This document shows positions 1 to 43,388 of a stretch of 43,388 nt of DNA, one piece after another (within the stretch, counting starts at the first letter, position 1; every line of letters begins with the position of its first letter). The stretch comes from a virus: positions 1 to 43,388 of IMG/VR virus record IMGVR_UViG_3300045303_000112. One strand, given 5' to 3'. The translations under genes and the position numbers were made by a program. The notes under the pieces are model-generated. The model was not told the origin of the DNA and made no database searches. It saw nothing but the letters and a program-made list of their open reading frames with translations.

Positions 1-1236
1 GCCGGAACGCTCACCCTCGCCGGGATTCAAAGCGCGATCACGCTCAACCCAAGCGGACGCTTCGAGTTCGTCAACTGGAATTTCTCAGGCGCCGCCGGCA
101 CGAAGAAGATGTACGGGGCGGACGGCAGGAATCCGGCCTTCGAGTTCGACGGCACGGTATTCGCGCCGATTCACACCGGCATGACGATTGACATGCCGCT
201 ATTCATCACGGCGCACAAGAATCAACTGTTCCTCTCGTTCCTGGGCTCGGTGCAGCACTCTGGACCTGGTACGCCGTTTATCTGGTCCGTCATCCTCGGC
301 GCGGCCGAGTTGGCGATGGGCGATACCGTAACCGGTTTTAGCGAGGAACCCGGTTTTACAGGAGGCGGCGCGCTTGCGATCTTTTGCCGGGCCAGGATCA
401 AGGTGCTCTACGGCAGCGGGGTTTCGGATTGGCAGTTGACCGACTACCGCGAGAACATCGGCGCCGTGGCCTACACGGCGCAGACGATGGCGCAGTCGGT
501 GTTCCTCGATGATCGCGGTGTCACCAATCTGGTGACGGTGCAGCGCTACGGCAACTTCTACCATGGCGTGCTGACGAATGCCGTGCGCAAAACCCTTGTC
601 GAACGAAGAACCACCGCATGCGCCTCCTGCGTGTCCTTCGACCTGTCGCAGTACCGGGTGTTCTTCACCTCGGGCTATGCCTACTTCATCACCATGATCG
701 GGGAGAAAATCGTCGGCATCGGGCAGATTCTCTACCCGAACGCGGTGCGCTGCATTGCGACCGGCCGTAAATCTGACGGTTCGGAAGAAATCATGTTCGG
801 CTCGGATAACGGTTTCGTCTTCCAGATGGAGCGGGGCACGAGCTTCGACGGCGAGCAGATCGAGGCGTATTTCAACCTCGCCTATAACTTCCAGAAGGCG
901 CCCCGGAACAAAAAGCATTACCGCAGGCTCGCGCTCGAAGTCACGGCATCGACCTACACCGAGTTCAACGTCGGCTACAGCCTGGGCTATGGGAATGCCG
1001 AAATCAGCCAGGCGCTCGACCAACTCAAGACGATGGACTTCTCGCCTGTCCGTTGGGATGCGTTCACGTGGGATGCGTTTTTTTGGGACGGCACGGAGCT
1101 TTTGCCGAAGACTGCGGACCTGGGCGGATCGGCTGAGAATATCTCGCTCGTGATTCGCAGCGTGTGCGACTACTGCGCAAATTTCACTGTGACCGCAGCC
1201 ATGATCCATTTTGAGATGCGCCGCGCACTGCGCTAA
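1..1236 (+). CDS. Phage tail/structural protein, 5' end cut by window edge
   Basis: The frame is open from base 1, so the first visible ATG at 109 is internal and the true start lies left of the window. 411 codons are visible, ending in TAA at 1234-1236. The sequence is aromatic- and glycine-rich with beta-type patterns, has no membrane segment, and carries a W-D-A-F-x-W-D-A-F-F-W-D run at about residues 350-360. It looks like a tail stabilisation or tail-tube accessory protein; placement before appendage and ejection genes supports this. It is followed after 13 bases by the next gene. The family cannot be named from sequence alone; being structural is inference from composition and neighbours. 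Confidence 0.6.
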   Translation, partial: AGTLTLAGIQSAITLNPSGRFEFVNWNFSGAAGTKKMYGADGRNPAFEFDGTVFAPIHTGMTIDMPLFITAHKNQLFLSFLGSVQHSGPGTPFIWSVILGAAELAMGDTVTGFSEEPGFTGGGALAIFCRARIKVLYGSGVSDWQLTDYRENIGAVAYTAQTMAQSVFLDDRGVTNLVTVQRYGNFYHGVLTNAVRKTLVERRTTACASCVSFDLSQYRVFFTSGYAYFITMIGEKIVGIGQILYPNAVRCIATGRKSDGSEEIMFGSDNGFVFQMERGTSFDGEQIEAYFNLAYNFQKAPRNKKHYRRLALEVTASTYTEFNVGYSLGYGNAEISQALDQLKTMDFSPVRWDAFTWDAFFWDGTELLPKTADLGGSAENISLVIRSVCDYCANFTVTAAMIHFEMRRALR

Positions 1237-1249
1237 AAAGGAGAAAATC

Positions 1250-1696
1250 ATTCCGAACAATTTTTTTAATCCTGATGGTAGCCCTTCTACTTCCTCCTTC
1301 GGCTCGTCCGCCACGATCAGGAACGATTTCAGCGCGATTGGCGCAGGATTCGACAAACTTGCACCTCTTACCGGCAATGCGCTGAAACTGGTAAGGGTCA
1401 ATGCCGCGGAAACATCATATGAACCAATAGCGGCAACGCCTGCGTCGTTGGGCTTGAATTTTGCTGATGCAGAAGTCGCAACGGGAGCAATTAACGGCGT
1501 GGGCGCTGTCGGAAACGCGGTATTCGTGCTAGCGAACATTCCGAATCCGGCAGCCAGTTGCTACGCCAAACACAAAGATGGACCAGACTTCCTTGGCGGC
1601 GGGATCAATTTCAATCTTGTAGGGAAAACGGCCACGTTCGTCGCTGGATCACTCCCGCAGGCAGGCGATCAGGTGTTTTGGTTCTATCGATACTAA
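1250..1696 (+). CDS. Small structural protein with apparent ATT start codon
   Basis: A strong GGAG ribosome binding site (1240-1243) is followed after six bases by ATT at 1250, which opens a 148-codon frame beginning x-PNNFFNPDGSPS, a typical phage protein N-terminus apart from the start codon. The only ATG upstream in frame is at 1211, inside the preceding gene, and would give the arginine/lysine-rich leader MRCAAHCAKKEK, which looks like out-of-frame translation. I therefore choose ATT, a rare initiator. The protein is small-residue rich with a C-terminal beta-like segment ending QVFWFYRY and probably belongs to the virion surface or tail. Product function is not recognised. Confidence 0.6.
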   Translation: MPNNFFNPDGSPSTSSFGSSATIRNDFSAIGAGFDKLAPLTGNALKLVRVNAAETSYEPIAATPASLGLNFADAEVATGAINGVGAVGNAVFVLANIPNPAASCYAKHKDGPDFLGGGINFNLVGKTATFVAGSLPQAGDQVFWFYRY

Positions 1697-1706
1697 GGAC
1701 GTCACG

Positions 1707-2552
1707 ATGCCATCTGGTTTGATTGCCAATGCCCTCAACACCGATCCGACGAAAACGCCCGTCTCTCCGGATAGCGGAAACGTTTATCAAGCTCAGGCGA
1801 CTGGGTACGATCCGTCGCTCCGCACGGTGGACCCGAGCACCCAAACCACGGCGGGCCAGCTTGCGGGACTTCTCGCAACCGATAACCCCGTGATGCAGCA
1901 AGCCCGCGCCGGCGCGATGCAGACCGCAAACCAGCGCGGCCTGCTCAATTCATCGATCGCAGCCGGGGCAGGGGAGAACGCCGTCATCCAGTCCGCGCTG
2001 CCGATCGCACAGTCGGACGCCGCCACCTACTCCAATGCCGCGGCAGCCAACCAGGGTGCCCAGAACACCGCCGGCCAGTTCAACGCGGGGAACGCGACCA
2101 GCGTCAACCTGGCCAATACCGGGGCGCTGAATGTGCCAGGCACCATCGGCACGCAGACGCAGGCGCAGAAGTCCCTCGCTGAGCAGGGCGCGCAGTTGCA
2201 GGCGGGCACCATCATCCCGGCCCAGACGCAGGCGCAGACGACGCTTCAAGCGCAGTCGGGCCAGATACAGCAGCAGTTGCAGACGCTGCGCGGCACCCAA
2301 GCGACGGACCTCGCCAACATCGAGGGGAACTTCAGGAGCCTGATCCAGACGAGCGCATCGGCGACCGGGTTCTATTCGGGCATCGTCGGGCAGATTTCCG
2401 CCGTGATGAACGACCCGAACACGAGCGCGGAGCAGAAGGGGAACACGATTACGAACCTGACCAGCATGCTGAATTCGGGGCTGTCGATCATTGGCAGTAT
2501 AGGTAACGTCGATTTATCCGCGCTCCTCAATTTTGCGCCGACGCCAACATAA
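1707..2552 (+). CDS. Probable internal virion/ejection-type protein
   Basis: 281 residues. The ATG at 1707 follows an AAGGA motif (1697-1701). Residues 1-75 contain a TVDPSTQTTAGQLAGLLA segment followed by DNPVMQQARAGAMQTANQRG, a pattern I associate with a widespread podophage virion protein. The middle is dominated by Gln, Ala and Asn and is predicted helical, and the C-terminal 60 residues are Ser/Asn/Gly rich. There is no signal peptide or catalytic motif. It lies in a run of low-complexity Ala/Gln-rich genes that precede the giant gene, an arrangement typical of ejection proteins. The exact role is inference. Confidence 0.6.
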   Translation: MPSGLIANALNTDPTKTPVSPDSGNVYQAQATGYDPSLRTVDPSTQTTAGQLAGLLATDNPVMQQARAGAMQTANQRGLLNSSIAAGAGENAVIQSALPIAQSDAATYSNAAAANQGAQNTAGQFNAGNATSVNLANTGALNVPGTIGTQTQAQKSLAEQGAQLQAGTIIPAQTQAQTTLQAQSGQIQQQLQTLRGTQATDLANIEGNFRSLIQTSASATGFYSGIVGQISAVMNDPNTSAEQKGNTITNLTSMLNSGLSIIGSIGNVDLSALLNFAPTPT

Positions 2553-2561
2553 GGATAAACC

Positions 2562-4100
2562 ATGGCACCTCCCAGTTTGATTGGCGCACGCTTGGCGCAG
2601 CCATCGGCGATTTCGGGCGGACAGGCGCGGCCAACTGCTGCTGCTCCAGCAGCAACGCTCGAAAACGTGCTCGCTCAGAACATCTACGGCATCGGCTATT
2701 CCCCTGGATACGCCTACGATGGCGAGGGCACCGTAACGGGATATGACCCATCGAAGAACACGCCCACGAACGATCCGCGGATCGCGCAGCTTGCGGCCAT
2801 GATTCGTTCAGCAGCGGGGCCGAACTATATCCCCGATGCCGCGACGCTCGCCAAGATCAACACTCTCACCACGCAGCAGTACCAGAGCAGCGGCGGGAAA
2901 GCGTCAGCGGGGAATACGCCTGCGACGGTGTTCCGGCTGATTAGCTCGACCGACCCGCAGTTGCAGCAGGCATACAAAGGCTTCGTTGCGACCCCGCAGG
3001 GCGCGCAGTTGGCGCAGCAGGGCCAGCAGGGACTAGACTACAAAGCACCATCTGGCAGCGGTAACGTGTTCGGGCCTGGCCTTGGAGGTATTTTGGGAGG
3101 GCTTGCAGCGGGTGCAGCGTTCCTGCCGGCGGCGGCGGGCGCGTTTGGTGCTGGTGCGCTCGGCGCGGGCGAGACAGCGGGACTTGGCAGCGGAATCACA
3201 GACGAAATGCTGCTCACCGGACAAGCGGCGGGCGCAGGCGGTACAGCGGCGGGCGAAGTTTCGAGCGGATTTTCAGGCATGGGTGCGGGGGCATTCGGTG
3301 CTGGCGTTCCTGCTGCTGTCGGGGCTGCCGCAGGTGGAGCAGCCGGCGGGGCGGCAGGTGGCGCTGCCGCAGGCGAGGTAGCGGGCGGAGCGGCGGGCGG
3401 TACAGCCACAGGCGCCCCGACAACCACCGAAGGGCTTGCCGCACCGGCCGCCGCACCAGCACCCACGCCGGTTACGCCGACGACACCGCCAGCGGGCAGC
3501 TTCGACACCGGCGGCTTTCAGAGCGTGTTCGATCAGGTCGCGGGGAATTCAACCAGCGCAGCCGCGCCAGCAGCAGGCGGGACCGGAACCACTCTTGCCA
3601 CCGAGACGCCAGCCGTCGCGCAGCCATCGCTCGCCGAGGGCACGGCGCAGACCGGGCTGAGCGGCACCGCGCCCACGCCGCAGTCCTTCCTCAATCCTGA
3701 ATTGGCCGATCCGACCGCCGGGATTGGCGATACCTCGGCGTTGGGGACCGGCACGGCGTCTTCGGGCGGTGGGCTCATCGACCAAGCGATGAAGTTCGCC
3801 GATCTTCACCCTGGGGCCGCAACGGCGCTCGGAACAGTGGCGGGAGGGGCCATTGGCGGTCTGGGCAAGGGCGCTGCCGAAGTCATCGCTGCCAACAAAA
3901 AAGCCGAGTCAGACAAGGCGCTGATCGATGCGAAACGGCAGGCCGATCTGGACCTTTTGAGCGGAAGAACTGCGCTCGCGCAGGCCAATTCTTTTAAGGG
4001 CAGCATCCCGTTTTCAGCCGCGCCGGGGCAGGTGTTGCGCCGGCCGGATGGCACACCCGTTTTTTCCGCGAACGGCTTGATCGGAAGTCGCGTTAGTTAA
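2562..4100 (+). CDS. Gly/Ala-rich virion-associated protein
   Basis: 512 residues. AAGGA (2551-2555) lies six bases before the ATG. Residues 1-165 are ordered-looking; residues about 170-300 are extreme Gly/Ala repeats (blocks such as AAGGAAGGAAGGAA), residues 300-400 are Pro/Thr/Ala linker, and a second Gly-rich hydrophobic patch (ATALGTVAGGAIGGLGKG) near residue 425 is followed by a charged helix. Glycine-rich hydrophobic stretches of this kind are common in phage ejection proteins that interact with the envelope. No enzymatic motif is seen. The gene ends 19 bases before the convergent end of the leftward DUF5710-like gene. Confidence 0.6.
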   Translation: MAPPSLIGARLAQPSAISGGQARPTAAAPAATLENVLAQNIYGIGYSPGYAYDGEGTVTGYDPSKNTPTNDPRIAQLAAMIRSAAGPNYIPDAATLAKINTLTTQQYQSSGGKASAGNTPATVFRLISSTDPQLQQAYKGFVATPQGAQLAQQGQQGLDYKAPSGSGNVFGPGLGGILGGLAAGAAFLPAAAGAFGAGALGAGETAGLGSGITDEMLLTGQAAGAGGTAAGEVSSGFSGMGAGAFGAGVPAAVGAAAGGAAGGAAGGAAAGEVAGGAAGGTATGAPTTTEGLAAPAAAPAPTPVTPTTPPAGSFDTGGFQSVFDQVAGNSTSAAAPAAGGTGTTLATETPAVAQPSLAEGTAQTGLSGTAPTPQSFLNPELADPTAGIGDTSALGTGTASSGGGLIDQAMKFADLHPGAATALGTVAGGAIGGLGKGAAEVIAANKKAESDKALIDAKRQADLDLLSGRTALAQANSFKGSIPFSAAPGQVLRRPDGTPVFSANGLIGSRVS

Positions 4101-4119
4101 TATGGGGAACGCCCAAGGT

Positions 4120-4326
4120 CTAGGAAGTCCGCCTGTTCTTCCTGCTCCTCTTTTTGCGCTTGAGCTTGCGCCAGGCGACGGCCAACTCCTTCGGCAACCA
4201 TTCTTTGAATTGCTCAAGGTCAATACCGTCAGGCACGTACCATTGTTTCCTACTCATGTCGAACCTGGCTCCGAGCGCCTTTGCGCGGTCCTTTTCAAAG
4301 ATCATTACGTTGATGTACGTCTTCAT
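4120..4326 (-). CDS. DUF5710-like small basic protein, moron-type gene
   Basis: 68 residues on the opposite strand to every neighbour. The N-terminal 45 residues have the pattern EKDRAKALGARFD...KQWYVPDGIDL..F..WLP, which I recognise as DUF5710, a small fold seen in phage proteins and appended to conjugative primases. The C-terminal 17 residues are almost all Lys/Arg (KLKRKKRSRKNRR), suggesting nucleic-acid binding. Start chosen at 4326 because the longer frame lacks family similarity. It is reached by leftward transcription from the promoter at 4658-4688 only if transcripts pass the hairpin at 4508-4599. Opposite orientation and isolation suggest independent acquisition. Confidence 0.75.
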   Translation of the reverse strand: MKTYINVMIFEKDRAKALGARFDMSRKQWYVPDGIDLEQFKEWLPKELAVAWRKLKRKKRSRKNRRTS

Positions 4327-4507
4327 GCGCGATCCCAAAGAACCGGCTCTTTCCCTCTTCTGAGCGCCCAGGCGCCAAGTAATCAAGGTACTCGTTTGCC
4401 CTCATTGAGGACCGTGTTGATAGCCGGTAGATCAGAGCACGGATTCTCTCTGTCCTGGGTTCACCCGAGATACGGTATGAAGCTAACGCGCCCTGACGGC
4501 GCGGCGC

Positions 4508-4599
4508 AAAGAAAAACCCCTACGGCTGGGTTCCGAGTCGCGGTCGAAAAGAGCAGACACCGAGTTGCTCAACACGACCGAAACCCATGCGTAGGGGTT
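4508..4599 (-). terminator. Long hairpin with trailing T-run (minus strand)
   Basis: The 10-bp outer arms are at 4515-4524 and 4590-4599, with imperfect inner pairing. On the minus strand the outer stem runs directly into five T then C and three T. It would terminate leftward transcription from the promoter at 4658-4688. On the plus strand it is followed only by CGTTTTCG, so termination there would be weaker. Confidence 0.6.
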
Positions 4600-4651
4600 C
4601 GTTTTCGATGTCATTTCGCGTTTCGACACGCGGCTCGTCCTTGCTCCGAGC
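4508..4651 (-). ncRNA. Candidate small RNA: promoter, long hairpin, U-run
   Basis: A transcript begun about seven bases after the TATAAT at 4658-4663 would run leftward through a long stem and stop at a U-rich run. The outer stem pairs AACCCCTACG (4515-4524) with CGTAGGGGTT (4590-4599) perfectly and is extended inward by TGGGTT/AACCCA pairing and CGGTCG/CGACCG. The stem is followed on the minus strand by TTTTTCTTT. There is no convincing ORF inside. Promoter, structure and terminator in about 145 bases is the layout of a small regulatory RNA; function and family are unknown, and it could alternatively be an attenuator for the DUF5710-like gene. Confidence 0.5.
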
Positions 4652-4657
4652 GAGGCA

Positions 4658-4688
4658 ATTATAGCGCAGTATTCTGAACGGCTGTCAA
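4658..4688 (-). promoter_or_regulatory. Sigma-70-type promoter, perfect hexamers, 19-bp spacer
   Basis: On the minus strand TTGACA (forward 4683-4688) is followed after 19 bases by TATAAT (forward 4658-4663). Both hexamers match consensus exactly; the spacer is two bases longer than optimal. It points leftward at the long hairpin and the DUF5710-like gene, against the direction of the structural genes. Confidence 0.6.
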
Positions 4689-4698
4689 GCGGGAAACG

Positions 4699-4803
4699 TT
4701 TGGTTTGGTTTTCAGGTTCTCTCTTAATGGGTTTGAAGTAGGAAAATGCCTTCACGAGTCTGAGGGTTTACGGTCTGAGCATGGAACAGTGCTCGGTGAC
4801 GCT
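4699..4803 (+). promoter_or_regulatory. Repeated leader element, copy A (before gene at 4819)
   Basis: This 105-base element matches, in reverse complement, the leader of the ERF gene (35004-35108). Shared parts are TTTGGTTTGGTTTT, then TTAATGGGTTTGA and GAAAATGCCTT (to about 4752), a 38-base variable part, and the exact 15-mer GTGCTCGGTGACGCT (4789-4803). The start codon of the structural gene follows 15 bases later. A third copy of the first half lies at 28700-28750. Its position just before start codons suggests a phage-specific promoter or leader; the mechanism is inference. Confidence 0.6.
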
Positions 4804-4818
4804 ACGGAGTAAGCAAAG

Positions 4819-5355
4819 ATGCCAGGATTAATTCAAAGCAGGATGCAGCCGCAACCCGACGAAGAACAAGGCGAGCAGCCCGGCGCCCCAGACGAGACCG
4901 AGGGCACCGAGCAGCCCGGCCAGCCGCAGCCAGGCGGTCAACAGGACTTCGAGCGCGTCGTCATTGCCGGCATGAAAGCGATCTACGCCGAGGGCGTCTC
5001 CGAGCAGTTGATCCAGATGATGCAAAAGGCGCAGAACCCGGCGCAGGGGCTTGCTACGGCGACCGCGCTGATTATGGGTGAGCTTGTGCGCCAGTCGCAG
5101 GGGTCGATGCCGCCGCAGGTGGTTCAGCCTGCGATGATGGACATCATGCGTTTCATCGGTGAACTTGCCGAGGCGGCGAAGATTCTGGACTCGACGCCGC
5201 AGTTGATCCAGCAGGCTTTGCCGATGGCCGCGCAAATGCTCCAGCAGGCGCAGCAGCAGGGCGCCCAGGCGCAGGCGCAACCGGGCGGCGCGCAGCCGCA
5301 ACCTCAGATGCCGCCGGCAGCGGCGCAACCTCAACCGCAACCAACTGGATACTGA
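4819..5355 (+). CDS. Gln/Pro-rich virion-associated protein
   Basis: 178 residues. The N-terminal 45 residues are acidic and Pro/Gln/Gly rich, the middle (about 45-150) is a helical Gln/Ala/Met-rich domain without charge clusters, and the C-terminus is a Pro-Gln-Ala tail. There are no membrane or catalytic motifs. The leader is the repeated 105-base element; a GGAG sits 12 bases before the ATG, far for a ribosome binding site. It ends one base before the next ATG (TGACATG), so the two are translationally linked. Placed with the ejection-type genes; specific function not recognised. Confidence 0.6.
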   Translation: MPGLIQSRMQPQPDEEQGEQPGAPDETEGTEQPGQPQPGGQQDFERVVIAGMKAIYAEGVSEQLIQMMQKAQNPAQGLATATALIMGELVRQSQGSMPPQVVQPAMMDIMRFIGELAEAAKILDSTPQLIQQALPMAAQMLQQAQQQGAQAQAQPGGAQPQPQMPPAAAQPQPQPTGY

Positions 5356-5356
5356 C

Positions 5357-6505
5357 ATGGCCGGAATTCTCGGAATGGCGTTGGCCAGATCAGTTGAAGG
5401 TCTCGGACAGGCCGGCGAAGCAGTCGGTCTCCAAGCCCAGAAGCAACTGGGCGAACTCGACCTCGACAAAGAGCGGCAAGCGGCTATCGCGGCCCGCGAG
5501 GAAACGCTTGCCCGCCTCCAATCGAGCTTGAAGATGGAAACCGCGCAGCCGCTCGCAGACATCGAGACCGCGGGCAAGATCAAAGTCGCGCAGAACACGC
5601 CGCGTCTTGTGCCAGAAGGGGTGACGGAGCGCATGCCTGGGGTGTCCGACTTCACCGCGCCGAAGACTGCGGTGCCCGAAGCGCCTGGGCAGGTTGAATT
5701 GCGAGCCGCGCAGTCGAAGAACTACGAAGCGCTCACCAAGCGCTGGAACGCCGAAGCCGACGCCATCTCGGAAGGCTTGAAGTACGGCAAAGCCCAAAAG
5801 CCGGTGATGCCCAAGATTTCGGTGGAGAAAGATGCCGACGGGAATCCGTACATGGTCGATCAGAATACCGGGGCCATCGGCGTCATCCGGCCAGGTGCGC
5901 CGGCCAAGCCGGAAGTCGGGCATTGGTTCTCGGCGAACGAACCGGCGACGCCAGCCGGCGCCCCGAGGGTGGATTGGAACCTGAACGGGCAACCGCTTGC
6001 GAACGGTCTCTCTGACGCTTACCCTGAGATCGCGGGCAAACTTCGAGGCGCGGTCCCTGCTGCTGGCTCTGCTGGCGCCCCGCCTGCTGCCGCGATCGAG
6101 CGCTTGAAGGCGAACGCGGACAACCCGAAAGCCAGGACCGACTTTGATGCGGTATTCGGCGCCGGCAAGGCCGATGCGATTCTCAACGCGCCTACAGCAA
6201 CGCCCGCAGCGCCCAAGACGCCAGCGAGGCCCGCTGCGCTTGTCACCCCGCGCATGGCGCAGCCCGCGCAGCCTGATATTCCCGCCGGGACCGATGTCGA
6301 TGCCGCGCGCAATGCGGTCTCTGCGGCAAGAGCGAAGCTCCAGACCTACGGCACCTTGAAGGCGAAGCAAGACCCGGCTGGTTTCGAGCAGGCGAAAAGA
6401 GACCTGGAGGACGCGCAAGGCAAGGCCGATCAGGCGCTTCAAGCCTACCAGCAGGCGCTCAGCGCGCCGACTGGCGCAGTGATTGGGTCAATCCGTAATC
6501 GGTGA
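5357..6505 (+). CDS. Probable ejection/internal virion protein with coiled coil
   Basis: 382 residues. The N-terminus (MAGILGMALARSVEGLGQAG) is an amphipathic Gly/Ala-rich helix; residues about 25-75 are a charged coiled coil; the middle is Pro/Ala-rich linker with a short ordered patch (EKDADGNPYMVDQNTGAIGV, about residues 155-174); and residues 310-365 form a second coiled coil rich in Ala, Gln and Lys. Its stop overlaps the GTG start of the giant gene (GTGA at 6502-6505), implying coupled translation. A virion role is inferred from composition and position. Confidence 0.6.
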   Translation: MAGILGMALARSVEGLGQAGEAVGLQAQKQLGELDLDKERQAAIAAREETLARLQSSLKMETAQPLADIETAGKIKVAQNTPRLVPEGVTERMPGVSDFTAPKTAVPEAPGQVELRAAQSKNYEALTKRWNAEADAISEGLKYGKAQKPVMPKISVEKDADGNPYMVDQNTGAIGVIRPGAPAKPEVGHWFSANEPATPAGAPRVDWNLNGQPLANGLSDAYPEIAGKLRGAVPAAGSAGAPPAAAIERLKANADNPKARTDFDAVFGAGKADAILNAPTATPAAPKTPARPAALVTPRMAQPAQPDIPAGTDVDAARNAVSAARAKLQTYGTLKAKQDPAGFEQAKRDLEDAQGKADQALQAYQQALSAPTGAVIGSIRNR

Positions 6506-9500
6506 ATCTGATGGGAATGTTCGACGACTTCGAGCACAACCCGGCCGATCCGGGCTCGTATCGGACTTACGAAGACCTGCGCGCCCGCGCGGCGCTCACT
6601 CCAGAGGAAAGCGCGGCGGATCAGGCCGACTCGGTATCGCCAGAATCGAAGGCAGCGCTTGAGCACGAGATTGCCAGGCGCGACCTGACGCCGAAGCAGC
6701 GCGGCATTCTCGAAGGCGAGTACGCGAGCAAGTTCGGCGGCGGTACGGCCCTGAACTGGATCGACGACCAGGCGCAGAACATGTTCGCCGAATTCGCGCC
6801 CAAGGCGAGCGCGCCGCCGCAGAACATGTTTGCCGAGTTTGCCACGGCGCCGGCGGCGAAACCCCAGGCGCAGGAGCCGCGCAGCCTGCTCAAGGAAGTG
6901 CCGCTTCAACTCTACGCCGGCGCAACCATCGATCTGCCAAAGCAGGTAGGGCAGGCGATGCAATGGATGAGCGAGCCGGGACATCCGGCCTACGAAAAGG
7001 GCCAGGCGCTCCAGGATTGGGCCGCGCAGCGCGAGAAAGAAAGCCCAGACCTTGCCCCACAAACCGAAGGCCGCGGGCTGATTGGCCGCGCGTTGTCTGC
7101 GGGTGCCCGCGCCATTGCGCCCTCGGTGGTTCCGATGGTTGCTGGCGCCGCACTCGCGCCGCTCGGGGTGGCTGCGGCCGGCACCGCGCTCGCTGCTGGC
7201 ACCTTCGGCCTATTCGGCGCATCCCAGGCGCAGGAGAGCTACGACAAGCTCATCAAATCGGGCGTTCCAGAGCCAGACGCGAGGCGAGCGGGCTGGATCA
7301 ACCTGATGATCGAAGGCGGCGGGGAGACGCTCGGAGACGTGGCCGGGCTGAAACTATTCGGCCTCTTCGGCAAGGCGCTTGGCAAGAGCGCGGTCGATAG
7401 CGCCATCAAGGGCGTGACCGATACCGCCGTATGGAAGCCCTTCATCACGCAGTTGCCGAAGACGACGGCGATTGAAGCCTCGACCGAATTCGGCCAGAAC
7501 TACGGCGAGGCGTGGGTCGAAAACAGGTTTGGCGCCGCCAACCCGGAACAGAACGACCCATTCGCGCAAGGCGTGCAGGGTGCCGAAGCTGCGCTCGGCA
7601 TGACGCTGCTGCTCGGCCCCTTCGGCCTCGCCGGTTTCGCATCCAGAGCGAAGCGTAACGGCAAAATCGCCGATGCGTTGACAGACCCCGATACGCCGGA
7701 AGCCAATCGCATCGCCGCGGCCAAGATCGTGTTTGACGAGATCAAGGCGGTAGACCCCAAAGCGGCGGCGGCATGGTCTGAAAACAGCACCGTGGCGATC
7801 CTTGGCAAAGCGCCGATCCTGCTCGATGAAACCACGGCGCAGAGCGATCAGAACCTCGTGCGCGGGATGCCAGTCGAACCCGCCTCTGCGGACGCCATCA
7901 CCAAGGACGGGCTCGCCAAAATCTCCGCAGCCCCCGACCTCGACACCGCTATTCAAGCCGCAGCCGATGCGACCAAAGGCCCGATTGTTCCAGCGGTGAT
8001 ACCAATCGTGCCGCCAAAGCGCGAAACGCCGCCGGGTATGGACACTTTTGGCGGGTTGATGGAGGACAAGACGCCGACGAACGCAGAAGACGAGGCGCTG
8101 AAACGCCTACAGATCGACCAGGCGCACGAAGAACGCGCGGCCCCGACCGCGATGGGCTCGGCCATGCAAGCGGCGCTCACGAAGCAGGACGAGCGCGACG
8201 TCACCGGCATGACGGACAAGGAATTGGACCTCGCGGGCAGGCTCACGCGCAGCGATGCGCGGCGGGCAGAGATTGCGGGCGAGCAGCAGAGACGACAGGA
8301 GGTGCAAGGTGCCAAGGCAGTACGAGGCGATACGCAACAAGCTGGCCAAGGGAGCGAAGGTGGACAGCCCGGCCTACAATTTGGCGCAGTCGAGGGCGGC
8401 GGCAATCTACAACAGCCAGCACAGGGACCGGCCAATGTCGGCGGCGCACCCGGAGGGGGCACCCAGACGCCCCGGCCTGATAATGTCGCGCTTAATCGGG
8501 CGCTGAATGCCGTCATACGGCGCCAGCCGGTTGCCAAGGACATCACGCCCTACCTGCTCAATGCGGGCCTTGCAACCACGCGGGACGACGGCACGCTCAA
8601 ACTGACGAACGCCGGATTTCGCGCACGCCAACAGACTTCGCGGGCAATCGCGCCCGCACCGGCGCCCGGATTGGCGCAACAACCAGGAGGCCAGAATGGG
8701 CAAAGGCAAGAAGCCCCCGAAACCGAAGTATTAGCGCCAGCACCACCACCAGCAGCCGGGGCTGCGGCTCCGGTTGCTGCGCCAACGCTTGCCGACATTC
8801 ATGCCTTGGCAGAATCCAAAGGCATCGACGTGGGCACGCCGGAATTCCGCGCGTGGACCCGAAAATCGACGGGAAAGGAGCACCTTGACGCTCTCAACCC
8901 GACTAAGCGCAAGATTCTGTTCGAGAGGTTGAAGGCGCGGCCAGCGGCGGCTGGAACCTCACCTGAATGGGTAGCCTTCCCGCCAGAATCCGGCACCCTC
9001 GGCGTGCCGCGTGCTGACATGCCCCAAATTGCGGCCGAACATCGTGGTGCCTTGGTGAATTTTCTCGAAGCGCGCGGCGTCACGCATCACCAGGAGGAAG
9101 TGCGCGCCGATTCGTTGAAACCGACACAAGCCGAATACTCGCCAGCCAAGGTCGAAAAGGCGCAGAAGTTCGAGGGCGGAGACCGCTCGATTCTTGTCAG
9201 CAGCGACAATCATATCGTTGACGGCCATCACCAGGCCATTGCGGCCGCTCGAGCGGGCGAGCCGATCAACATCATCCGGCTGAATGCGCCGATCGCGCAG
9301 TTGCTGCCGCTCGTGCGAGAGTTTCCGTCAGCGACTACAGCGCCCGCTGGCACCGCTGCGCCCGCTGCCAAAGCCGCTGTTGCGCCAGCACCCCAGGCCA
9401 AGGCAGAGCCTTCTACCGAAACAGCCGTAACTGCCAAGCAGCAGCTATTTGTCAGATGGGGCGGTCAGACGCATCCAGTCGAATCTTTGCAGGACGCGAG

Positions 9501-12500
9501 CGAGAAATGGGAAGCCTTCCGCGACAAGGCAGGCGCTGGGGTATCTGAGGTTGGTAACGGTGTGAGCATTGTTGACCAGACCGGTAAAGAAGTCGCCAGG
9601 GTGTCGTACAACGGGCGCGTGTGGCCAGCAGGCGAGCACAAGCGCGGGAATGTGCCGCTCTATGTGCCGGAGGGCGAGAAAGGACCAGCCAAGGTTGAAA
9701 CGCCGCCGACTGTTCCACGGGAAACCGCTGCGCCGGCCGAAACGAAAGCCGCCGCGTCGAAACCTGAAACAAAGCCAGCCGCCGAGCCCAAGGCCAGCGA
9801 CATCCTGAGCATGAGCAGCGCCGAGTTTGATGCCCTGATTGACGAGGTGGTGGCTGAGCGCCGGGCAGCGGCAGCCGAACCCGCGCCGACCAAAGCCGCC
9901 ATCATCCCGACGCGTGCCGGAATCGTTGTGCAGCCGCTCGACGAGAAGGGAGAGCCTGCCGGGCCAGCGCACCAGGCTGGAGAGAAGCCGGTAGAAGCAG
10001 CGCCAGCCTCGCGCGAGCAGCTCATTGCCGACCTTAAGGCGAAGGGTTTCGATGGCACGATAGACCGCCTCAATCGCGGCACGATTACCGAAGCCCAAGC
10101 GCGCGACGAATTGACCGGGAAGCCCAAACCAGGCGAATTCAAGCGCGGCCAGCGCGTCGAGTACGTCAGCGGCAAGTACGAAGGCCGACACGGCGAGATC
10201 GCCGAAGCGCACGCCTTCCGCTGGTCAACCGGCTTCGGGCAAGTCAGTGAAAGCCAGATGTCCTACGAGGTCAAGACGGACAATGGCGGAACGGTACACG
10301 CAAGTCAGGCCGAAATCCGCGCTGAAACAGCCAAACCGGAGCGCGTCGTCGCCGATGTGAAAGTCGGGGACCGCTGGACGGACCCAGAGCACGCCTACAG
10401 CATGATTGGCTACTACGAGCGCGGCGCGGCCGGCGACCGGGCGGCATCATCGAGGGCAAAGAAACCCGATATGAAGGCGAAGTGGCTGCGCAACGCGGAA
10501 GTGAAGGACGCGGACGCCGCCAGATACCGCGATGCGTACAACGAGTGGGCGACTCGCTTTCCTGACGAGGCCGCAAAGATAGCGCCGCCAGTGGCAGCAG
10601 CCCAGACCGCGCCGACAAGCGTTCCGTCCGCTGCCGGCGCTCCTTCCATGACGCTGACCCAGACCAAGCACACAAAGTCCGGGGCCGATCTTTGGGTGGT
10701 GAAACTGGGCGAGCGCGTGGACGCCGGCACGTTCTCAGCCTTGAAGGCGAAAGCCACGCGCAACCACGGCATCTGGTCGAACTTCACCAAGGGATTCAAC
10801 TTCACGACGCCGGCGGGGGCCGAGGCGTTCATGGGCAAGCCTGCGACGCCTGCGGCAGGACCAAGCATCGAACGCGGAGACGTGGCGCGCGACTTTCTCG
10901 CCGGCGGGCGCGGCGCGGTGCTGCCGGAGCAGCCGACTCCGCAGGCGCCACCATTGGCCGGCATGACGCCGCTTGGGGCACAGCCCTATGCCGGAACGAA
11001 CTGGCAGCCTGTCGGGCGCAATATGAGCCCAGGCGCGGCAATGAGCATCCTGACGACCGGGACGCGGGTGCGCAATCACAGCGGCGCAGAGGGGACCATT
11101 CAGGAATGGGAGAAAGGTGACGGCGATAGCGTCCGCGTGCTATTTGATGGCAACAAGAACGTTTTTTTGTACGATGGTCGCGAACTTGATTTCGATCCTC
11201 GTGGCGCGGCAAGCCCAGTCAAAACCGCCGCCCAGATCGCAAGCGAAGCCGCTGCGGGCCGCAAGGTGCTCGAAGACCTGTTCGGACGTAAGGATTCAGC
11301 CCAGGTAGCCGCAACTCCCGCAGTCCCCGTTGCCGCCTCGCTCGACGTCGTTCTGACGGACGAGGACAAAGCCGATGCCGCGCAGGCCCTGGGCGACAAA
11401 GCATGGTCAGATGGGACAGCCAAGAAGTTCCTCCAAGGCTACGCCGAATGGCTCCAGCAGGGCGCGAAAGAACTCGCTACCGCCTTAGGCAAGCTCTACG
11501 CCAAGGTGCTCGCAGCCGCCCGCGCGGGCTTGCTCTCCATCGCCGTCGCCTTCAACTTCAATGCCGCGCAGCATGTTCCATCCTTGTCGATGCCGGTCAC
11601 GCAGCAGACTATCACGCAGGCGGTATCTTGGGGCGAGGATAAGTATGCGGTGCGCGAGCAACGCACGCCTGCCGGGCGCTTTGCAAGCCGCGCCAAGGGC
11701 GACTTCGACGATGAGATATGGGCGAAGGTCAGGCCGGCGCTGGATGCCAATTTCGCTGAATTTACGGCAACGGGCGGCAATCCGAAAGATTTTGTGCGCC
11801 AAGTGTTCGCCACCTATAATGAAAGCATCATCCCCTACCTGAGAAGGTGGCACAAGGAATCCGCGCATGCTGCAACTGGACCCGGTAAGCCTGAAAGCCC
11901 TCGGCCGTCGCCACTGGAAGGAGTTTTGCCCGAAGAAATACCACGACTTGAAGGAGGCGGGGCAACTGGAACAGGCCCTAGACTCGGCGGTGGCGCTCAC
12001 GCTCCAGGCGATACAGGAGGACCGGGAGGCGGGCTACACCCCGTACCAGGCGTGGGAGAAGGAGCGGGAACTGTACCTCCTGCTCCCGGAGGAGGAAGAC
12101 CCGCAGGAGGAACAACCGGACAATCCGGCCTACGACAGCCTGGCGGAAATGAACCGGGCACTCGACCAGGAGAGCTAGTCCCGCAGGCAGAGAATTTCGT
12201 CATCACCGACGAACTGGAGCTTGGCAAGGGCACCTCGATCCAGAAGTACGAGGACAACGTCGCGGCGATCAGGCTCCTAAAGCAGATCGAAGCCGAGAAC
12301 CGGGACGCGACGCCAGAAGAACAAAAAACGCTCGCCCGCTACGTCGGATGGGGCGGCATCAAGGAAGCCTTTCCGAATCCGAACAACCCCGCAAGAAAAG
12401 GATGGGAGCGGCGCGTCGCCGAGATCAAGGACTTGCTCACCGAGGATGAGCATGACGCCGCCGCGCGCAGCATCCAGGATGCGCACTACACGAGCAAGCC

Positions 12501-15500
12501 CGTGGTGGACATCATGTGGGCGATCGCGGGGCGCTTGGGGTTCGACGGCGGCAAGGTGCTGGAAAACTCCATGGGCGTCGGGAACTTCTTCGGCCTCATG
12601 CCGGCGCAGTTGCGCACAGGTGCGACCCTGACCGGGATCGAACTGGACAATATCACCGCGCGCATTGCGAAGCAGCTCTATCCCAAGGCCAACATCATCG
12701 GCCCCATCGGCTTCGAGGATGTGAACCTCGCCGACAACACCTTCAATCTCAACGTGGGCAATCCGCCCTTCGGCAAGGGCACGCCTTACGATGCCAATTC
12801 CAAGCACCTGAACGGCTTCACCACGCACAATTTCTTCTTCGCCAAGGCGATCGACAAGCTCGCGCCCGGCGGGCTGCATATCCAAGTGGTGTCGCGCTAC
12901 CTGATGGACGCGCAAACGAATCCAGCGCGCGAGTACATCGCGCACCGCGCGGAATTGATTGGCGCGATGCGCCTGCCGTGGACCGCCTTTTACAGCACGG
13001 CGGGCACCGAGGTAGTGACCGACATTATCGTGTTACAAAAACTCGAAGAACGCGATTGGGGCCGCGCAGACGACTCGTGGACCAAGACGACGATGATTCC
13101 CGACCCGCTTGGCGGGGAGCCCATGCGCGTGAATCAGTATTACGCCGATCACCCGGAAATGATCGTGGGCCAGATGAACCGCTCGGGCGAGATGGTGATG
13201 GAGAACGACATCACCGTGCAGCCGGAGGACGGGATTCCGCTAGAACTTGGCCTGATGCAGCGGGCGATGAACTTCCCCGACGACATCTACCGCCGCGGCA
13301 AGTCCGAAGCCGACGTGAAGGCTGAATCCGATGCGGCCGTATCGGCGCCGGCGGAGACCATCGAGCAGCACGCCATCGGTTCCTACTTCGAGGAAGGCGG
13401 CAGGCTCTTGCAGCGCGTGATGACGCCCGATGGTTCGCTGCGCGCCGAGGAAATCACCGCAGCCTCGATCTGGAAGGACGTAAAGCCCGGCGTAACGACG
13501 AAGAAGGGCGAACTGAAAACCCCGAGCACCTGGGGCGAGACGCGCATTGCGCGCGTGCGCGGCATGGTACACATCCACGAAGCGGAAATGACCCTGCTCA
13601 ATGCCGAGAGGAACGACGCCCCGGATGCGGAGCTAAAAGCGCTTCGCGCCGTGCTGAATAAGGTCTACGACAAGTACGTCGCCGAGCATGGGTTCCTGAA
13701 TCAGCGCGAGAACGAACTGGCCTTCCGCGCCGATAGCGTTGGCTCGCCAAGACTCCTTGCCCTGGAGCACAACTTCGACGCAGGCGTATCCAAGAGCGCG
13801 GCAAAGCGCCTCGGCATCAAGGAAAAGGCGCCTACAGCCGAGAAGATGCCGATTTTCACGACGCGGCAAGTCGCCCCCTACAAGGCCCCGGACAAGGCTG
13901 CCAACGCGATCGACGGTCTTGCCATATCCATCATGGAAAAAGGCAGCGTCTCCGTCCCCTACATCGCCAAGCTCACCGGCATGGGCGAGCATGACATCGT
14001 GCGCGATCTGACCTCCGGGGAGAAGCCGGTTGCATACTTCAACCCCGCGTCGAAAACCTACGAGACGGCACCGATGTACCTCTCGGGCAACGTCAAGCGC
14101 AAATACCAGGAAGCGCGCGAGGCGGGGTTGATGGAGCAGGCCGAAGCCTTGAAAGCGGCGTTTCCGCCAGATGCCAAGGCGGGGGACATCGTGGCGCGCA
14201 TGGGCGCGGGCTGGATTCACCGCGATGTCTACGCCAAGTTCGTGCGCCACCTGCTAGGGGAAGAAGCGGTTGCCGAAATAATCTTCCTGCCCGCGACGGG
14301 CGGCTTTGCGGTCTCGACCCACGGCGGCGATGAGGTGATGGTCGGAACCAAGTGGGGCTCGCCGCGCCGGGACGCGCACGATCTCATTTCGCGCATCCTC
14401 AACAACAAGGACATGGCCGTCTACGACACCGATTCGGACGGCAAGCGGGAGATGAACAAGGCGGCTACGGAAGCCGCGCAGGAAAAGGCCGAGCAAATCC
14501 GCGAGGAATTCATGGATTGGGTCTTCAAGGACTCCGACCAGCGCGAGGCGCTCGTCTCCTTCTACAACGAGAACATCAACACCCACGTCGGGCGCGAATG
14601 GGACGGCGACTATCTCACGCTGCCGGGTAAGGTGCCAGATGCAATCATCACCCTGAACCGGCACCAATTGAATGCGGTAGCGCGCTGGATCAGCACCGGC
14701 AAGATACTGCTCGATCATGTCGTCGGATCAGGAAAGACCTATACCATCATCGCCGCAACGATGGAGATGCGGCGCATCGGCCTCCTGAAAAAGCCAATGA
14801 TCGTCGTTCCAAACCACCTCGTTGAGCAGTGGGCACAGGCGTTCTACCAACTCTACCCAGGCGCCAACATCCTCGCCATGCGTAAGGCCGACTTCACCAA
14901 ACAGAACCGCAACAAGATGCTCGCCCGCGTGGCGACCGGGAACTGGGATGCGGTCATCTTCTCGCACTCGTCCTTCGGATTCATTGCAAACGAGCGGGGC
15001 ATTCTCGTAGCGGCGATCAGGGATCAGATTGCCGAACTGCAAGCGGCGATCGATGCCGCGCGCAAGACCGAGGGCGCGAAATCGCGCACGGCTGCGCAAT
15101 ACCAGAAGTCGAAGGAGAAGATGCAGCAGCGCATGAAGGCGCTCTTGGACAAGCCGAAGGACGAAACGCTCACGTTTCAGCAGTTGGGAGTGGATCAAAT
15201 TACCGTCGATGAATCGCAGGAATTCAAAAACCTGTTTTTCACCACGCAGCGCCGCGGTGTCGGCGGCTTTGGCAACCCGACCGGCTCCAAGCGCGCATTC
15301 GACATGTACATCAAAACGCAATGGCTGCAAAAAACGCAGAACGGGCGCGGCGTGGCCTTTGCGACCGGAACCCCGATCTCCAACTCGCTCACCGAACTTT
15401 TCACGCTCCAGCGCTACCTGGGCCTGGATGAATTGAAAGCACGCGGCATGGTGTCCCTCGACGCCTGGCTCGCCGCCTTTGGCATCACCGAGACCGACTA

Positions 15501-18500
15501 CGAATCGAATGTGACCGGAACAAAGTACAAGCGGAAGGAGCGCTTGCGCCGGATCACGAACGCGCCCGAGATCATGCAGCTCTACAAGCAGTTCACCGAT
15601 TCGGTCACGCAGGCCGATGTGGAGCGCAATTACCGTGAGGATCACGAGGGCAAGGCATTTCCGATTCCGAAGGTGAAGGGCGGCAAGGCGCGTCAGAACG
15701 TCACGGCGAAGGCGACGGCGGCGCAAAACGCTTTTTCCGAGCAACTCAACAACCGGATGGACCATCTGCCATCCGACCCGCGCATCGACAATGCGTTGAA
15801 GGTGCTCACGGACGGGCGCAAGGCTTCGCTCGACATGCGCCTGATCGACCCGAGTCAGTCGGATGAACCTGGGTCCAAGATTCACGTCGCGGCGGACAAT
15901 ATCTACCGCATCTATGCCGAAAACACGCACCGGCTTGGCACGCAACTCGTGTTTTGCGACCTGTCCACGCCCAATAAGCACGGCAAGAAGGATGCCGCTA
16001 AGTTCTTGAAGGAGGCGCGCGAGATACTGGACGACAAGGGCGCCGCGCCCTTTGGCGACCTGCGCCAGCAATGGCGCGAACTGCGCTCTCGCATCCAGGA
16101 GATGTACGACACGATGGATGAGGCCGAGGGCGACCAGCGCTCGATCGACCACATCGAGAAGTTCCTTGCCCAACACGACGACATCGACGCCGCCGTCACC
16201 AATGCGGACCTGAATTTCTCGATCTACGACGACATGCGCACGAAGTTGATCGAGCGCGGCATCGCGCCGCACGAAATCGCCTTCATCCACGACTACAACG
16301 GCGATGCGCAGAAACAGGACTTGTTCGATGCGGTCAACGCTGGCCGGATTCGCGTGCTCCTGGGATCGACGGCGAAGATGGGCGCGGGGACCAATGTGCA
16401 GCGCAGGATGGTCGGGCTGCACCATCTGGACGTGCCATGGCGCCCATCGGACATCTTGCAGCGCGAGGGGCGCATCGTGCGGCAGGGGAACTACTTCCGG
16501 TACAACCCGATCACGCGGGAGGATAACCCCGGCTTCGAGGTCGAAATCCTCGCCTACGCCACCGAGCCATCCTCTGACGTGTTCATGTGGCAGGCGCAGG
16601 AACAAAAGCTCGTGGCGATCGAATCCATCTCCCGCTACCACGGCGAGCGCGAGATCGAGGACGTATCGGGCGAGTCCATGAGCGCATCCGAAATGAAGGC
16701 GCTCGCCTCGGGCAACCCGCTGATCCTGGAGGATGTGAAGCTCACCGAGGAAATCCGCAAGCTCGAAGCCTCGCGCGCACGCCACCGATCGACCGAGCAG
16801 GACTTGGAATCGGAGGTTGCGCGCTACCAGCGCTACATCGACCAGCTTCCGGCCGTCATTGCGCGCCAGCAAGACTTGTCGAACCGCATCGACGCCTACA
16901 AGGCCAACCCATTCGAGGGCAAGCGGCCCACGGCGCAGATCGACGGCAAAGAGGTCAACGCCGAGCAGGCTTGGGAGCATATTGCCGAAGTCAGAAACGC
17001 CGCCCTGATGGCCGCAGCCGAGGCCAATGCGCCAGCCAGAACACAGCAAAAAATAATTGAAGAAAAAACACAAGCCGTCAAGCTCAACTCGCCTGAATTC
17101 AAGGCGCTGGAGGCCGAACATAAGGCGATCGAGAAGGCGCTTATCAAGCCAAAATTCGAGGTCACGTTCGCAGGCAAGGTCTACCGCGGCGTGGAGAGCG
17201 CACAAAAGGCCGTCACGGACAAGCTCGGGGACCATGATGCTATCCGCTTCGTTCTGGATGGCAAGGACTACATCCGCCGCGCCGACATCGAGGCGCACAT
17301 CGATGATGTGGTGCGCGACTGGGCTTCCAATATGGAAGGCAGTGCGACGCTCGGCACAGTCGGCGGCATTCCGATTGAACTTGCCTGGATCAACGATCGC
17401 CTCGGCAACGGCATCAAGGTCACGATCGGCGGGGAAGTGGAATACGCCGAGCACGGCACGAAAAAGAGTTTCATCGGCCAGCCCTACGAGGTCAAGGCAG
17501 ATGGCGATATGGTGCTGCGTTTGATCCAAAAAATCCTGCGCGAGACCAAATCCAATCTCACCGGAAACAAGGAGAGCTACCAGAAGGCCCTGAAAGGCAT
17601 CGCCCCGTTGAAGGCGCAGATGGGCAAGCCATGGGGCAAGGATGTGGACCTGGCGAAGAAGAAGGCGCGCGCTGCCGACGTCCGCAGGGAATTGGCGGGA
17701 CAGGCGCCGCCCGTGCTGGATGCGACAAAGCCCGTAGGCCACACGATTCTAGGCACGCCGATCTACATCGGCGACATCGTTCGGATGAAGACCGAGACCA
17801 TCGACGGGACGAAAGTCGGCGGGGAAACCTTCACCGTGACCGGGGCGACGTGGGAAGGTAGCAAGAGGAACGAGCGCTACATCCAGGGCCAGGATACCCG
17901 CAACACGACGACATCCTACAGTTACCACGTCGAGAACGTGGCCGAAGTCATCCCAGGGGATCGGCCGGGAGTCACGCAGGAATCGGCTGATGCCGCTGGA
18001 ATGGGGCCGTCGCGCCGGGCCGCTGCCCCTGCGCCAATGTCGGATGCCAATCTTCTGAAATTCCGTGCTATCAGGATGGGCGAGGGTTTCCAACTCGTGC
18101 CCTCGTTCAGCGACGTTCAACTGGCGGCTGCGCCGGGCTTTGATTTCTTCGCGCACCGCAGGGACGACAAAAACAGGACGTGGAACATATCCGAGCGCAG
18201 CACTGGACTTCACTTTGGCGCAGTAGGGGACACCAAGAAGGAGGCCATTGCAGAGGCCGAGCGGATCATTGGCGAAGTCGGCGTAGAGAAACTGCAATCG
18301 GCGATCGACGGGGCGCCGAAGATCACGCCGGAGATTCTGCGCAGGCTGGTGCTTGGTGCTGGCGAGAGCGGCACTGCGGCGCAAATCCAGCGCAGCGGCC
18401 TCCTGAACCAACCGAACGAATCCGCCCTCCTTGATCCGTCAAAGGCAGAAGCGGCCAAGGTGCAGGCCGGCATCGAAGGCAAAACCGTCCTCGAAGCGGC

Positions 18501-21500
18501 GCGCTTCATCGCGGCCACCGGGACAGGTTTCCAGAAGATCATCGCAGGCAAAATAGTGCAGGCCATCAACAGGCTCCAGACAGCCGGCGTCGTTTTCGAT
18601 TTGAAGCTCGCGCACGTAGGCGACACCGTTCCGCGCGCTTTGCTTCCCGCCCGCGGCATCACCGCCTGGAACTTCGCCCCGAACAACAACACCGTCACCG
18701 TTTGGATCAACGCAAGCGACGTGACCGGCAAGGTCGGGACATCTTACGAGACCGTGCTGCACGAGTTGGTTCATGCGGCGACGGTTGCGATCACGCACCT
18801 CGGGAACCGAAAAGCGGCGATCGGCTACAAGTCGGCGCAGGACGTGCGCGACCTCTACGCCGTGACAAACCACGTCATTGCGCACTTCAACGCGAGGGTG
18901 GCGGCGGCGAAAGCTGGAAAGACCACGCTTACCGACTTCGAGGACAGGCTGCATCGGGGCGCATCCAACGCCTTTACGAACCCGGATGAAACGCTCGCTT
19001 GGGCGCTATCGAACCCGCAGGCGCAGGCGTACCTGGAGACCGTCCCCTATCCTGAGCACAAGTCCGCATGGACCGCGTTCGTGGACGCTATCCGCAGGCT
19101 CCTGGGCATTCCGCGTCATGCAGCCACGGCTTTCTCCGAAGTCCTGCGCATTTCCGAGAACCTGATGGGCGACAACGCGAATGAGTTGCTTGGGATCGCA
19201 TCTGACCAAGGGAGCACCGAGGCTCAGACGCGGGCCGGGAGCGGGGTGTTGCAGCAGGCCAAATTCATTGGAAAATTCCCGAACATAGATAGTAACCCGC
19301 GTACCGTTTCTGAGATGAAGGCAAGGGCTGCCAAACACGCAGCAGAACGCGCGACAGCGGGGCAGGATCAGACCGAGGCCGCACGCGAGGCGGCGGGGAT
19401 AGCCAAGCCGGCAAGCGAGCGCGGCGAAAACTACGATCAGGCGTGGAAAGAGTACAGCGCGCTTCCTGGAGTAGATGCTGACTATTTAGGGAGGCCGAAG
19501 ATATCCGATTTGGTTGCGGGAGCGCAATTCGAGTTGGACATCGCAGGCGAAGGCGAAATAAAGCATACGCCGAAGCAGTCAGCGCGCATTCGCGCATTCA
19601 TTGAAAAATGGACCGGCGCGGAAGAATCGCAGCCCGCCAGCTCGCAGGAGCAGGGCGGGACGCTCGCCCACCGCTCCACCGCCTCCGAGCGCGTCTTCGA
19701 GACCGTGCAGAAAGCCCCCGTAGTTGGCAACTGGCTCTCCGCGCAGTTCAATTCTCCCGCCTCCTTCGGCATCCTGAAACCGTTCAACACGCAACTGCAC
19801 AAAGCGCTGACGCTCGCAAAGCAGGGGAAGCCCGAATTCAAGCGCGTATTCGATAAGCTCCAGGATTTTCTGAGCGACACAACGGCGCTCGCCGTTCATG
19901 CCGAGCAGCAGGCACCGACCATGTTCCGCGAACTGACTGGGCTTGGCGCGAAGTCGGTCAAGAACTACCTGGGTGCCGCGAAGACCGAGGACATCAACGC
20001 CATCGGCCCATGGCTCAACTACGGCACGCTCTACGGTGGGCCAAGCCCGATGGACGGCATCGTCTGGACCGACAAGGAACTGGCCGGCGACTTCGCGGGT
20101 TCCAAGCGCGTCAAGCCGCGCGTTCCGCCGCTCACCCTTGAACAGATCAAGCTCTACCACGAGGCGCGTGCCGCCATCAACACCTCGGTTGAGACCGGCG
20201 CCAAGTCGGCGATCTTCAAGAACGTGGAGAAATTCGGCATCACGTTCGACAAGTTCGATAGCCTCGACCGCGTGGCTGCCGAGGTGAAGGACCAACTCAC
20301 TGAGTTACGCAATGACGCGCACATCCGCTACCAGCAGCAGGAAGACATCACCAACACCGCGCACGAGGAATCGCAAACCGCCGGCGACGCGGCCAAAGCG
20401 CGGCCAAAGGACCGGCAGTTACGGGTTGCCGCCGAGAACGCCCGCGCCAACTACGAGAACGAGCAAAAGGCGCTGGACGATATTCAGAAGGACATCGATA
20501 CGTTTGACAGGCTGATCGGGACCAAGGATGAACCCGGCACGATCGACCAGATTGGTGACGTGGCCCACGGCCTGATCGAACACGGATACGCACCCCTTAA
20601 GCGATTCGGGAATCGCACGGTGACGGCCTACGACAGCACCGGCAAGGCGCGCTTCTTCGGCGCGTTCGACGGCACGCCGCTCGTGCCAGGCTCGGCCAAC
20701 GCCGAAATGCAGCGCGTGGCCGTGCAGATCAAGGCGCTGCACCCTGAATGGGACGTGGTGACGGGCGTGCGCGACGAAGAGGCGTGGAAGATGTACCAGG
20801 GCTTGAGTTTGGATGCCCTTGAGAACTTCCTCGATCTCCTGCCCGCCGAGACGCAGGCCGAGATCAAGCGCGATCCGATTGTTCAGGAATACCTCAAAAA
20901 CTCGGTCAACAACCGCAGCGTGTTGAAGGAACTGATCCACAGGAAGGGAACACCTGGCTTCTCGACCGACGTGGCGCGCGTGGTGGCTTCCTTCATGACG
21001 AGCCATGCCCGCGCGGCGAGTTCGCTCTACCACATCGGCGCGGCAAAGAACATGGTGCAGGACATCCCGCAGGAGCAGGGCGATGTGCGCGACGAGGCGG
21101 CAAAATTGGTCGATTACGTGACCAAACCGGGCGAGGAAGCGGCAAAACTGCGCGGATTCCTGTTTTTTCACTTCCTTGGGGCTTCGGTTGCCGCTGGCGC
21201 TGTCAATCTGACCCAAACGCCGATGATGACGGTCGGTTATCTGAACAAGTTCGCCTCGTTGAAGGACGTGACGGCGCGCATCCTGGCGGCATCGGCAAAG
21301 GCCGTCATGGACCCCATCGGCATCAAAGGGGCGCTCGGCCAGGCGCTCGTGCGCGCCGAGCGCGAGGGCATCACGGCGCCGCAGCAGATTCACCACTTGA
21401 TCGGCATCTCGGCGAATAACCCATTTTCCAGCAACCGGGCTTTCCGCGGCTTCATGAACGTGTGGGGCAGCATATTCGGGGCAACGGAGGTATTCAACCG

Positions 21501-22569
21501 CCGCGTGGCCTTCATGGCTGGCTACGAGACTGGCCAGGCGAACGGCATGGGGGATGCCGCCGCTTACGCTTTCGCCAAGGATGTGGTGGCGCAGACGCAG
21601 GGGCTCTACAACCGCGGCAATACCGCCAATATCGGACGCGGCGCGATCGGGAAGACCGTCTTCACGTTCAAGCAATTCACCGTGATGTACTTGGAGCTGC
21701 TCCAGCGCTTACCGCCAAAGCAGCAACTCCTGATGCTCGGGATTCTGCTTGCAGCGGCCGGCGGCGAGGGCCTGCCGTTCGCCGAGGACATCGAGGATTT
21801 GGTAGACACGCTTGGCCAGTGGCTTGGATTCTCCACCAACACCGGAAAATGGACCGGCAAGGTGATCCGTGACACGCTCGGGGCCGAATTCGAGCGCCCG
21901 CTGTTGAAGGGCTTGGGCGGGATGCTGCCGATCGACCTGCATTCCAGGCTCGGATTCGGCAATATCGTGCCCGGCACGGCGTTCTTGAAGCCTTCCGAGA
22001 TTGACAAGACGCGCGACGTTGCCGAAGCCGTGGGGCCGCTCGGGGGCGTGCTCAAGTCATTTTCCGACAGCCTGCAACTGCTTGCCCGCGGCAAATGGGA
22101 CCAAGCAGCCGTGAATGCCGCGCCTAAAGCCCTCCGCGACGCCTATAATGGCCTCCACATGGCCGCAACCGGCGAATCCCAGGACATCCAGGGCCGACTC
22201 GCCTTGAAGGACGTGACCGCCGGGGAAGCTCTCGGCAAGGCAATCGGCTTTAACCCGCAGCGCGCAGCGATCGAGAGCGAAACGAAGCGCGAACTGCAAC
22301 TCGATAAGAACTTGCGCATCGTCCGAATGGACGAGATGGCCAGCGACTGGGCCGATGGCATCTTGCGCCAGGATAGGGACAAGCAGGCCGAAGCGCGGCA
22401 ACGTCTGCGCACTTGGAATTCCGAGAACCCGGAACTGCGCATCCAAATGGCCGATATGTTGCGCTCAGTGCAGGAGCGGGTGAAGGCGGCGCGCATGACT
22501 GGCGCGGAACGCTTTATCAGGTCAACGCCCAAGGCATTGAAGCCGGAAGCGCGATCTGCGCTTCAATAG
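6502..22569 (+). CDS. Giant polyvalent protein: methyltransferase, helicase, zincin, PLxRFG
   Basis: 5355 codons, GTG start coupled to the preceding stop (ATGs at 6511 and 6517 are alternatives). In order: an N-terminal segment with the motif QNMFAEF twice (residues 92-98, 107-113); a hydrophobic Gly/Ala patch (about 192-250); a ParB-like domain with DGHHQ (907-911); small beta domains in Pro/Ala linkers to about 1690; an N6-adenine methyltransferase with a motif-I-like ENSMGVGN (2021-2028) and NPPF (2087-2090); a superfamily 2 helicase with GSGKT (2742-2746), DESQ (2903-2906), ATGTP (2954-2958) and QREGRIVRQ (3320-3328); coiled coil to about 3700; a zincin HELVH (4087-4091); PLKRFG (4698-4703); and an ejection-protein-like C-terminus. 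The methyltransferase-helicase pair resembles phage DarB-type antirestriction proteins. Likely virion-borne and injected. Active residues are seen; roles are inference. Confidence 0.9.
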   Translation: MNLMGMFDDFEHNPADPGSYRTYEDLRARAALTPEESAADQADSVSPESKAALEHEIARRDLTPKQRGILEGEYASKFGGGTALNWIDDQAQNMFAEFAPKASAPPQNMFAEFATAPAAKPQAQEPRSLLKEVPLQLYAGATIDLPKQVGQAMQWMSEPGHPAYEKGQALQDWAAQREKESPDLAPQTEGRGLIGRALSAGARAIAPSVVPMVAGAALAPLGVAAAGTALAAGTFGLFGASQAQESYDKLIKSGVPEPDARRAGWINLMIEGGGETLGDVAGLKLFGLFGKALGKSAVDSAIKGVTDTAVWKPFITQLPKTTAIEASTEFGQNYGEAWVENRFGAANPEQNDPFAQGVQGAEAALGMTLLLGPFGLAGFASRAKRNGKIADALTDPDTPEANRIAAAKIVFDEIKAVDPKAAAAWSENSTVAILGKAPILLDETTAQSDQNLVRGMPVEPASADAITKDGLAKISAAPDLDTAIQAAADATKGPIVPAVIPIVPPKRETPPGMDTFGGLMEDKTPTNAEDEALKRLQIDQAHEERAAPTAMGSAMQAALTKQDERDVTGMTDKELDLAGRLTRSDARRAEIAGEQQRRQEVQGAKAVRGDTQQAGQGSEGGQPGLQFGAVEGGGNLQQPAQGPANVGGAPGGGTQTPRPDNVALNRALNAVIRRQPVAKDITPYLLNAGLATTRDDGTLKLTNAGFRARQQTSRAIAPAPAPGLAQQPGGQNGQRQEAPETEVLAPAPPPAAGAAAPVAAPTLADIHALAESKGIDVGTPEFRAWTRKSTGKEHLDALNPTKRKILFERLKARPAAAGTSPEWVAFPPESGTLGVPRADMPQIAAEHRGALVNFLEARGVTHHQEEVRADSLKPTQAEYSPAKVEKAQKFEGGDRSILVSSDNHIVDGHHQAIAAARAGEPINIIRLNAPIAQLLPLVREFPSATTAPAGTAAPAAKAAVAPAPQAKAEPSTETAVTAKQQLFVRWGGQTHPVESLQDASEKWEAFRDKAGAGVSEVGNGVSIVDQTGKEVARVSYNGRVWPAGEHKRGNVPLYVPEGEKGPAKVETPPTVPRETAAPAETKAAASKPETKPAAEPKASDILSMSSAEFDALIDEVVAERRAAAAEPAPTKAAIIPTRAGIVVQPLDEKGEPAGPAHQAGEKPVEAAPASREQLIADLKAKGFDGTIDRLNRGTITEAQARDELTGKPKPGEFKRGQRVEYVSGKYEGRHGEIAEAHAFRWSTGFGQVSESQMSYEVKTDNGGTVHASQAEIRAETAKPERVVADVKVGDRWTDPEHAYSMIGYYERGAAGDRAASSRAKKPDMKAKWLRNAEVKDADAARYRDAYNEWATRFPDEAAKIAPPVAAAQTAPTSVPSAAGAPSMTLTQTKHTKSGADLWVVKLGERVDAGTFSALKAKATRNHGIWSNFTKGFNFTTPAGAEAFMGKPATPAAGPSIERGDVARDFLAGGRGAVLPEQPTPQAPPLAGMTPLGAQPYAGTNWQPVGRNMSPGAAMSILTTGTRVRNHSGAEGTIQEWEKGDGDSVRVLFDGNKNVFLYDGRELDFDPRGAASPVKTAAQIASEAAAGRKVLEDLFGRKDSAQVAATPAVPVAASLDVVLTDEDKADAAQALGDKAWSDGTAKKFLQGYAEWLQQGAKELATALGKLYAKVLAAARAGLLSIAVAFNFNAAQHVPSLSMPVTQQTITQAVSWGEDKYAVREQRTPAGRFASRAKGDFDDEIWAKVRPALDANFAEFTATGGNPKDFVRQVFATYNESIIPYLRRWHKESAHAATGPGKPESPRPSPLEGVLPEEIPRLEGGGATGTGPRLGGGAHAPGDTGGPGGGLHPVPGVGEGAGTVPPAPGGGRPAGGTTGQSGLRQPGGNEPGTRPGELVPQAENFVITDELELGKGTSIQKYEDNVAAIRLLKQIEAENRDATPEEQKTLARYVGWGGIKEAFPNPNNPARKGWERRVAEIKDLLTEDEHDAAARSIQDAHYTSKPVVDIMWAIAGRLGFDGGKVLENSMGVGNFFGLMPAQLRTGATLTGIELDNITARIAKQLYPKANIIGPIGFEDVNLADNTFNLNVGNPPFGKGTPYDANSKHLNGFTTHNFFFAKAIDKLAPGGLHIQVVSRYLMDAQTNPAREYIAHRAELIGAMRLPWTAFYSTAGTEVVTDIIVLQKLEERDWGRADDSWTKTTMIPDPLGGEPMRVNQYYADHPEMIVGQMNRSGEMVMENDITVQPEDGIPLELGLMQRAMNFPDDIYRRGKSEADVKAESDAAVSAPAETIEQHAIGSYFEEGGRLLQRVMTPDGSLRAEEITAASIWKDVKPGVTTKKGELKTPSTWGETRIARVRGMVHIHEAEMTLLNAERNDAPDAELKALRAVLNKVYDKYVAEHGFLNQRENELAFRADSVGSPRLLALEHNFDAGVSKSAAKRLGIKEKAPTAEKMPIFTTRQVAPYKAPDKAANAIDGLAISIMEKGSVSVPYIAKLTGMGEHDIVRDLTSGEKPVAYFNPASKTYETAPMYLSGNVKRKYQEAREAGLMEQAEALKAAFPPDAKAGDIVARMGAGWIHRDVYAKFVRHLLGEEAVAEIIFLPATGGFAVSTHGGDEVMVGTKWGSPRRDAHDLISRILNNKDMAVYDTDSDGKREMNKAATEAAQEKAEQIREEFMDWVFKDSDQREALVSFYNENINTHVGREWDGDYLTLPGKVPDAIITLNRHQLNAVARWISTGKILLDHVVGSGKTYTIIAATMEMRRIGLLKKPMIVVPNHLVEQWAQAFYQLYPGANILAMRKADFTKQNRNKMLARVATGNWDAVIFSHSSFGFIANERGILVAAIRDQIAELQAAIDAARKTEGAKSRTAAQYQKSKEKMQQRMKALLDKPKDETLTFQQLGVDQITVDESQEFKNLFFTTQRRGVGGFGNPTGSKRAFDMYIKTQWLQKTQNGRGVAFATGTPISNSLTELFTLQRYLGLDELKARGMVSLDAWLAAFGITETDYESNVTGTKYKRKERLRRITNAPEIMQLYKQFTDSVTQADVERNYREDHEGKAFPIPKVKGGKARQNVTAKATAAQNAFSEQLNNRMDHLPSDPRIDNALKVLTDGRKASLDMRLIDPSQSDEPGSKIHVAADNIYRIYAENTHRLGTQLVFCDLSTPNKHGKKDAAKFLKEAREILDDKGAAPFGDLRQQWRELRSRIQEMYDTMDEAEGDQRSIDHIEKFLAQHDDIDAAVTNADLNFSIYDDMRTKLIERGIAPHEIAFIHDYNGDAQKQDLFDAVNAGRIRVLLGSTAKMGAGTNVQRRMVGLHHLDVPWRPSDILQREGRIVRQGNYFRYNPITREDNPGFEVEILAYATEPSSDVFMWQAQEQKLVAIESISRYHGEREIEDVSGESMSASEMKALASGNPLILEDVKLTEEIRKLEASRARHRSTEQDLESEVARYQRYIDQLPAVIARQQDLSNRIDAYKANPFEGKRPTAQIDGKEVNAEQAWEHIAEVRNAALMAAAEANAPARTQQKIIEEKTQAVKLNSPEFKALEAEHKAIEKALIKPKFEVTFAGKVYRGVESAQKAVTDKLGDHDAIRFVLDGKDYIRRADIEAHIDDVVRDWASNMEGSATLGTVGGIPIELAWINDRLGNGIKVTIGGEVEYAEHGTKKSFIGQPYEVKADGDMVLRLIQKILRETKSNLTGNKESYQKALKGIAPLKAQMGKPWGKDVDLAKKKARAADVRRELAGQAPPVLDATKPVGHTILGTPIYIGDIVRMKTETIDGTKVGGETFTVTGATWEGSKRNERYIQGQDTRNTTTSYSYHVENVAEVIPGDRPGVTQESADAAGMGPSRRAAAPAPMSDANLLKFRAIRMGEGFQLVPSFSDVQLAAAPGFDFFAHRRDDKNRTWNISERSTGLHFGAVGDTKKEAIAEAERIIGEVGVEKLQSAIDGAPKITPEILRRLVLGAGESGTAAQIQRSGLLNQPNESALLDPSKAEAAKVQAGIEGKTVLEAARFIAATGTGFQKIIAGKIVQAINRLQTAGVVFDLKLAHVGDTVPRALLPARGITAWNFAPNNNTVTVWINASDVTGKVGTSYETVLHELVHAATVAITHLGNRKAAIGYKSAQDVRDLYAVTNHVIAHFNARVAAAKAGKTTLTDFEDRLHRGASNAFTNPDETLAWALSNPQAQAYLETVPYPEHKSAWTAFVDAIRRLLGIPRHAATAFSEVLRISENLMGDNANELLGIASDQGSTEAQTRAGSGVLQQAKFIGKFPNIDSNPRTVSEMKARAAKHAAERATAGQDQTEAAREAAGIAKPASERGENYDQAWKEYSALPGVDADYLGRPKISDLVAGAQFELDIAGEGEIKHTPKQSARIRAFIEKWTGAEESQPASSQEQGGTLAHRSTASERVFETVQKAPVVGNWLSAQFNSPASFGILKPFNTQLHKALTLAKQGKPEFKRVFDKLQDFLSDTTALAVHAEQQAPTMFRELTGLGAKSVKNYLGAAKTEDINAIGPWLNYGTLYGGPSPMDGIVWTDKELAGDFAGSKRVKPRVPPLTLEQIKLYHEARAAINTSVETGAKSAIFKNVEKFGITFDKFDSLDRVAAEVKDQLTELRNDAHIRYQQQEDITNTAHEESQTAGDAAKARPKDRQLRVAAENARANYENEQKALDDIQKDIDTFDRLIGTKDEPGTIDQIGDVAHGLIEHGYAPLKRFGNRTVTAYDSTGKARFFGAFDGTPLVPGSANAEMQRVAVQIKALHPEWDVVTGVRDEEAWKMYQGLSLDALENFLDLLPAETQAEIKRDPIVQEYLKNSVNNRSVLKELIHRKGTPGFSTDVARVVASFMTSHARAASSLYHIGAAKNMVQDIPQEQGDVRDEAAKLVDYVTKPGEEAAKLRGFLFFHFLGASVAAGAVNLTQTPMMTVGYLNKFASLKDVTARILAASAKAVMDPIGIKGALGQALVRAEREGITAPQQIHHLIGISANNPFSSNRAFRGFMNVWGSIFGATEVFNRRVAFMAGYETGQANGMGDAAAYAFAKDVVAQTQGLYNRGNTANIGRGAIGKTVFTFKQFTVMYLELLQRLPPKQQLLMLGILLAAAGGEGLPFAEDIEDLVDTLGQWLGFSTNTGKWTGKVIRDTLGAEFERPLLKGLGGMLPIDLHSRLGFGNIVPGTAFLKPSEIDKTRDVAEAVGPLGGVLKSFSDSLQLLARGKWDQAAVNAAPKALRDAYNGLHMAATGESQDIQGRLALKDVTAGEALGKAIGFNPQRAAIESETKRELQLDKNLRIVRMDEMASDWADGILRQDRDKQAEARQRLRTWNSENPELRIQMADMLRSVQERVKAARMTGAERFIRSTPKALKPEARSALQ
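8309..8506 (+). CDS. Small gene nested in +1 frame of the giant gene (65 aa)
   Basis: An exact AGGAGG (8297-8302) lies six bases before GTG at 8309. The 65-residue product begins VPRQYEAIRNKLAKGAKVDS and continues with AAAIYNS, a pattern I recall from small phage proteins (MPRxYEAxRDK...AxxIYN). Third codon positions are mostly G or C, as in real genes of this window. The giant frame over the same bases encodes only Gly/Gln-rich linker, so the +1 frame is the better protein. The last 20 residues look less conserved. Function unknown. Confidence 0.6.
   Translation: MPRQYEAIRNKLAKGAKVDSPAYNLAQSRAAAIYNSQHRDRPMSAAHPEGAPRRPGLIMSRLIGR
8696..8734 (+). CDS. 12-residue nested mini-ORF with perfect ribosome binding site
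   Basis: AGGAGG (8685-8690) lies five bases before ATG at 8696. The frame encodes MGKGKKPPKPKY and stops at TAG, in the same +1 register as the other two nested genes. The basic, proline-rich start resembles the N-termini of small phage proteins; it may be a translated remnant of a longer gene. Support is the binding site and register only. Confidence 0.3.
   Translation: MGKGKKPPKPKY
11867..12178 (+). CDS. Small gene nested in +1 frame before the methyltransferase domain (103 aa)
   Basis: AAGGA lies eight bases before ATG at 11867. The 103-residue product (MLQLDPVSLKALGRRHWKEF...) is acidic and helical, with the segment GYTPYQAWEKERELYLLLPEE, and has strongly G/C-biased third codon positions. 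It resembles a family of small phage proteins with the pattern LDPxSLKxLGRxHWxEF; I recall the family but not its function. The giant frame across the same bases is a Gly/Pro linker (residues about 1789-1893), so these bases appear to have evolved as this gene. It ends just before the methyltransferase part of the giant protein begins. Confidence 0.7.
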   Translation: MLQLDPVSLKALGRRHWKEFCPKKYHDLKEAGQLEQALDSAVALTLQAIQEDREAGYTPYQAWEKERELYLLLPEEEDPQEEQPDNPAYDSLAEMNRALDQES

Positions 22570-22643
22570 TGATTCATCCTGACGCAAACGGATGGATCGT
22601 AATTACCGTAATCGCGCTGATGTTCATTGCGCTCGCCCTATAG
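22569..22643 (+). CDS. 24-residue membrane microprotein
   Basis: GTG at 22569 shares its first base with the last base of the giant gene's TAG stop. The product starts MIHPDANG and then has a hydrophobic span of about 16 residues (WIVITVIALMFIALAL), enough for one membrane segment. It is followed directly by a terminator. No separate ribosome binding site is visible, so translation would depend on coupling. Function unknown. Confidence 0.4.
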   Translation: MIHPDANGWIVITVIALMFIALAL

Positions 22644-22655
22644 GGTATTGCCGCG

Positions 22656-22679
22656 CGCCTTACCGCAAGGCGGCTTTTT
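22656..22679 (+). terminator. Intrinsic terminator after the giant gene
   Basis: A 6-bp stem, CGCCTT (22656-22661) with AAGGCG (22667-22672), encloses a five-base loop and is followed by GC and five T. It would separate the giant gene from the tail-appendage genes. Confidence 0.55.
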
Positions 22680-22687
22680 AGTAGGGA

Positions 22688-23896
22688 TTGGTATGGCTAT
22701 ATTTGGTGGCGTGGTCTAAGGTGCGTGCAGCAGTCAGGCAGTTGTTGTTGCTCGGGGCAGGCAGCGGAGTCGGGAGCGGGGGCGGTTTTCCCTCTTTCAA
22801 TCTGCCGCTGAACGACCTCGGCAACGGCATCGTCAACACGGTTCCGGCGCAGTCCGCGGGTTCGCATGTCGCTACCTTCACCAGCGCCCCTGTCGCGTGG
22901 ACGAAGCTCTCAAGCGGCCTGTGGGGTCCCGTTGCCACAGGGATACCCAGAAGCGGATATCTTGGGCAGGACACCGCAGTCGGCGCGTATGGCGGCTATT
23001 TTGCCGAAGGACTGGGCACGCAACTCGTCACCCCAACTGCGGCGATCCGGGACATGACGAACGCAGCATGGACCGCAGTGGGCATTACGCCAACCAAGAC
23101 GGCGACCGGCATCGACGGCGTACCAAACGCTTGCACGACGCTGACCTGCACCGCGCCCGGCGGCTCGATCCTGCAAACGCTCGTTGCAGCAGCTTCATCG
23201 CGCACCTACTCCATATTCCTGCGCCGCGTATCAGGCAACGGAACAATCGTTATACAGCAAGGCGCGACGACACAGGATGTGACAGCGCAAATCAACACCG
23301 TTACTAAGACGCGCGTGTGGCTGAACGCGAGCATCCTCAACTCTGTTTTCGGCATCGTCATGGGTACGGCTGGAGACGTGATCGAAGTTGACGTCAACCA
23401 GTTCGAGCCACTCACGCCAACGCAGATTCCAACGAGCCCGATGGCAAGTACAGGCGTCGCCCGTTCGGATTGGGATACGCTGTCATTCCCGAGCGCGGGC
23501 AACATCAGCGGAACGCAGGGCACAGCCTACGCCGAAGTGGTGATGCCGAACATCGTCAACAACAACTGGTTTCTCGGGTCGGGCAACGCGGCCCTGTATC
23601 ACATGGCAAGCAAACTGACTCTATTCGACGGCACGAGCAATCGTTCCGGCAACACGTTTATTCCTTCACAAGCGGTCCAGAAAATAGCGTTCAGTTGGGG
23701 CGGAGCCACCTCACAGACAGCGCTGAATGGTGTGGCGAGCGCAGTGCTCGGATTTGATGGGGACATGGGTTTTTCCGCAGCCGCGCTTTTCATTGCAGCC
23801 TCTGGTAGTGGTAATCAGCCGAATGGGTTTATGCGCAACATCCGTATTTTTCCAACGCAATTCAGCGGAGCGCAACTTGCTACACTAACAGCATAA
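22688..23896 (+). CDS. Tail appendage/fibre-like protein, start uncertain
   Basis: The open frame from TTG 22688 has 402 codons. From about residue 30 it reads as a beta-rich Ser/Thr/Gly/Asn protein; the last third has a lectin-like (LamG/concanavalin-type) pattern ending GFMRNIRIFPTQFSGAQLA, a common phage appendage signature. The start is unclear: TTG 22688 and GTG 22706 or 22721 lack good ribosome binding sites, while the best site (AGGG, six bases before ATG 22693) opens the short out-of-frame peptide MAIFGGVV, which would join this frame only after a +1 shift. Probable receptor-binding or tail decoration role. Confidence 0.65.
   Translation: MVWLYLVAWSKVRAAVRQLLLLGAGSGVGSGGGFPSFNLPLNDLGNGIVNTVPAQSAGSHVATFTSAPVAWTKLSSGLWGPVATGIPRSGYLGQDTAVGAYGGYFAEGLGTQLVTPTAAIRDMTNAAWTAVGITPTKTATGIDGVPNACTTLTCTAPGGSILQTLVAAASSRTYSIFLRRVSGNGTIVIQQGATTQDVTAQINTVTKTRVWLNASILNSVFGIVMGTAGDVIEVDVNQFEPLTPTQIPTSPMASTGVARSDWDTLSFPSAGNISGTQGTAYAEVVMPNIVNNNWFLGSGNAALYHMASKLTLFDGTSNRSGNTFIPSQAVQKIAFSWGGATSQTALNGVASAVLGFDGDMGFSAAALFIAASGSGNQPNGFMRNIRIFPTQFSGAQLATLTA
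22693..22719 (+). other. Short SD-led ORF at the start of the appendage gene
   Basis: AGGG at 22683-22686 is six bases from ATG 22693, and the frame ends at TAA 22717 after MAIFGGVV. The next codons in the +1 frame continue as SKVRAAVRQ of the appendage gene. This is either a translational leader, a programmed +1 frameshift site at GTC-TAA-G, or a sequencing or mutational frameshift. Confidence 0.35.
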
Positions 23897-23907
23897 GGAG
23901 AATCACG

Positions 23908-24111
23908 ATGCCCACTGTAATTCTGACAGCCACCGCGGGCCAGGCCGCGAGCGTGCAGCACGATGTTGGCAAGGCGCTCAATCTCGGACGCGATGCGACG
24001 CTTGCGGAAGTCACGCAGTACGCAAGGGATCAGTTTGAGGCGTTGCACATCCAGATCGCCAGAAATGAGGCGAACCAAGCTCTCGTAATCGCGCCATTGT
24101 CGCTTACTTGA
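23908..24111 (+). CDS. Small phage protein next to tail appendage genes
   Basis: 67 residues. AAGGAG lies seven bases before the ATG. Acidic/polar helical protein with no membrane segment, ending ARNEANQALVIAPLSLT. The C-terminal 15 residues closely match the 20-residue ORF at 24895-24957, on the far side of the HNH gene, suggesting a tandem duplicate disrupted by that element. Function unknown. Confidence 0.65.
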   Translation: MPTVILTATAGQAASVQHDVGKALNLGRDATLAEVTQYARDQFEALHIQIARNEANQALVIAPLSLT

Positions 24112-24187
24112 GAATACAATTAGCGGACACGCACAGCGTTGGTTGCGCCATGCGTGCCCTCGCCAATCAGGTCATCGGAGGACCATC

Positions 24188-24895
24188 ATGGTTAAGAACA
24201 GTTTAACGCAGGCGCGACTGAAAGAATTGCTGGAGTACGATCTGCTTACCGGCGTTTGGAGACGGCGAGTATCACGCGGGAACACGAAAACAGGAGATGA
24301 GGCTGGGACGGTACAAAAAGGTGGTTATAAACGCATCGAGGTAGATGGTACAAAATACCTTGTAAACAGGCTTGCGTTTTTATTTGTTACTGGCGCATGG
24401 CCCCGTGTTGAAGTGGATCACCAAGATGGAAATCCTTCAAATAATGCTTGGGCTAATCTACGCGATGTGACTCGACCACAAAATCAGCAGAACCTCCACG
24501 CTGCACGCGCAAACAATCGCCTTGGTATTCTCGGCGTAACTGAATACTTAAGTAGATTCAGAGCGACTATTCGCGCTAATGGCGTTGTTCATTATCTTGG
24601 CCTATTTGATACGAAAGAACTGGCAAGCCAAGCATATTTAGCTAAAAAACGTGAGATGCATGAATGCGGAGAGATTGCGCGCGACGCGAGACAGTCACCA
24701 ATAAAACGATCAAGATCATCAACAAGTGTTTCGGGCTTGACAGGCGTTACCTTCTACAAACGAAAAAATAAATGGATTGCCAGTTTTCGTTCCAACAGAA
24801 AATCACATTATTTGGGCATATTCGACACCCCAGAACTCGCGCACGCCGCCTACATTGAAGCCAAGCGCAAATTGCATCCATTGGGAATGCTCTGA
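24188..24895 (+). CDS. HNH homing endonuclease with two AP2 domains
   Basis: 235 residues from ATG 24188, chosen because GGAGG sits six bases upstream. Residues about 55-105 carry the HNH region (LVNRLAFLFVTG...VEVDHQDGNPSNNAWANLR). Two AP2-type DNA-binding units follow, each with YLGxFDTxELAxxAY. Homing endonucleases of this type cut DNA to copy their own gene. The gene is clearly richer in A and T than its neighbours, a sign of transfer, and is flanked by related C-terminal sequences of a small gene. It ends with TGATG overlap into the next ORF. Confidence 0.88.
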   Translation: MVKNSLTQARLKELLEYDLLTGVWRRRVSRGNTKTGDEAGTVQKGGYKRIEVDGTKYLVNRLAFLFVTGAWPRVEVDHQDGNPSNNAWANLRDVTRPQNQQNLHAARANNRLGILGVTEYLSRFRATIRANGVVHYLGLFDTKELASQAYLAKKREMHECGEIARDARQSPIKRSRSSTSVSGLTGVTFYKRKNKWIASFRSNRKSHYLGIFDTPELAHAAYIEAKRKLHPLGML

Positions 24896-24957
24896 TGAAA
24901 ATCACGATCAACGAAGCAAACGCGGCGCTGGTGCTCACGCCGCTGAATTTGACCTAA
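24895..24957 (+). pseudogene. 20-residue C-terminal duplicate of the gene at 23908
   Basis: ATG 24895 overlaps the HNH stop. The product MKITINEANAALVLTPLNLT aligns with the last residues of the 67-residue protein upstream (NEANxALVxxPLxLT). Either a very small functional paralogue translated by coupling to the HNH gene, or the surviving 3' end of a second copy interrupted by the endonuclease gene. Confidence 0.45.
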
Positions 24958-24972
24958 ATAGGAGATTCAATC

Positions 24973-25005
24973 ATGACCGCAACACCGCAAAGCCCGGTGC
25001 CATGA
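24973..25005 (+). other. Short leader ORF coupled to the signal-peptide fibre gene
   Basis: TAGGAGA lies before ATG 24973. The 10-codon frame MTATPQSPVP ends in a TGA that overlaps the ATG of the next gene (ATGA at 25002-25005). The ribosome binding site belongs to the leader, so the fibre gene is probably translated by termination-reinitiation. Confidence 0.4.
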
Positions 25006-25865
25006 AAGCGATTCTCGCCACACTTGCGCTATTCGCCGCTGTAACGTCTGGCTCCGCGCTCGCTCAGGTAAGTCCGTACTCGGGCGGGACGGGAGCTCGT
25101 AATCCAAATACTTCCATTATCACCGTGGCCGGGCCGCTTACCACGGTCGGAAACTTCCTGACGACTCTGACGATCACCGCGCCGACTTCGATCACGCTTC
25201 CTACCAGCGGCACGCTCGCAACAACGGCGCAAATCACTGGTGGTACGCTTGCAGGTAGCTTCACTACTGTTACTGCCACCGGCGCCGTCACTTCCACCGC
25301 CTCTGGCAATGCTTTTATTTCTAATAGCACAGCGGATCAAACTGGTTTTGTTTTGCAGAATGCCGGTGTTACTAAATGGACCCTATACAATCGATCAGGC
25401 TTTGCCGATAACTTTCAGATTCTAAGTGCTACTACCGGCACCGGTTTCACCGTTTTACAAGCTAGCGGCAGGGGATCATTTGGCAGTGGCGCTGATGTCG
25501 TAGGCAGTCTTACTGCTACATCTTTCAACGATGATGCAGGGAACCTGATAATCAGTTCGACGAATCCGACGATTGCGAGCGGCTTCGGAACCGGGCCGAC
25601 ATGTTCTCCCTGCAACAATACGGCGGCGTTCAAAGTTACTGTTGGCACAGGCGGACTGGATTCAACCGGTGTAATCACCATGCCGACCGCCTCTGGCGGA
25701 TGGGCCTGCCACGTTCTAAATCTGACTGACACAAGCACCGCGCATATGCTGCGCATGACAAGCATGAGCACTACTTCGCTGACGGTCACGAACTCGGTAA
25801 TTGGCGGCGGCAATCAGCCATTCGGCGTTGCAAATGTGCTGCTGTTCCAGTGCGCAGCATTTTGA
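25002..25865 (+). CDS. Tail-fibre-like protein with Sec signal peptide
   Basis: 287 residues from ATG 25002. Residues 1-22 (MKAILATLALFAAVTSGSALAQ) form a classic signal peptide with ALA-Q cleavage pattern. The rest is Thr/Ser/Gly/Ala-rich beta-repeat sequence typical of phage fibres (for example LPTSGTLATTAQITGGTL near residue 65). The final segment has paired cysteines (CSPC, near residue 200, and further single Cys), unusual for cytoplasmically assembled fibres and consistent with an exported protein. Translation is coupled to the short leader ORF. It is either a fibre-like protein exported by the infected cell or a structural protein with an unusual N-terminus. Confidence 0.65.
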   Translation: MKAILATLALFAAVTSGSALAQVSPYSGGTGARNPNTSIITVAGPLTTVGNFLTTLTITAPTSITLPTSGTLATTAQITGGTLAGSFTTVTATGAVTSTASGNAFISNSTADQTGFVLQNAGVTKWTLYNRSGFADNFQILSATTGTGFTVLQASGRGSFGSGADVVGSLTATSFNDDAGNLIISSTNPTIASGFGTGPTCSPCNNTAAFKVTVGTGGLDSTGVITMPTASGGWACHVLNLTDTSTAHMLRMTSMSTTSLTVTNSVIGGGNQPFGVANVLLFQCAAF

Positions 25866-25975
25866 TGCCCAAGCGCTTCCTCCACACTTCGGCACGCGAC
25901 CTATTCGACCTGCTTATCGTGATCTGCTTCGGCGCAGTGGTGTATTTGCTGCGCCAACACTTCGGGGCTGAATAG
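25865..25975 (+). CDS. 36-residue single-span membrane protein
   Basis: ATG overlaps the preceding TGA (TGATG at 25863-25867). The product MPKRFLHTSARDLFDLLIVI... has a basic N-terminus and one hydrophobic span of about 17 residues (residues 14-30), followed by QHFGAE. It is the first gene of the lysis-region membrane cluster. Possibly a lysis accessory; function not recognised. Confidence 0.55.
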   Translation: MPKRFLHTSARDLFDLLIVICFGAVVYLLRQHFGAE

Positions 25976-25978
25976 CGC

Positions 25979-26296
25979 ATGGACCTGACCAGCGCGGACT
26001 TCCGTGGCCTAGCGGCTCGTGCATTTATCAGTGCCGCGGCAACTGTCATACTCGGGCTCGCGGTGGCGTTCGTCACCGGCATGGTCGGAAAGCTCGACAA
26101 AATTGAGGTTGTCGCGACGGCGCAGGTTGCACAGAGTGCGCAGATTGCGGCGATGAAGGAAGCCGCGGACAAGCGCAAGGACGACTCGATTGAAGTCAGG
26201 GTCTCGCTCAAAGGCATCGAACAGGAGCACCGCTTCTTGATCGACGAAGTACGCCTGCTACGCTCCGAGCTGGCGGCAGAGAGGAAGGCGCGTTGA
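25979..26296 (+). CDS. Membrane-anchored coiled-coil protein of the lysis region
   Basis: 105 residues: one N-terminal membrane span (about residues 13-35, rich in Ala, Val, Ile), then a long charged coiled coil (about 38-105) with heptad-like Ile/Leu/Val spacing. This topology fits a spanin-type (Rz-like) or a haemolysin XhlA-like accessory. It lies directly before the holin, overlapping by TGATG. No lipoprotein partner gene is embedded, so the spanin assignment is tentative. Confidence 0.6.
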   Translation: MDLTSADFRGLAARAFISAAATVILGLAVAFVTGMVGKLDKIEVVATAQVAQSAQIAAMKEAADKRKDDSIEVRVSLKGIEQEHRFLIDEVRLLRSELAAERKAR

Positions 26297-26643
26297 TGGA
26301 TGACGAGATACGCCGTTCCGTGTGGTCCGCAATCCGATCGATGCTGATAGCGGGCGGCGCGTGGCTTGCCGGAAAAAACCTGCTCGACAACGAGACTGCA
26401 TCCGCGCTCGTTGGCTCGCTCACGGTCGCGCTGCCTGCTCTATGGGGCGTGCTTGAAAAGATCGTTGCCGAACGCAAGGCGAAAGCGGATCAGGCAACCG
26501 CGTTGAATGTGGGCATCGTGATTGCTGACCGCGTAACCGGTGCTACGCCGTTAGTGCCCGCGTCCGAGGTGCCCGCGCTTATCGCCCACGTCGCCCCAAC
26601 GCTTCCCGACGCTCTCCCAAATCCGCTGTCTGGGCACACTTGA
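26296..26643 (+). CDS. Holin, Pam3-gp28-like
   Basis: 115 residues from ATG 26296, overlapping the previous stop by one base. Two hydrophobic segments (about residues 14-28 and 37-53) separated by the polar GKNLLDNETAS, then a charged helix (EKIVAERKAKADQ), match the layout of the Pam3-gp28 holin family (I recall the pattern; not verified). Holins permeabilise the inner membrane, allowing the leaderless endolysin at 28241 to reach the wall. The C-terminal 40 residues are a Pro/Ala-rich tail, longer than usual. Confidence 0.65.
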   Translation: MDDEIRRSVWSAIRSMLIAGGAWLAGKNLLDNETASALVGSLTVALPALWGVLEKIVAERKAKADQATALNVGIVIADRVTGATPLVPASEVPALIAHVAPTLPDALPNPLSGHT

Positions 26644-27017
26644 TGGACAGCCATCCTATTGATTTTGCTTTTTTCGGCTGTTGGGATCAGTCGGGACACT
26701 ATATGTTCTTGCCCGACAAAAGCCAAGTAAGAGACTGCGAACGCGGCGGAATACCTACTGAAGCGCAACTTGATGGATCGCGTTTGTTCCTCCCATATCC
26801 TGAACGTGTTGGCGAAGGCCGCGTAACTTATTTACCGGCATTGAATGTCACCGTTATGTCTTGGTGGAATCTGGTATTTGACGAACGCGGTGCAGTAAAT
26901 TCTCATGTAATCTGTAGAGGAGATCAAAGAGTATCAACGATGTGGAATGTGTTTGTATCGCGTTTCCCTGATTTAGCTAAGCATCACACGAAACCAATCA
27001 TCGCTATAACGTATTGA
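26643..27017 (+). CDS. Hypothetical protein, 124 aa
   Basis: ATG overlaps the holin stop (TGATG at 26641-26645). Soluble, with many aromatic residues and three cysteines; no membrane segment or known motif. It is richer in A/T than its neighbours, suggesting a later insertion into the lysis cassette. Function not recognised. Confidence 0.6.
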   Translation: MDSHPIDFAFFGCWDQSGHYMFLPDKSQVRDCERGGIPTEAQLDGSRLFLPYPERVGEGRVTYLPALNVTVMSWWNLVFDERGAVNSHVICRGDQRVSTMWNVFVSRFPDLAKHHTKPIIAITY

Positions 27018-27058
27018 TGTTCGCTGCTGAAAAACTCGCCGGCCATTAAAATGCGCGC

Positions 27059-27280
27059 ATGTCCGCAAATCCGCGCCCCGTCAGCATTGACCGCTACTTC
27101 TGTTTCGAGAGCGGCGGCGGATTCATTTTCAGCATTGTGGGCAAGACGAAAGATGGGCGTGACGTTGTGATTGGGCGCACATACCGGTATCGGAACCTGA
27201 ACGACATGATTGAGTCTGCGCGATTGGTGCGCGGCAAGAACACCGAAATTCCGATCGTTTGGAACGGAAAGAGTTTTTAG
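27059..27280 (+). CDS. Hypothetical protein, 73 aa
   Basis: ATG 27059 follows a 41-base gap. Short beta-rich protein (DRYFCFESGGGFIFSIVGKT, then VVIGRTYRYRNL), no membrane segment. Followed two bases later by a membrane microprotein. I see no family match. Confidence 0.55.
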   Translation: MSANPRPVSIDRYFCFESGGGFIFSIVGKTKDGRDVVIGRTYRYRNLNDMIESARLVRGKNTEIPIVWNGKSF

Positions 27281-27282
27281 GG

Positions 27283-27378
27283 ATGGTTCTGACCCTTGAG
27301 AATATGGCAATCGCCGTCGCAGCCTACGCGCTCTGCTGCGGCGCGGTCATGCTGCTGTGTAGGTTCCTGAAATGTTGA
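27283..27378 (+). CDS. 31-residue membrane microprotein
   Basis: ATG 27283, two bases after the previous stop. Product MVLTLENMAIAVAAYALCCG... with a hydrophobic span of about 18 residues ending at RFLKC. It overlaps the next gene by seven bases. Function unknown; one of several tiny membrane proteins in this region. Confidence 0.5.
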   Translation: MVLTLENMAIAVAAYALCCGAVMLLCRFLKC

Positions 27379-27518
27379 AAGACGGTCTGTATCGCGTGGT
27401 GACGCATTATCTGTGCGCTGGCTTCGTCGTCGAGGATGGCGGCGTTACGCAGTGTGCGCCAATCCTGCGAAAGAGGCTGTCCTACTGGCGCACTATCGCA
27501 CAGTGGGTTTGTCCGTGA
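27372..27518 (+). CDS. Conserved small phage protein, 48 aa
   Basis: ATG 27372 overlaps the end of the membrane microprotein. Product MLKDGLYRVVTHYLCAGFVV then EDGGVTQCAPILRKRLSYW. The pattern GLYRVxTxYLCAGFVVExGxVxxCAPILRxR..YW is one I recall from short proteins of many phages. Two conserved cysteines. Function unknown. Confidence 0.65.
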   Translation: MLKDGLYRVVTHYLCAGFVVEDGGVTQCAPILRKRLSYWRTIAQWVCP

Positions 27519-27537
27519 ACCGTCAAGAAATCCTTGC

Positions 27538-27639
27538 ATGTTGAGGCAGAACGGGTATGTCAAATGGACCGACATCGGCATGGCGATCATGGCGGTGATT
27601 CTGTTTCTCGCCGTGCTCGCAATGGTTTCCAACCCCTAA
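27538..27639 (+). CDS. 33-residue membrane microprotein
   Basis: ATG 27538 begins MLRQNGYVKWTDIG followed by a hydrophobic span (MAIMAVILFLAVLAMV). No strong ribosome binding site; a 9-codon GTG frame (27515-27544) starting at the previous stop runs across its ATG and could couple translation. Function unknown. Confidence 0.45.
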   Translation: MLRQNGYVKWTDIGMAIMAVILFLAVLAMVSNP

Positions 27640-27654
27640 TAATTAGGAGATGAA

Positions 27655-28032
27655 ATGCTCTACTTGTTGCGGATTCTTTTGCTCGCTGTGTTTTTCTCGT
27701 TTCCGGGCGTGCTGCCTGGGTGCGCAAGCGGCACGAACCCGCTCGGCAGCGTGCTGCTCATGCCGGACATCGACACCTTCAATAAAAGGCTCGGTGCGGC
27801 TTACGTTTTGAATACCGCTGTCAGACGCGCATCGGTGTCCTTGATGGATGCAGGCAAGATTAGTGCTCAGGACGGCGAGAATACGATGGCGGCGAACGAC
27901 GCGGCCAAGGCCGGGCTTGACCTGGCTGCCACTATGAGCAAGATCGATCTGGCCGCGGCCGACGGGAAGCTGAACGCGGTATCCGCGACTCTCATGGCGC
28001 TTTCGGCCTATCTGACGGCAAGGGGTCAATGA
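27655..28032 (+). CDS. Small phage lipoprotein
   Basis: 125 residues. AGGAG is seven bases before the ATG. Residues 1-22 form a lipoprotein signal with lipobox LPGC (cysteine at residue 23), so the mature protein should be lipid-anchored. The rest is Ala/Ser/Asp-rich and helical (about 30-120). It sits two genes before the endolysin. An outer-membrane spanin subunit is possible, but those are usually shorter and proline-rich, so I do not assign it. Confidence 0.65.
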   Translation: MLYLLRILLLAVFFSFPGVLPGCASGTNPLGSVLLMPDIDTFNKRLGAAYVLNTAVRRASVSLMDAGKISAQDGENTMAANDAAKAGLDLAATMSKIDLAAADGKLNAVSATLMALSAYLTARGQ

Positions 28033-28244
28033 TGGGACCAGGCGAGATACTGGCACTCCAAATCATCCTCGGCCTGGTTGACCGCGCCGCCGCCTATTCG
28101 GCCGCGCTTGCCAAGGCCAAGGCCGAGGGCCGCGACCTCAGCGAAGCCGAGATTCTGGCGCTCGCGCAGGATGACGACGTAGCGAGGGCGGAGCAGGTCT
28201 TGGCAATCGCCCGGCGGCGCGCGCAGGAAGCGAAGACCGCGTGA
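28029..28244 (+). CDS. Small helical protein before endolysin, 71 aa
   Basis: Tandem ATGs at 28029 and 28032 preceded by AAGGGG. A weakly hydrophobic N-terminal helix (ILALQIILGLVDRAAAY) is followed by an Ala/Glu/Arg-rich helix. Overlaps the lipoprotein and endolysin genes by four bases each, so it belongs to the lysis operon. Function unknown. Confidence 0.6.
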   Translation: MMGPGEILALQIILGLVDRAAAYSAALAKAKAEGRDLSEAEILALAQDDDVARAEQVLAIARRRAQEAKTA

Positions 28245-28669
28245 CCACTTCGGAAAAAGGGCTGGCTCTTATCCGGTCCTTTGAATCGCTTCGGCTTACA
28301 GCTTACCGAGACGGCGGCGGAGTCTGGAGCATTGGTTTCGGCCATACGGACGATGTTGAGCCGGGGGATACCTGCACCGCGCAGGAAGCGCTGGATTGGC
28401 TCAGGCGTGATGCTAACGAAGCCGAAATCTGCATCCTTACGAGTGTCGAAACCACGCTGACGCAATCACAGTTTGATGCTTTATGCAGCTTGGTTTTCAA
28501 TATCGGCTGCGAGGCGTTCGAGAATTCCACCATGCTGCGGCTGATTAATGCGGGCAAAATGGACGCGGCGAAAGGTCAATTCTCGCGCTGGAACAAAGAC
28601 GACGGGAAGATCATTGCTGGCCTGACGCGGAGGCGCGCGGCGGAAGCTGAATTGTTCGCTTCGGCCTGA
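28241..28669 (+). CDS. Endolysin, GH24 lysozyme (muramidase)
   Basis: 142 residues from GTG 28241 overlapping the previous stop (GTGA). The GH24 signature is clear: catalytic Glu15 in RSFESLRLTAYRD, Asp24, and the WSIGFGHT block ending at Thr36. The length is usual for phage muramidases. It cleaves the N-acetylmuramic acid to N-acetylglucosamine bond of peptidoglycan. There is no signal peptide or SAR segment, so release depends on the holin at 26296. Last gene of the rightward late region; terminator follows at 28786. Confidence 0.92.
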   Translation: MTTSEKGLALIRSFESLRLTAYRDGGGVWSIGFGHTDDVEPGDTCTAQEALDWLRRDANEAEICILTSVETTLTQSQFDALCSLVFNIGCEAFENSTMLRLINAGKMDAAKGQFSRWNKDDGKIIAGLTRRRAAEAELFASA

Positions 28670-28723
28670 ACCCCAAAACCTTCCCGAACCCCTCCGGACG
28701 GCATTTTCTAGGTCAACCCCATT

Positions 28724-28764
28724 AAAAAAAAGTCAGAACCAAACCAAGCAAATCGCCTTGGTTT
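28724..28764 (-). terminator. Candidate leftward terminator
   Basis: Perfect 8-bp stem AAACCAAG (28741-28748) with CTTGGTTT (28757-28764), loop of eight, followed on the minus strand after nine bases by eight T. The gap before the T-run is unusual, so termination is uncertain, but it is well placed to end the leftward early operon. Confidence 0.4.
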
Positions 28765-28785
28765 AGGTAGCAACACCGGGAGAGC

Positions 28786-28811
28786 GCACGCGCGCCCTGA
28801 GCGTGCTTTTT
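28786..28811 (+). terminator. Intrinsic terminator of the late operon
   Basis: GCACGC (28786-28791) pairs with GCGTGC (28801-28806) around a nine-base loop and is followed by five T. It lies 117 bases after the endolysin stop. The same hairpin is preserved in the second repeat copy (35135-35159, followed by four T). Confidence 0.65.
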
Positions 28812-28973
28812 CGTAGGGATGGCTTTGCGCAGGCGAAAGCCGAAGAAAAGCTAGTTGGCCAGAATCGTACACCCTGATTCCACCACGGAAGGCGATACCG
28901 GATTGTGAAACGGCTTTTGCCTATGAAAGCGCGCGCGAAAATAATGCTTGACGGCACAATCCGGGATGTCCCG

Positions 28974-29132
28974 CTATCCGGTTTCGCGTTCCGCATCGTG
29001 AAATGCAGGATCAGTCTGCTCAGCGAGGTACATCTCGATCGCCTCGGCGACCCCGCGCAAATTCTCGTCATCGCCGCACAGTTCGAGAACAGCTTCAAAT
29101 AGCTTAATCAAGGTTCGCTTTCTCAGTTTCAT
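28974..29132 (-). CDS. 52-aa acidic helical protein, paralogue 1
   Basis: ATG at 29132 on the minus strand. Product MKLRKRTLIKLFEAVLELCG continues with VAEAIEMYLAEQTDPAFHD. It differs from the product of 35322-35480 at only four positions (Ile/Leu 9, Asp/His 21, Asn/Asp 24, Ala/Val 47 by my hand alignment). Most differences between copies at DNA level are silent or conservative, indicating selection for the protein. The competing longer ORF on another frame (28763-29098) has a Ser/Arg-rich translation and is rejected. Function unknown; last gene of the leftward operon. Confidence 0.65.
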   Translation of the reverse strand: MKLRKRTLIKLFEAVLELCGDDENLRGVAEAIEMYLAEQTDPAFHDAERETG

Positions 29133-29166
29133 AAGGTGAAATCATATACCGCGCGCGCCTGACCGC

Positions 29167-29379
29167 TCACCACGCAATCCCGCCGTCTGAATCTTGCTCC
29201 GGTTCCGCGTTACCTGCGTTTCGCAATCCGCACTGCGGGCAGATATATTCAGAACGGCGGCGTTCGATCAGTTCGCGGGCCATGCGCCAAATTATGCCAA
29301 GGCCGGGTATGTTCCCGTCTTTGTCGATTCTGCGCAATTCTTCGTCGCTCACGGGTTCGTCAAGTTTGCTCATAGCCAT
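29167..29379 (-). CDS. Hypothetical small protein with CPQC knuckle
   Basis: 70 residues (or 68 from the second ATG). Acidic N-terminus, a helix around IIWRMARELIERRRSEY, then ICPQCGLRN, half of a zinc-ribbon-like motif; no second pair of cysteines is present. It overlaps the previous gene by ten bases. Function unknown. Confidence 0.55.
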   Translation of the reverse strand: MAMSKLDEPVSDEELRRIDKDGNIPGLGIIWRMARELIERRRSEYICPQCGLRNAGNAEPEQDSDGGIAW

Positions 29380-29591
29380 TCCATCGCATTTACAACGTTC
29401 TGACCGGCGTCAGTAAGGCGTACCCTGCCGCGTCCATTGATTTCGACAGACTCATATTCAATTAATTCTTTCGGCAACCCATCAAGCAACCTGAACACTG
29501 GCGCTGAAACTGGCGCCCATCCGCTGTCGTTTATCTCCATTTTAATCAACCGAAGCATGTGCTTCTGACCGTGATCTAGTTTCGTCGTCAC
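29370..29591 (-). CDS. Hypothetical protein, 73 aa, winged-helix-like
   Basis: GTG start at 29591 overlaps the previous TGA (GTGA); the longer open frame has no ribosome binding site and an Arg-rich leader. The product has alternating helix and strand patterns ending GRGRVRLTDAGQNVVNAMEW, reminiscent of a winged-helix C-terminal wing. No family assignment. Confidence 0.55.
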   Translation of the reverse strand: MTTKLDHGQKHMLRLIKMEINDSGWAPVSAPVFRLLDGLPKELIEYESVEINGRGRVRLTDAGQNVVNAMEWL

Positions 29592-30352
29592 GACTTCGCC
29601 TCGCCCCGCTCTAGCGCGCGCACTGCGGCGACAAGGGTCAGCGAAGCCCATGCATTGCTTTTAACCTCAGCCTTTGCCGCCTCGGCGACGGTGCGCAGGC
29701 GATTCAGTTCAGACTTTTCAACCATAATTGCTTCAATAAACTGCTTGTCCGGTTCATCGCTGCAATCTTCGCCGTCGGGGCCGGAGGCAGGCGCAGGTTC
29801 GGTAGTAATCGTCGGGGTACGCCGTTCCGTCGCACTTTCCGATTCGTTGGCGACTGCCTGCGCGGCCTCCGGTTCTTCGCCAGCGTGCGGGGTGAGGGCG
29901 CGAATGGCGTATGCGCACTGCGCAGCCATTTTGTAATGCTCTTTATCCTGCCATGGTGTAAATTTATTCTGTTCCTCGCATATCGTTGCGCACCTTTCGC
30001 ATTCTTCCTGCGCCACAGTCGCAAGCTGGCGCTCTGCGGCCTTCCACGCTTTCCAGTTTTCGCCAGAACGCTGTGCGTGCTGTTCGCTCTCACGGCAATG
30101 ACGGTCGCGCCAGTACTGCACCTTTGCAAGCTGGCGCTCGAGTTCATGGCAACGGATTTCCGCCGCTTCGGCGCGCAGATATTCGACCCCGGCTTTTTCT
30201 GCCCATCCGTGCGCGGTCTGATCCTTGCGCGATAGGGCATCTTCAAGCTCGTTCAGGCGGGCGGCAGCCTGCTCTATCAGTTCAACGCAGGCAGGAGGAA
30301 CAATCATTTCGCGCAACTGCTCGGCAAGCGTCGGCTGCGCTGGCTCGGTCAT
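29588..30352 (-). CDS. Coiled-coil early protein, 254 aa
   Basis: Residues about 20-130 form an Ala/Glu/Arg-rich coiled coil with a CERCATICEE motif near 117-126; residues 155-205 are acidic/Thr/Pro linker; the C-terminus is a short helix. Such proteins (Ea22-type composition) are common in phage early regions. ATG start overlaps the previous stop. Function unknown. Confidence 0.55.
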   Translation of the reverse strand: MTEPAQPTLAEQLREMIVPPACVELIEQAAARLNELEDALSRKDQTAHGWAEKAGVEYLRAEAAEIRCHELERQLAKVQYWRDRHCRESEQHAQRSGENWKAWKAAERQLATVAQEECERCATICEEQNKFTPWQDKEHYKMAAQCAYAIRALTPHAGEEPEAAQAVANESESATERRTPTITTEPAPASGPDGEDCSDEPDKQFIEAIMVEKSELNRLRTVAEAAKAEVKSNAWASLTLVAAVRALERGEAKS

Positions 30353-31062
30353 TTCGTCCTCGCTGCGTCTATTGCAACGTCAAGTTTATCGGGCGTGTCG
30401 GCATTCCAAATTGTCATTTGATCCATGTAATTTTCGTCTCTATTAGGCCACCAAATACGCCACCATTGATACCTTGCGGCATCACGTTGCACGCTGACCG
30501 CATCGCCCGCAGGGATTGTCGATAACTCTTTCAGATTGGCAACTGGTATCGGCACTCCAGAAGCTAGTTCAGACACACTCGGAGATGCATAAGTTTTCCC
30601 GTCAACACTTAGTAAAACATCGCCCGTAGGGATGGGCGCTGCGTAGAGCGGAATTGATCTGCGCGGAGCATTTGCAGGCCAGTCCGCGTCAGCGCAAGTA
30701 ACCAAATCCTGCGAACGCTCGTAACTGAAACCGTTGCGCGCGAAGGCACCATCTTTGTTGACGACCTGCCAAGCGCAAGGCTCCTGCCGCGACGCAGCCG
30801 CGATTTGCTCGCGCAGTTGGTCTAGTTCCTGATGCAGCAACCCGAGCGAAACAGCATCAACTTGCACCCTGCCTGCGGTTGGAATCACTTTGTGATTGAG
30901 ACGGGGATCGAGATTGCCAGAGTAAGGTGCGCGCAGGCTGGCGATTTCCTCCACCTGGGCGCGGATCAGCGCGGCGGCGTCTTTTGCTGCGTTCCATTCA
31001 TGGCCGGACCTACTGGAAATGTCGTCCAGCCGCGCGAGCAGGGCTTCGACTTCGGCGCTCAT
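30349..31062 (-). CDS. Early protein with DAARYxWWR C-terminal module, 237 aa
   Basis: Start placed at 31062 (MSAEVEALLARLDD); the upstream extension overlaps the preceding gene and is not protein-like. N-terminal helix (1-75), a middle domain starting EPCAWQVVNKDGAF, and a C-terminal module RDAARYQWWRIWWPN...LDVAIDAARTK. The same module is the core of the protein at 38876-39091 (KDAARYRWLRQWV...LDAALDTAM), so the operon holds two related modules. Family recalled from phage early genes; function unknown. Confidence 0.6.
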   Translation of the reverse strand: MSAEVEALLARLDDISSRSGHEWNAAKDAAALIRAQVEEIASLRAPYSGNLDPRLNHKVIPTAGRVQVDAVSLGLLHQELDQLREQIAAASRQEPCAWQVVNKDGAFARNGFSYERSQDLVTCADADWPANAPRRSIPLYAAPIPTGDVLLSVDGKTYASPSVSELASGVPIPVANLKELSTIPAGDAVSVQRDAARYQWWRIWWPNRDENYMDQMTIWNADTPDKLDVAIDAARTK

Positions 31063-31430
31063 TTCACACGCTCGCACTTGATAGGGGACGCGGACACCGT
31101 GCGCCACTGTTCGTGGCGATGCCAGAAGCAAGTGATGGCAAACGGCTCGCCTGAGATCAGATCATCGTAATCATGGTCATTTGCTGCTTGCTCCACGTAT
31201 TGAGCAACTGTATCTCCCCATCGCTCGTCGTCATCGCCGTAGCCGGATAGTTCAATGCCGGTTGGCATCCCTTCTAGCTCCCACGCTTCGCGCAGGCGGC
31301 GTGCGAATTCAACATGCCAGTCCGCACCGTAGACCATTGGCTGTCCGATAGCGTTGCGCATTTCAGTGAGAACGCGCAGCGCCATCTGATCGAACTTCGC
31401 ACGCTCCGCGTCTACTTTCGGTTCTTTCAT
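31059..31430 (-). CDS. Hypothetical early protein, 123 aa
   Basis: GGGAGGAAAAATG fixes the start at 31430. Acidic, mixed helix/strand, with Trp-rich C-terminal half (FAITCFWHRHEQWRTV). No known motif. Overlaps both neighbours by four bases. Confidence 0.6.
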   Translation of the reverse strand: MKEPKVDAERAKFDQMALRVLTEMRNAIGQPMVYGADWHVEFARRLREAWELEGMPTGIELSGYGDDDERWGDTVAQYVEQAANDHDYDDLISGEPFAITCFWHRHEQWRTVSASPIKCERVK

Positions 31431-31624
31431 TTTTCCTCCCTGACCGCAACGATGCGTATTCCGCGCCCGACCAATTCCGGCCACCACGCGACGCCGTAGC
31501 CGCGCATGGCATGCTCTGCCGCTCTGATCGGGCAGCGGAACATTCGGCCACTCAGGCGCCCATCGGCCCGGCACACGGCGAACCATTCGCCCTTGTGCGC
31601 GATGCCGTTACGGTCGGCGCTCAC
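31427..31624 (-). CDS. Hypothetical small protein, 65 aa
   Basis: GTG start overlapping the previous stop (GTGA). Two cysteines and several Trp (EWFAVCRADGRLSGRMFRCP, GYGVAWWPEL). No recognised family. Confidence 0.5.
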   Translation of the reverse strand: MSADRNGIAHKGEWFAVCRADGRLSGRMFRCPIRAAEHAMRGYGVAWWPELVGRGIRIVAVREEK

Positions 31625-32106
31625 TTGGCTACCTTTTTGTAAGCCGCCGCGATGCGCTCAAGTGTCGCGTCGCGCAGTGCGTCGTCTGCAATCAAGCTCG
31701 CCGTGTCGGCTGCACTCTGGTACTTGCGTTTGGCAATGAACTTGTCCACGTCCTCGACGATTTTCGCGTCTGGAACCTGGGCAGCAGCGTGCGGGTAACT
31801 GGTCTTCTCCCCATTGGCCGAGTTGGTATGCTCGACTGGGTTACGCCCCGCCGCTGCTGACTCCGGCCCAGCACCGCCGCCCGCACCGTTCGGCGAAGGG
31901 AGACTTACACCGTCGGGCGAGGCTGACTGCGGCGGCGGGCTGGATTCTTTTGCCGCTTTCAGGTATGAATAAATTGCGTCCATACAGCCTATCTCGAAGT
32001 CGGCATCGGCCTGATTCATGCGCTTTTGCGCTACCCACTTCGGATACACCGCACGCCGCAGGCCAAGTTCGCGGCCGGCGCAGCGGAGCATTTCGTCCAG
32101 CGTCAT
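31621..32106 (-). CDS. Hypothetical early protein, 161 aa
   Basis: The N-terminal 50 residues carry a motif (LRRAVYPKWVAQKRMNQADA...MDAIYSYL) shared with the 76-residue protein at 35443-35673 (KIAYPRHVHNRLMTQAEADV...LEAVLATL). This two-helix module is common in phage early proteins. The middle (55-105) is Ser/Pro/Gly linker, the C-terminus a charged helix. Directly downstream of the exonuclease gene, start overlapping its stop. Confidence 0.55.
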   Translation of the reverse strand: MTLDEMLRCAGRELGLRRAVYPKWVAQKRMNQADADFEIGCMDAIYSYLKAAKESSPPPQSASPDGVSLPSPNGAGGGAGPESAAAGRNPVEHTNSANGEKTSYPHAAAQVPDAKIVEDVDKFIAKRKYQSAADTASLIADDALRDATLERIAAAYKKVAK

Positions 32107-32747
32107 TTGATCGCCTTTAATTTTTCGACCATCGCGGCCACTTCGCTGTTAAACACGGTCACTTCCGCTTCGAGCATGACGCAGTATTCTTCGTCGCGCT
32201 GCTGCCGTTCGATGTAGAGATTCAACGGCGCAGGCAAGCGGCGATCGTATGACATGCAATCGACCCACTGCCTGTCCATCAGCCAGAGCAGCCCTTGCGT
32301 TTGCGCGCGGTGTTCCTCAGGAAATCCAGTAAGGAAGCATTGCAGGTGATTCGCGCTGTTGAACGGATTTTTTATTTCCACTACGCCGTCTGAATCAATC
32401 TTCCCATCTGGCGATCCGCCTACCCATTCAAGCGTCGGATGATGGATAAAGCCGGTTTCCTCAACTAGGGCGCCGGTATGCGCTTCGTATTGCTGGCGCG
32501 CTTCCGCTTCGTTCTCTGTGCCCCATTGCATTGCCACGGACTCATAGTGCGTTGCAGGCTGTCCCGTTAAACGCTCTATGACCTTCTCCCAGAAATAGGC
32601 TTCGCGCTTTGCGCCTGGTTTGCCTGATTTCAGTTTGTCCACTACGTCTTTGAACCGCGACGCGCTGGTAAATCCTACACGCGCAGCCAGCCACTCAGGG
32701 GAGCGCTGCTCTCCCTGCTCAAGGAATTTGTCGAAGCTGTCGTTCAT
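32103..32747 (-). CDS. YqaJ/lambda-exonuclease-type recombination nuclease
   Basis: 214 residues. Family landmarks: RSPEWLAARVGFTSASRF near residues 15-32, the central GGSPDG with its aspartate (about 110-115), and VEIKNP (about 121-126) with catalytic Glu and Lys. These define the PD-(D/E)XK core that degrades the 5' strand of double-stranded ends. It pairs with the ERF annealing protein 1.5 kb upstream in the same operon, forming a phage recombination system. Start overlaps the coiled-coil gene stop. Confidence 0.85.
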   Translation of the reverse strand: MNDSFDKFLEQGEQRSPEWLAARVGFTSASRFKDVVDKLKSGKPGAKREAYFWEKVIERLTGQPATHYESVAMQWGTENEAEARQQYEAHTGALVEETGFIHHPTLEWVGGSPDGKIDSDGVVEIKNPFNSANHLQCFLTGFPEEHRAQTQGLLWLMDRQWVDCMSYDRRLPAPLNLYIERQQRDEEYCVMLEAEVTVFNSEVAAMVEKLKAIK

Positions 32748-33613
32748 GCCGGCACCTTTTGGGCAAGATATTCGTCGATCGCCGCGGCGATGCCGGCATG
32801 AGCGTCGGAGTCAGAAATCCTGAACCGCAGCGTCGTAATCATTTCCTCCGTGGCCTCTGCAAACATCTTCTTGCGCGCCGCTTCTCGCATCGCTTCTTCG
32901 GCTTTCAGTAGAGCCCTACGGGCTTCGTCGTCGATGCGCTGCTGCTCGGCACGCTTGGCTTCGGCCAGAGCCCGCGCCTCGGCGTCAATCCGGTCGCGCT
33001 CCTGGCGCAGGCGCAGTTCCTCGGCATCGCGGATTTTCTTCGCTGCGGCTTCCGCTTCGTCGCGTTCGCGGCGCGCGGCGCTGTCGGCTTCCTCGCGGGC
33101 TTGGCGGGCTGCGCGTTCGTCCGCCTCGATCCTGGCACGCGATGCCCGTGCGGCTTCATCGGCTTCCCGCTGCTGCCTGGCGATCTCCGCCTGCTGGCGC
33201 GCAATCTCTGCCCGCTGTTCAGCCATGCGCTTCTCTTCCGCCGCCTTCGCCGCCTCGTGCTCGGCAATAATTCGATCCTGCGCTTCCTTGATTGCGGCTT
33301 CGCGGGCGCGTTGCTCGGCCTTGGCTACCTCGTCAATCTGGTTTTTGATCGGCAGGCGCAGCGCGTCCAATTGATCTGCAATACGCTTCGCCTCGCTGTC
33401 GATAAAGCGGCCGTATGCCAAGCTCTCGGCCTTCTCTTTCACTCGCGCGTTTTCCAGCATGATGCTGAAAGCGTTGATGTCCTTGTAGGCGGCTTTCGCC
33501 GTGCTCATTCCCGCAGGCGTGGACACGTCGAACACTACGGCCTTGTACTTGTGTTCCAGGTCGGCCAGCGCAGCCTTGACGGGGCTGTAGGCAACTACCT
33601 CTTGCGTGCTCAT
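32744..33613 (-). CDS. Long coiled-coil protein of the recombination module
   Basis: 289 residues from ATG 33613. Residues 1-100 are an ordered helical head; residues 105-245 are an uninterrupted Ala/Arg/Glu-rich coiled coil with motifs such as EIARQQAEIARQQREADEAA; the last 40 residues form a small C-terminal domain (MITTLRFRISDSDAHAG). Genes of this shape often stand between ERF/RecT-like and YqaJ genes in phages; a scaffolding or accessory role in recombination is inference. The longer open frame upstream overlaps the exonuclease gene and is rejected. Confidence 0.65.
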   Translation of the reverse strand: MSTQEVVAYSPVKAALADLEHKYKAVVFDVSTPAGMSTAKAAYKDINAFSIMLENARVKEKAESLAYGRFIDSEAKRIADQLDALRLPIKNQIDEVAKAEQRAREAAIKEAQDRIIAEHEAAKAAEEKRMAEQRAEIARQQAEIARQQREADEAARASRARIEADERAARQAREEADSAARRERDEAEAAAKKIRDAEELRLRQERDRIDAEARALAEAKRAEQQRIDDEARRALLKAEEAMREAARKKMFAEATEEMITTLRFRISDSDAHAGIAAAIDEYLAQKVPA

Positions 33614-34221
33614 TTTCTGACCTCGTGCGGTTTGCGCAGCGTCAAATCTGGTCCGCCCTTCGGATTCTTGATTGGCGTTCCAGCCAGCACCGCATCGAAT
33701 AATTGCTTGGTAATTGCGATGTCGTTCAGACAATAGTCTATTACATCGCCTATTTTCCCTTGCTGCCACAGTACCGGAGCGAATGCGCCGCTGCCAGATT
33801 TGCCCGTTCCGAAATTGGCCGCACATACCGCGTCCAAGCCGTAGCCGCCATGCGTCTTGAAATTGAATTCCGGGCCGAGTCCATCTGCCGCCCATATCTC
33901 CCGCAGCAGGTCGTAGCACTCTTCCTCCAGTGGTGCGGTCCATCCCGGCGTTGCGTCGATCAGCTCGTTGTCGAATGGGATACTGTTGAACCCTATGCAC
34001 AAGTCTCGTCCGCGCCAGAGCACCGCAAATTCCTCCGCATTGTCGGCGCAGAACACGCGGGCGCGGTCCTCAAGATAGTCATACACGCCAATTACGGAAA
34101 TGCCCATGTTCTCGAAGTCGCGCCAGCCGGCGCAATACTGGATACCGTCAATCGTGGAACCGTCCCTATTCGGAATAGCCTTGACGATTTCGCAATCGTA
34201 AATAATCGCGTTCAGTCTCAT
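33610..34221 (-). CDS. DEDD-type 3'-5' exonuclease (RNase H fold)
   Basis: 203 residues, start at 34221 supported by an AGGGAGAA motif. Exo I motif is YDCE (Asp9, Glu11); Exo II is GFNSIPFDNELI with its Asp; Exo III is YCLNDIAITKQLF with YC-x3-D spacing. These are the metal-binding residues of DnaQ-like exonucleases. Located between the ERF and coiled-coil genes, it probably trims 3' ends during recombination or replication. Length is typical of stand-alone phage members. Confidence 0.75.
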   Translation of the reverse strand: MRLNAIIYDCEIVKAIPNRDGSTIDGIQYCAGWRDFENMGISVIGVYDYLEDRARVFCADNAEEFAVLWRGRDLCIGFNSIPFDNELIDATPGWTAPLEEECYDLLREIWAADGLGPEFNFKTHGGYGLDAVCAANFGTGKSGSGAFAPVLWQQGKIGDVIDYCLNDIAITKQLFDAVLAGTPIKNPKGGPDLTLRKPHEVRK

Positions 34222-34982
34222 GTTTTTTTCTCCCTGATAAATTTCCGCCTGGCAAGCATTGCCGCTCGCATCGTCTCGTGCGCTTCGATGTCGCCTGCTT
34301 CCTTGGATGCGGCGAGTATCTGAATCCAGCACGCCTCGGCCTGCTCGTTCGTTTCGCAAATCTCGATCGCCGTCAGCCAGTCGGCGAGGGCTTTCTCTGG
34401 CATCTTCGCGCCTTTGCCGCCGCGCCCATCGTCGTCGTCCCCGGATTCCGCCAGCCCGCAGATTGCTTTCAGCGTGATTTTCTCCAGGTAACTGTTCGTG
34501 CTCGACCGCGCCTGTATCGTATTGCGGCCGGGGCCGGTGTCAGGCGGTCCGCCCTTTGAATCGCTCTCGGCGTGCCCCATGACGTGCCGTAGCGTACAAG
34601 TGACCTCGATCCAATCCTTGTCATCCTTCGTGGTGCGCCACGACGCGCTAAGGCCGTGCTTGGATAGCGCGGCCGTCACAGCAGAAACGATGGCGTATTT
34701 GTCGGCGTATTTTTTTCCTTTCAGTGGGCCGTCCGTTACCGGGGTACTGCGGATGATTCGCGGCACATCGGCCTTGAAAGCGTTGAATGCTGCGTTGTAC
34801 GCTCTGCGCGCTTCGTTGGCCTCGTTGCGCTCGGCGAGTTCCATCAACGCCTTGATCGTCGCCGGGTCCATGCCGGTCTGCACCGCGCGGGCTACCATGG
34901 CCATAGGCGATTCTGGCGCGGCTGGCGTGCGGTCCTCGGCGCGGCTGTACGGCGTTTGTGGCGCTACGATTTCGGTGCTCAT
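34218..34982 (-). CDS. erf: ERF-family single-strand annealing protein
   Basis: 254 residues from ATG 34982, with AGGGGGAAAA just upstream. ERF family features: ARRAYNAAFNAFKADVP, then KKYADKYAIVSAVTAALSKHG, and the SSTNSYLEKITLKAICGLAE helix. ERF proteins bind single-stranded DNA and anneal complementary strands, as in P22 Erf and Sak. It works with the YqaJ exonuclease downstream. The leader holds the repeated 105-base element at 35004-35108, the only early gene here so equipped. An acidic/Gly patch follows the ERF core, then a C-terminal helical domain. Confidence 0.85.
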   Translation of the reverse strand: MSTEIVAPQTPYSRAEDRTPAAPESPMAMVARAVQTGMDPATIKALMELAERNEANEARRAYNAAFNAFKADVPRIIRSTPVTDGPLKGKKYADKYAIVSAVTAALSKHGLSASWRTTKDDKDWIEVTCTLRHVMGHAESDSKGGPPDTGPGRNTIQARSSTNSYLEKITLKAICGLAESGDDDDGRGGKGAKMPEKALADWLTAIEICETNEQAEACWIQILAASKEAGDIEAHETMRAAMLARRKFIREKKT

Positions 34983-35003
34983 TTTTCCCCCTTTTGGAAC
35001 TCC

Positions 35004-35108
35004 AGCGTCACCGAGCACCGCGCCCCGCGATCACCGAAAAACCGCAAACCCGTAAAGGCATTTTCTCAGTCAAACCCATTAAAATAAAACCTTAAAACCA
35101 AACAAACC
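35004..35108 (-). promoter_or_regulatory. Repeated leader element, copy B (before ERF gene)
   Basis: Reverse-complement partner of 4699-4803: TTTGTTTGGTTTTAAGG, then TTTTAATGGGTTTGACTGA and GAAAATGCCTTTACGGG, a divergent part, and the identical 15-mer GTGCTCGGTGACGCT (forward 35004-35018). The distance between the conserved halves is 38 bases in both copies. The ERF ATG follows 21 bases later. Copy C, at 28700-28750, has only the first half. Confidence 0.6.
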
Positions 35109-35497
35109 CTCTAGGTAGCAACACCGGATGAGCGCACGCGCGCCCTGAGCGTGCTTTTGGCGTAGGGCCTGGCTTTGCGCAGCAACGCGGAGAAAAGCCA
35201 AGTTGGTGAAAATCGTACACCCTGATTCCGCTATGGAAGGTGATACCGGATTGTGAAACGGCTTTTGCCTATGAAAGCGCGCGCGAAAATAATGCTTGAC
35301 GGCACATCGTGAAACGTCCCGCTATCCGGTTTCGCGTTCCACATCGTGAAACGCGGGATCGGTCTGCTCTGCGAGGTACATTTCAATCGCCTCGGCCACG
35401 CCGCGCAAGTCCTCGTCGTGTCCGCATAGTTCAAGCACGGCTTCAAAGAGTTTTAGCAAGGTGCGTTTTCTCAGTTTCATGGCGCGCAATCATACCT
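35057..35497. repeat. Direct repeat copy 2 (about 440 bp) with 52-aa gene
   Basis: Second copy of the sequence at 28700-29153, same orientation, inside the leftward operon. It holds the leader-element core, a plus-strand terminator hairpin (35135-35159), a GGCTTT/AAAGCC hairpin near 35171-35198, a highly conserved block at about 35207-35305, and paralogue 2 of the 52-residue gene. The 228 bases between 35094 and 35321 contain no credible gene in either copy yet are well conserved, arguing for a regulatory or structured role. Confidence 0.75.
35322..35480 (-). CDS. 52-aa acidic helical protein, paralogue 2
   Basis: ATG at 35480. Product MKLRKRTLLKLFEAVLELCG then VAEAIEMYLAEQTDPAFHD, nearly identical to the product of 28974-29132. 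Its first 38 bases overlap the end of the 76-residue gene upstream. Function unknown; preservation of both copies suggests a real gene. Confidence 0.65.
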   Translation of the reverse strand: MKLRKRTLLKLFEAVLELCGHDEDLRGVAEAIEMYLAEQTDPAFHDVERETG

Positions 35498-35673
35498 TGC
35501 TCAGCCTGCACCCTGCGCAGCGTTGCCAGCACCGCTTCCAGCCGCGCAATCCGCACGTCGGCCTCGGCTTGGGTCATCAACCGATTGTGGACGTGGCGCG
35601 GATAGGCGATTTTATTCACGCCGAGCGCCCTTTCAATCTCGAAAATTTGCTCGGAAAGGGTAGGGGCACTCAT
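35443..35673 (-). CDS. Hypothetical early protein, 76 aa
   Basis: Start at 35673 (MSAPTLSEQIFEIERALG), overlapping the previous stop (ATGA). Contains the module AYPRHVHNRLMTQAEADVRI also found at the N-terminus of the 161-residue protein at 31621-32106. Helical; function unknown. Its 3' end runs into paralogue 2, as if the repeat unit had been inserted into it. Confidence 0.55.
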   Translation of the reverse strand: MSAPTLSEQIFEIERALGVNKIAYPRHVHNRLMTQAEADVRIARLEAVLATLRRVQAEQGMIARHETEKTHLAKTL

Positions 35674-35972
35674 GCCTCTGCCTCCGGTTTCGCCGCTTCC
35701 TCCGCCTCGCGCCTGGCTTCGTGCATCTTGAGCCACGCCCTTACCTTCTCCCGCGACCCGTAGCACTGCGGCGTGACTTCGTTGTAGAGAAACGCCACGA
35801 ATGCAGGCAGGTTATTGATGTTGTCGTCATCTGCACGCCCGCATGCCTCGAAAAGATCGTTCTCAAGCACTGCGGTCAGGAAATGACCAACGGGGATGCC
35901 GTGGTCGATGTAGAGGCGCAGGGACCGCATCATGTGATCTGGGATAATCCAGTGTCGAAACGCATAGATCAT
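35670..35972 (-). CDS. Conserved early protein, 100 aa
   Basis: Core IPDHMMRSLRLYIDHGIPVG followed by FLTAVLENDLFEACGRADDD, a pattern I recall from many phage early proteins of about 90 residues, then a Glu/Ala-rich tail. ATG start overlaps the preceding stop. Function unknown. Confidence 0.6.
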   Translation of the reverse strand: MIYAFRHWIIPDHMMRSLRLYIDHGIPVGHFLTAVLENDLFEACGRADDDNINNLPAFVAFLYNEVTPQCYGSREKVRAWLKMHEARREAEEAAKPEAEA

Positions 35973-36139
35973 GGCTTGGTTTCCTTTTTGACTGGCTGCG
36001 CACGCGGCTCCCGAGGTTTGCGCGGCTTTTGGTTCACAAGCGCAGCCAGTGCGCGCAGGTCAAGCACCGGCACCGTCTGTTTGTAAATCTCCGTTTCCTT
36101 GGCGTCTCCGTCGATCTCGAATACCTGAATGCGGTGCAT
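35969..36139 (-). CDS. Small basic-tailed protein, 56 aa
   Basis: AAGGAGG four bases before ATG 36139 gives a strong start. Product begins MHRIQVFEIDGDAKETEIYK; the C-terminal 20 residues are Lys/Arg/Pro-rich. Stop overlaps the next ATG. Function unknown. Confidence 0.6.
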   Translation of the reverse strand: MHRIQVFEIDGDAKETEIYKQTVPVLDLRALAALVNQKPRKPREPRAQPVKKETKP

Positions 36140-36158
36140 GCTCCCTCCTTTGAAATTC

Positions 36159-36455
36159 CTACTTCGTCAATTCCTTTAGTGTGAACGGCGACACCTGCTT
36201 GCTAAACACATGCGTTACCGATACACCGCCTACGTTTTCTGGTTTAGGCGATAGGAAGCGCAACCTCTCAATAAGAATACAAATATCAGAGCGCAGCGCA
36301 TCGTTTTCCGCCTGTATCGCGTTCGTTTGTGTCGATCCAGGATACAGTTTGCCGACGTACAGACCGCTTCCGTCCGGCACTATGAAGCGCACGGTCTTCT
36401 TCTCCCAATCGACGTTTGCGTTAAGAGGCCAGTCTTCGCGCAGAACGTGATTCAC
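36159..36455 (-). CDS. Hypothetical protein, 98 aa
   Basis: GTG start at 36455 with AGGAGG seven bases upstream, overlapping the pentapeptide gene stop. Contains a short beta domain ([19 protein letters not shown]) and a helix. No family recognised. Somewhat richer in A/T than neighbours. Confidence 0.55.
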
Positions 36456-37237
36456 CTTGCTGCCTCCTGTGCAGCACGCTTCTCTTTGCGTTCCGCGCTG
36501 CGCGCGTTGTCCTCATCAATCTGCTCCACGTATGCGCGATTTTCCAACCATGCGAGGACTGTATCGTTGTCGCGGTAGAACATACGCGCAGCAACCGGTG
36601 CTTGAATTAGACCGGCGATAGCAGGGTAGAGGGCGCGCACTTTCGAATCGGTAGAACAGTTTTGGAGCCACCCGGCGAGACAATGCGTGGTGCCGCAAAA
36701 GGCTTCTTCGGCGCAAGTCCGGTTTCGCCATTCGTCGTTTGCGTGCCAATGGCCCATGTTGAGCCGCTTGGTGTCATCCAAAATCAACTCGCGCACGGTA
36801 TCGAGGTTTTTGATTGCCTGTTCGTTGGTCGCGATGGGAATATCATTCACCGCGCCACGGAGGTCCGCGCCACGGAGGTCCGCGCCACGGAGGTCCGCGC
36901 CACGGAGGTCCGCGTCACTGAGGACCGCGCCACGGAGGACCGCGCCACGGAGGTCCGCGCCACGGAGGTCCGCGTCACTGAGGACCGCGCCACGGAGGAC
37001 CGCGCCACGGAGGTCCGCGCCACGGAGGTCCGCGCCACGGAGGACCGCGTCACGGAGGTCCGCGTCACGGAGGTCCGCGTCACGGAGGTCCGCGCCACTG
37101 AGGTCCGCGTCACGGAGGTCCGCGTCACGGAGGTCCGCGCGTGCTTTAACCGCTGCCTCGACGCACAGCTTAACGCTTTCGGTTTCGAGTGAGAACAGAA
37201 CCGCACCACTGAATCGTGATTTGATTTCAAATTTCAT
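36452..37237 (-). CDS. Pentapeptide-repeat protein with Cys/His C-terminal domain
   Basis: 261 residues. Residues about 33-130 are at least 19 uninterrupted pentapeptides of the form A(D/V)L(R/S)(G/D), which fold as a right-handed beta-helix. The C-terminal domain (about 130-240) carries [20 protein letters not shown] and [12 protein letters not shown], a motif I recall from phage pentapeptide proteins. Pentapeptide proteins can mimic DNA (Qnr/MfpA-type) or scaffold interactions; the target here is unknown. Start supported by GGAG upstream. Confidence 0.85.
36851..37144. repeat. 15-bp tandem repeat array encoding pentapeptides
   Basis: About 19.5 copies of a 15-base unit (cacggaggtccgcgc and single-base variants). 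The 60-base block 36901-36960 is identical to 36961-37020, a four-unit block duplicated in tandem, visible in the protein as two runs of [20 protein letters not shown]. The length of the array is likely to vary by slippage. Confidence 0.9.
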
Positions 37238-37317
37238 TTCGCGTCTCCCTCCATTAGATAAAATTCAATCGCCTTGACGCATCGGCCTTCCGGCCAGGTC
37301 CATGTCGCTTTGGTAAC
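37234..37317 (-). pseudogene. Possible 3' remnant of a small gene beside the HNH gene
   Basis: Between the HNH stop and the pentapeptide gene, one frame gives [20 protein letters not shown] then LMEGDAK and ends overlapping the pentapeptide ATG. It reads like the end of a real protein but has no start codon, being preceded by the HNH stop. Another frame, ATG 37321 to 37265, gives an 18-residue peptide coupled to the HNH stop. The remnant would fit disruption by the HNH gene. Confidence 0.3.
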
Positions 37318-38004
37318 TCATTGCGCTGCTCCACGCATTAACCTCCAGCCTTTTGTGTAGTAGTACTCACATATCCTGCATCGGCGTGTTCCGGCTTTTA
37401 GAACGCGAGTGTTTTTTTCATTAAACTCATGTCCATGATCGCAATGTGTCTTTGCCGCATTTGTTACGGTTATATTTGCCCCTCTATGGGTATTGGTGTT
37501 GTGACTCACTGTGTTATTTCGTACCGGTTCCGAATGGTAGGGAATATGTTTCCATGTTTTCCTGTTTTTAATATTGTAGATAGTGGTTTCTGTAGTTCCG
37601 TAATCCTTCGCAATCTTACCGTACGGCCTTTCGTCATTGAGAATCGCTTTAACCGATGTCTCGTTTAATTGTGAGTTACCATTTCCTTCGCCTACCGCAC
37701 AATTGCCGCTGCGCATCGTGTCTATAGCGTTCTCTTTTGGAGTGCCTGCGTATAAGTGGTCGGGGTTCACACATCTTCTGTTATTACATTTATGACATAT
37801 GAAAAGACCATCGGGGACAGGACCGTTGTGCAAAGTCCACGAAAAGACGTGCGCTCTATAGTGCTTATATTTAATATCGAGTCGGCCATATCCATCTTTT
37901 TCCGTTGAACCTAGCCAATTCCAGCAACTCTCTGTTTTTTCGACCCGCAACCAAAAGCGCTCGATTGGATCAACAAATCGTCCAAGCAAGGTATGCCTTA
38001 TCAT
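37318..38004 (-). CDS. HNH homing endonuclease with HTH and zinc-binding C-terminus
   Basis: 228 residues. HNH_3-type core: CWNWLGSTEKDGYGRL, then FICHKCNNRRCVNPDHLYAG (about residues 68-88). Residues about 110-150 (SVKAILNDERPYGKIAKDYG, then TTETTIYNIK) look like a helix-turn-helix of the NUMOD type. The C-terminus has CDHGHEF...RRCRICE, a probable zinc site. Markedly A/T-rich versus the operon, indicating transfer. Start overlaps the previous stop, so it is translated with the operon. Confidence 0.85.
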   Translation of the reverse strand: MIRHTLLGRFVDPIERFWLRVEKTESCWNWLGSTEKDGYGRLDIKYKHYRAHVFSWTLHNGPVPDGLFICHKCNNRRCVNPDHLYAGTPKENAIDTMRSGNCAVGEGNGNSQLNETSVKAILNDERPYGKIAKDYGTTETTIYNIKNRKTWKHIPYHSEPVRNNTVSHNTNTHRGANITVTNAAKTHCDHGHEFNEKNTRVLKAGTRRCRICEYYYTKGWRLMRGAAQ

Positions 38005-38255
38005 TTTCCTGGCCTCAATGGACTGCCGTAGGTGGTTAAATCACCTTCTGCGGTGGTGACGTGTTTGTCCGCGCGTTCGTCCGGTTTGTCGTCGTGAAAA
38101 TCGGCTGGAGTCAAATTGAGTGCCCAGTAAGCTCCGCGCGCAAATCCAAGCATGTACAAATCGTCAATCGCAGGTATGCGAACAATTTTTGGCATTTCGC
38201 CAAGGTCAACTTCAAGCTGGCTGCGAGCAGCGGCTTTAATATCTGATAAATTCAT
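38001..38255 (-). CDS. Hypothetical early protein, 84 aa
   Basis: GGAGG seven bases before ATG 38255. N-terminal helix (MNLSDIKAAARSQLEVDLG), central hydrophobic stretch (DLYMLGFARGAYWALNL), acidic C-terminus. Soluble; no known family. Confidence 0.55.
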   Translation of the reverse strand: MNLSDIKAAARSQLEVDLGEMPKIVRIPAIDDLYMLGFARGAYWALNLTPADFHDDKPDERADKHVTTAEGDLTTYGSPLRPGK

Positions 38256-38428
38256 TTCTCACCCTCCCTGATCCGGCGCTCTTCCCATCCGTCGCCCGGC
38301 TGGTCCTCCGCTGCGATCTGCGCCTTGACGCAGCGAGCGCAGTAGTACCGTGCTCCGCCCCATTCGCAGCCATCGTCGTGATCGGTTTCGCCCCAGGTCT
38401 CGCAGACGTAGCAGATTTCGTAGCTCAT
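38252..38428 (-). CDS. Small zinc-ribbon-like protein, 58 aa
   Basis: Start at 38428 (MSYEICYVCETWGETDHDD), overlapping the upstream stop. Two CxxC knuckles (CYVC and CARC) plus another Cys make a compact zinc site. Likely a nucleic-acid or protein adaptor; function unknown. Confidence 0.6.
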   Translation of the reverse strand: MSYEICYVCETWGETDHDDGCEWGGARYYCARCVKAQIAAEDQPGDGWEERRIREGEK

Positions 38429-38700
38429 GGCGCCTTTGAATGCATAAATTTTATCCATTCCTGAACATCCTGCGCTGCCTGCAAATATGCGTCGCTCGGA
38501 CGAATAATTCCACCATCCATAATCTTTTCCTGTCCCGGTTGATACGTTTTCCAGATGCGATAGCGCAAGACTGCCGGGAGCTTGTACCAATGCGTTTTGC
38601 ATCCCCACATAGCGGGCGGTACTTGCTTATCGCATCCAGGCCAGTGGCAGAAGTGCTCCCGCGACTGCGGTTGCGACTTGACGTAATCCGCTTTGCTCAT
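38425..38700 (-). CDS. Conserved zinc-site early protein, 91 aa
   Basis: Start at 38700. Core HFCHWPGCDKQVPPAMWGC then KTHWYKLPAVLRYRIWKTY and PGQE, a pattern I recall from many phage early proteins, with Cys/His pairs probably binding zinc. C-terminal helix contains AAQDVQEWI. Function unknown. Confidence 0.65.
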   Translation of the reverse strand: MSKADYVKSQPQSREHFCHWPGCDKQVPPAMWGCKTHWYKLPAVLRYRIWKTYQPGQEKIMDGGIIRPSDAYLQAAQDVQEWIKFMHSKAP

Positions 38701-38701
38701 A

Positions 38702-38866
38702 TCACGCTTTCCATTTCGGCGCCCTAGCCCCGCGGTCGAGAACATAGATCCCGCGCTGCCTAAGGTAGGCAATCGCCCGCGCGCGCTTTTCATCCATCGT
38801 CACCGCGCGGGGCAGGGGATCAACCGGGCGCTCGATTTGCTTTACCAGTCTGAGGCGAAATTGCAT
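38702..38866 (-). CDS. Small basic protein, 54 aa
   Basis: AGGAGG five bases before ATG 38866. Product starts MQFRLRLVKQIERPVDPLPR and includes MDEKRARAIAYLRQRGIYVL. Strongly basic, probably DNA-binding or packing with a partner. Function unknown. Confidence 0.6.
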   Translation of the reverse strand: MQFRLRLVKQIERPVDPLPRAVTMDEKRARAIAYLRQRGIYVLDRGARAPKWKA

Positions 38867-38875
38867 GGCTTCCTC

Positions 38876-39091
38876 CTATGGTGGCGTCGGTAACTCTGCT
38901 GCCATCGCGGTATCAAGCGCCGCATCCAATCCCTCCGGACTCATGGGTTGCTCAATGCCCAATTCGGCCATATGATCCTCTAAGGCATTCTGATCCGGCA
39001 CCCATTGACGCAGCCAGCGGTATCTAGCCGCATCTTTACGCAGTTCGGCAAGCTCGGACGCGGAAATCGGAACGGCATCGTGCTCAGTCAT
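38876..39091 (-). CDS. Small DAARYRWLR-module protein, 71 aa
   Basis: Core ELRKDAARYRWLRQWVPDQ and GLDAALDTAMA. Shares its module with the C-terminus of the protein at 30349-31062. Start overlaps the upstream stop (ATGA). Widespread phage early family; function unknown. Confidence 0.6.
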   Translation of the reverse strand: MTEHDAVPISASELAELRKDAARYRWLRQWVPDQNALEDHMAELGIEQPMSPEGLDAALDTAMAAELPTPP

Positions 39092-39291
39092 GGTAAATCG
39101 TCGTGCTCAGTGTAGCCGCATTCGTCGCAGGTCCAGACGTAGTAACCGCATCCGTCCGCGTCGAATTCTTTTTTGCGCGTCCCGGTTTTATGCGGGCAAT
39201 TTCCCATCGCGCGTTCCATCGCGTTATGCTCCCGCAGGGCCGTGGCTTGCGCTTGCTCGCGTTCGATCTTCAGGAAAGCGTTGCGGCTCAT
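39088..39291 (-). CDS. Small zinc-knuckle protein, 67 aa
   Basis: Start at 39291 (MSRNAFLKIEREQAQATALR). C-terminal half carries NCPHKTGTRKKEF then GYYVWTCDECGYTEHD: C-x2-H and C-x2-C pairs form a likely zinc ribbon. Both ends overlap neighbouring genes by four bases. Confidence 0.6.
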   Translation of the reverse strand: MSRNAFLKIEREQAQATALREHNAMERAMGNCPHKTGTRKKEFDADGCGYYVWTCDECGYTEHDDLP

Positions 39292-39578
39292 GCTGTCGCC
39301 GTGGTGATAGCCGCGCGGGCTTTCTCGCAATCCAGACTGAAATTGGCCGGTGACCCTTCACCCAGGCGGTTAAATAAATACACGATGTCACGCTCATGCG
39401 ATAGAACACGTTCGAGTGCAGCAAGCAGATCAGGCGCGGCGGCTACAAGTTTCGCATCTTGCGGCAGCATTTCAAGTGTGGTGTATGTCTCATCCGCACC
39501 AATTTGGACATACGAATATGTCGGGCCGTGAATTGATTTCATTATTTTCCACGGTCCCTGCGTATGCTGTGTGCTCAT
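39288..39578 (-). CDS. Conserved early protein (HTQGPW...AAAPDLLAALE family), 96 aa
   Basis: GGAG eight bases before ATG 39578. N-terminus STQHTQGPWKI and middle KLVAAAPDLLAALERVL are hallmarks of a common phage protein family. Predicted small alpha/beta domain. Function unknown. Confidence 0.65.
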   Translation of the reverse strand: MSTQHTQGPWKIMKSIHGPTYSYVQIGADETYTTLEMLPQDAKLVAAAPDLLAALERVLSHERDIVYLFNRLGEGSPANFSLDCEKARAAITTATA

Positions 39579-39655
39579 AATCTCGTCTCCCTCGTTATCC
39601 TGCAAGTGCGCAGTCCGGGCGAGCCCTCCTTTTGTCCGCCGAGACTGGAACCTGT

Positions 39656-40159
39656 TCAGCGCTTCGTCTTAACTATCAAGCCGTGGACTGTGCGGAATTT
39701 AAACTGCCGCAAACCTGAGCATTCTTTGCACTGTCTGCGGCCATCCTTGGTGACATAAATATTGTCTGCGCTTAATGGATGACCGTGAAAGCAATACGTC
39801 TCTGTCCGGGCTATCTCACCACCCTTTCGGAAAATCGTTTTGGAAATTCCCATATATTTTCTCTTGTCAGCAGCATCACGCAGGTTCTCTAAATTTGTAC
39901 CAGCAAACAAGTGGTCTGGATTAACACAAGATCGAACATCGCACCTATGGCAAACCAACAGTCCGTCGGGGATTGCTCCGTGGGCCAGAGTAAATGCGAG
40001 GCGATGCGTTTTCCAACTTTTATTACCGGCCCACACAGTTCCGTAACCCTTCTCGTTTCTAAGCGACCCCATCCAAATCCAGCACCCGGAGAACGGGATG
40101 CGCTCTATGTGGCGCTCCAGCACTTCCCATTCCATTCCGTGTGTCACATTACGTCCCAT
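39656..40159 (-). CDS. HNH endonuclease, first gene of the leftward operon
   Basis: 167 residues from ATG 40159; a second in-frame ATG at 40135 (residue 9) is possible. HNH_3 core: [38 protein letters not shown], then [18 protein letters not shown]-terminus has [20 protein letters not shown] and QCKEC, the same kind of zinc site as the HNH gene at 37318. A/T-rich relative to neighbours. The predicted promoter would start the message almost at the first ATG, so translation may be leaderless or begin at 40135. Confidence 0.85.
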
Positions 40160-40166
40160 AACTTGT

Positions 40167-40194
40167 ACGATACACGATTTTGTGGTATGGTCAA
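40167..40194 (-). promoter_or_regulatory. Leftward promoter of the early operon
   Basis: On the minus strand TTGACC (forward 40189-40194) and TATCGT (forward 40167-40172) are separated by 16 bases. The expected start site is near 40160. A weaker rightward pair TTGTAC (40163-40168) and TATGGT (40186-40191), 17-base spacer, overlaps it. Confidence 0.5.
40170..40188. promoter_or_regulatory. Candidate operator between divergent operons
   Basis: ATAC-N11-GTAT dyad covering the overlap of the two promoter candidates, inside the only gap between the leftward and rightward operons. A T6A6 run (40199-40210) lies next to it. Position suggests binding of the HTH protein encoded at 40227. The half-sites are short, so confidence is low. 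Confidence 0.3.
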
Positions 40195-40226
40195 GTACTT
40201 TTTTAAAAAATACGCGGATTTATTGT

Positions 40227-40433
40227 ATGACAGCAAATGAAGTGCGCGAAATGTTGCGTGAGCACGTCGGCGAAGGCACGCAAGTTGAATTAGCAAAGAA
40301 AATGGGAATTTCGCCCACATACTTGAACGATATTCTGCAAGGCGCGCGGGAACCCGGCGGCTGCGTGCTCGATTGGCTAGGGCTAAAGCGGGTCGCGGAT
40401 TACGTTCCTAAGCGCAAAGCGAAACCGGCATGA
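40227..40433 (+). CDS. Cro-like helix-turn-helix regulator
   Basis: 68 residues from ATG 40227. The HTH is TQVELAKKMGISPTYLNDIL at about residues 18-37, typical of the Cro/XRE class; the C-terminus is basic (PKRKAKPA). Small size, lack of a protease domain and divergent position fit a Cro-type repressor controlling the two operons. No CI-like repressor is seen nearby. Stop overlaps the next ATG. Confidence 0.75.
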   Translation: MTANEVREMLREHVGEGTQVELAKKMGISPTYLNDILQGAREPGGCVLDWLGLKRVADYVPKRKAKPA

Positions 40434-40636
40434 TCGACCCTACCACGCCGGAATTGCCCGCCGAACGTTGCGGCAACTGCGCGATGGCTCGTCCGGCTGA
40501 CGATGCGAGCGGTATCCTGCACGCTGCGGGCTGGCTGCACTGCGAGCACCAGCGCGCGTGGGAGTTTGTGTCCCCGAATTTTGAGTGCCACTTTTCGCCC
40601 GCTCTCTGGCAGGCTAAACCGGCGGGAAAGCCGTGA
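40430..40636 (+). CDS. Small four-cysteine protein, 68 aa
   Basis: ATG overlaps the regulator stop. RCGNCAMARP, then GWLHCEHQR and FECHFSP provide four Cys and two His for a zinc site. No known family. Part of the short rightward operon. Confidence 0.55.
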   Translation: MIDPTTPELPAERCGNCAMARPADDASGILHAAGWLHCEHQRAWEFVSPNFECHFSPALWQAKPAGKP

Positions 40637-40971
40637 AGGACTGGAAACTCAAGCGCACGGCCCAATGTCTGAAATGTCCTTGGCGCGTTGCGACTGATCC
40701 GCACGATATACCAAACGGCTACGACGTGGAAAAACACCGCGCGCTATCTGCGACGATTGCAACGCCCGGCGACATATCCGGCATTTTCGAGCCCATGCGC
40801 GTTATGGCGTGCCATGACTCAGGCTCGGCGCATTGCGTCGGATGGCTCGCAAATCAACTCGGTCCTGGCAACAATATTCCGCTGCGCATCGCCATGACCG
40901 GCTGTTCTAACGCAAAATCGATCCGGCTTCGCGGAAAGCAGCACGCGACATTTGAGGACACGCTGCCATGA
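40633..40971 (+). CDS. DUF6283-like protein, 112 aa
   Basis: GTG start overlapping the previous stop. Motifs CLKCPWRVATDPHDIPNGY, then MACHDSG and CVGWLANQLGPGNN match the pattern I know as DUF6283, cysteine-rich phage/actinobacterial proteins. Likely zinc-binding. Function unknown. Confidence 0.6.
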   Translation: MKDWKLKRTAQCLKCPWRVATDPHDIPNGYDVEKHRALSATIATPGDISGIFEPMRVMACHDSGSAHCVGWLANQLGPGNNIPLRIAMTGCSNAKSIRLRGKQHATFEDTLP

Positions 40972-41270
40972 AATCGCTGATCCCGCCGATCCTGCACCGC
41001 CTGGGCCCCCTCTCAATCGAGCGCATCGGCGCCGAGCTCGGCAACCCGAACGATCGCACCCTGCGCGCCTGGCTCACTGCGCTGCGCGACGAAGGGCGCA
41101 TCCATCAGGTCTACGCCGGCCGTAGTGATTGCAACGGCCGGATTTACAGCTACGAGATCGGGCCAAGCTCCAGGCCGCTGCCGACGATGCGTGCAACCGA
41201 GTATCGGCAACCAATGGCCACGGGAACGCGCCCGGAGGCCGTGCGGCGGCTGTTCCGGCTGGATCAATAG
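40968..41270 (+). CDS. Winged-helix-like small protein, 100 aa
   Basis: ATG overlaps the previous stop. PPILHRLGPLSIERIGAELG, then RTLRAWLTALRDEGRIHQVY resemble a winged-helix DNA-binding domain, with the C-terminal tail basic. Possible early regulator; no family match. Confidence 0.55.
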   Translation: MKSLIPPILHRLGPLSIERIGAELGNPNDRTLRAWLTALRDEGRIHQVYAGRSDCNGRIYSYEIGPSSRPLPTMRATEYRQPMATGTRPEAVRRLFRLDQ

Positions 41271-41279
41271 GAGGATTTC

Positions 41280-41672
41280 ATGAGCGAACGTGGTCGTAGG
41301 CTTGAATTGTGCAAAGAATGGGGCGATAGCACCGGAGGCGAGTATTTCGATAGCTGGCTGATGGAAAAAGTTATTGCGATTGAGGCAGAGTTACAAAAAG
41401 CGAAAGACAAATATACCGCGCTATTCAACAAGACGCAGAGTACAGCTATGCACGCATCCGCGGCGGAAGGTAATGGTTGCTCCGATTGTGCTATCGATCA
41501 AGAAGCGTGCCCTGTCTGCTATCGTGTTTGGTGGAATAAGCGGCATCCGAACACGAATATCGTTGCCGCTGACGATTCAGAGGTGTTCGCGGCTAACCGT
41601 CGGGCAGAAGCCGCCGAAGCTGAATTAGAAAAAGCCACTGAGGCCCTGCGTCGGCTTTCCAGGCTGGAGTAG
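41280..41672 (+). CDS. Cysteine-containing coiled-coil protein, 130 aa
   Basis: AGGAGG at 41269-41274, six bases before ATG 41280. A central cluster CSDCAIDQEACPVC (about residues 62-75) suggests zinc binding; the N- and C-terminal thirds are coiled coils (AEAAEAELEKATEALRRL). Function unknown. Confidence 0.55.
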   Translation: MSERGRRLELCKEWGDSTGGEYFDSWLMEKVIAIEAELQKAKDKYTALFNKTQSTAMHASAAEGNGCSDCAIDQEACPVCYRVWWNKRHPNTNIVAADDSEVFAANRRAEAAEAELEKATEALRRLSRLE

Positions 41673-41674
41673 GG

Positions 41675-42262
41675 GTGCGCGCAATCGCGGTCCTGTTCGC
41701 CCGTGCGGATTCGGTTTATCGGACCCTGCCGGAAGTCGATATATGGGATGTGGAGCGTGATGCCAAGCGCTGGCCGGGTGGCTGTCCGCTGGTTGCGCAT
41801 CCCCCATGTCGCGCATGGGGACGCCTGCGCCAGTTTGCGAAACCGGCGGACGGAGAAAAAGCGCTTGCGCTGTTTGCGCTGGCGATGGTGCGCAAATACG
41901 GCGGCGTGCTGGAGCATCCGGCCGAATCGACTCTCTGGATTGATGCCTGCCTGCCGCGACCCGGACGGATGCCGGATGCGTTCGGAGGATACACGGCGCA
42001 GATCGATCAATTCGACTTCGGCCATCGCGCGGAAAAAACCACATGGCTGTATATAGTCGGCTGTCACCCCGACGATTTGCCGCTGATGCCGGCGCGCGAC
42101 GGTGCGCCTACGCATTGCGTGCGCCCGACTAAAGCTTATCCCAGGCTGCCATCAATAACCAAACCGGAGCGGGAGCATACCCCGCTTGCTTTGGCACAGT
42201 GGCTCTGCGAGGTTGCGCGCCGCTCCAGCATGGCGGATTTAAGTGAGGAACATCAACAATGA
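41675..42262 (+). CDS. Cytosine-methyltransferase-like protein with PPC motif
   Basis: 195 residues from GTG 41675, two bases after the previous stop. AHPPCRAWGRLRQFA (about residues 41-55) has the PPC catalytic motif of C5-cytosine methyltransferases, and GGVLEHPAESTLW (about 76-88) could correspond to the following ENV-type motif. The glycine-rich AdoMet-binding motif near the N-terminus is not recognisable and the protein is about half the usual length. A known stand-alone phage family; whether it methylates DNA is uncertain. Confidence 0.55.
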   Translation: MRAIAVLFARADSVYRTLPEVDIWDVERDAKRWPGGCPLVAHPPCRAWGRLRQFAKPADGEKALALFALAMVRKYGGVLEHPAESTLWIDACLPRPGRMPDAFGGYTAQIDQFDFGHRAEKTTWLYIVGCHPDDLPLMPARDGAPTHCVRPTKAYPRLPSITKPEREHTPLALAQWLCEVARRSSMADLSEEHQQ

Positions 42263-42495
42263 CAGACAATCAAGCCATTGCGCAAACACTCGACTACCTG
42301 CGCCAATCTAACCATAAAGAGCACGTTATTGCGGCTAGGTTGATTTCTGACTTACTCAGAGAGCTTGCGCGCCTGCGCGCCGAGAAAGGCTCCTTGCTGC
42401 GATCTGCGGTAGTTGTGGACGCGGGTAAAGCAACGCCGGAACAAATCATGCGCGGGGCCGCCATCATGAGATCGCTGAAAGAGCCGAAGACCTGA
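42259..42495 (+). CDS. Hypothetical helical protein, 78 aa
   Basis: ATG overlaps the previous stop; GAGGAA lies ten bases upstream. Two amphipathic helices (LDYLRQSNHKEHVIAARLIS, then LLRELARLRAEKG) and a short C-terminal helix. Last gene of the rightward operon. Function unknown. Confidence 0.55.
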   Translation: MTDNQAIAQTLDYLRQSNHKEHVIAARLISDLLRELARLRAEKGSLLRSAVVVDAGKATPEQIMRGAAIMRSLKEPKT

Positions 42496-42767
42496 GCGGG
42501 TGCTAAACTGACGCGCAACCGGCGCCGCTGGCTCCCTCCCGCGGCACCGGCCAGGCTCCGGATCGCTTATCCTATGTCGCGCATGCGTTCCGGGGCCGAC
42601 CCGAGATGCTCGGCGCGTGCGGCAACCGGGGCCACGCGCGGCTGAGACAGCCCCCGGCGCGCGGGTTGCGCTGGGGGCGAACAGAACGCTTGAAGCGCGC
42701 GGTATCCTATCCTGCGCGAGTAGAGCCAGGCCGGGGTCGGGCGTGACGTTCGCCCCGGCCGCCTACG
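42496..42767. other. Hairpin-rich noncoding region
   Basis: No credible ORF. Successive perfect or near-perfect hairpins: CCGAG-atg-CTCGG (42601-42613), GCGCGTG/CACGCGC (42613-42639), an 11-bp stem GCCCCCGGCGC/GCGCTGGGGGC with one G-U pair (42650-42678), GGCCGGGG/CCCCGGCC (42729-42760) and GCCTA-cgc-TAGGC (42761-42773). TATCCTAT occurs twice (42568-42575, 42702-42709). No T-run follows any of them, so simple termination is not the whole explanation. Could be a structured RNA, replication or packaging signal, or factor-dependent terminators between convergent genes. Confidence 0.5.
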
Positions 42768-43094
42768 CTAGGCGTAAAATTCCTGACCGCGACTGTCGTA
42801 CAGTGCGTTGGATGCCTGCTCAATCTCCATCCTGAGCATAGACTGATCGTTGTACAGTACGCGACTATCGTGCTCATAATCGATGCTGACGGGGCGGCTG
42901 TAGCCGCTCGCGCGTTGCACGTCGATTTTGACGATGCACAGTGCGTTGGGAAAATGGGCGCGAACGACGCGGCGATATTCGCGCGTCAGTGCGGCAATCC
43001 ATTTATCGGTATTGAAACCCTCAGGGGAGTCGCCAGTGAGATACTGGTCGGAGATGATTACGGTAAAGCGGCTGCGGTTCCGGTGGTTTGTCAT
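42768..43094 (-). CDS. Hypothetical protein, 108 aa
   Basis: Start at 43094 with GGAG seven bases upstream. Small alpha/beta protein (FTVIISDQYLTG near the N-terminus, ALCIVKIDVQRASGYSRPVS in the middle), no membrane segment or known motif. It has its own promoter (43158-43185) with an inverted-repeat operator, so it is regulated separately. Confidence 0.55.
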   Translation of the reverse strand: MTNHRNRSRFTVIISDQYLTGDSPEGFNTDKWIAALTREYRRVVRAHFPNALCIVKIDVQRASGYSRPVSIDYEHDSRVLYNDQSMLRMEIEQASNALYDSRGQEFYA

Positions 43095-43157
43095 TTTGCC
43101 ACTCCAGCCCCTGTATTCCCCGAGGCGCGGTGTTCCGCGAAATCGCGGTACAACTGA

Positions 43158-43185
43158 ACTATAAATAATGTGTAAAACAAGTCAA
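43158..43185 (-). promoter_or_regulatory. Leftward promoter with inverted-repeat operator
   Basis: Minus strand TTGACT (forward 43180-43185) and TATAGT (forward 43158-43163) with a 16-base spacer, pointing at the gene ending at 42768. The operator dyad overlaps the -35 hexamer and spacer. Confidence 0.6.
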
Positions 43186-43200
43186 GCGATTTTACACATT
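43167..43200. promoter_or_regulatory. Perfect 11-bp inverted repeat, probable operator
   Basis: AATGTGTAAAA (43167-43177) is the exact reverse complement of TTTTACACATT (43190-43200), with a 12-base centre that contains the promoter -35 hexamer. Centre-to-centre distance of about two helical turns suits a dimeric HTH repressor. Confidence 0.6.
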
Positions 43201-43211
43201 TATTTTAGAAT

Positions 43212-43388
43212 ATGATCGTCAGCCGCAGAAAACCAGGACCGGACCACTCGGCGGTGATGCGCGGGATTGCGCGGATGCGCCGGTTTGAGCGCGAGCGGGC
43301 AGCCTGGGTCAGATTACACCCTAACGCGAGTGCGGACGAAATCCGCCACGCCGTTGACCGCATCGCAGCGATGATTATGCCGAGCGCT
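43212..43388 (+). CDS. Basic protein fragment, cut by right window edge
   Basis: ATG 43212 opens 59 codons to the window end. Strongly basic N-terminus (MIVSRRKPGPDHSAVMRGIA), then an Arg-rich helix and DEIRHAVDRIAAMIM. It starts directly after TAGAAT (43206-43211), a possible -10, so translation may be leaderless. Transcribed away from the operator; product not recognised. Confidence 0.5.
   Translation, partial: MIVSRRKPGPDHSAVMRGIARMRRFERERAAWVRLHPNASADEIRHAVDRIAAMIMPSA

Follow-up and report, generated by a model that had tools for sequence, protein, structure and literature searches.

How does a phage genome come to carry one and the same noncoding stretch ahead of two unrelated genes, and what could such a stretch do there? 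The window, by which we mean the whole stretch of DNA analysed, is one entire virus record of 43,388 bases without end repeats; the genome itself runs past it, as a related contig (G012) matches positions 1-1927 at 89% identity and then continues for about 16 kb further leftwards. An earlier note on this DNA had described an element of about 105 nt, present in two full copies and one half copy, and had proposed that it may be a phage-specific promoter or leader linking unrelated genes in one regulon.

Copies of the element and their distribution

Four distinct copies of the element were compared:

4699-4803, plus strand: copy A, full length, with a T-rich tract, the AATGGGTTTGA..AAAATGCC core and the 15-mer
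35004-35108, minus strand: copy B, full length, 21 nt before the ERF gene
28700-28750, minus strand: copy C, limited to the first half, after which comes a hairpin of another kind (UCCGGA/UUCGGG), also present in copy D; identical in the relative G002
about 4051-4165 of contig L081 (relative G003), minus strand: copy D, found by a profile of A, B and C

The repetition claimed for A and B is borne out, the local score of the pair being 54, whereas 2000 dinucleotide shuffles of the pair reached 18 at most and 30 shuffles of A, set against both strands of the window, 17 at most. BLASTN gives 76.6% identity over 111 columns (E 1.9e-17 in the window's own record), and the alignment of these two 105-nt copies has a single gap, within the first half. 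The 15-mer GTGCTCGGTGACGCT is likewise found as described, its only two exact occurrences in the window being 4789-4803 (+) and 35004-35018 (-), 15 nt before the ATG at 4819 and 21 nt before the ATG at 34982, and the first half does recur at 28700-28750 (-), with 80% identity over 50 nt and a score of 28 against a null maximum of 18. Aligned together, the four copies have in common a T-rich stretch, the core AWTGGGKTTGANNNAG(N)AAAAYGCC, 13-19 variable nucleotides and GGKTTT; beyond this point A and B share the remainder including the 15-mer, whereas C and D share the hairpin instead, the two hairpins (UCCGGA/UUCGGG and UCCGGA/UCCGGA) having two differences that keep standard RNA pairs on the element's strand.

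The 15-mer by itself means little as a mark. Its 52 exact matches in IMG/VR are about the chance expectation for an assumed collection size of tens of Gb, and only that in L013, a record of the same phage, is homologous by profile. Among ten contexts viewed, those in L021, L025, L034 and L050 are one shared intergenic region with an 18-19-nt match to A, which we took as chance. Upstream of ERF its reading frame stays open across the 15-mer (GTG CTC GGT GAC GCT; window 34218-35018, minus strand), but the corresponding frame of copy A meets a stop after seven codons, which makes it improbable that the 15-mer extends the coding sequence.

The element is rare even among relatives. The profile built from A, B and C was run against nine of them (G001, G003, G012, G013, G019 and L013 whole; G002, G015 and G016 nearly whole) and yielded copy D in G003 and a copy identical to C in G002, so that, with L013 (99.99% identical to the window over 8,270 bases), three of the nine relatives' contigs carry it, and G001, G012, G013, G015, G016 and G019 gave no match, G001 despite an ERF 87% identical to that of the window. 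Two BLAST searches for the element found the same three among 18 records, a 19-nt match in G008 being taken as chance. There are thus three copies in the 43-kb window and one each in G002 and G003. A pattern of the core occurs in six IMG/VR stretches, three of which belong to this phage group (L013, G002, G003); two of the others are one unrelated phage, and the last lies inside a 661-aa ORF. A wider gapped pattern gave 13 stretches, genuine by profile only in G002 and G003. In 84,980 bacterial and archaeal genomes the core pattern occurs 26 times, against an estimated 15 or so by chance, and none of these cellular stretches resembles the phage copies outside the core; the best of them, L132 (profile E 2e-5, a value that includes the pattern match by construction), lies inside an apparent coding sequence. 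Named phages gave no match to the element, its flanks, the window (in two pieces) or the noncoding RNA (ncRNA) gene described below, and named plasmids, for which the ncRNA region was the only query, gave none to that region. One further search matched one virus (two records), in coding sequence outside the element.

Inserted DNA and the genes behind the copies

All four distinct copies are intergenic, in a window of which about 7% is noncoding by a hand-made gene list (D was judged from sequence, and mechanical ORFs crossing the copies were not counted as genes), and in three of the four (A, B and D) a start codon of like orientation follows the core at a distance of 70-90 nt. The features concerned are these:

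4101-4818: probably inserted DNA, from the end of a 512-aa gene (4100) to the start of the 178-aa gene (4819), by comparison with G015
4819-5355, plus strand: 178-aa gene behind copy A, with a homolog in G015
34218-34982, minus strand: gene for an ERF-like ssDNA-annealing protein behind copy B, by sequence match
34983-35968: insertion between a 56-aa gene (35969-36139) and ERF, absent in G002 and G003, with copy B as its downstream edge
35322-35480, minus strand: 52-aa gene within the DNA inserted ahead of copy B, paralogous to that at 28974-29132
28974-29132, minus strand: the corresponding 52-aa paralog ahead of copy C, followed by a noncoding block of which a duplicate lies upstream of B
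28722-28766, minus strand: candidate terminator of the leftward genes, a 10-bp hairpin CUAAACCAAG/CUUGGUUUGG with a T-run 8 nt on, at the 5' end of copy C
28789-28811, plus strand: site resembling a terminator, behind the endolysin gene and convergent with copy C, from a sequence scan

In both G002 and G003 the 56-aa gene and ERF overlap (ATGA) without the element between them. In the window they are separated by 986 bp, comprising three small ORFs in the direction of the operon and then 339 nt, which end with copy B and the ribosome-binding site of ERF. Among ten ERF relatives, a same-strand ORF of at least 40 aa ends no more than 83 nt from the ERF start in all ten, compared with 339 nt in the window, and overlaps ERF by 4 nt in six; these spacings rest on mechanical ORF calls and on ERF starts that are partly estimated. 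None of the ten has the leader directly before ERF, copy D of G003 lying about 650 nt upstream of that gene. In G001 another small gene, overlapping by 4 nt, separates the 56-aa homolog from ERF and the element is lacking, which implies that genes inserted there need no element. In the window, at 36789-37200, a minus-strand ORF contains a 15-bp tandem repeat in 19 overlapping registers, and its product has pentapeptide-like repeats.

At copy A the comparison is with one distant relative. The homolog of the 178-aa gene in G015 (29% identity, E 2e-10) begins 9 nt after its upstream gene and is not preceded by the element, while in the window the gap before the 178-aa gene is 718 bp with copy A at its end; the genes upstream of the two homologs are not detectably homologous. 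DNA has probably been inserted ahead of the 178-aa gene, as judged from this single comparison, and of the two putative insertions that before ERF appears clear and that before the 178-aa gene thin. Further along the same strand, a 5355-aa ORF at 6502-22569 (+), with matches to DarB-like antirestriction, methyltransferase and helicase proteins, encodes a giant polyvalent protein.

Copy C stands apart, after the last leftward gene and tail to tail with the endolysin gene, so directed into the 3' end of the latter that there is no gene for it to drive. The copies are not confined to dead regions, a term that among the four distinct ones would suit at most the position of C. Copy D belongs to the ERF operon of G003, where it precedes an unverified small ORF and where relatives differ from one another; the DNA before copy D (L081 about 4200-4510, minus strand) is apparently noncoding and has long inverted repeats.

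The reading that we tentatively prefer, at somewhat short of an even chance, is that the element is a cassette-edge leader, which insulates and restarts an operon split by insertion. Accessory DNA would have entered operons that stay continuous in relatives, and at each insertion site the element would stand last before the ribosome-binding site of the next operon gene, its T-rich, partly terminator-like 5' part closing the upstream unit and its conserved core and 15-mer region supplying a weak or phage-activated start together with the 5' leader of the next gene; the element itself would spread through recombination between copies, plausibly aided by the phage's own ERF/YqaJ pair. We infer the restart from position alone, because the element has no clear promoter on its own strand, and likewise the insertion at A, termination and the role of ERF. 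Three things count against this reading: copy C has nothing to restart, G001 has an insertion without the element, and the terminator part is weak.

Self-contained inserted cassettes are familiar in phages as morons, and the likeness extends to extra DNA between genes that are adjacent in relatives and to a promoter-like site of its own (the ncRNA promoter at A); here, however, the recurring part is the junction sequence before the next operon gene and not the cassette. The repetition of the element at the edges of inserted DNA might also recall a decayed end of a mobile element, a reading that is already disfavoured and that we hold to be very improbable, seeing that no repeat pair of at least 12 nt was found at the insertion ends (4060-4840 and 34960-36000 searched), no transposase was recognised in the inserted DNA (a subset of small ORFs scanned), and the DNAs inserted at A and B share only the element, among the largest repeat families.

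Recombination, promoter and RNA-leader alternatives

The noncoding block before B is that before C, at 88.9% identity over 198 nt, each with its 52-aa paralog (the duplicated block of 52-aa gene and about 200 nt of noncoding DNA covers 28700-29135 and 35060-35483 of the window, before C and B, respectively). After the shared block B is A-like to its end, and C changes to the hairpin common to D, such that B looks like the upstream block of C joined to an element of type A. Flanks are thus shared by B and C upstream, by A and B over the downstream half, and by C and D in the hairpin, and these seemingly chimeric copies suggest recombination. The phage encodes an ERF-like annealing protein together with a YqaJ-type exonuclease; for the Erf/Exo pair of phage D3, one report describes recombination of 78%-identical DNA about as well as by lambda Red (PMC3945230). 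Between the window (37739-38302) and G003 (L081 4512-5075), 564 bp are 100% identical amid nearest flanking matches of 79% and 83%, which implies a recent exchange between the two; the block overlies the 5' part of an HNH endonuclease gene and could reflect recent exchange or homing.

The same facts could be accommodated by the nearest rival of the edge module, namely a recombination linker devoid of any regulatory role, a crossover sequence used or inherited in the swapping of cassettes. That every copy has its own combination of flanks, that B resembles a join of C's upstream block to an A-type element, that an exchange with G003 appears recent, and that G001 carries an inserted gene before ERF without the element would all fit such a linker, which we nonetheless consider rather unlikely, because it leaves unexplained why three of the four copies have a start codon 70-90 nt further on, in the same orientation, and why an exact 15-mer lies beside the ribosome-binding site.

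Next in line is a promoter. The statement that the element lacks a clear σ70 -10 box holds: a consensus scan gave no site in the element, its only hits for B and C being plus-strand sites some 160-170 bp away, with none for A, and no -35/-10 hexamer pair spaced by 15-19 nt was found on its own strand, the nearest -10 being GAAAAT. With a σ70 matrix, scanned over both strands, the best own-strand scores are 5.5 for A, 8.2 for B, 5.8 for C and 7.4 for D, corresponding to the 75th, 95th, 79th and 92nd percentiles among 150-bp segments, compared with 15.0 for a divergent site at 4688. A phage-specific promoter, or one for an alternative sigma factor of the host, serving a small regulon through the core, would account for the retention of that core in four copies with different flanks, for TTGAC in B, C and D, for the AT-rich stretch upstream and for the leader position of A, B and D. 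We regard it as unlikely: although B reaches the 95th percentile, there is no clear -10, copy C drives nothing, and the element is missing in six of the nine relatives' contigs, including 18.5 kb of the near relative G012; furthermore, no PF00940 RNA polymerase was found in eight records (the window and seven relatives, as fragments), in a search whose controls were silent too. Of the earlier proposal, then, there remains a directional, intergenic element placed as a leader ahead of two unrelated genes and lacking a clear -10; a phage-wide promoter or single regulon does not accord with so few copies, with their lack in most relatives, with their absence directly before ERF in all ten ERF relatives and with the position of C.

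The suggestion that covariation might reveal an RNA structure finds no support in A and B. As full copies they fold no better than shuffles (z 0.14 and 0.38), the strongest hairpin of A is absent from B, and the two folds differ; a shorter stretch of A, 4726-4820, has z -1.42, which 19 of 200 shuffles match, and the equivalent stretch of B has z -0.04. The noncoding block shared by B and C folds with z from -1.7 to +0.9. In the 5' part of the element the hairpin z is -3.2 in C, -2.3 in A, -0.5 in D and +1.5 in B, and A, B and C each have a terminator-like site (by eye clear in C and weak in A and B), D having none; of 200 composition shuffles per copy, 49 yield such a site for A, 76 for B, 60 for C and 122 for D.

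These values bear on the idea of an RNA leader for processive antitermination, akin to the put sites of phage HK022, or of some other kind. Two 105-nt leaders do head two long runs of genes, one of them before a 16-kb gene, and putL and putR are likewise two related copies, of about 70 nt, ahead of long gene runs in one phage, according to PMC9378689; A and B differ from them in having no conserved two-stem structure. With full copies folding at chance, where only 4726-4820 leans otherwise, and with half an element alone at the end of a gene run (C), we think an RNA leader improbable.

Lineage-specific repeats of a comparable kind are known from the cluster K mycobacteriophages, in which, as described in PMC3203893, the SAS is a 13-mer that recurs many times per genome in most subclusters, and the ESAS consists of two 17-bp inverted repeats and mostly keeps its place ahead of the same gene families from phage to phage; no function is shown for either in the passages concerned. 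The likeness lies in asymmetric intergenic repeats just upstream of the start codons of unrelated genes (for A and B, 15 and 21 nt before the ATG), with a second conserved part further upstream. The element differs from what is described there in its one to three copies, in having no inverted repeat and in not being kept before the same gene, being absent directly before ERF in the ten relatives and before the 178-aa homolog in G015; inspected by eye, the alignment of A, B, C and D does not contain the cluster K consensus GGGATAGGAGCCC with its 17-bp inverted repeats.

The structured RNA gene beside copy A

The DNA probably inserted ahead of copy A contains, on the opposite strand, a gene for a structured ncRNA:

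4658-4688, minus strand: best σ70-like site of the window, TTGACA-19-TATAAT, pointing away from copy A at a distance of 10 bp
4509-4657, minus strand: structured, pseudoknotted ncRNA of about 145 nt, by model match
4508-4524, minus strand: terminator-like 3' end of the ncRNA, the last stem arm CGTAGGGGTT and a T-run
4120-4326, minus strand: DUF5710 gene of 68 aa downstream of the ncRNA, with a homolog downstream of the ncRNA in L143/L158

The core of the ncRNA (4505-4612, a stretch ending in CGTAGGGGTTTTTCTTT) folds with z -5.6 against 60 shuffles. A pattern for the first arm of its long stem occurs in 22 IMG/VR stretches, 21 of which have an ncRNA homolog (20 further contigs and L013); these loci are L141 to L161 except L146, the one stretch without a homolog, and give, with the window, 16 distinct sequences. 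The best promoter site by the matrix ends 56-64 nt before CCCCTACG in all 21 ncRNA copies (duplicates counted), its -35 beginning with TTGAC in 20 of the 21 and its -10 being poor (CAATCT) in L150, L151, L160 and L161, and the gene thus has its own promoter-like site at a nearly constant distance, as read from sequence.

The structure was examined in an alignment, A1, of 16 distinct sequences and 43 pairs, with 500 shuffles that ignore relatedness. Paired cells amount to 92.1%, against 82.9% in shuffles and 33-49% when the strands are slid; 17 of the 43 pairs are altered on both sides, and not one of the 500 shuffles reaches the observed value of any of five measures of compensatory change. 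The invariance of the first strand of the long stem is there by construction, since the search pattern fixed most of its letters; the second strand lay outside the scan pattern, and although extraction required CGTAGGGGTT, none of the 20 loci failed. In the helix formed by the stretch before CCCCTACG with the loop after the GAG stem, all seven of seven pairs show change on both sides and five pairs show all four Watson-Crick types, an eighth pair being weak (8 of 12 cells); taken singly, the 16 sequences form this helix with 5-15 bp, at individual P values that range from 0 to 0.85. In helix c, which is GTGATGG/CCATCAC or a variant of it, 78% of cells are paired. As these two helices cross the long stem, the ncRNA is pseudoknotted. 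Helix a (GGTCGC/GCGACC) has three pairs with two-sided changes and one pair unpaired in 7 of the 16 sequences; its 5' strand has a second possible partner, inside the first hairpin, and the window shows both partners altered together with that strand, an alternative pairing which hints at a possible switch.

No Rfam 15 family matches the ncRNA at gathering score in the window, the 20 further loci or L013, SNORD46 in the window lying far below threshold (15.4 bits against 40, in a search with E up to 5). The A1 covariance model, run over 643,041 bases from 49 other sources, matches nothing beyond the window and L013, where weaker shadows appear on the opposite strand. Overlapping samples of cellular genomes, searched under strict filters with no positive control, contained the ncRNA in 0 of 399 from the order of L132's genome and in 0 of 398 from its phylum. 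The region of copy D in G003, considered as a second ncRNA copy, gave no model match (E up to 1), its likeness to the ncRNA locus being limited to the stretch behind the ncRNA (79% over 58 nt, located before copy D). Conversely, the profile of the element gave nothing convincing at the ncRNA loci (best E 2.2), for which reason the element and the ncRNA gene are neighbours in this phage and no fixed pair.

Other neighbours vary. DUF5710 lies downstream of the ncRNA in the window and in L143/L158, and the Rfam family RF02932, Betaproteobacteria-1 RNA, starts 10 nt behind the ncRNA in L149 (7026-7145, plus strand) and 6 nt behind it in L156 (2545-2664, minus strand); in both contigs a structured RNA thus directly follows the new one, but the matches lie beside and not over it, and no RF02932 match was reported in the window. 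A literature search by the name Betaproteobacteria-1 found no paper. Elsewhere other stretches, common to pairs of contigs, follow the ncRNA, as if downstream partners were exchangeable. Type III toxin-antitoxin RNAs consist of tandem pseudoknot repeats followed by a ToxN/CptN/TenpN-like toxin; the ncRNA is a single unit, with no such toxin among 20 proteins scanned near it. Judged against Rfam 15 and the literature by keyword only, it looks like a new class. A PHROGs scan of ten proteins picked within about 2.6 kb of the ncRNA gave three RecE-like exonucleases, two DNA methyltransferases, two primases or primase/helicases, one ParB-like protein, one terminase and one without a match, and this proximity to recombination and replication genes in several contigs suggests that the ncRNA may act early in infection.

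Taking both parts together, we lean, with rather less than even confidence, towards a joint reading, in which a new class of phage ncRNA, of about 145 nt and with its own σ70 promoter, at least two crossing helices and a possible 5' switch, is accompanied by an element that serves as edge module for cassettes inside operons. One crossing helix would then be hypervariable and kept solely by compensatory change, the ncRNA would reside in unrelated neighbourhoods of phage contigs, sometimes with DUF5710 or directly before the Betaproteobacteria-1 RNA, and the element would let such cassettes, and others, enter operons without silencing the genes downstream.

Whatever the element does, the ncRNA is a conserved, clearly structured RNA outside Rfam 15, and it can be approached directly by experiment through its pseudoknots, its hypervariable helix and its alternative 5' pairing. 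Should the element prove to be an edge module, it would show how essential phage operons, here before a recombinase gene, can take up extra DNA and stay unbroken, and it would provide a sequence with which such insertion into operons could be tested.

Follow-up and report, generated by a model that had tools for sequence, protein, structure and literature searches.

Genomic Context and Composition

The window, i.e., the whole stretch of DNA analysed here, is a virus record of 43,388 bases. It carries a giant gene that encloses, directly 5' of its methyltransferase segment, a small ORF in the +1 frame (Table 1). Comparison of the methyltransferase segment with annotated DarB-like proteins gave 100 phage records with identities of up to 52.6%, and the GWGG motif was visible in the alignment of the LPD36-type segment (alignment A2). 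DarB-like polyvalent proteins have an LPD36-methylase-SNF2 module (Iyer et al., 2017, PMC5512222), and judged by its methyltransferase segment the giant of the window is a member of this class.

Table 1. Features of the hidden-gene locus in the window
Feature	Position	Strand	Remarks
Giant DarB-like polyvalent gene, host of the hidden gene	6502..22569	+	5355 codons; methyltransferase-segment similarity to annotated DarB-like proteins
Shine-Dalgarno (SD) sequence AAGGA	11854..11858	+	8 bases 5' of the hidden-gene ATG
Giant-frame reading of the hidden-gene bases	11866..12177	+	Gly/Pro-rich linker, 49% Gly+Pro; poorly conserved, always open
Predicted hidden (overprinted) gene	11867..12178	+	acidic, helical product of 103 aa; in +1 relative to the giant frame; ATG start
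LPD36-like (GWGG) and adenine-methyltransferase segment, N-terminal	12190..13098	+	Anchor for relatives

The small frame has a normal coding pattern, the G+C fractions at its first, second and third codon positions being 0.74, 0.34 and 0.83 over 11867-12178. Read in the giant frame, the same bases give 0.84, 0.74 and 0.34. Synonymous resampling of the giant predicts a GC3 of 0.770 ± 0.040 over the hidden gene, as compared with the 0.337 observed, and the minimum reached in 20,000 resamplings was 0.606. In addition, the 104-codon segment with the lowest GC3 in the whole 16-kb giant begins exactly at 11866. A preliminary description of this DNA had proposed a 103-codon +1-frame gene directly before the methyltransferase, with its own AAGGA eight bases upstream, G/C-biased third positions and Gly/Pro low complexity in the giant frame across the same bases, and all of these features were recovered.

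The length of the hidden ORF is not above chance. Gly/Pro codons seldom make +1 stops, and when the giant was shuffled synonymously 2000 times, a +1 ORF of 103 codons or more arose at this place in 1550 cases, so that significance based on length in the window alone was rejected. The shuffles are what favours a shadow ORF, i.e., a frame left open by chance in the Gly/Pro-rich, GC-rich giant reading, but the drop of giant GC3 to its minimum exactly over the ORF is against it. Another ORF of the window, arginine-rich and 269 codons long (12516-13325, + strand), lies in the +2 frame over the methyltransferase, where the shuffle median is 153 codons; it looks like a GC-rich shadow ORF.

Distribution of the Nested Arrangement

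Tblastn with the small protein found homologues in seven phages, Atu_ph08 (E = 2e-7), PBC5, POI1126, Itty13, PEp14, Pavtok and Mwe-JY07. The search for phage homologues suggested in the preliminary description thus contradicted a "no homologues" outcome. In Atu_ph08, Itty13, Mwe-JY07, PEp14 and POI1126 the homologue lies unannotated at the equivalent place in the giant's +1 frame. Single-sequence pattern scans with the window protein gave no matches in bacterial-genome or viral contigs, while alignment A1 did match, and profile scans added 52 viral-contig and 14 bacterial-genome loci. The window copy has no close relative, its protein being only about 22-44% identical to other members. In Itty13 (L004, 14960-27296) the giant frame of 4112 codons on the + strand is unannotated; three opposite-strand genes are annotated instead, apparently a misannotation. 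In phage JC1 the homologue lies at about 49,303-49,641 of the record; the giant of this phage, gp69, has been detected in virions by mass spectrometry (PMC9144972).

Because the choice of loci by the small gene itself was to be avoided, a further sample was anchored on the giant's methyltransferase (n = 100, including the window). Of the 94 loci with more than 200 aa upstream, 89 had a +1 ORF of 75 or more codons near the anchor, as compared with 11 of 94 for the +2 frame; in a few of the 89 loci the longest +1 ORF differs from the homologue. Profiles, which were built from the hidden proteins themselves, matched in 85 anchored loci (62 of family A/C and 23 of family B), all in frame +1. Seven further loci have a +1 ORF at the equivalent place with weak or no profile support (L078, L079, L081, L082, L087, L092, and L115), and two (L074 and L085) have a canonical TnpV in the giant's +1 frame further upstream. 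When profile, position and TnpV matches are combined, 94 of the 100 anchored giants, from phages, plasmids and conjugative elements, have a +1 ORF here or further upstream, many of the contigs being related, so that locus counts are not independent events. In the Natronoglycomyces plasmid L092 a gene of 72 aa is annotated (6693-6911) in the corresponding position, 5' of where the SNF2 gene is annotated to start; it is at most a candidate member of the family.

Six of the 100 anchored giants had no nested copy (L083, L084, L086, L090, L091, and L093). In P1-type DarB (L090 and L091) the giant starts almost at the methyltransferase, so that a nested gene would not fit in front of it; in L083 a TnpV gene disrupted by a stop stands on its own directly 3' of the SNF2 gene. 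Counted as distinct small proteins, 91 of 95 in family A/C and 23 of 23 in family B are wholly covered by the giant frame, and those that lie inside giants (91/91 and 23/23, respectively) are all covered by it and in +1. The four uncovered proteins of family A/C come from bacterial contigs without a giant frame over the small gene (L067-L070). The one from Corticibacter populi (L067, 9974-10273) is a free-standing family member with a strong SD sequence and no giant frame across it.

The overlap is common to phages of Proteobacteria and cyanobacteria, plasmids of Campylobacter, Listeria, Enterococcus and Burkholderia, and gut Bacillota elements, and in nearly every nested case checked the hidden protein is absent from the annotation. 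Conservation between distant phages, and also in low-GC Campylobacter and Bacillota elements, is a further argument against a shadow ORF. In two respects the preliminary description was too narrow. It had proposed to look in related phages for a separate gene immediately before the DarB-type gene, where the gene is almost always nested instead; it had also described the overlap for the window phage alone, and the overlap recurs in phages, plasmids and gut Bacillota elements and appears to be of long standing. Its linker between a virion part and a methyltransferase-helicase part stands as a free linker, but the upstream part is not always virion, since in plasmid giants the hidden gene is preceded by either a short extension or a domain of the ArdC type. 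In a Campylobacter armoricus plasmid (L174, 2862-3887) the giant frame stops after 342 codons, early in the methyltransferase part; the hidden gene (3001-3477) is intact and about 80% identical despite the shortened giant frame.

Initiation Signals

Most family members start with ATG (125/134, 93%). Among 65 family representatives, 91% have an SD sequence of at least 4 nt and 66% one of at least 5 nt, whereas at control positions the figures are 31% and 7%, respectively. Most likely, ribosomes would start internally at the small gene's own ATG and SD sequence on the giant's mRNA, yielding a small acidic helical protein. For ribosomes translating the giant, these bases would instead encode an unconstrained Gly/Pro-rich linker ahead of the methyltransferase.

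Alternatively, a programmed +1 frameshift could bring ribosomes from the giant frame into the small frame, where they would end, so that a short virion form is made besides the long form. The deposited PBC5 sequence has just this look: its giant is split and the first half reads in frame directly into the hidden gene (L003, 13692-20285). PBC5 is, however, the sole such case and is most simply explained by a frameshift mutation or a sequencing error. In PEp14 the small frame is open just two codons 5' of its ATG, which argues against entry by frameshift, and ATG and SD sequence are conserved at the 5' end of the small gene. Altogether, a programmed frameshift is very unlikely.

It has also to be considered that the translation event is regulatory, either as an interdomain pause or as a restart giving the methyltransferase alone, with the small protein itself irrelevant. 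The position of the small frame in phage giants, in the linker directly before the methyltransferase, would suit such a role. However, giant-frame ATG codons seldom occur close to the small stop (4 of 60, as compared with 179 of 290 control windows), on which ground restart of a methyltransferase-only isoform was rejected. In Bacillota giants kilobases separate the nested gene from the methyltransferase downstream of it, making a purely local translational role unlikely, and the selection described below acts on the small frame at the amino acid level. A regulatory event of this kind is accordingly given little credence.

Selection on the Two Frames

Substitutions were compared in 19 pairs of relatives 72-95% identical, the window not among them and two of the pairs repeating near-identical contigs. 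In all 19, substitutions within the overlap are commoner at giant position 1, which is the small-frame third position, than at giant position 3. The rates at giant codon positions 1, 2 and 3 are 0.213, 0.095 and 0.099 inside the overlap, 0.279, 0.268 and 0.401 in the upstream flank, and 0.084, 0.055 and 0.293 in the downstream flank. Campylobacter plasmids have a like pattern (57, 23 and 12 changes, respectively). The codon-position conservation that the preliminary description had proposed as a check is thus found in the small frame and is not confined to the giant one. When the window was aligned with 59 relatives, the median z was 20.9 for the small frame and 3.1 for the giant frame.

Over the overlap all of the representatives (59/59) keep the giant frame open, where resampling of the small gene's synonymous codons would give 5.2. 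Taken together, the substitution pattern and an openness beyond expectation indicate that selection preserves both readings. The small reading is kept for its sequence and the giant reading for its openness; over the hidden gene the giant frame behaves as an unconstrained, free linker, and both frames look translated.

A shadow ORF is refuted by the substitutions tracking the small frame, by the nesting of families A/C and B exclusively in +1 and by the GC3 minimum, and its probability is regarded as negligible. The hidden ORF is very probably a real gene that encodes a protein and is overprinted on a giant DarB-like gene in +1, as the preliminary description had held; this confidence applies to the gene and its arrangement, not to its function. 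As far as can be judged from sequence comparison, the same bases have served for two proteins over a long time, and the arrangement is more general than was first supposed. Distances between small genes and between methyltransferases are correlated (Mantel r 0.87, 0/2000 permutations), from which it follows that the two are co-inherited.

Structure and Database Matches of the Small Protein

The helical product expected from the preliminary description was obtained with AlphaFold2, which, using 58 aligned sequences, predicted five helices (residues 6-20, 22-30, 34-54, 59-71, and 87-101) at a mean pLDDT of 89.9 and a pTM of 0.69. The window protein has a pI of 4.4 and the family a median of 4.9. 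Foldseek gave no match at E ≤ 0.001 in the PDB and a single significant one among viral structures, Q8W6J4 (35% identical), which appears to be the PBC5 protein, judging from the PBC5 fusion. The sequence search of solved structures returned just short matches to designed helical repeats, which are not meaningful. Due to the PBC5 fusion the hidden protein stands at the end of PHROG 938, the "endolysin" label of which misleads searches; the match is an artefact and lysis was rejected as a function.

Searches of Pfam, PHROGs and NCBIfam gave no significant nuclease or HNH match (phrog_3379 was weak, E = 0.2). This bears on the nearest precedent, the ShiLan-type arrangement, in which an out-of-frame HNH gene lies in a phage DNA methylase gene and the host frame reads through it as a loop (PMC11855218). 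The geometry is alike, an in-frame loop plus a protein in another frame, both hidden in a phage methylase gene, and the small gene could accordingly be thought of as an inserted selfish element, a homing endonuclease out of frame through which the methylase reads. The window gene differs, however, in that it is no endonuclease, has its own SD sequence and is widespread rather than sporadic. Nearly every giant has the hidden gene, and its co-divergence with the methyltransferase (r 0.87) is unlike that of a sporadic homing element. An inserted element of the ShiLan type is therefore extremely unlikely.

Relationship to TnpV

Several family members match Pfam TnpV (PF14198) below the cut-off (E = 3e-4 to 0.03), and the nested protein of a Listeria plasmid exceeds the gathering cut-off with 29 vs. 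27 bits. The window protein fails the 27-bit cut-off, having no match to TnpV or to any other Pfam family at E ≤ 10, and is thus TnpV-like at most, not TnpV. Alignment of its family with TnpV by hhalign gave E = 0.002 at a probability of 14% over 44 columns, with only four TnpV sequences, and hhalign gave weak links (E = 9e-5, 2e-3, and 4e-2) among families A/C and B, TnpV and the Campylobacter proteins.

Canonical TnpV (133-142 bits) is nested in the +1 frame of the Bacillota SNF2/methylase giants L074 and L085. In MT836028 and an Enterococcus plasmid, too, the giant frame extends over it, and by coordinates it is in +1 relative to the methyltransferase in nine further gut records (MT836981, MT838062, MT837743, MT837606, MT835923, MT836012, MT836171, MT839241, and MT835532). 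The sole exception among the gut records compared is MT836741.1 (957-1298 and 3408-4271), where TnpV is in frame 0 relative to the methyltransferase; an assembly frameshift may be the reason. Free-standing TnpV occurs beside recombinases and, in phiNJ3, before tet(O), and Streptococcus TnpV is a separate gene in L187 and L083.

TnpV of Tn4451 has a postulated role in excision (PMC3158075), and in the TnpV literature it figures as a gene of its own. The hidden protein resembles TnpV of Tn4451-type elements in being a small mobile-element protein (about 110 aa for TnpV), the canonical form of which can also be nested in a giant in +1; it differs in that TnpV is known as a free-standing gene and the window protein lacks a Pfam match.

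Age and Possible Function

The small reading is probably older than the giant one, because free-standing relatives exist, its codon composition is normal and the giant reading is unconstrained. The direction put forward in the preliminary description, a giant ORF extended through a former separate gene, is thereby the better supported one, with L187, L083 and L067 as free-standing examples. The +1 geometry shared by phages, plasmids and Bacillota elements suggests an ancient overlap, and the giant reading would have been extended through the small gene long ago, before the phage, plasmid and conjugative-element versions diverged. A repeated origin of the same geometry is possible. Embedded Rz/Rz1 spanin genes, described for JC1 (PMC9144972), are similar in that a whole gene with its own start lies within another in a different frame and is conserved in phages. 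They differ in function, position and host gene, and in the hidden gene the larger reading is an unconstrained linker.

As to function, our best guess, put forward tentatively, is that the small protein would act in trans as a partner of the methylase-helicase giant; made in the same cell from the giant's own message, it would restrain, chaperone or load the giant during DNA transfer. The presence of TnpV on elements without a neighbouring giant does not favour such a partnership. The main functional rival, also a real possibility though short of probable, is an independent mobility factor (TnpV is a postulated excisionase-like protein) that merely shares DNA with the giant. TnpV indeed occurs alone, for example beside recombinases and tet(O), and an excision role has been postulated for it in Tn4451 (PMC3158075). 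On the other hand, the gene has been retained within giants whether these belong to phages, plasmids or conjugative elements, and the nested cases need no integrase-type neighbour. Extending the partner reading, it is conceivable, if somewhat doubtful, that DarB-type methylase-helicase giants of phages, conjugative plasmids and ICEs would be two-protein systems with an obligate TnpV-like partner in the +1 frame of the enzyme gene, for example an inhibitor or loader by which the enzyme is held back in the cell that makes it. A partner encoded in this way could hardly be separated from the enzyme by recombination.

The survey of polyvalent proteins (PMC5512222) mentions neither TnpV nor overlapping genes, and what the JC1 and Atu_ph08 papers say on the DarB-like gene is silent on the small one. 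Outside the Bcep22 paper (PMC3187461), which may contain an earlier notice, a literature check gave no account of the overlap. One of the largest genes of these phages, like its counterparts in Campylobacter, Listeria and Enterococcus plasmids and gut mobile elements, very probably conceals a second conserved protein. Such same-strand overprinting would be unusual in its depth and in crossing phyla. The nesting in giants is also a hint, from context, at what TnpV does.

In L074 two TnpV genes lie near one giant (5860-6192 and 13322-13645), one nested in +1 and the other free-standing, and a third is found in the same record (L184).
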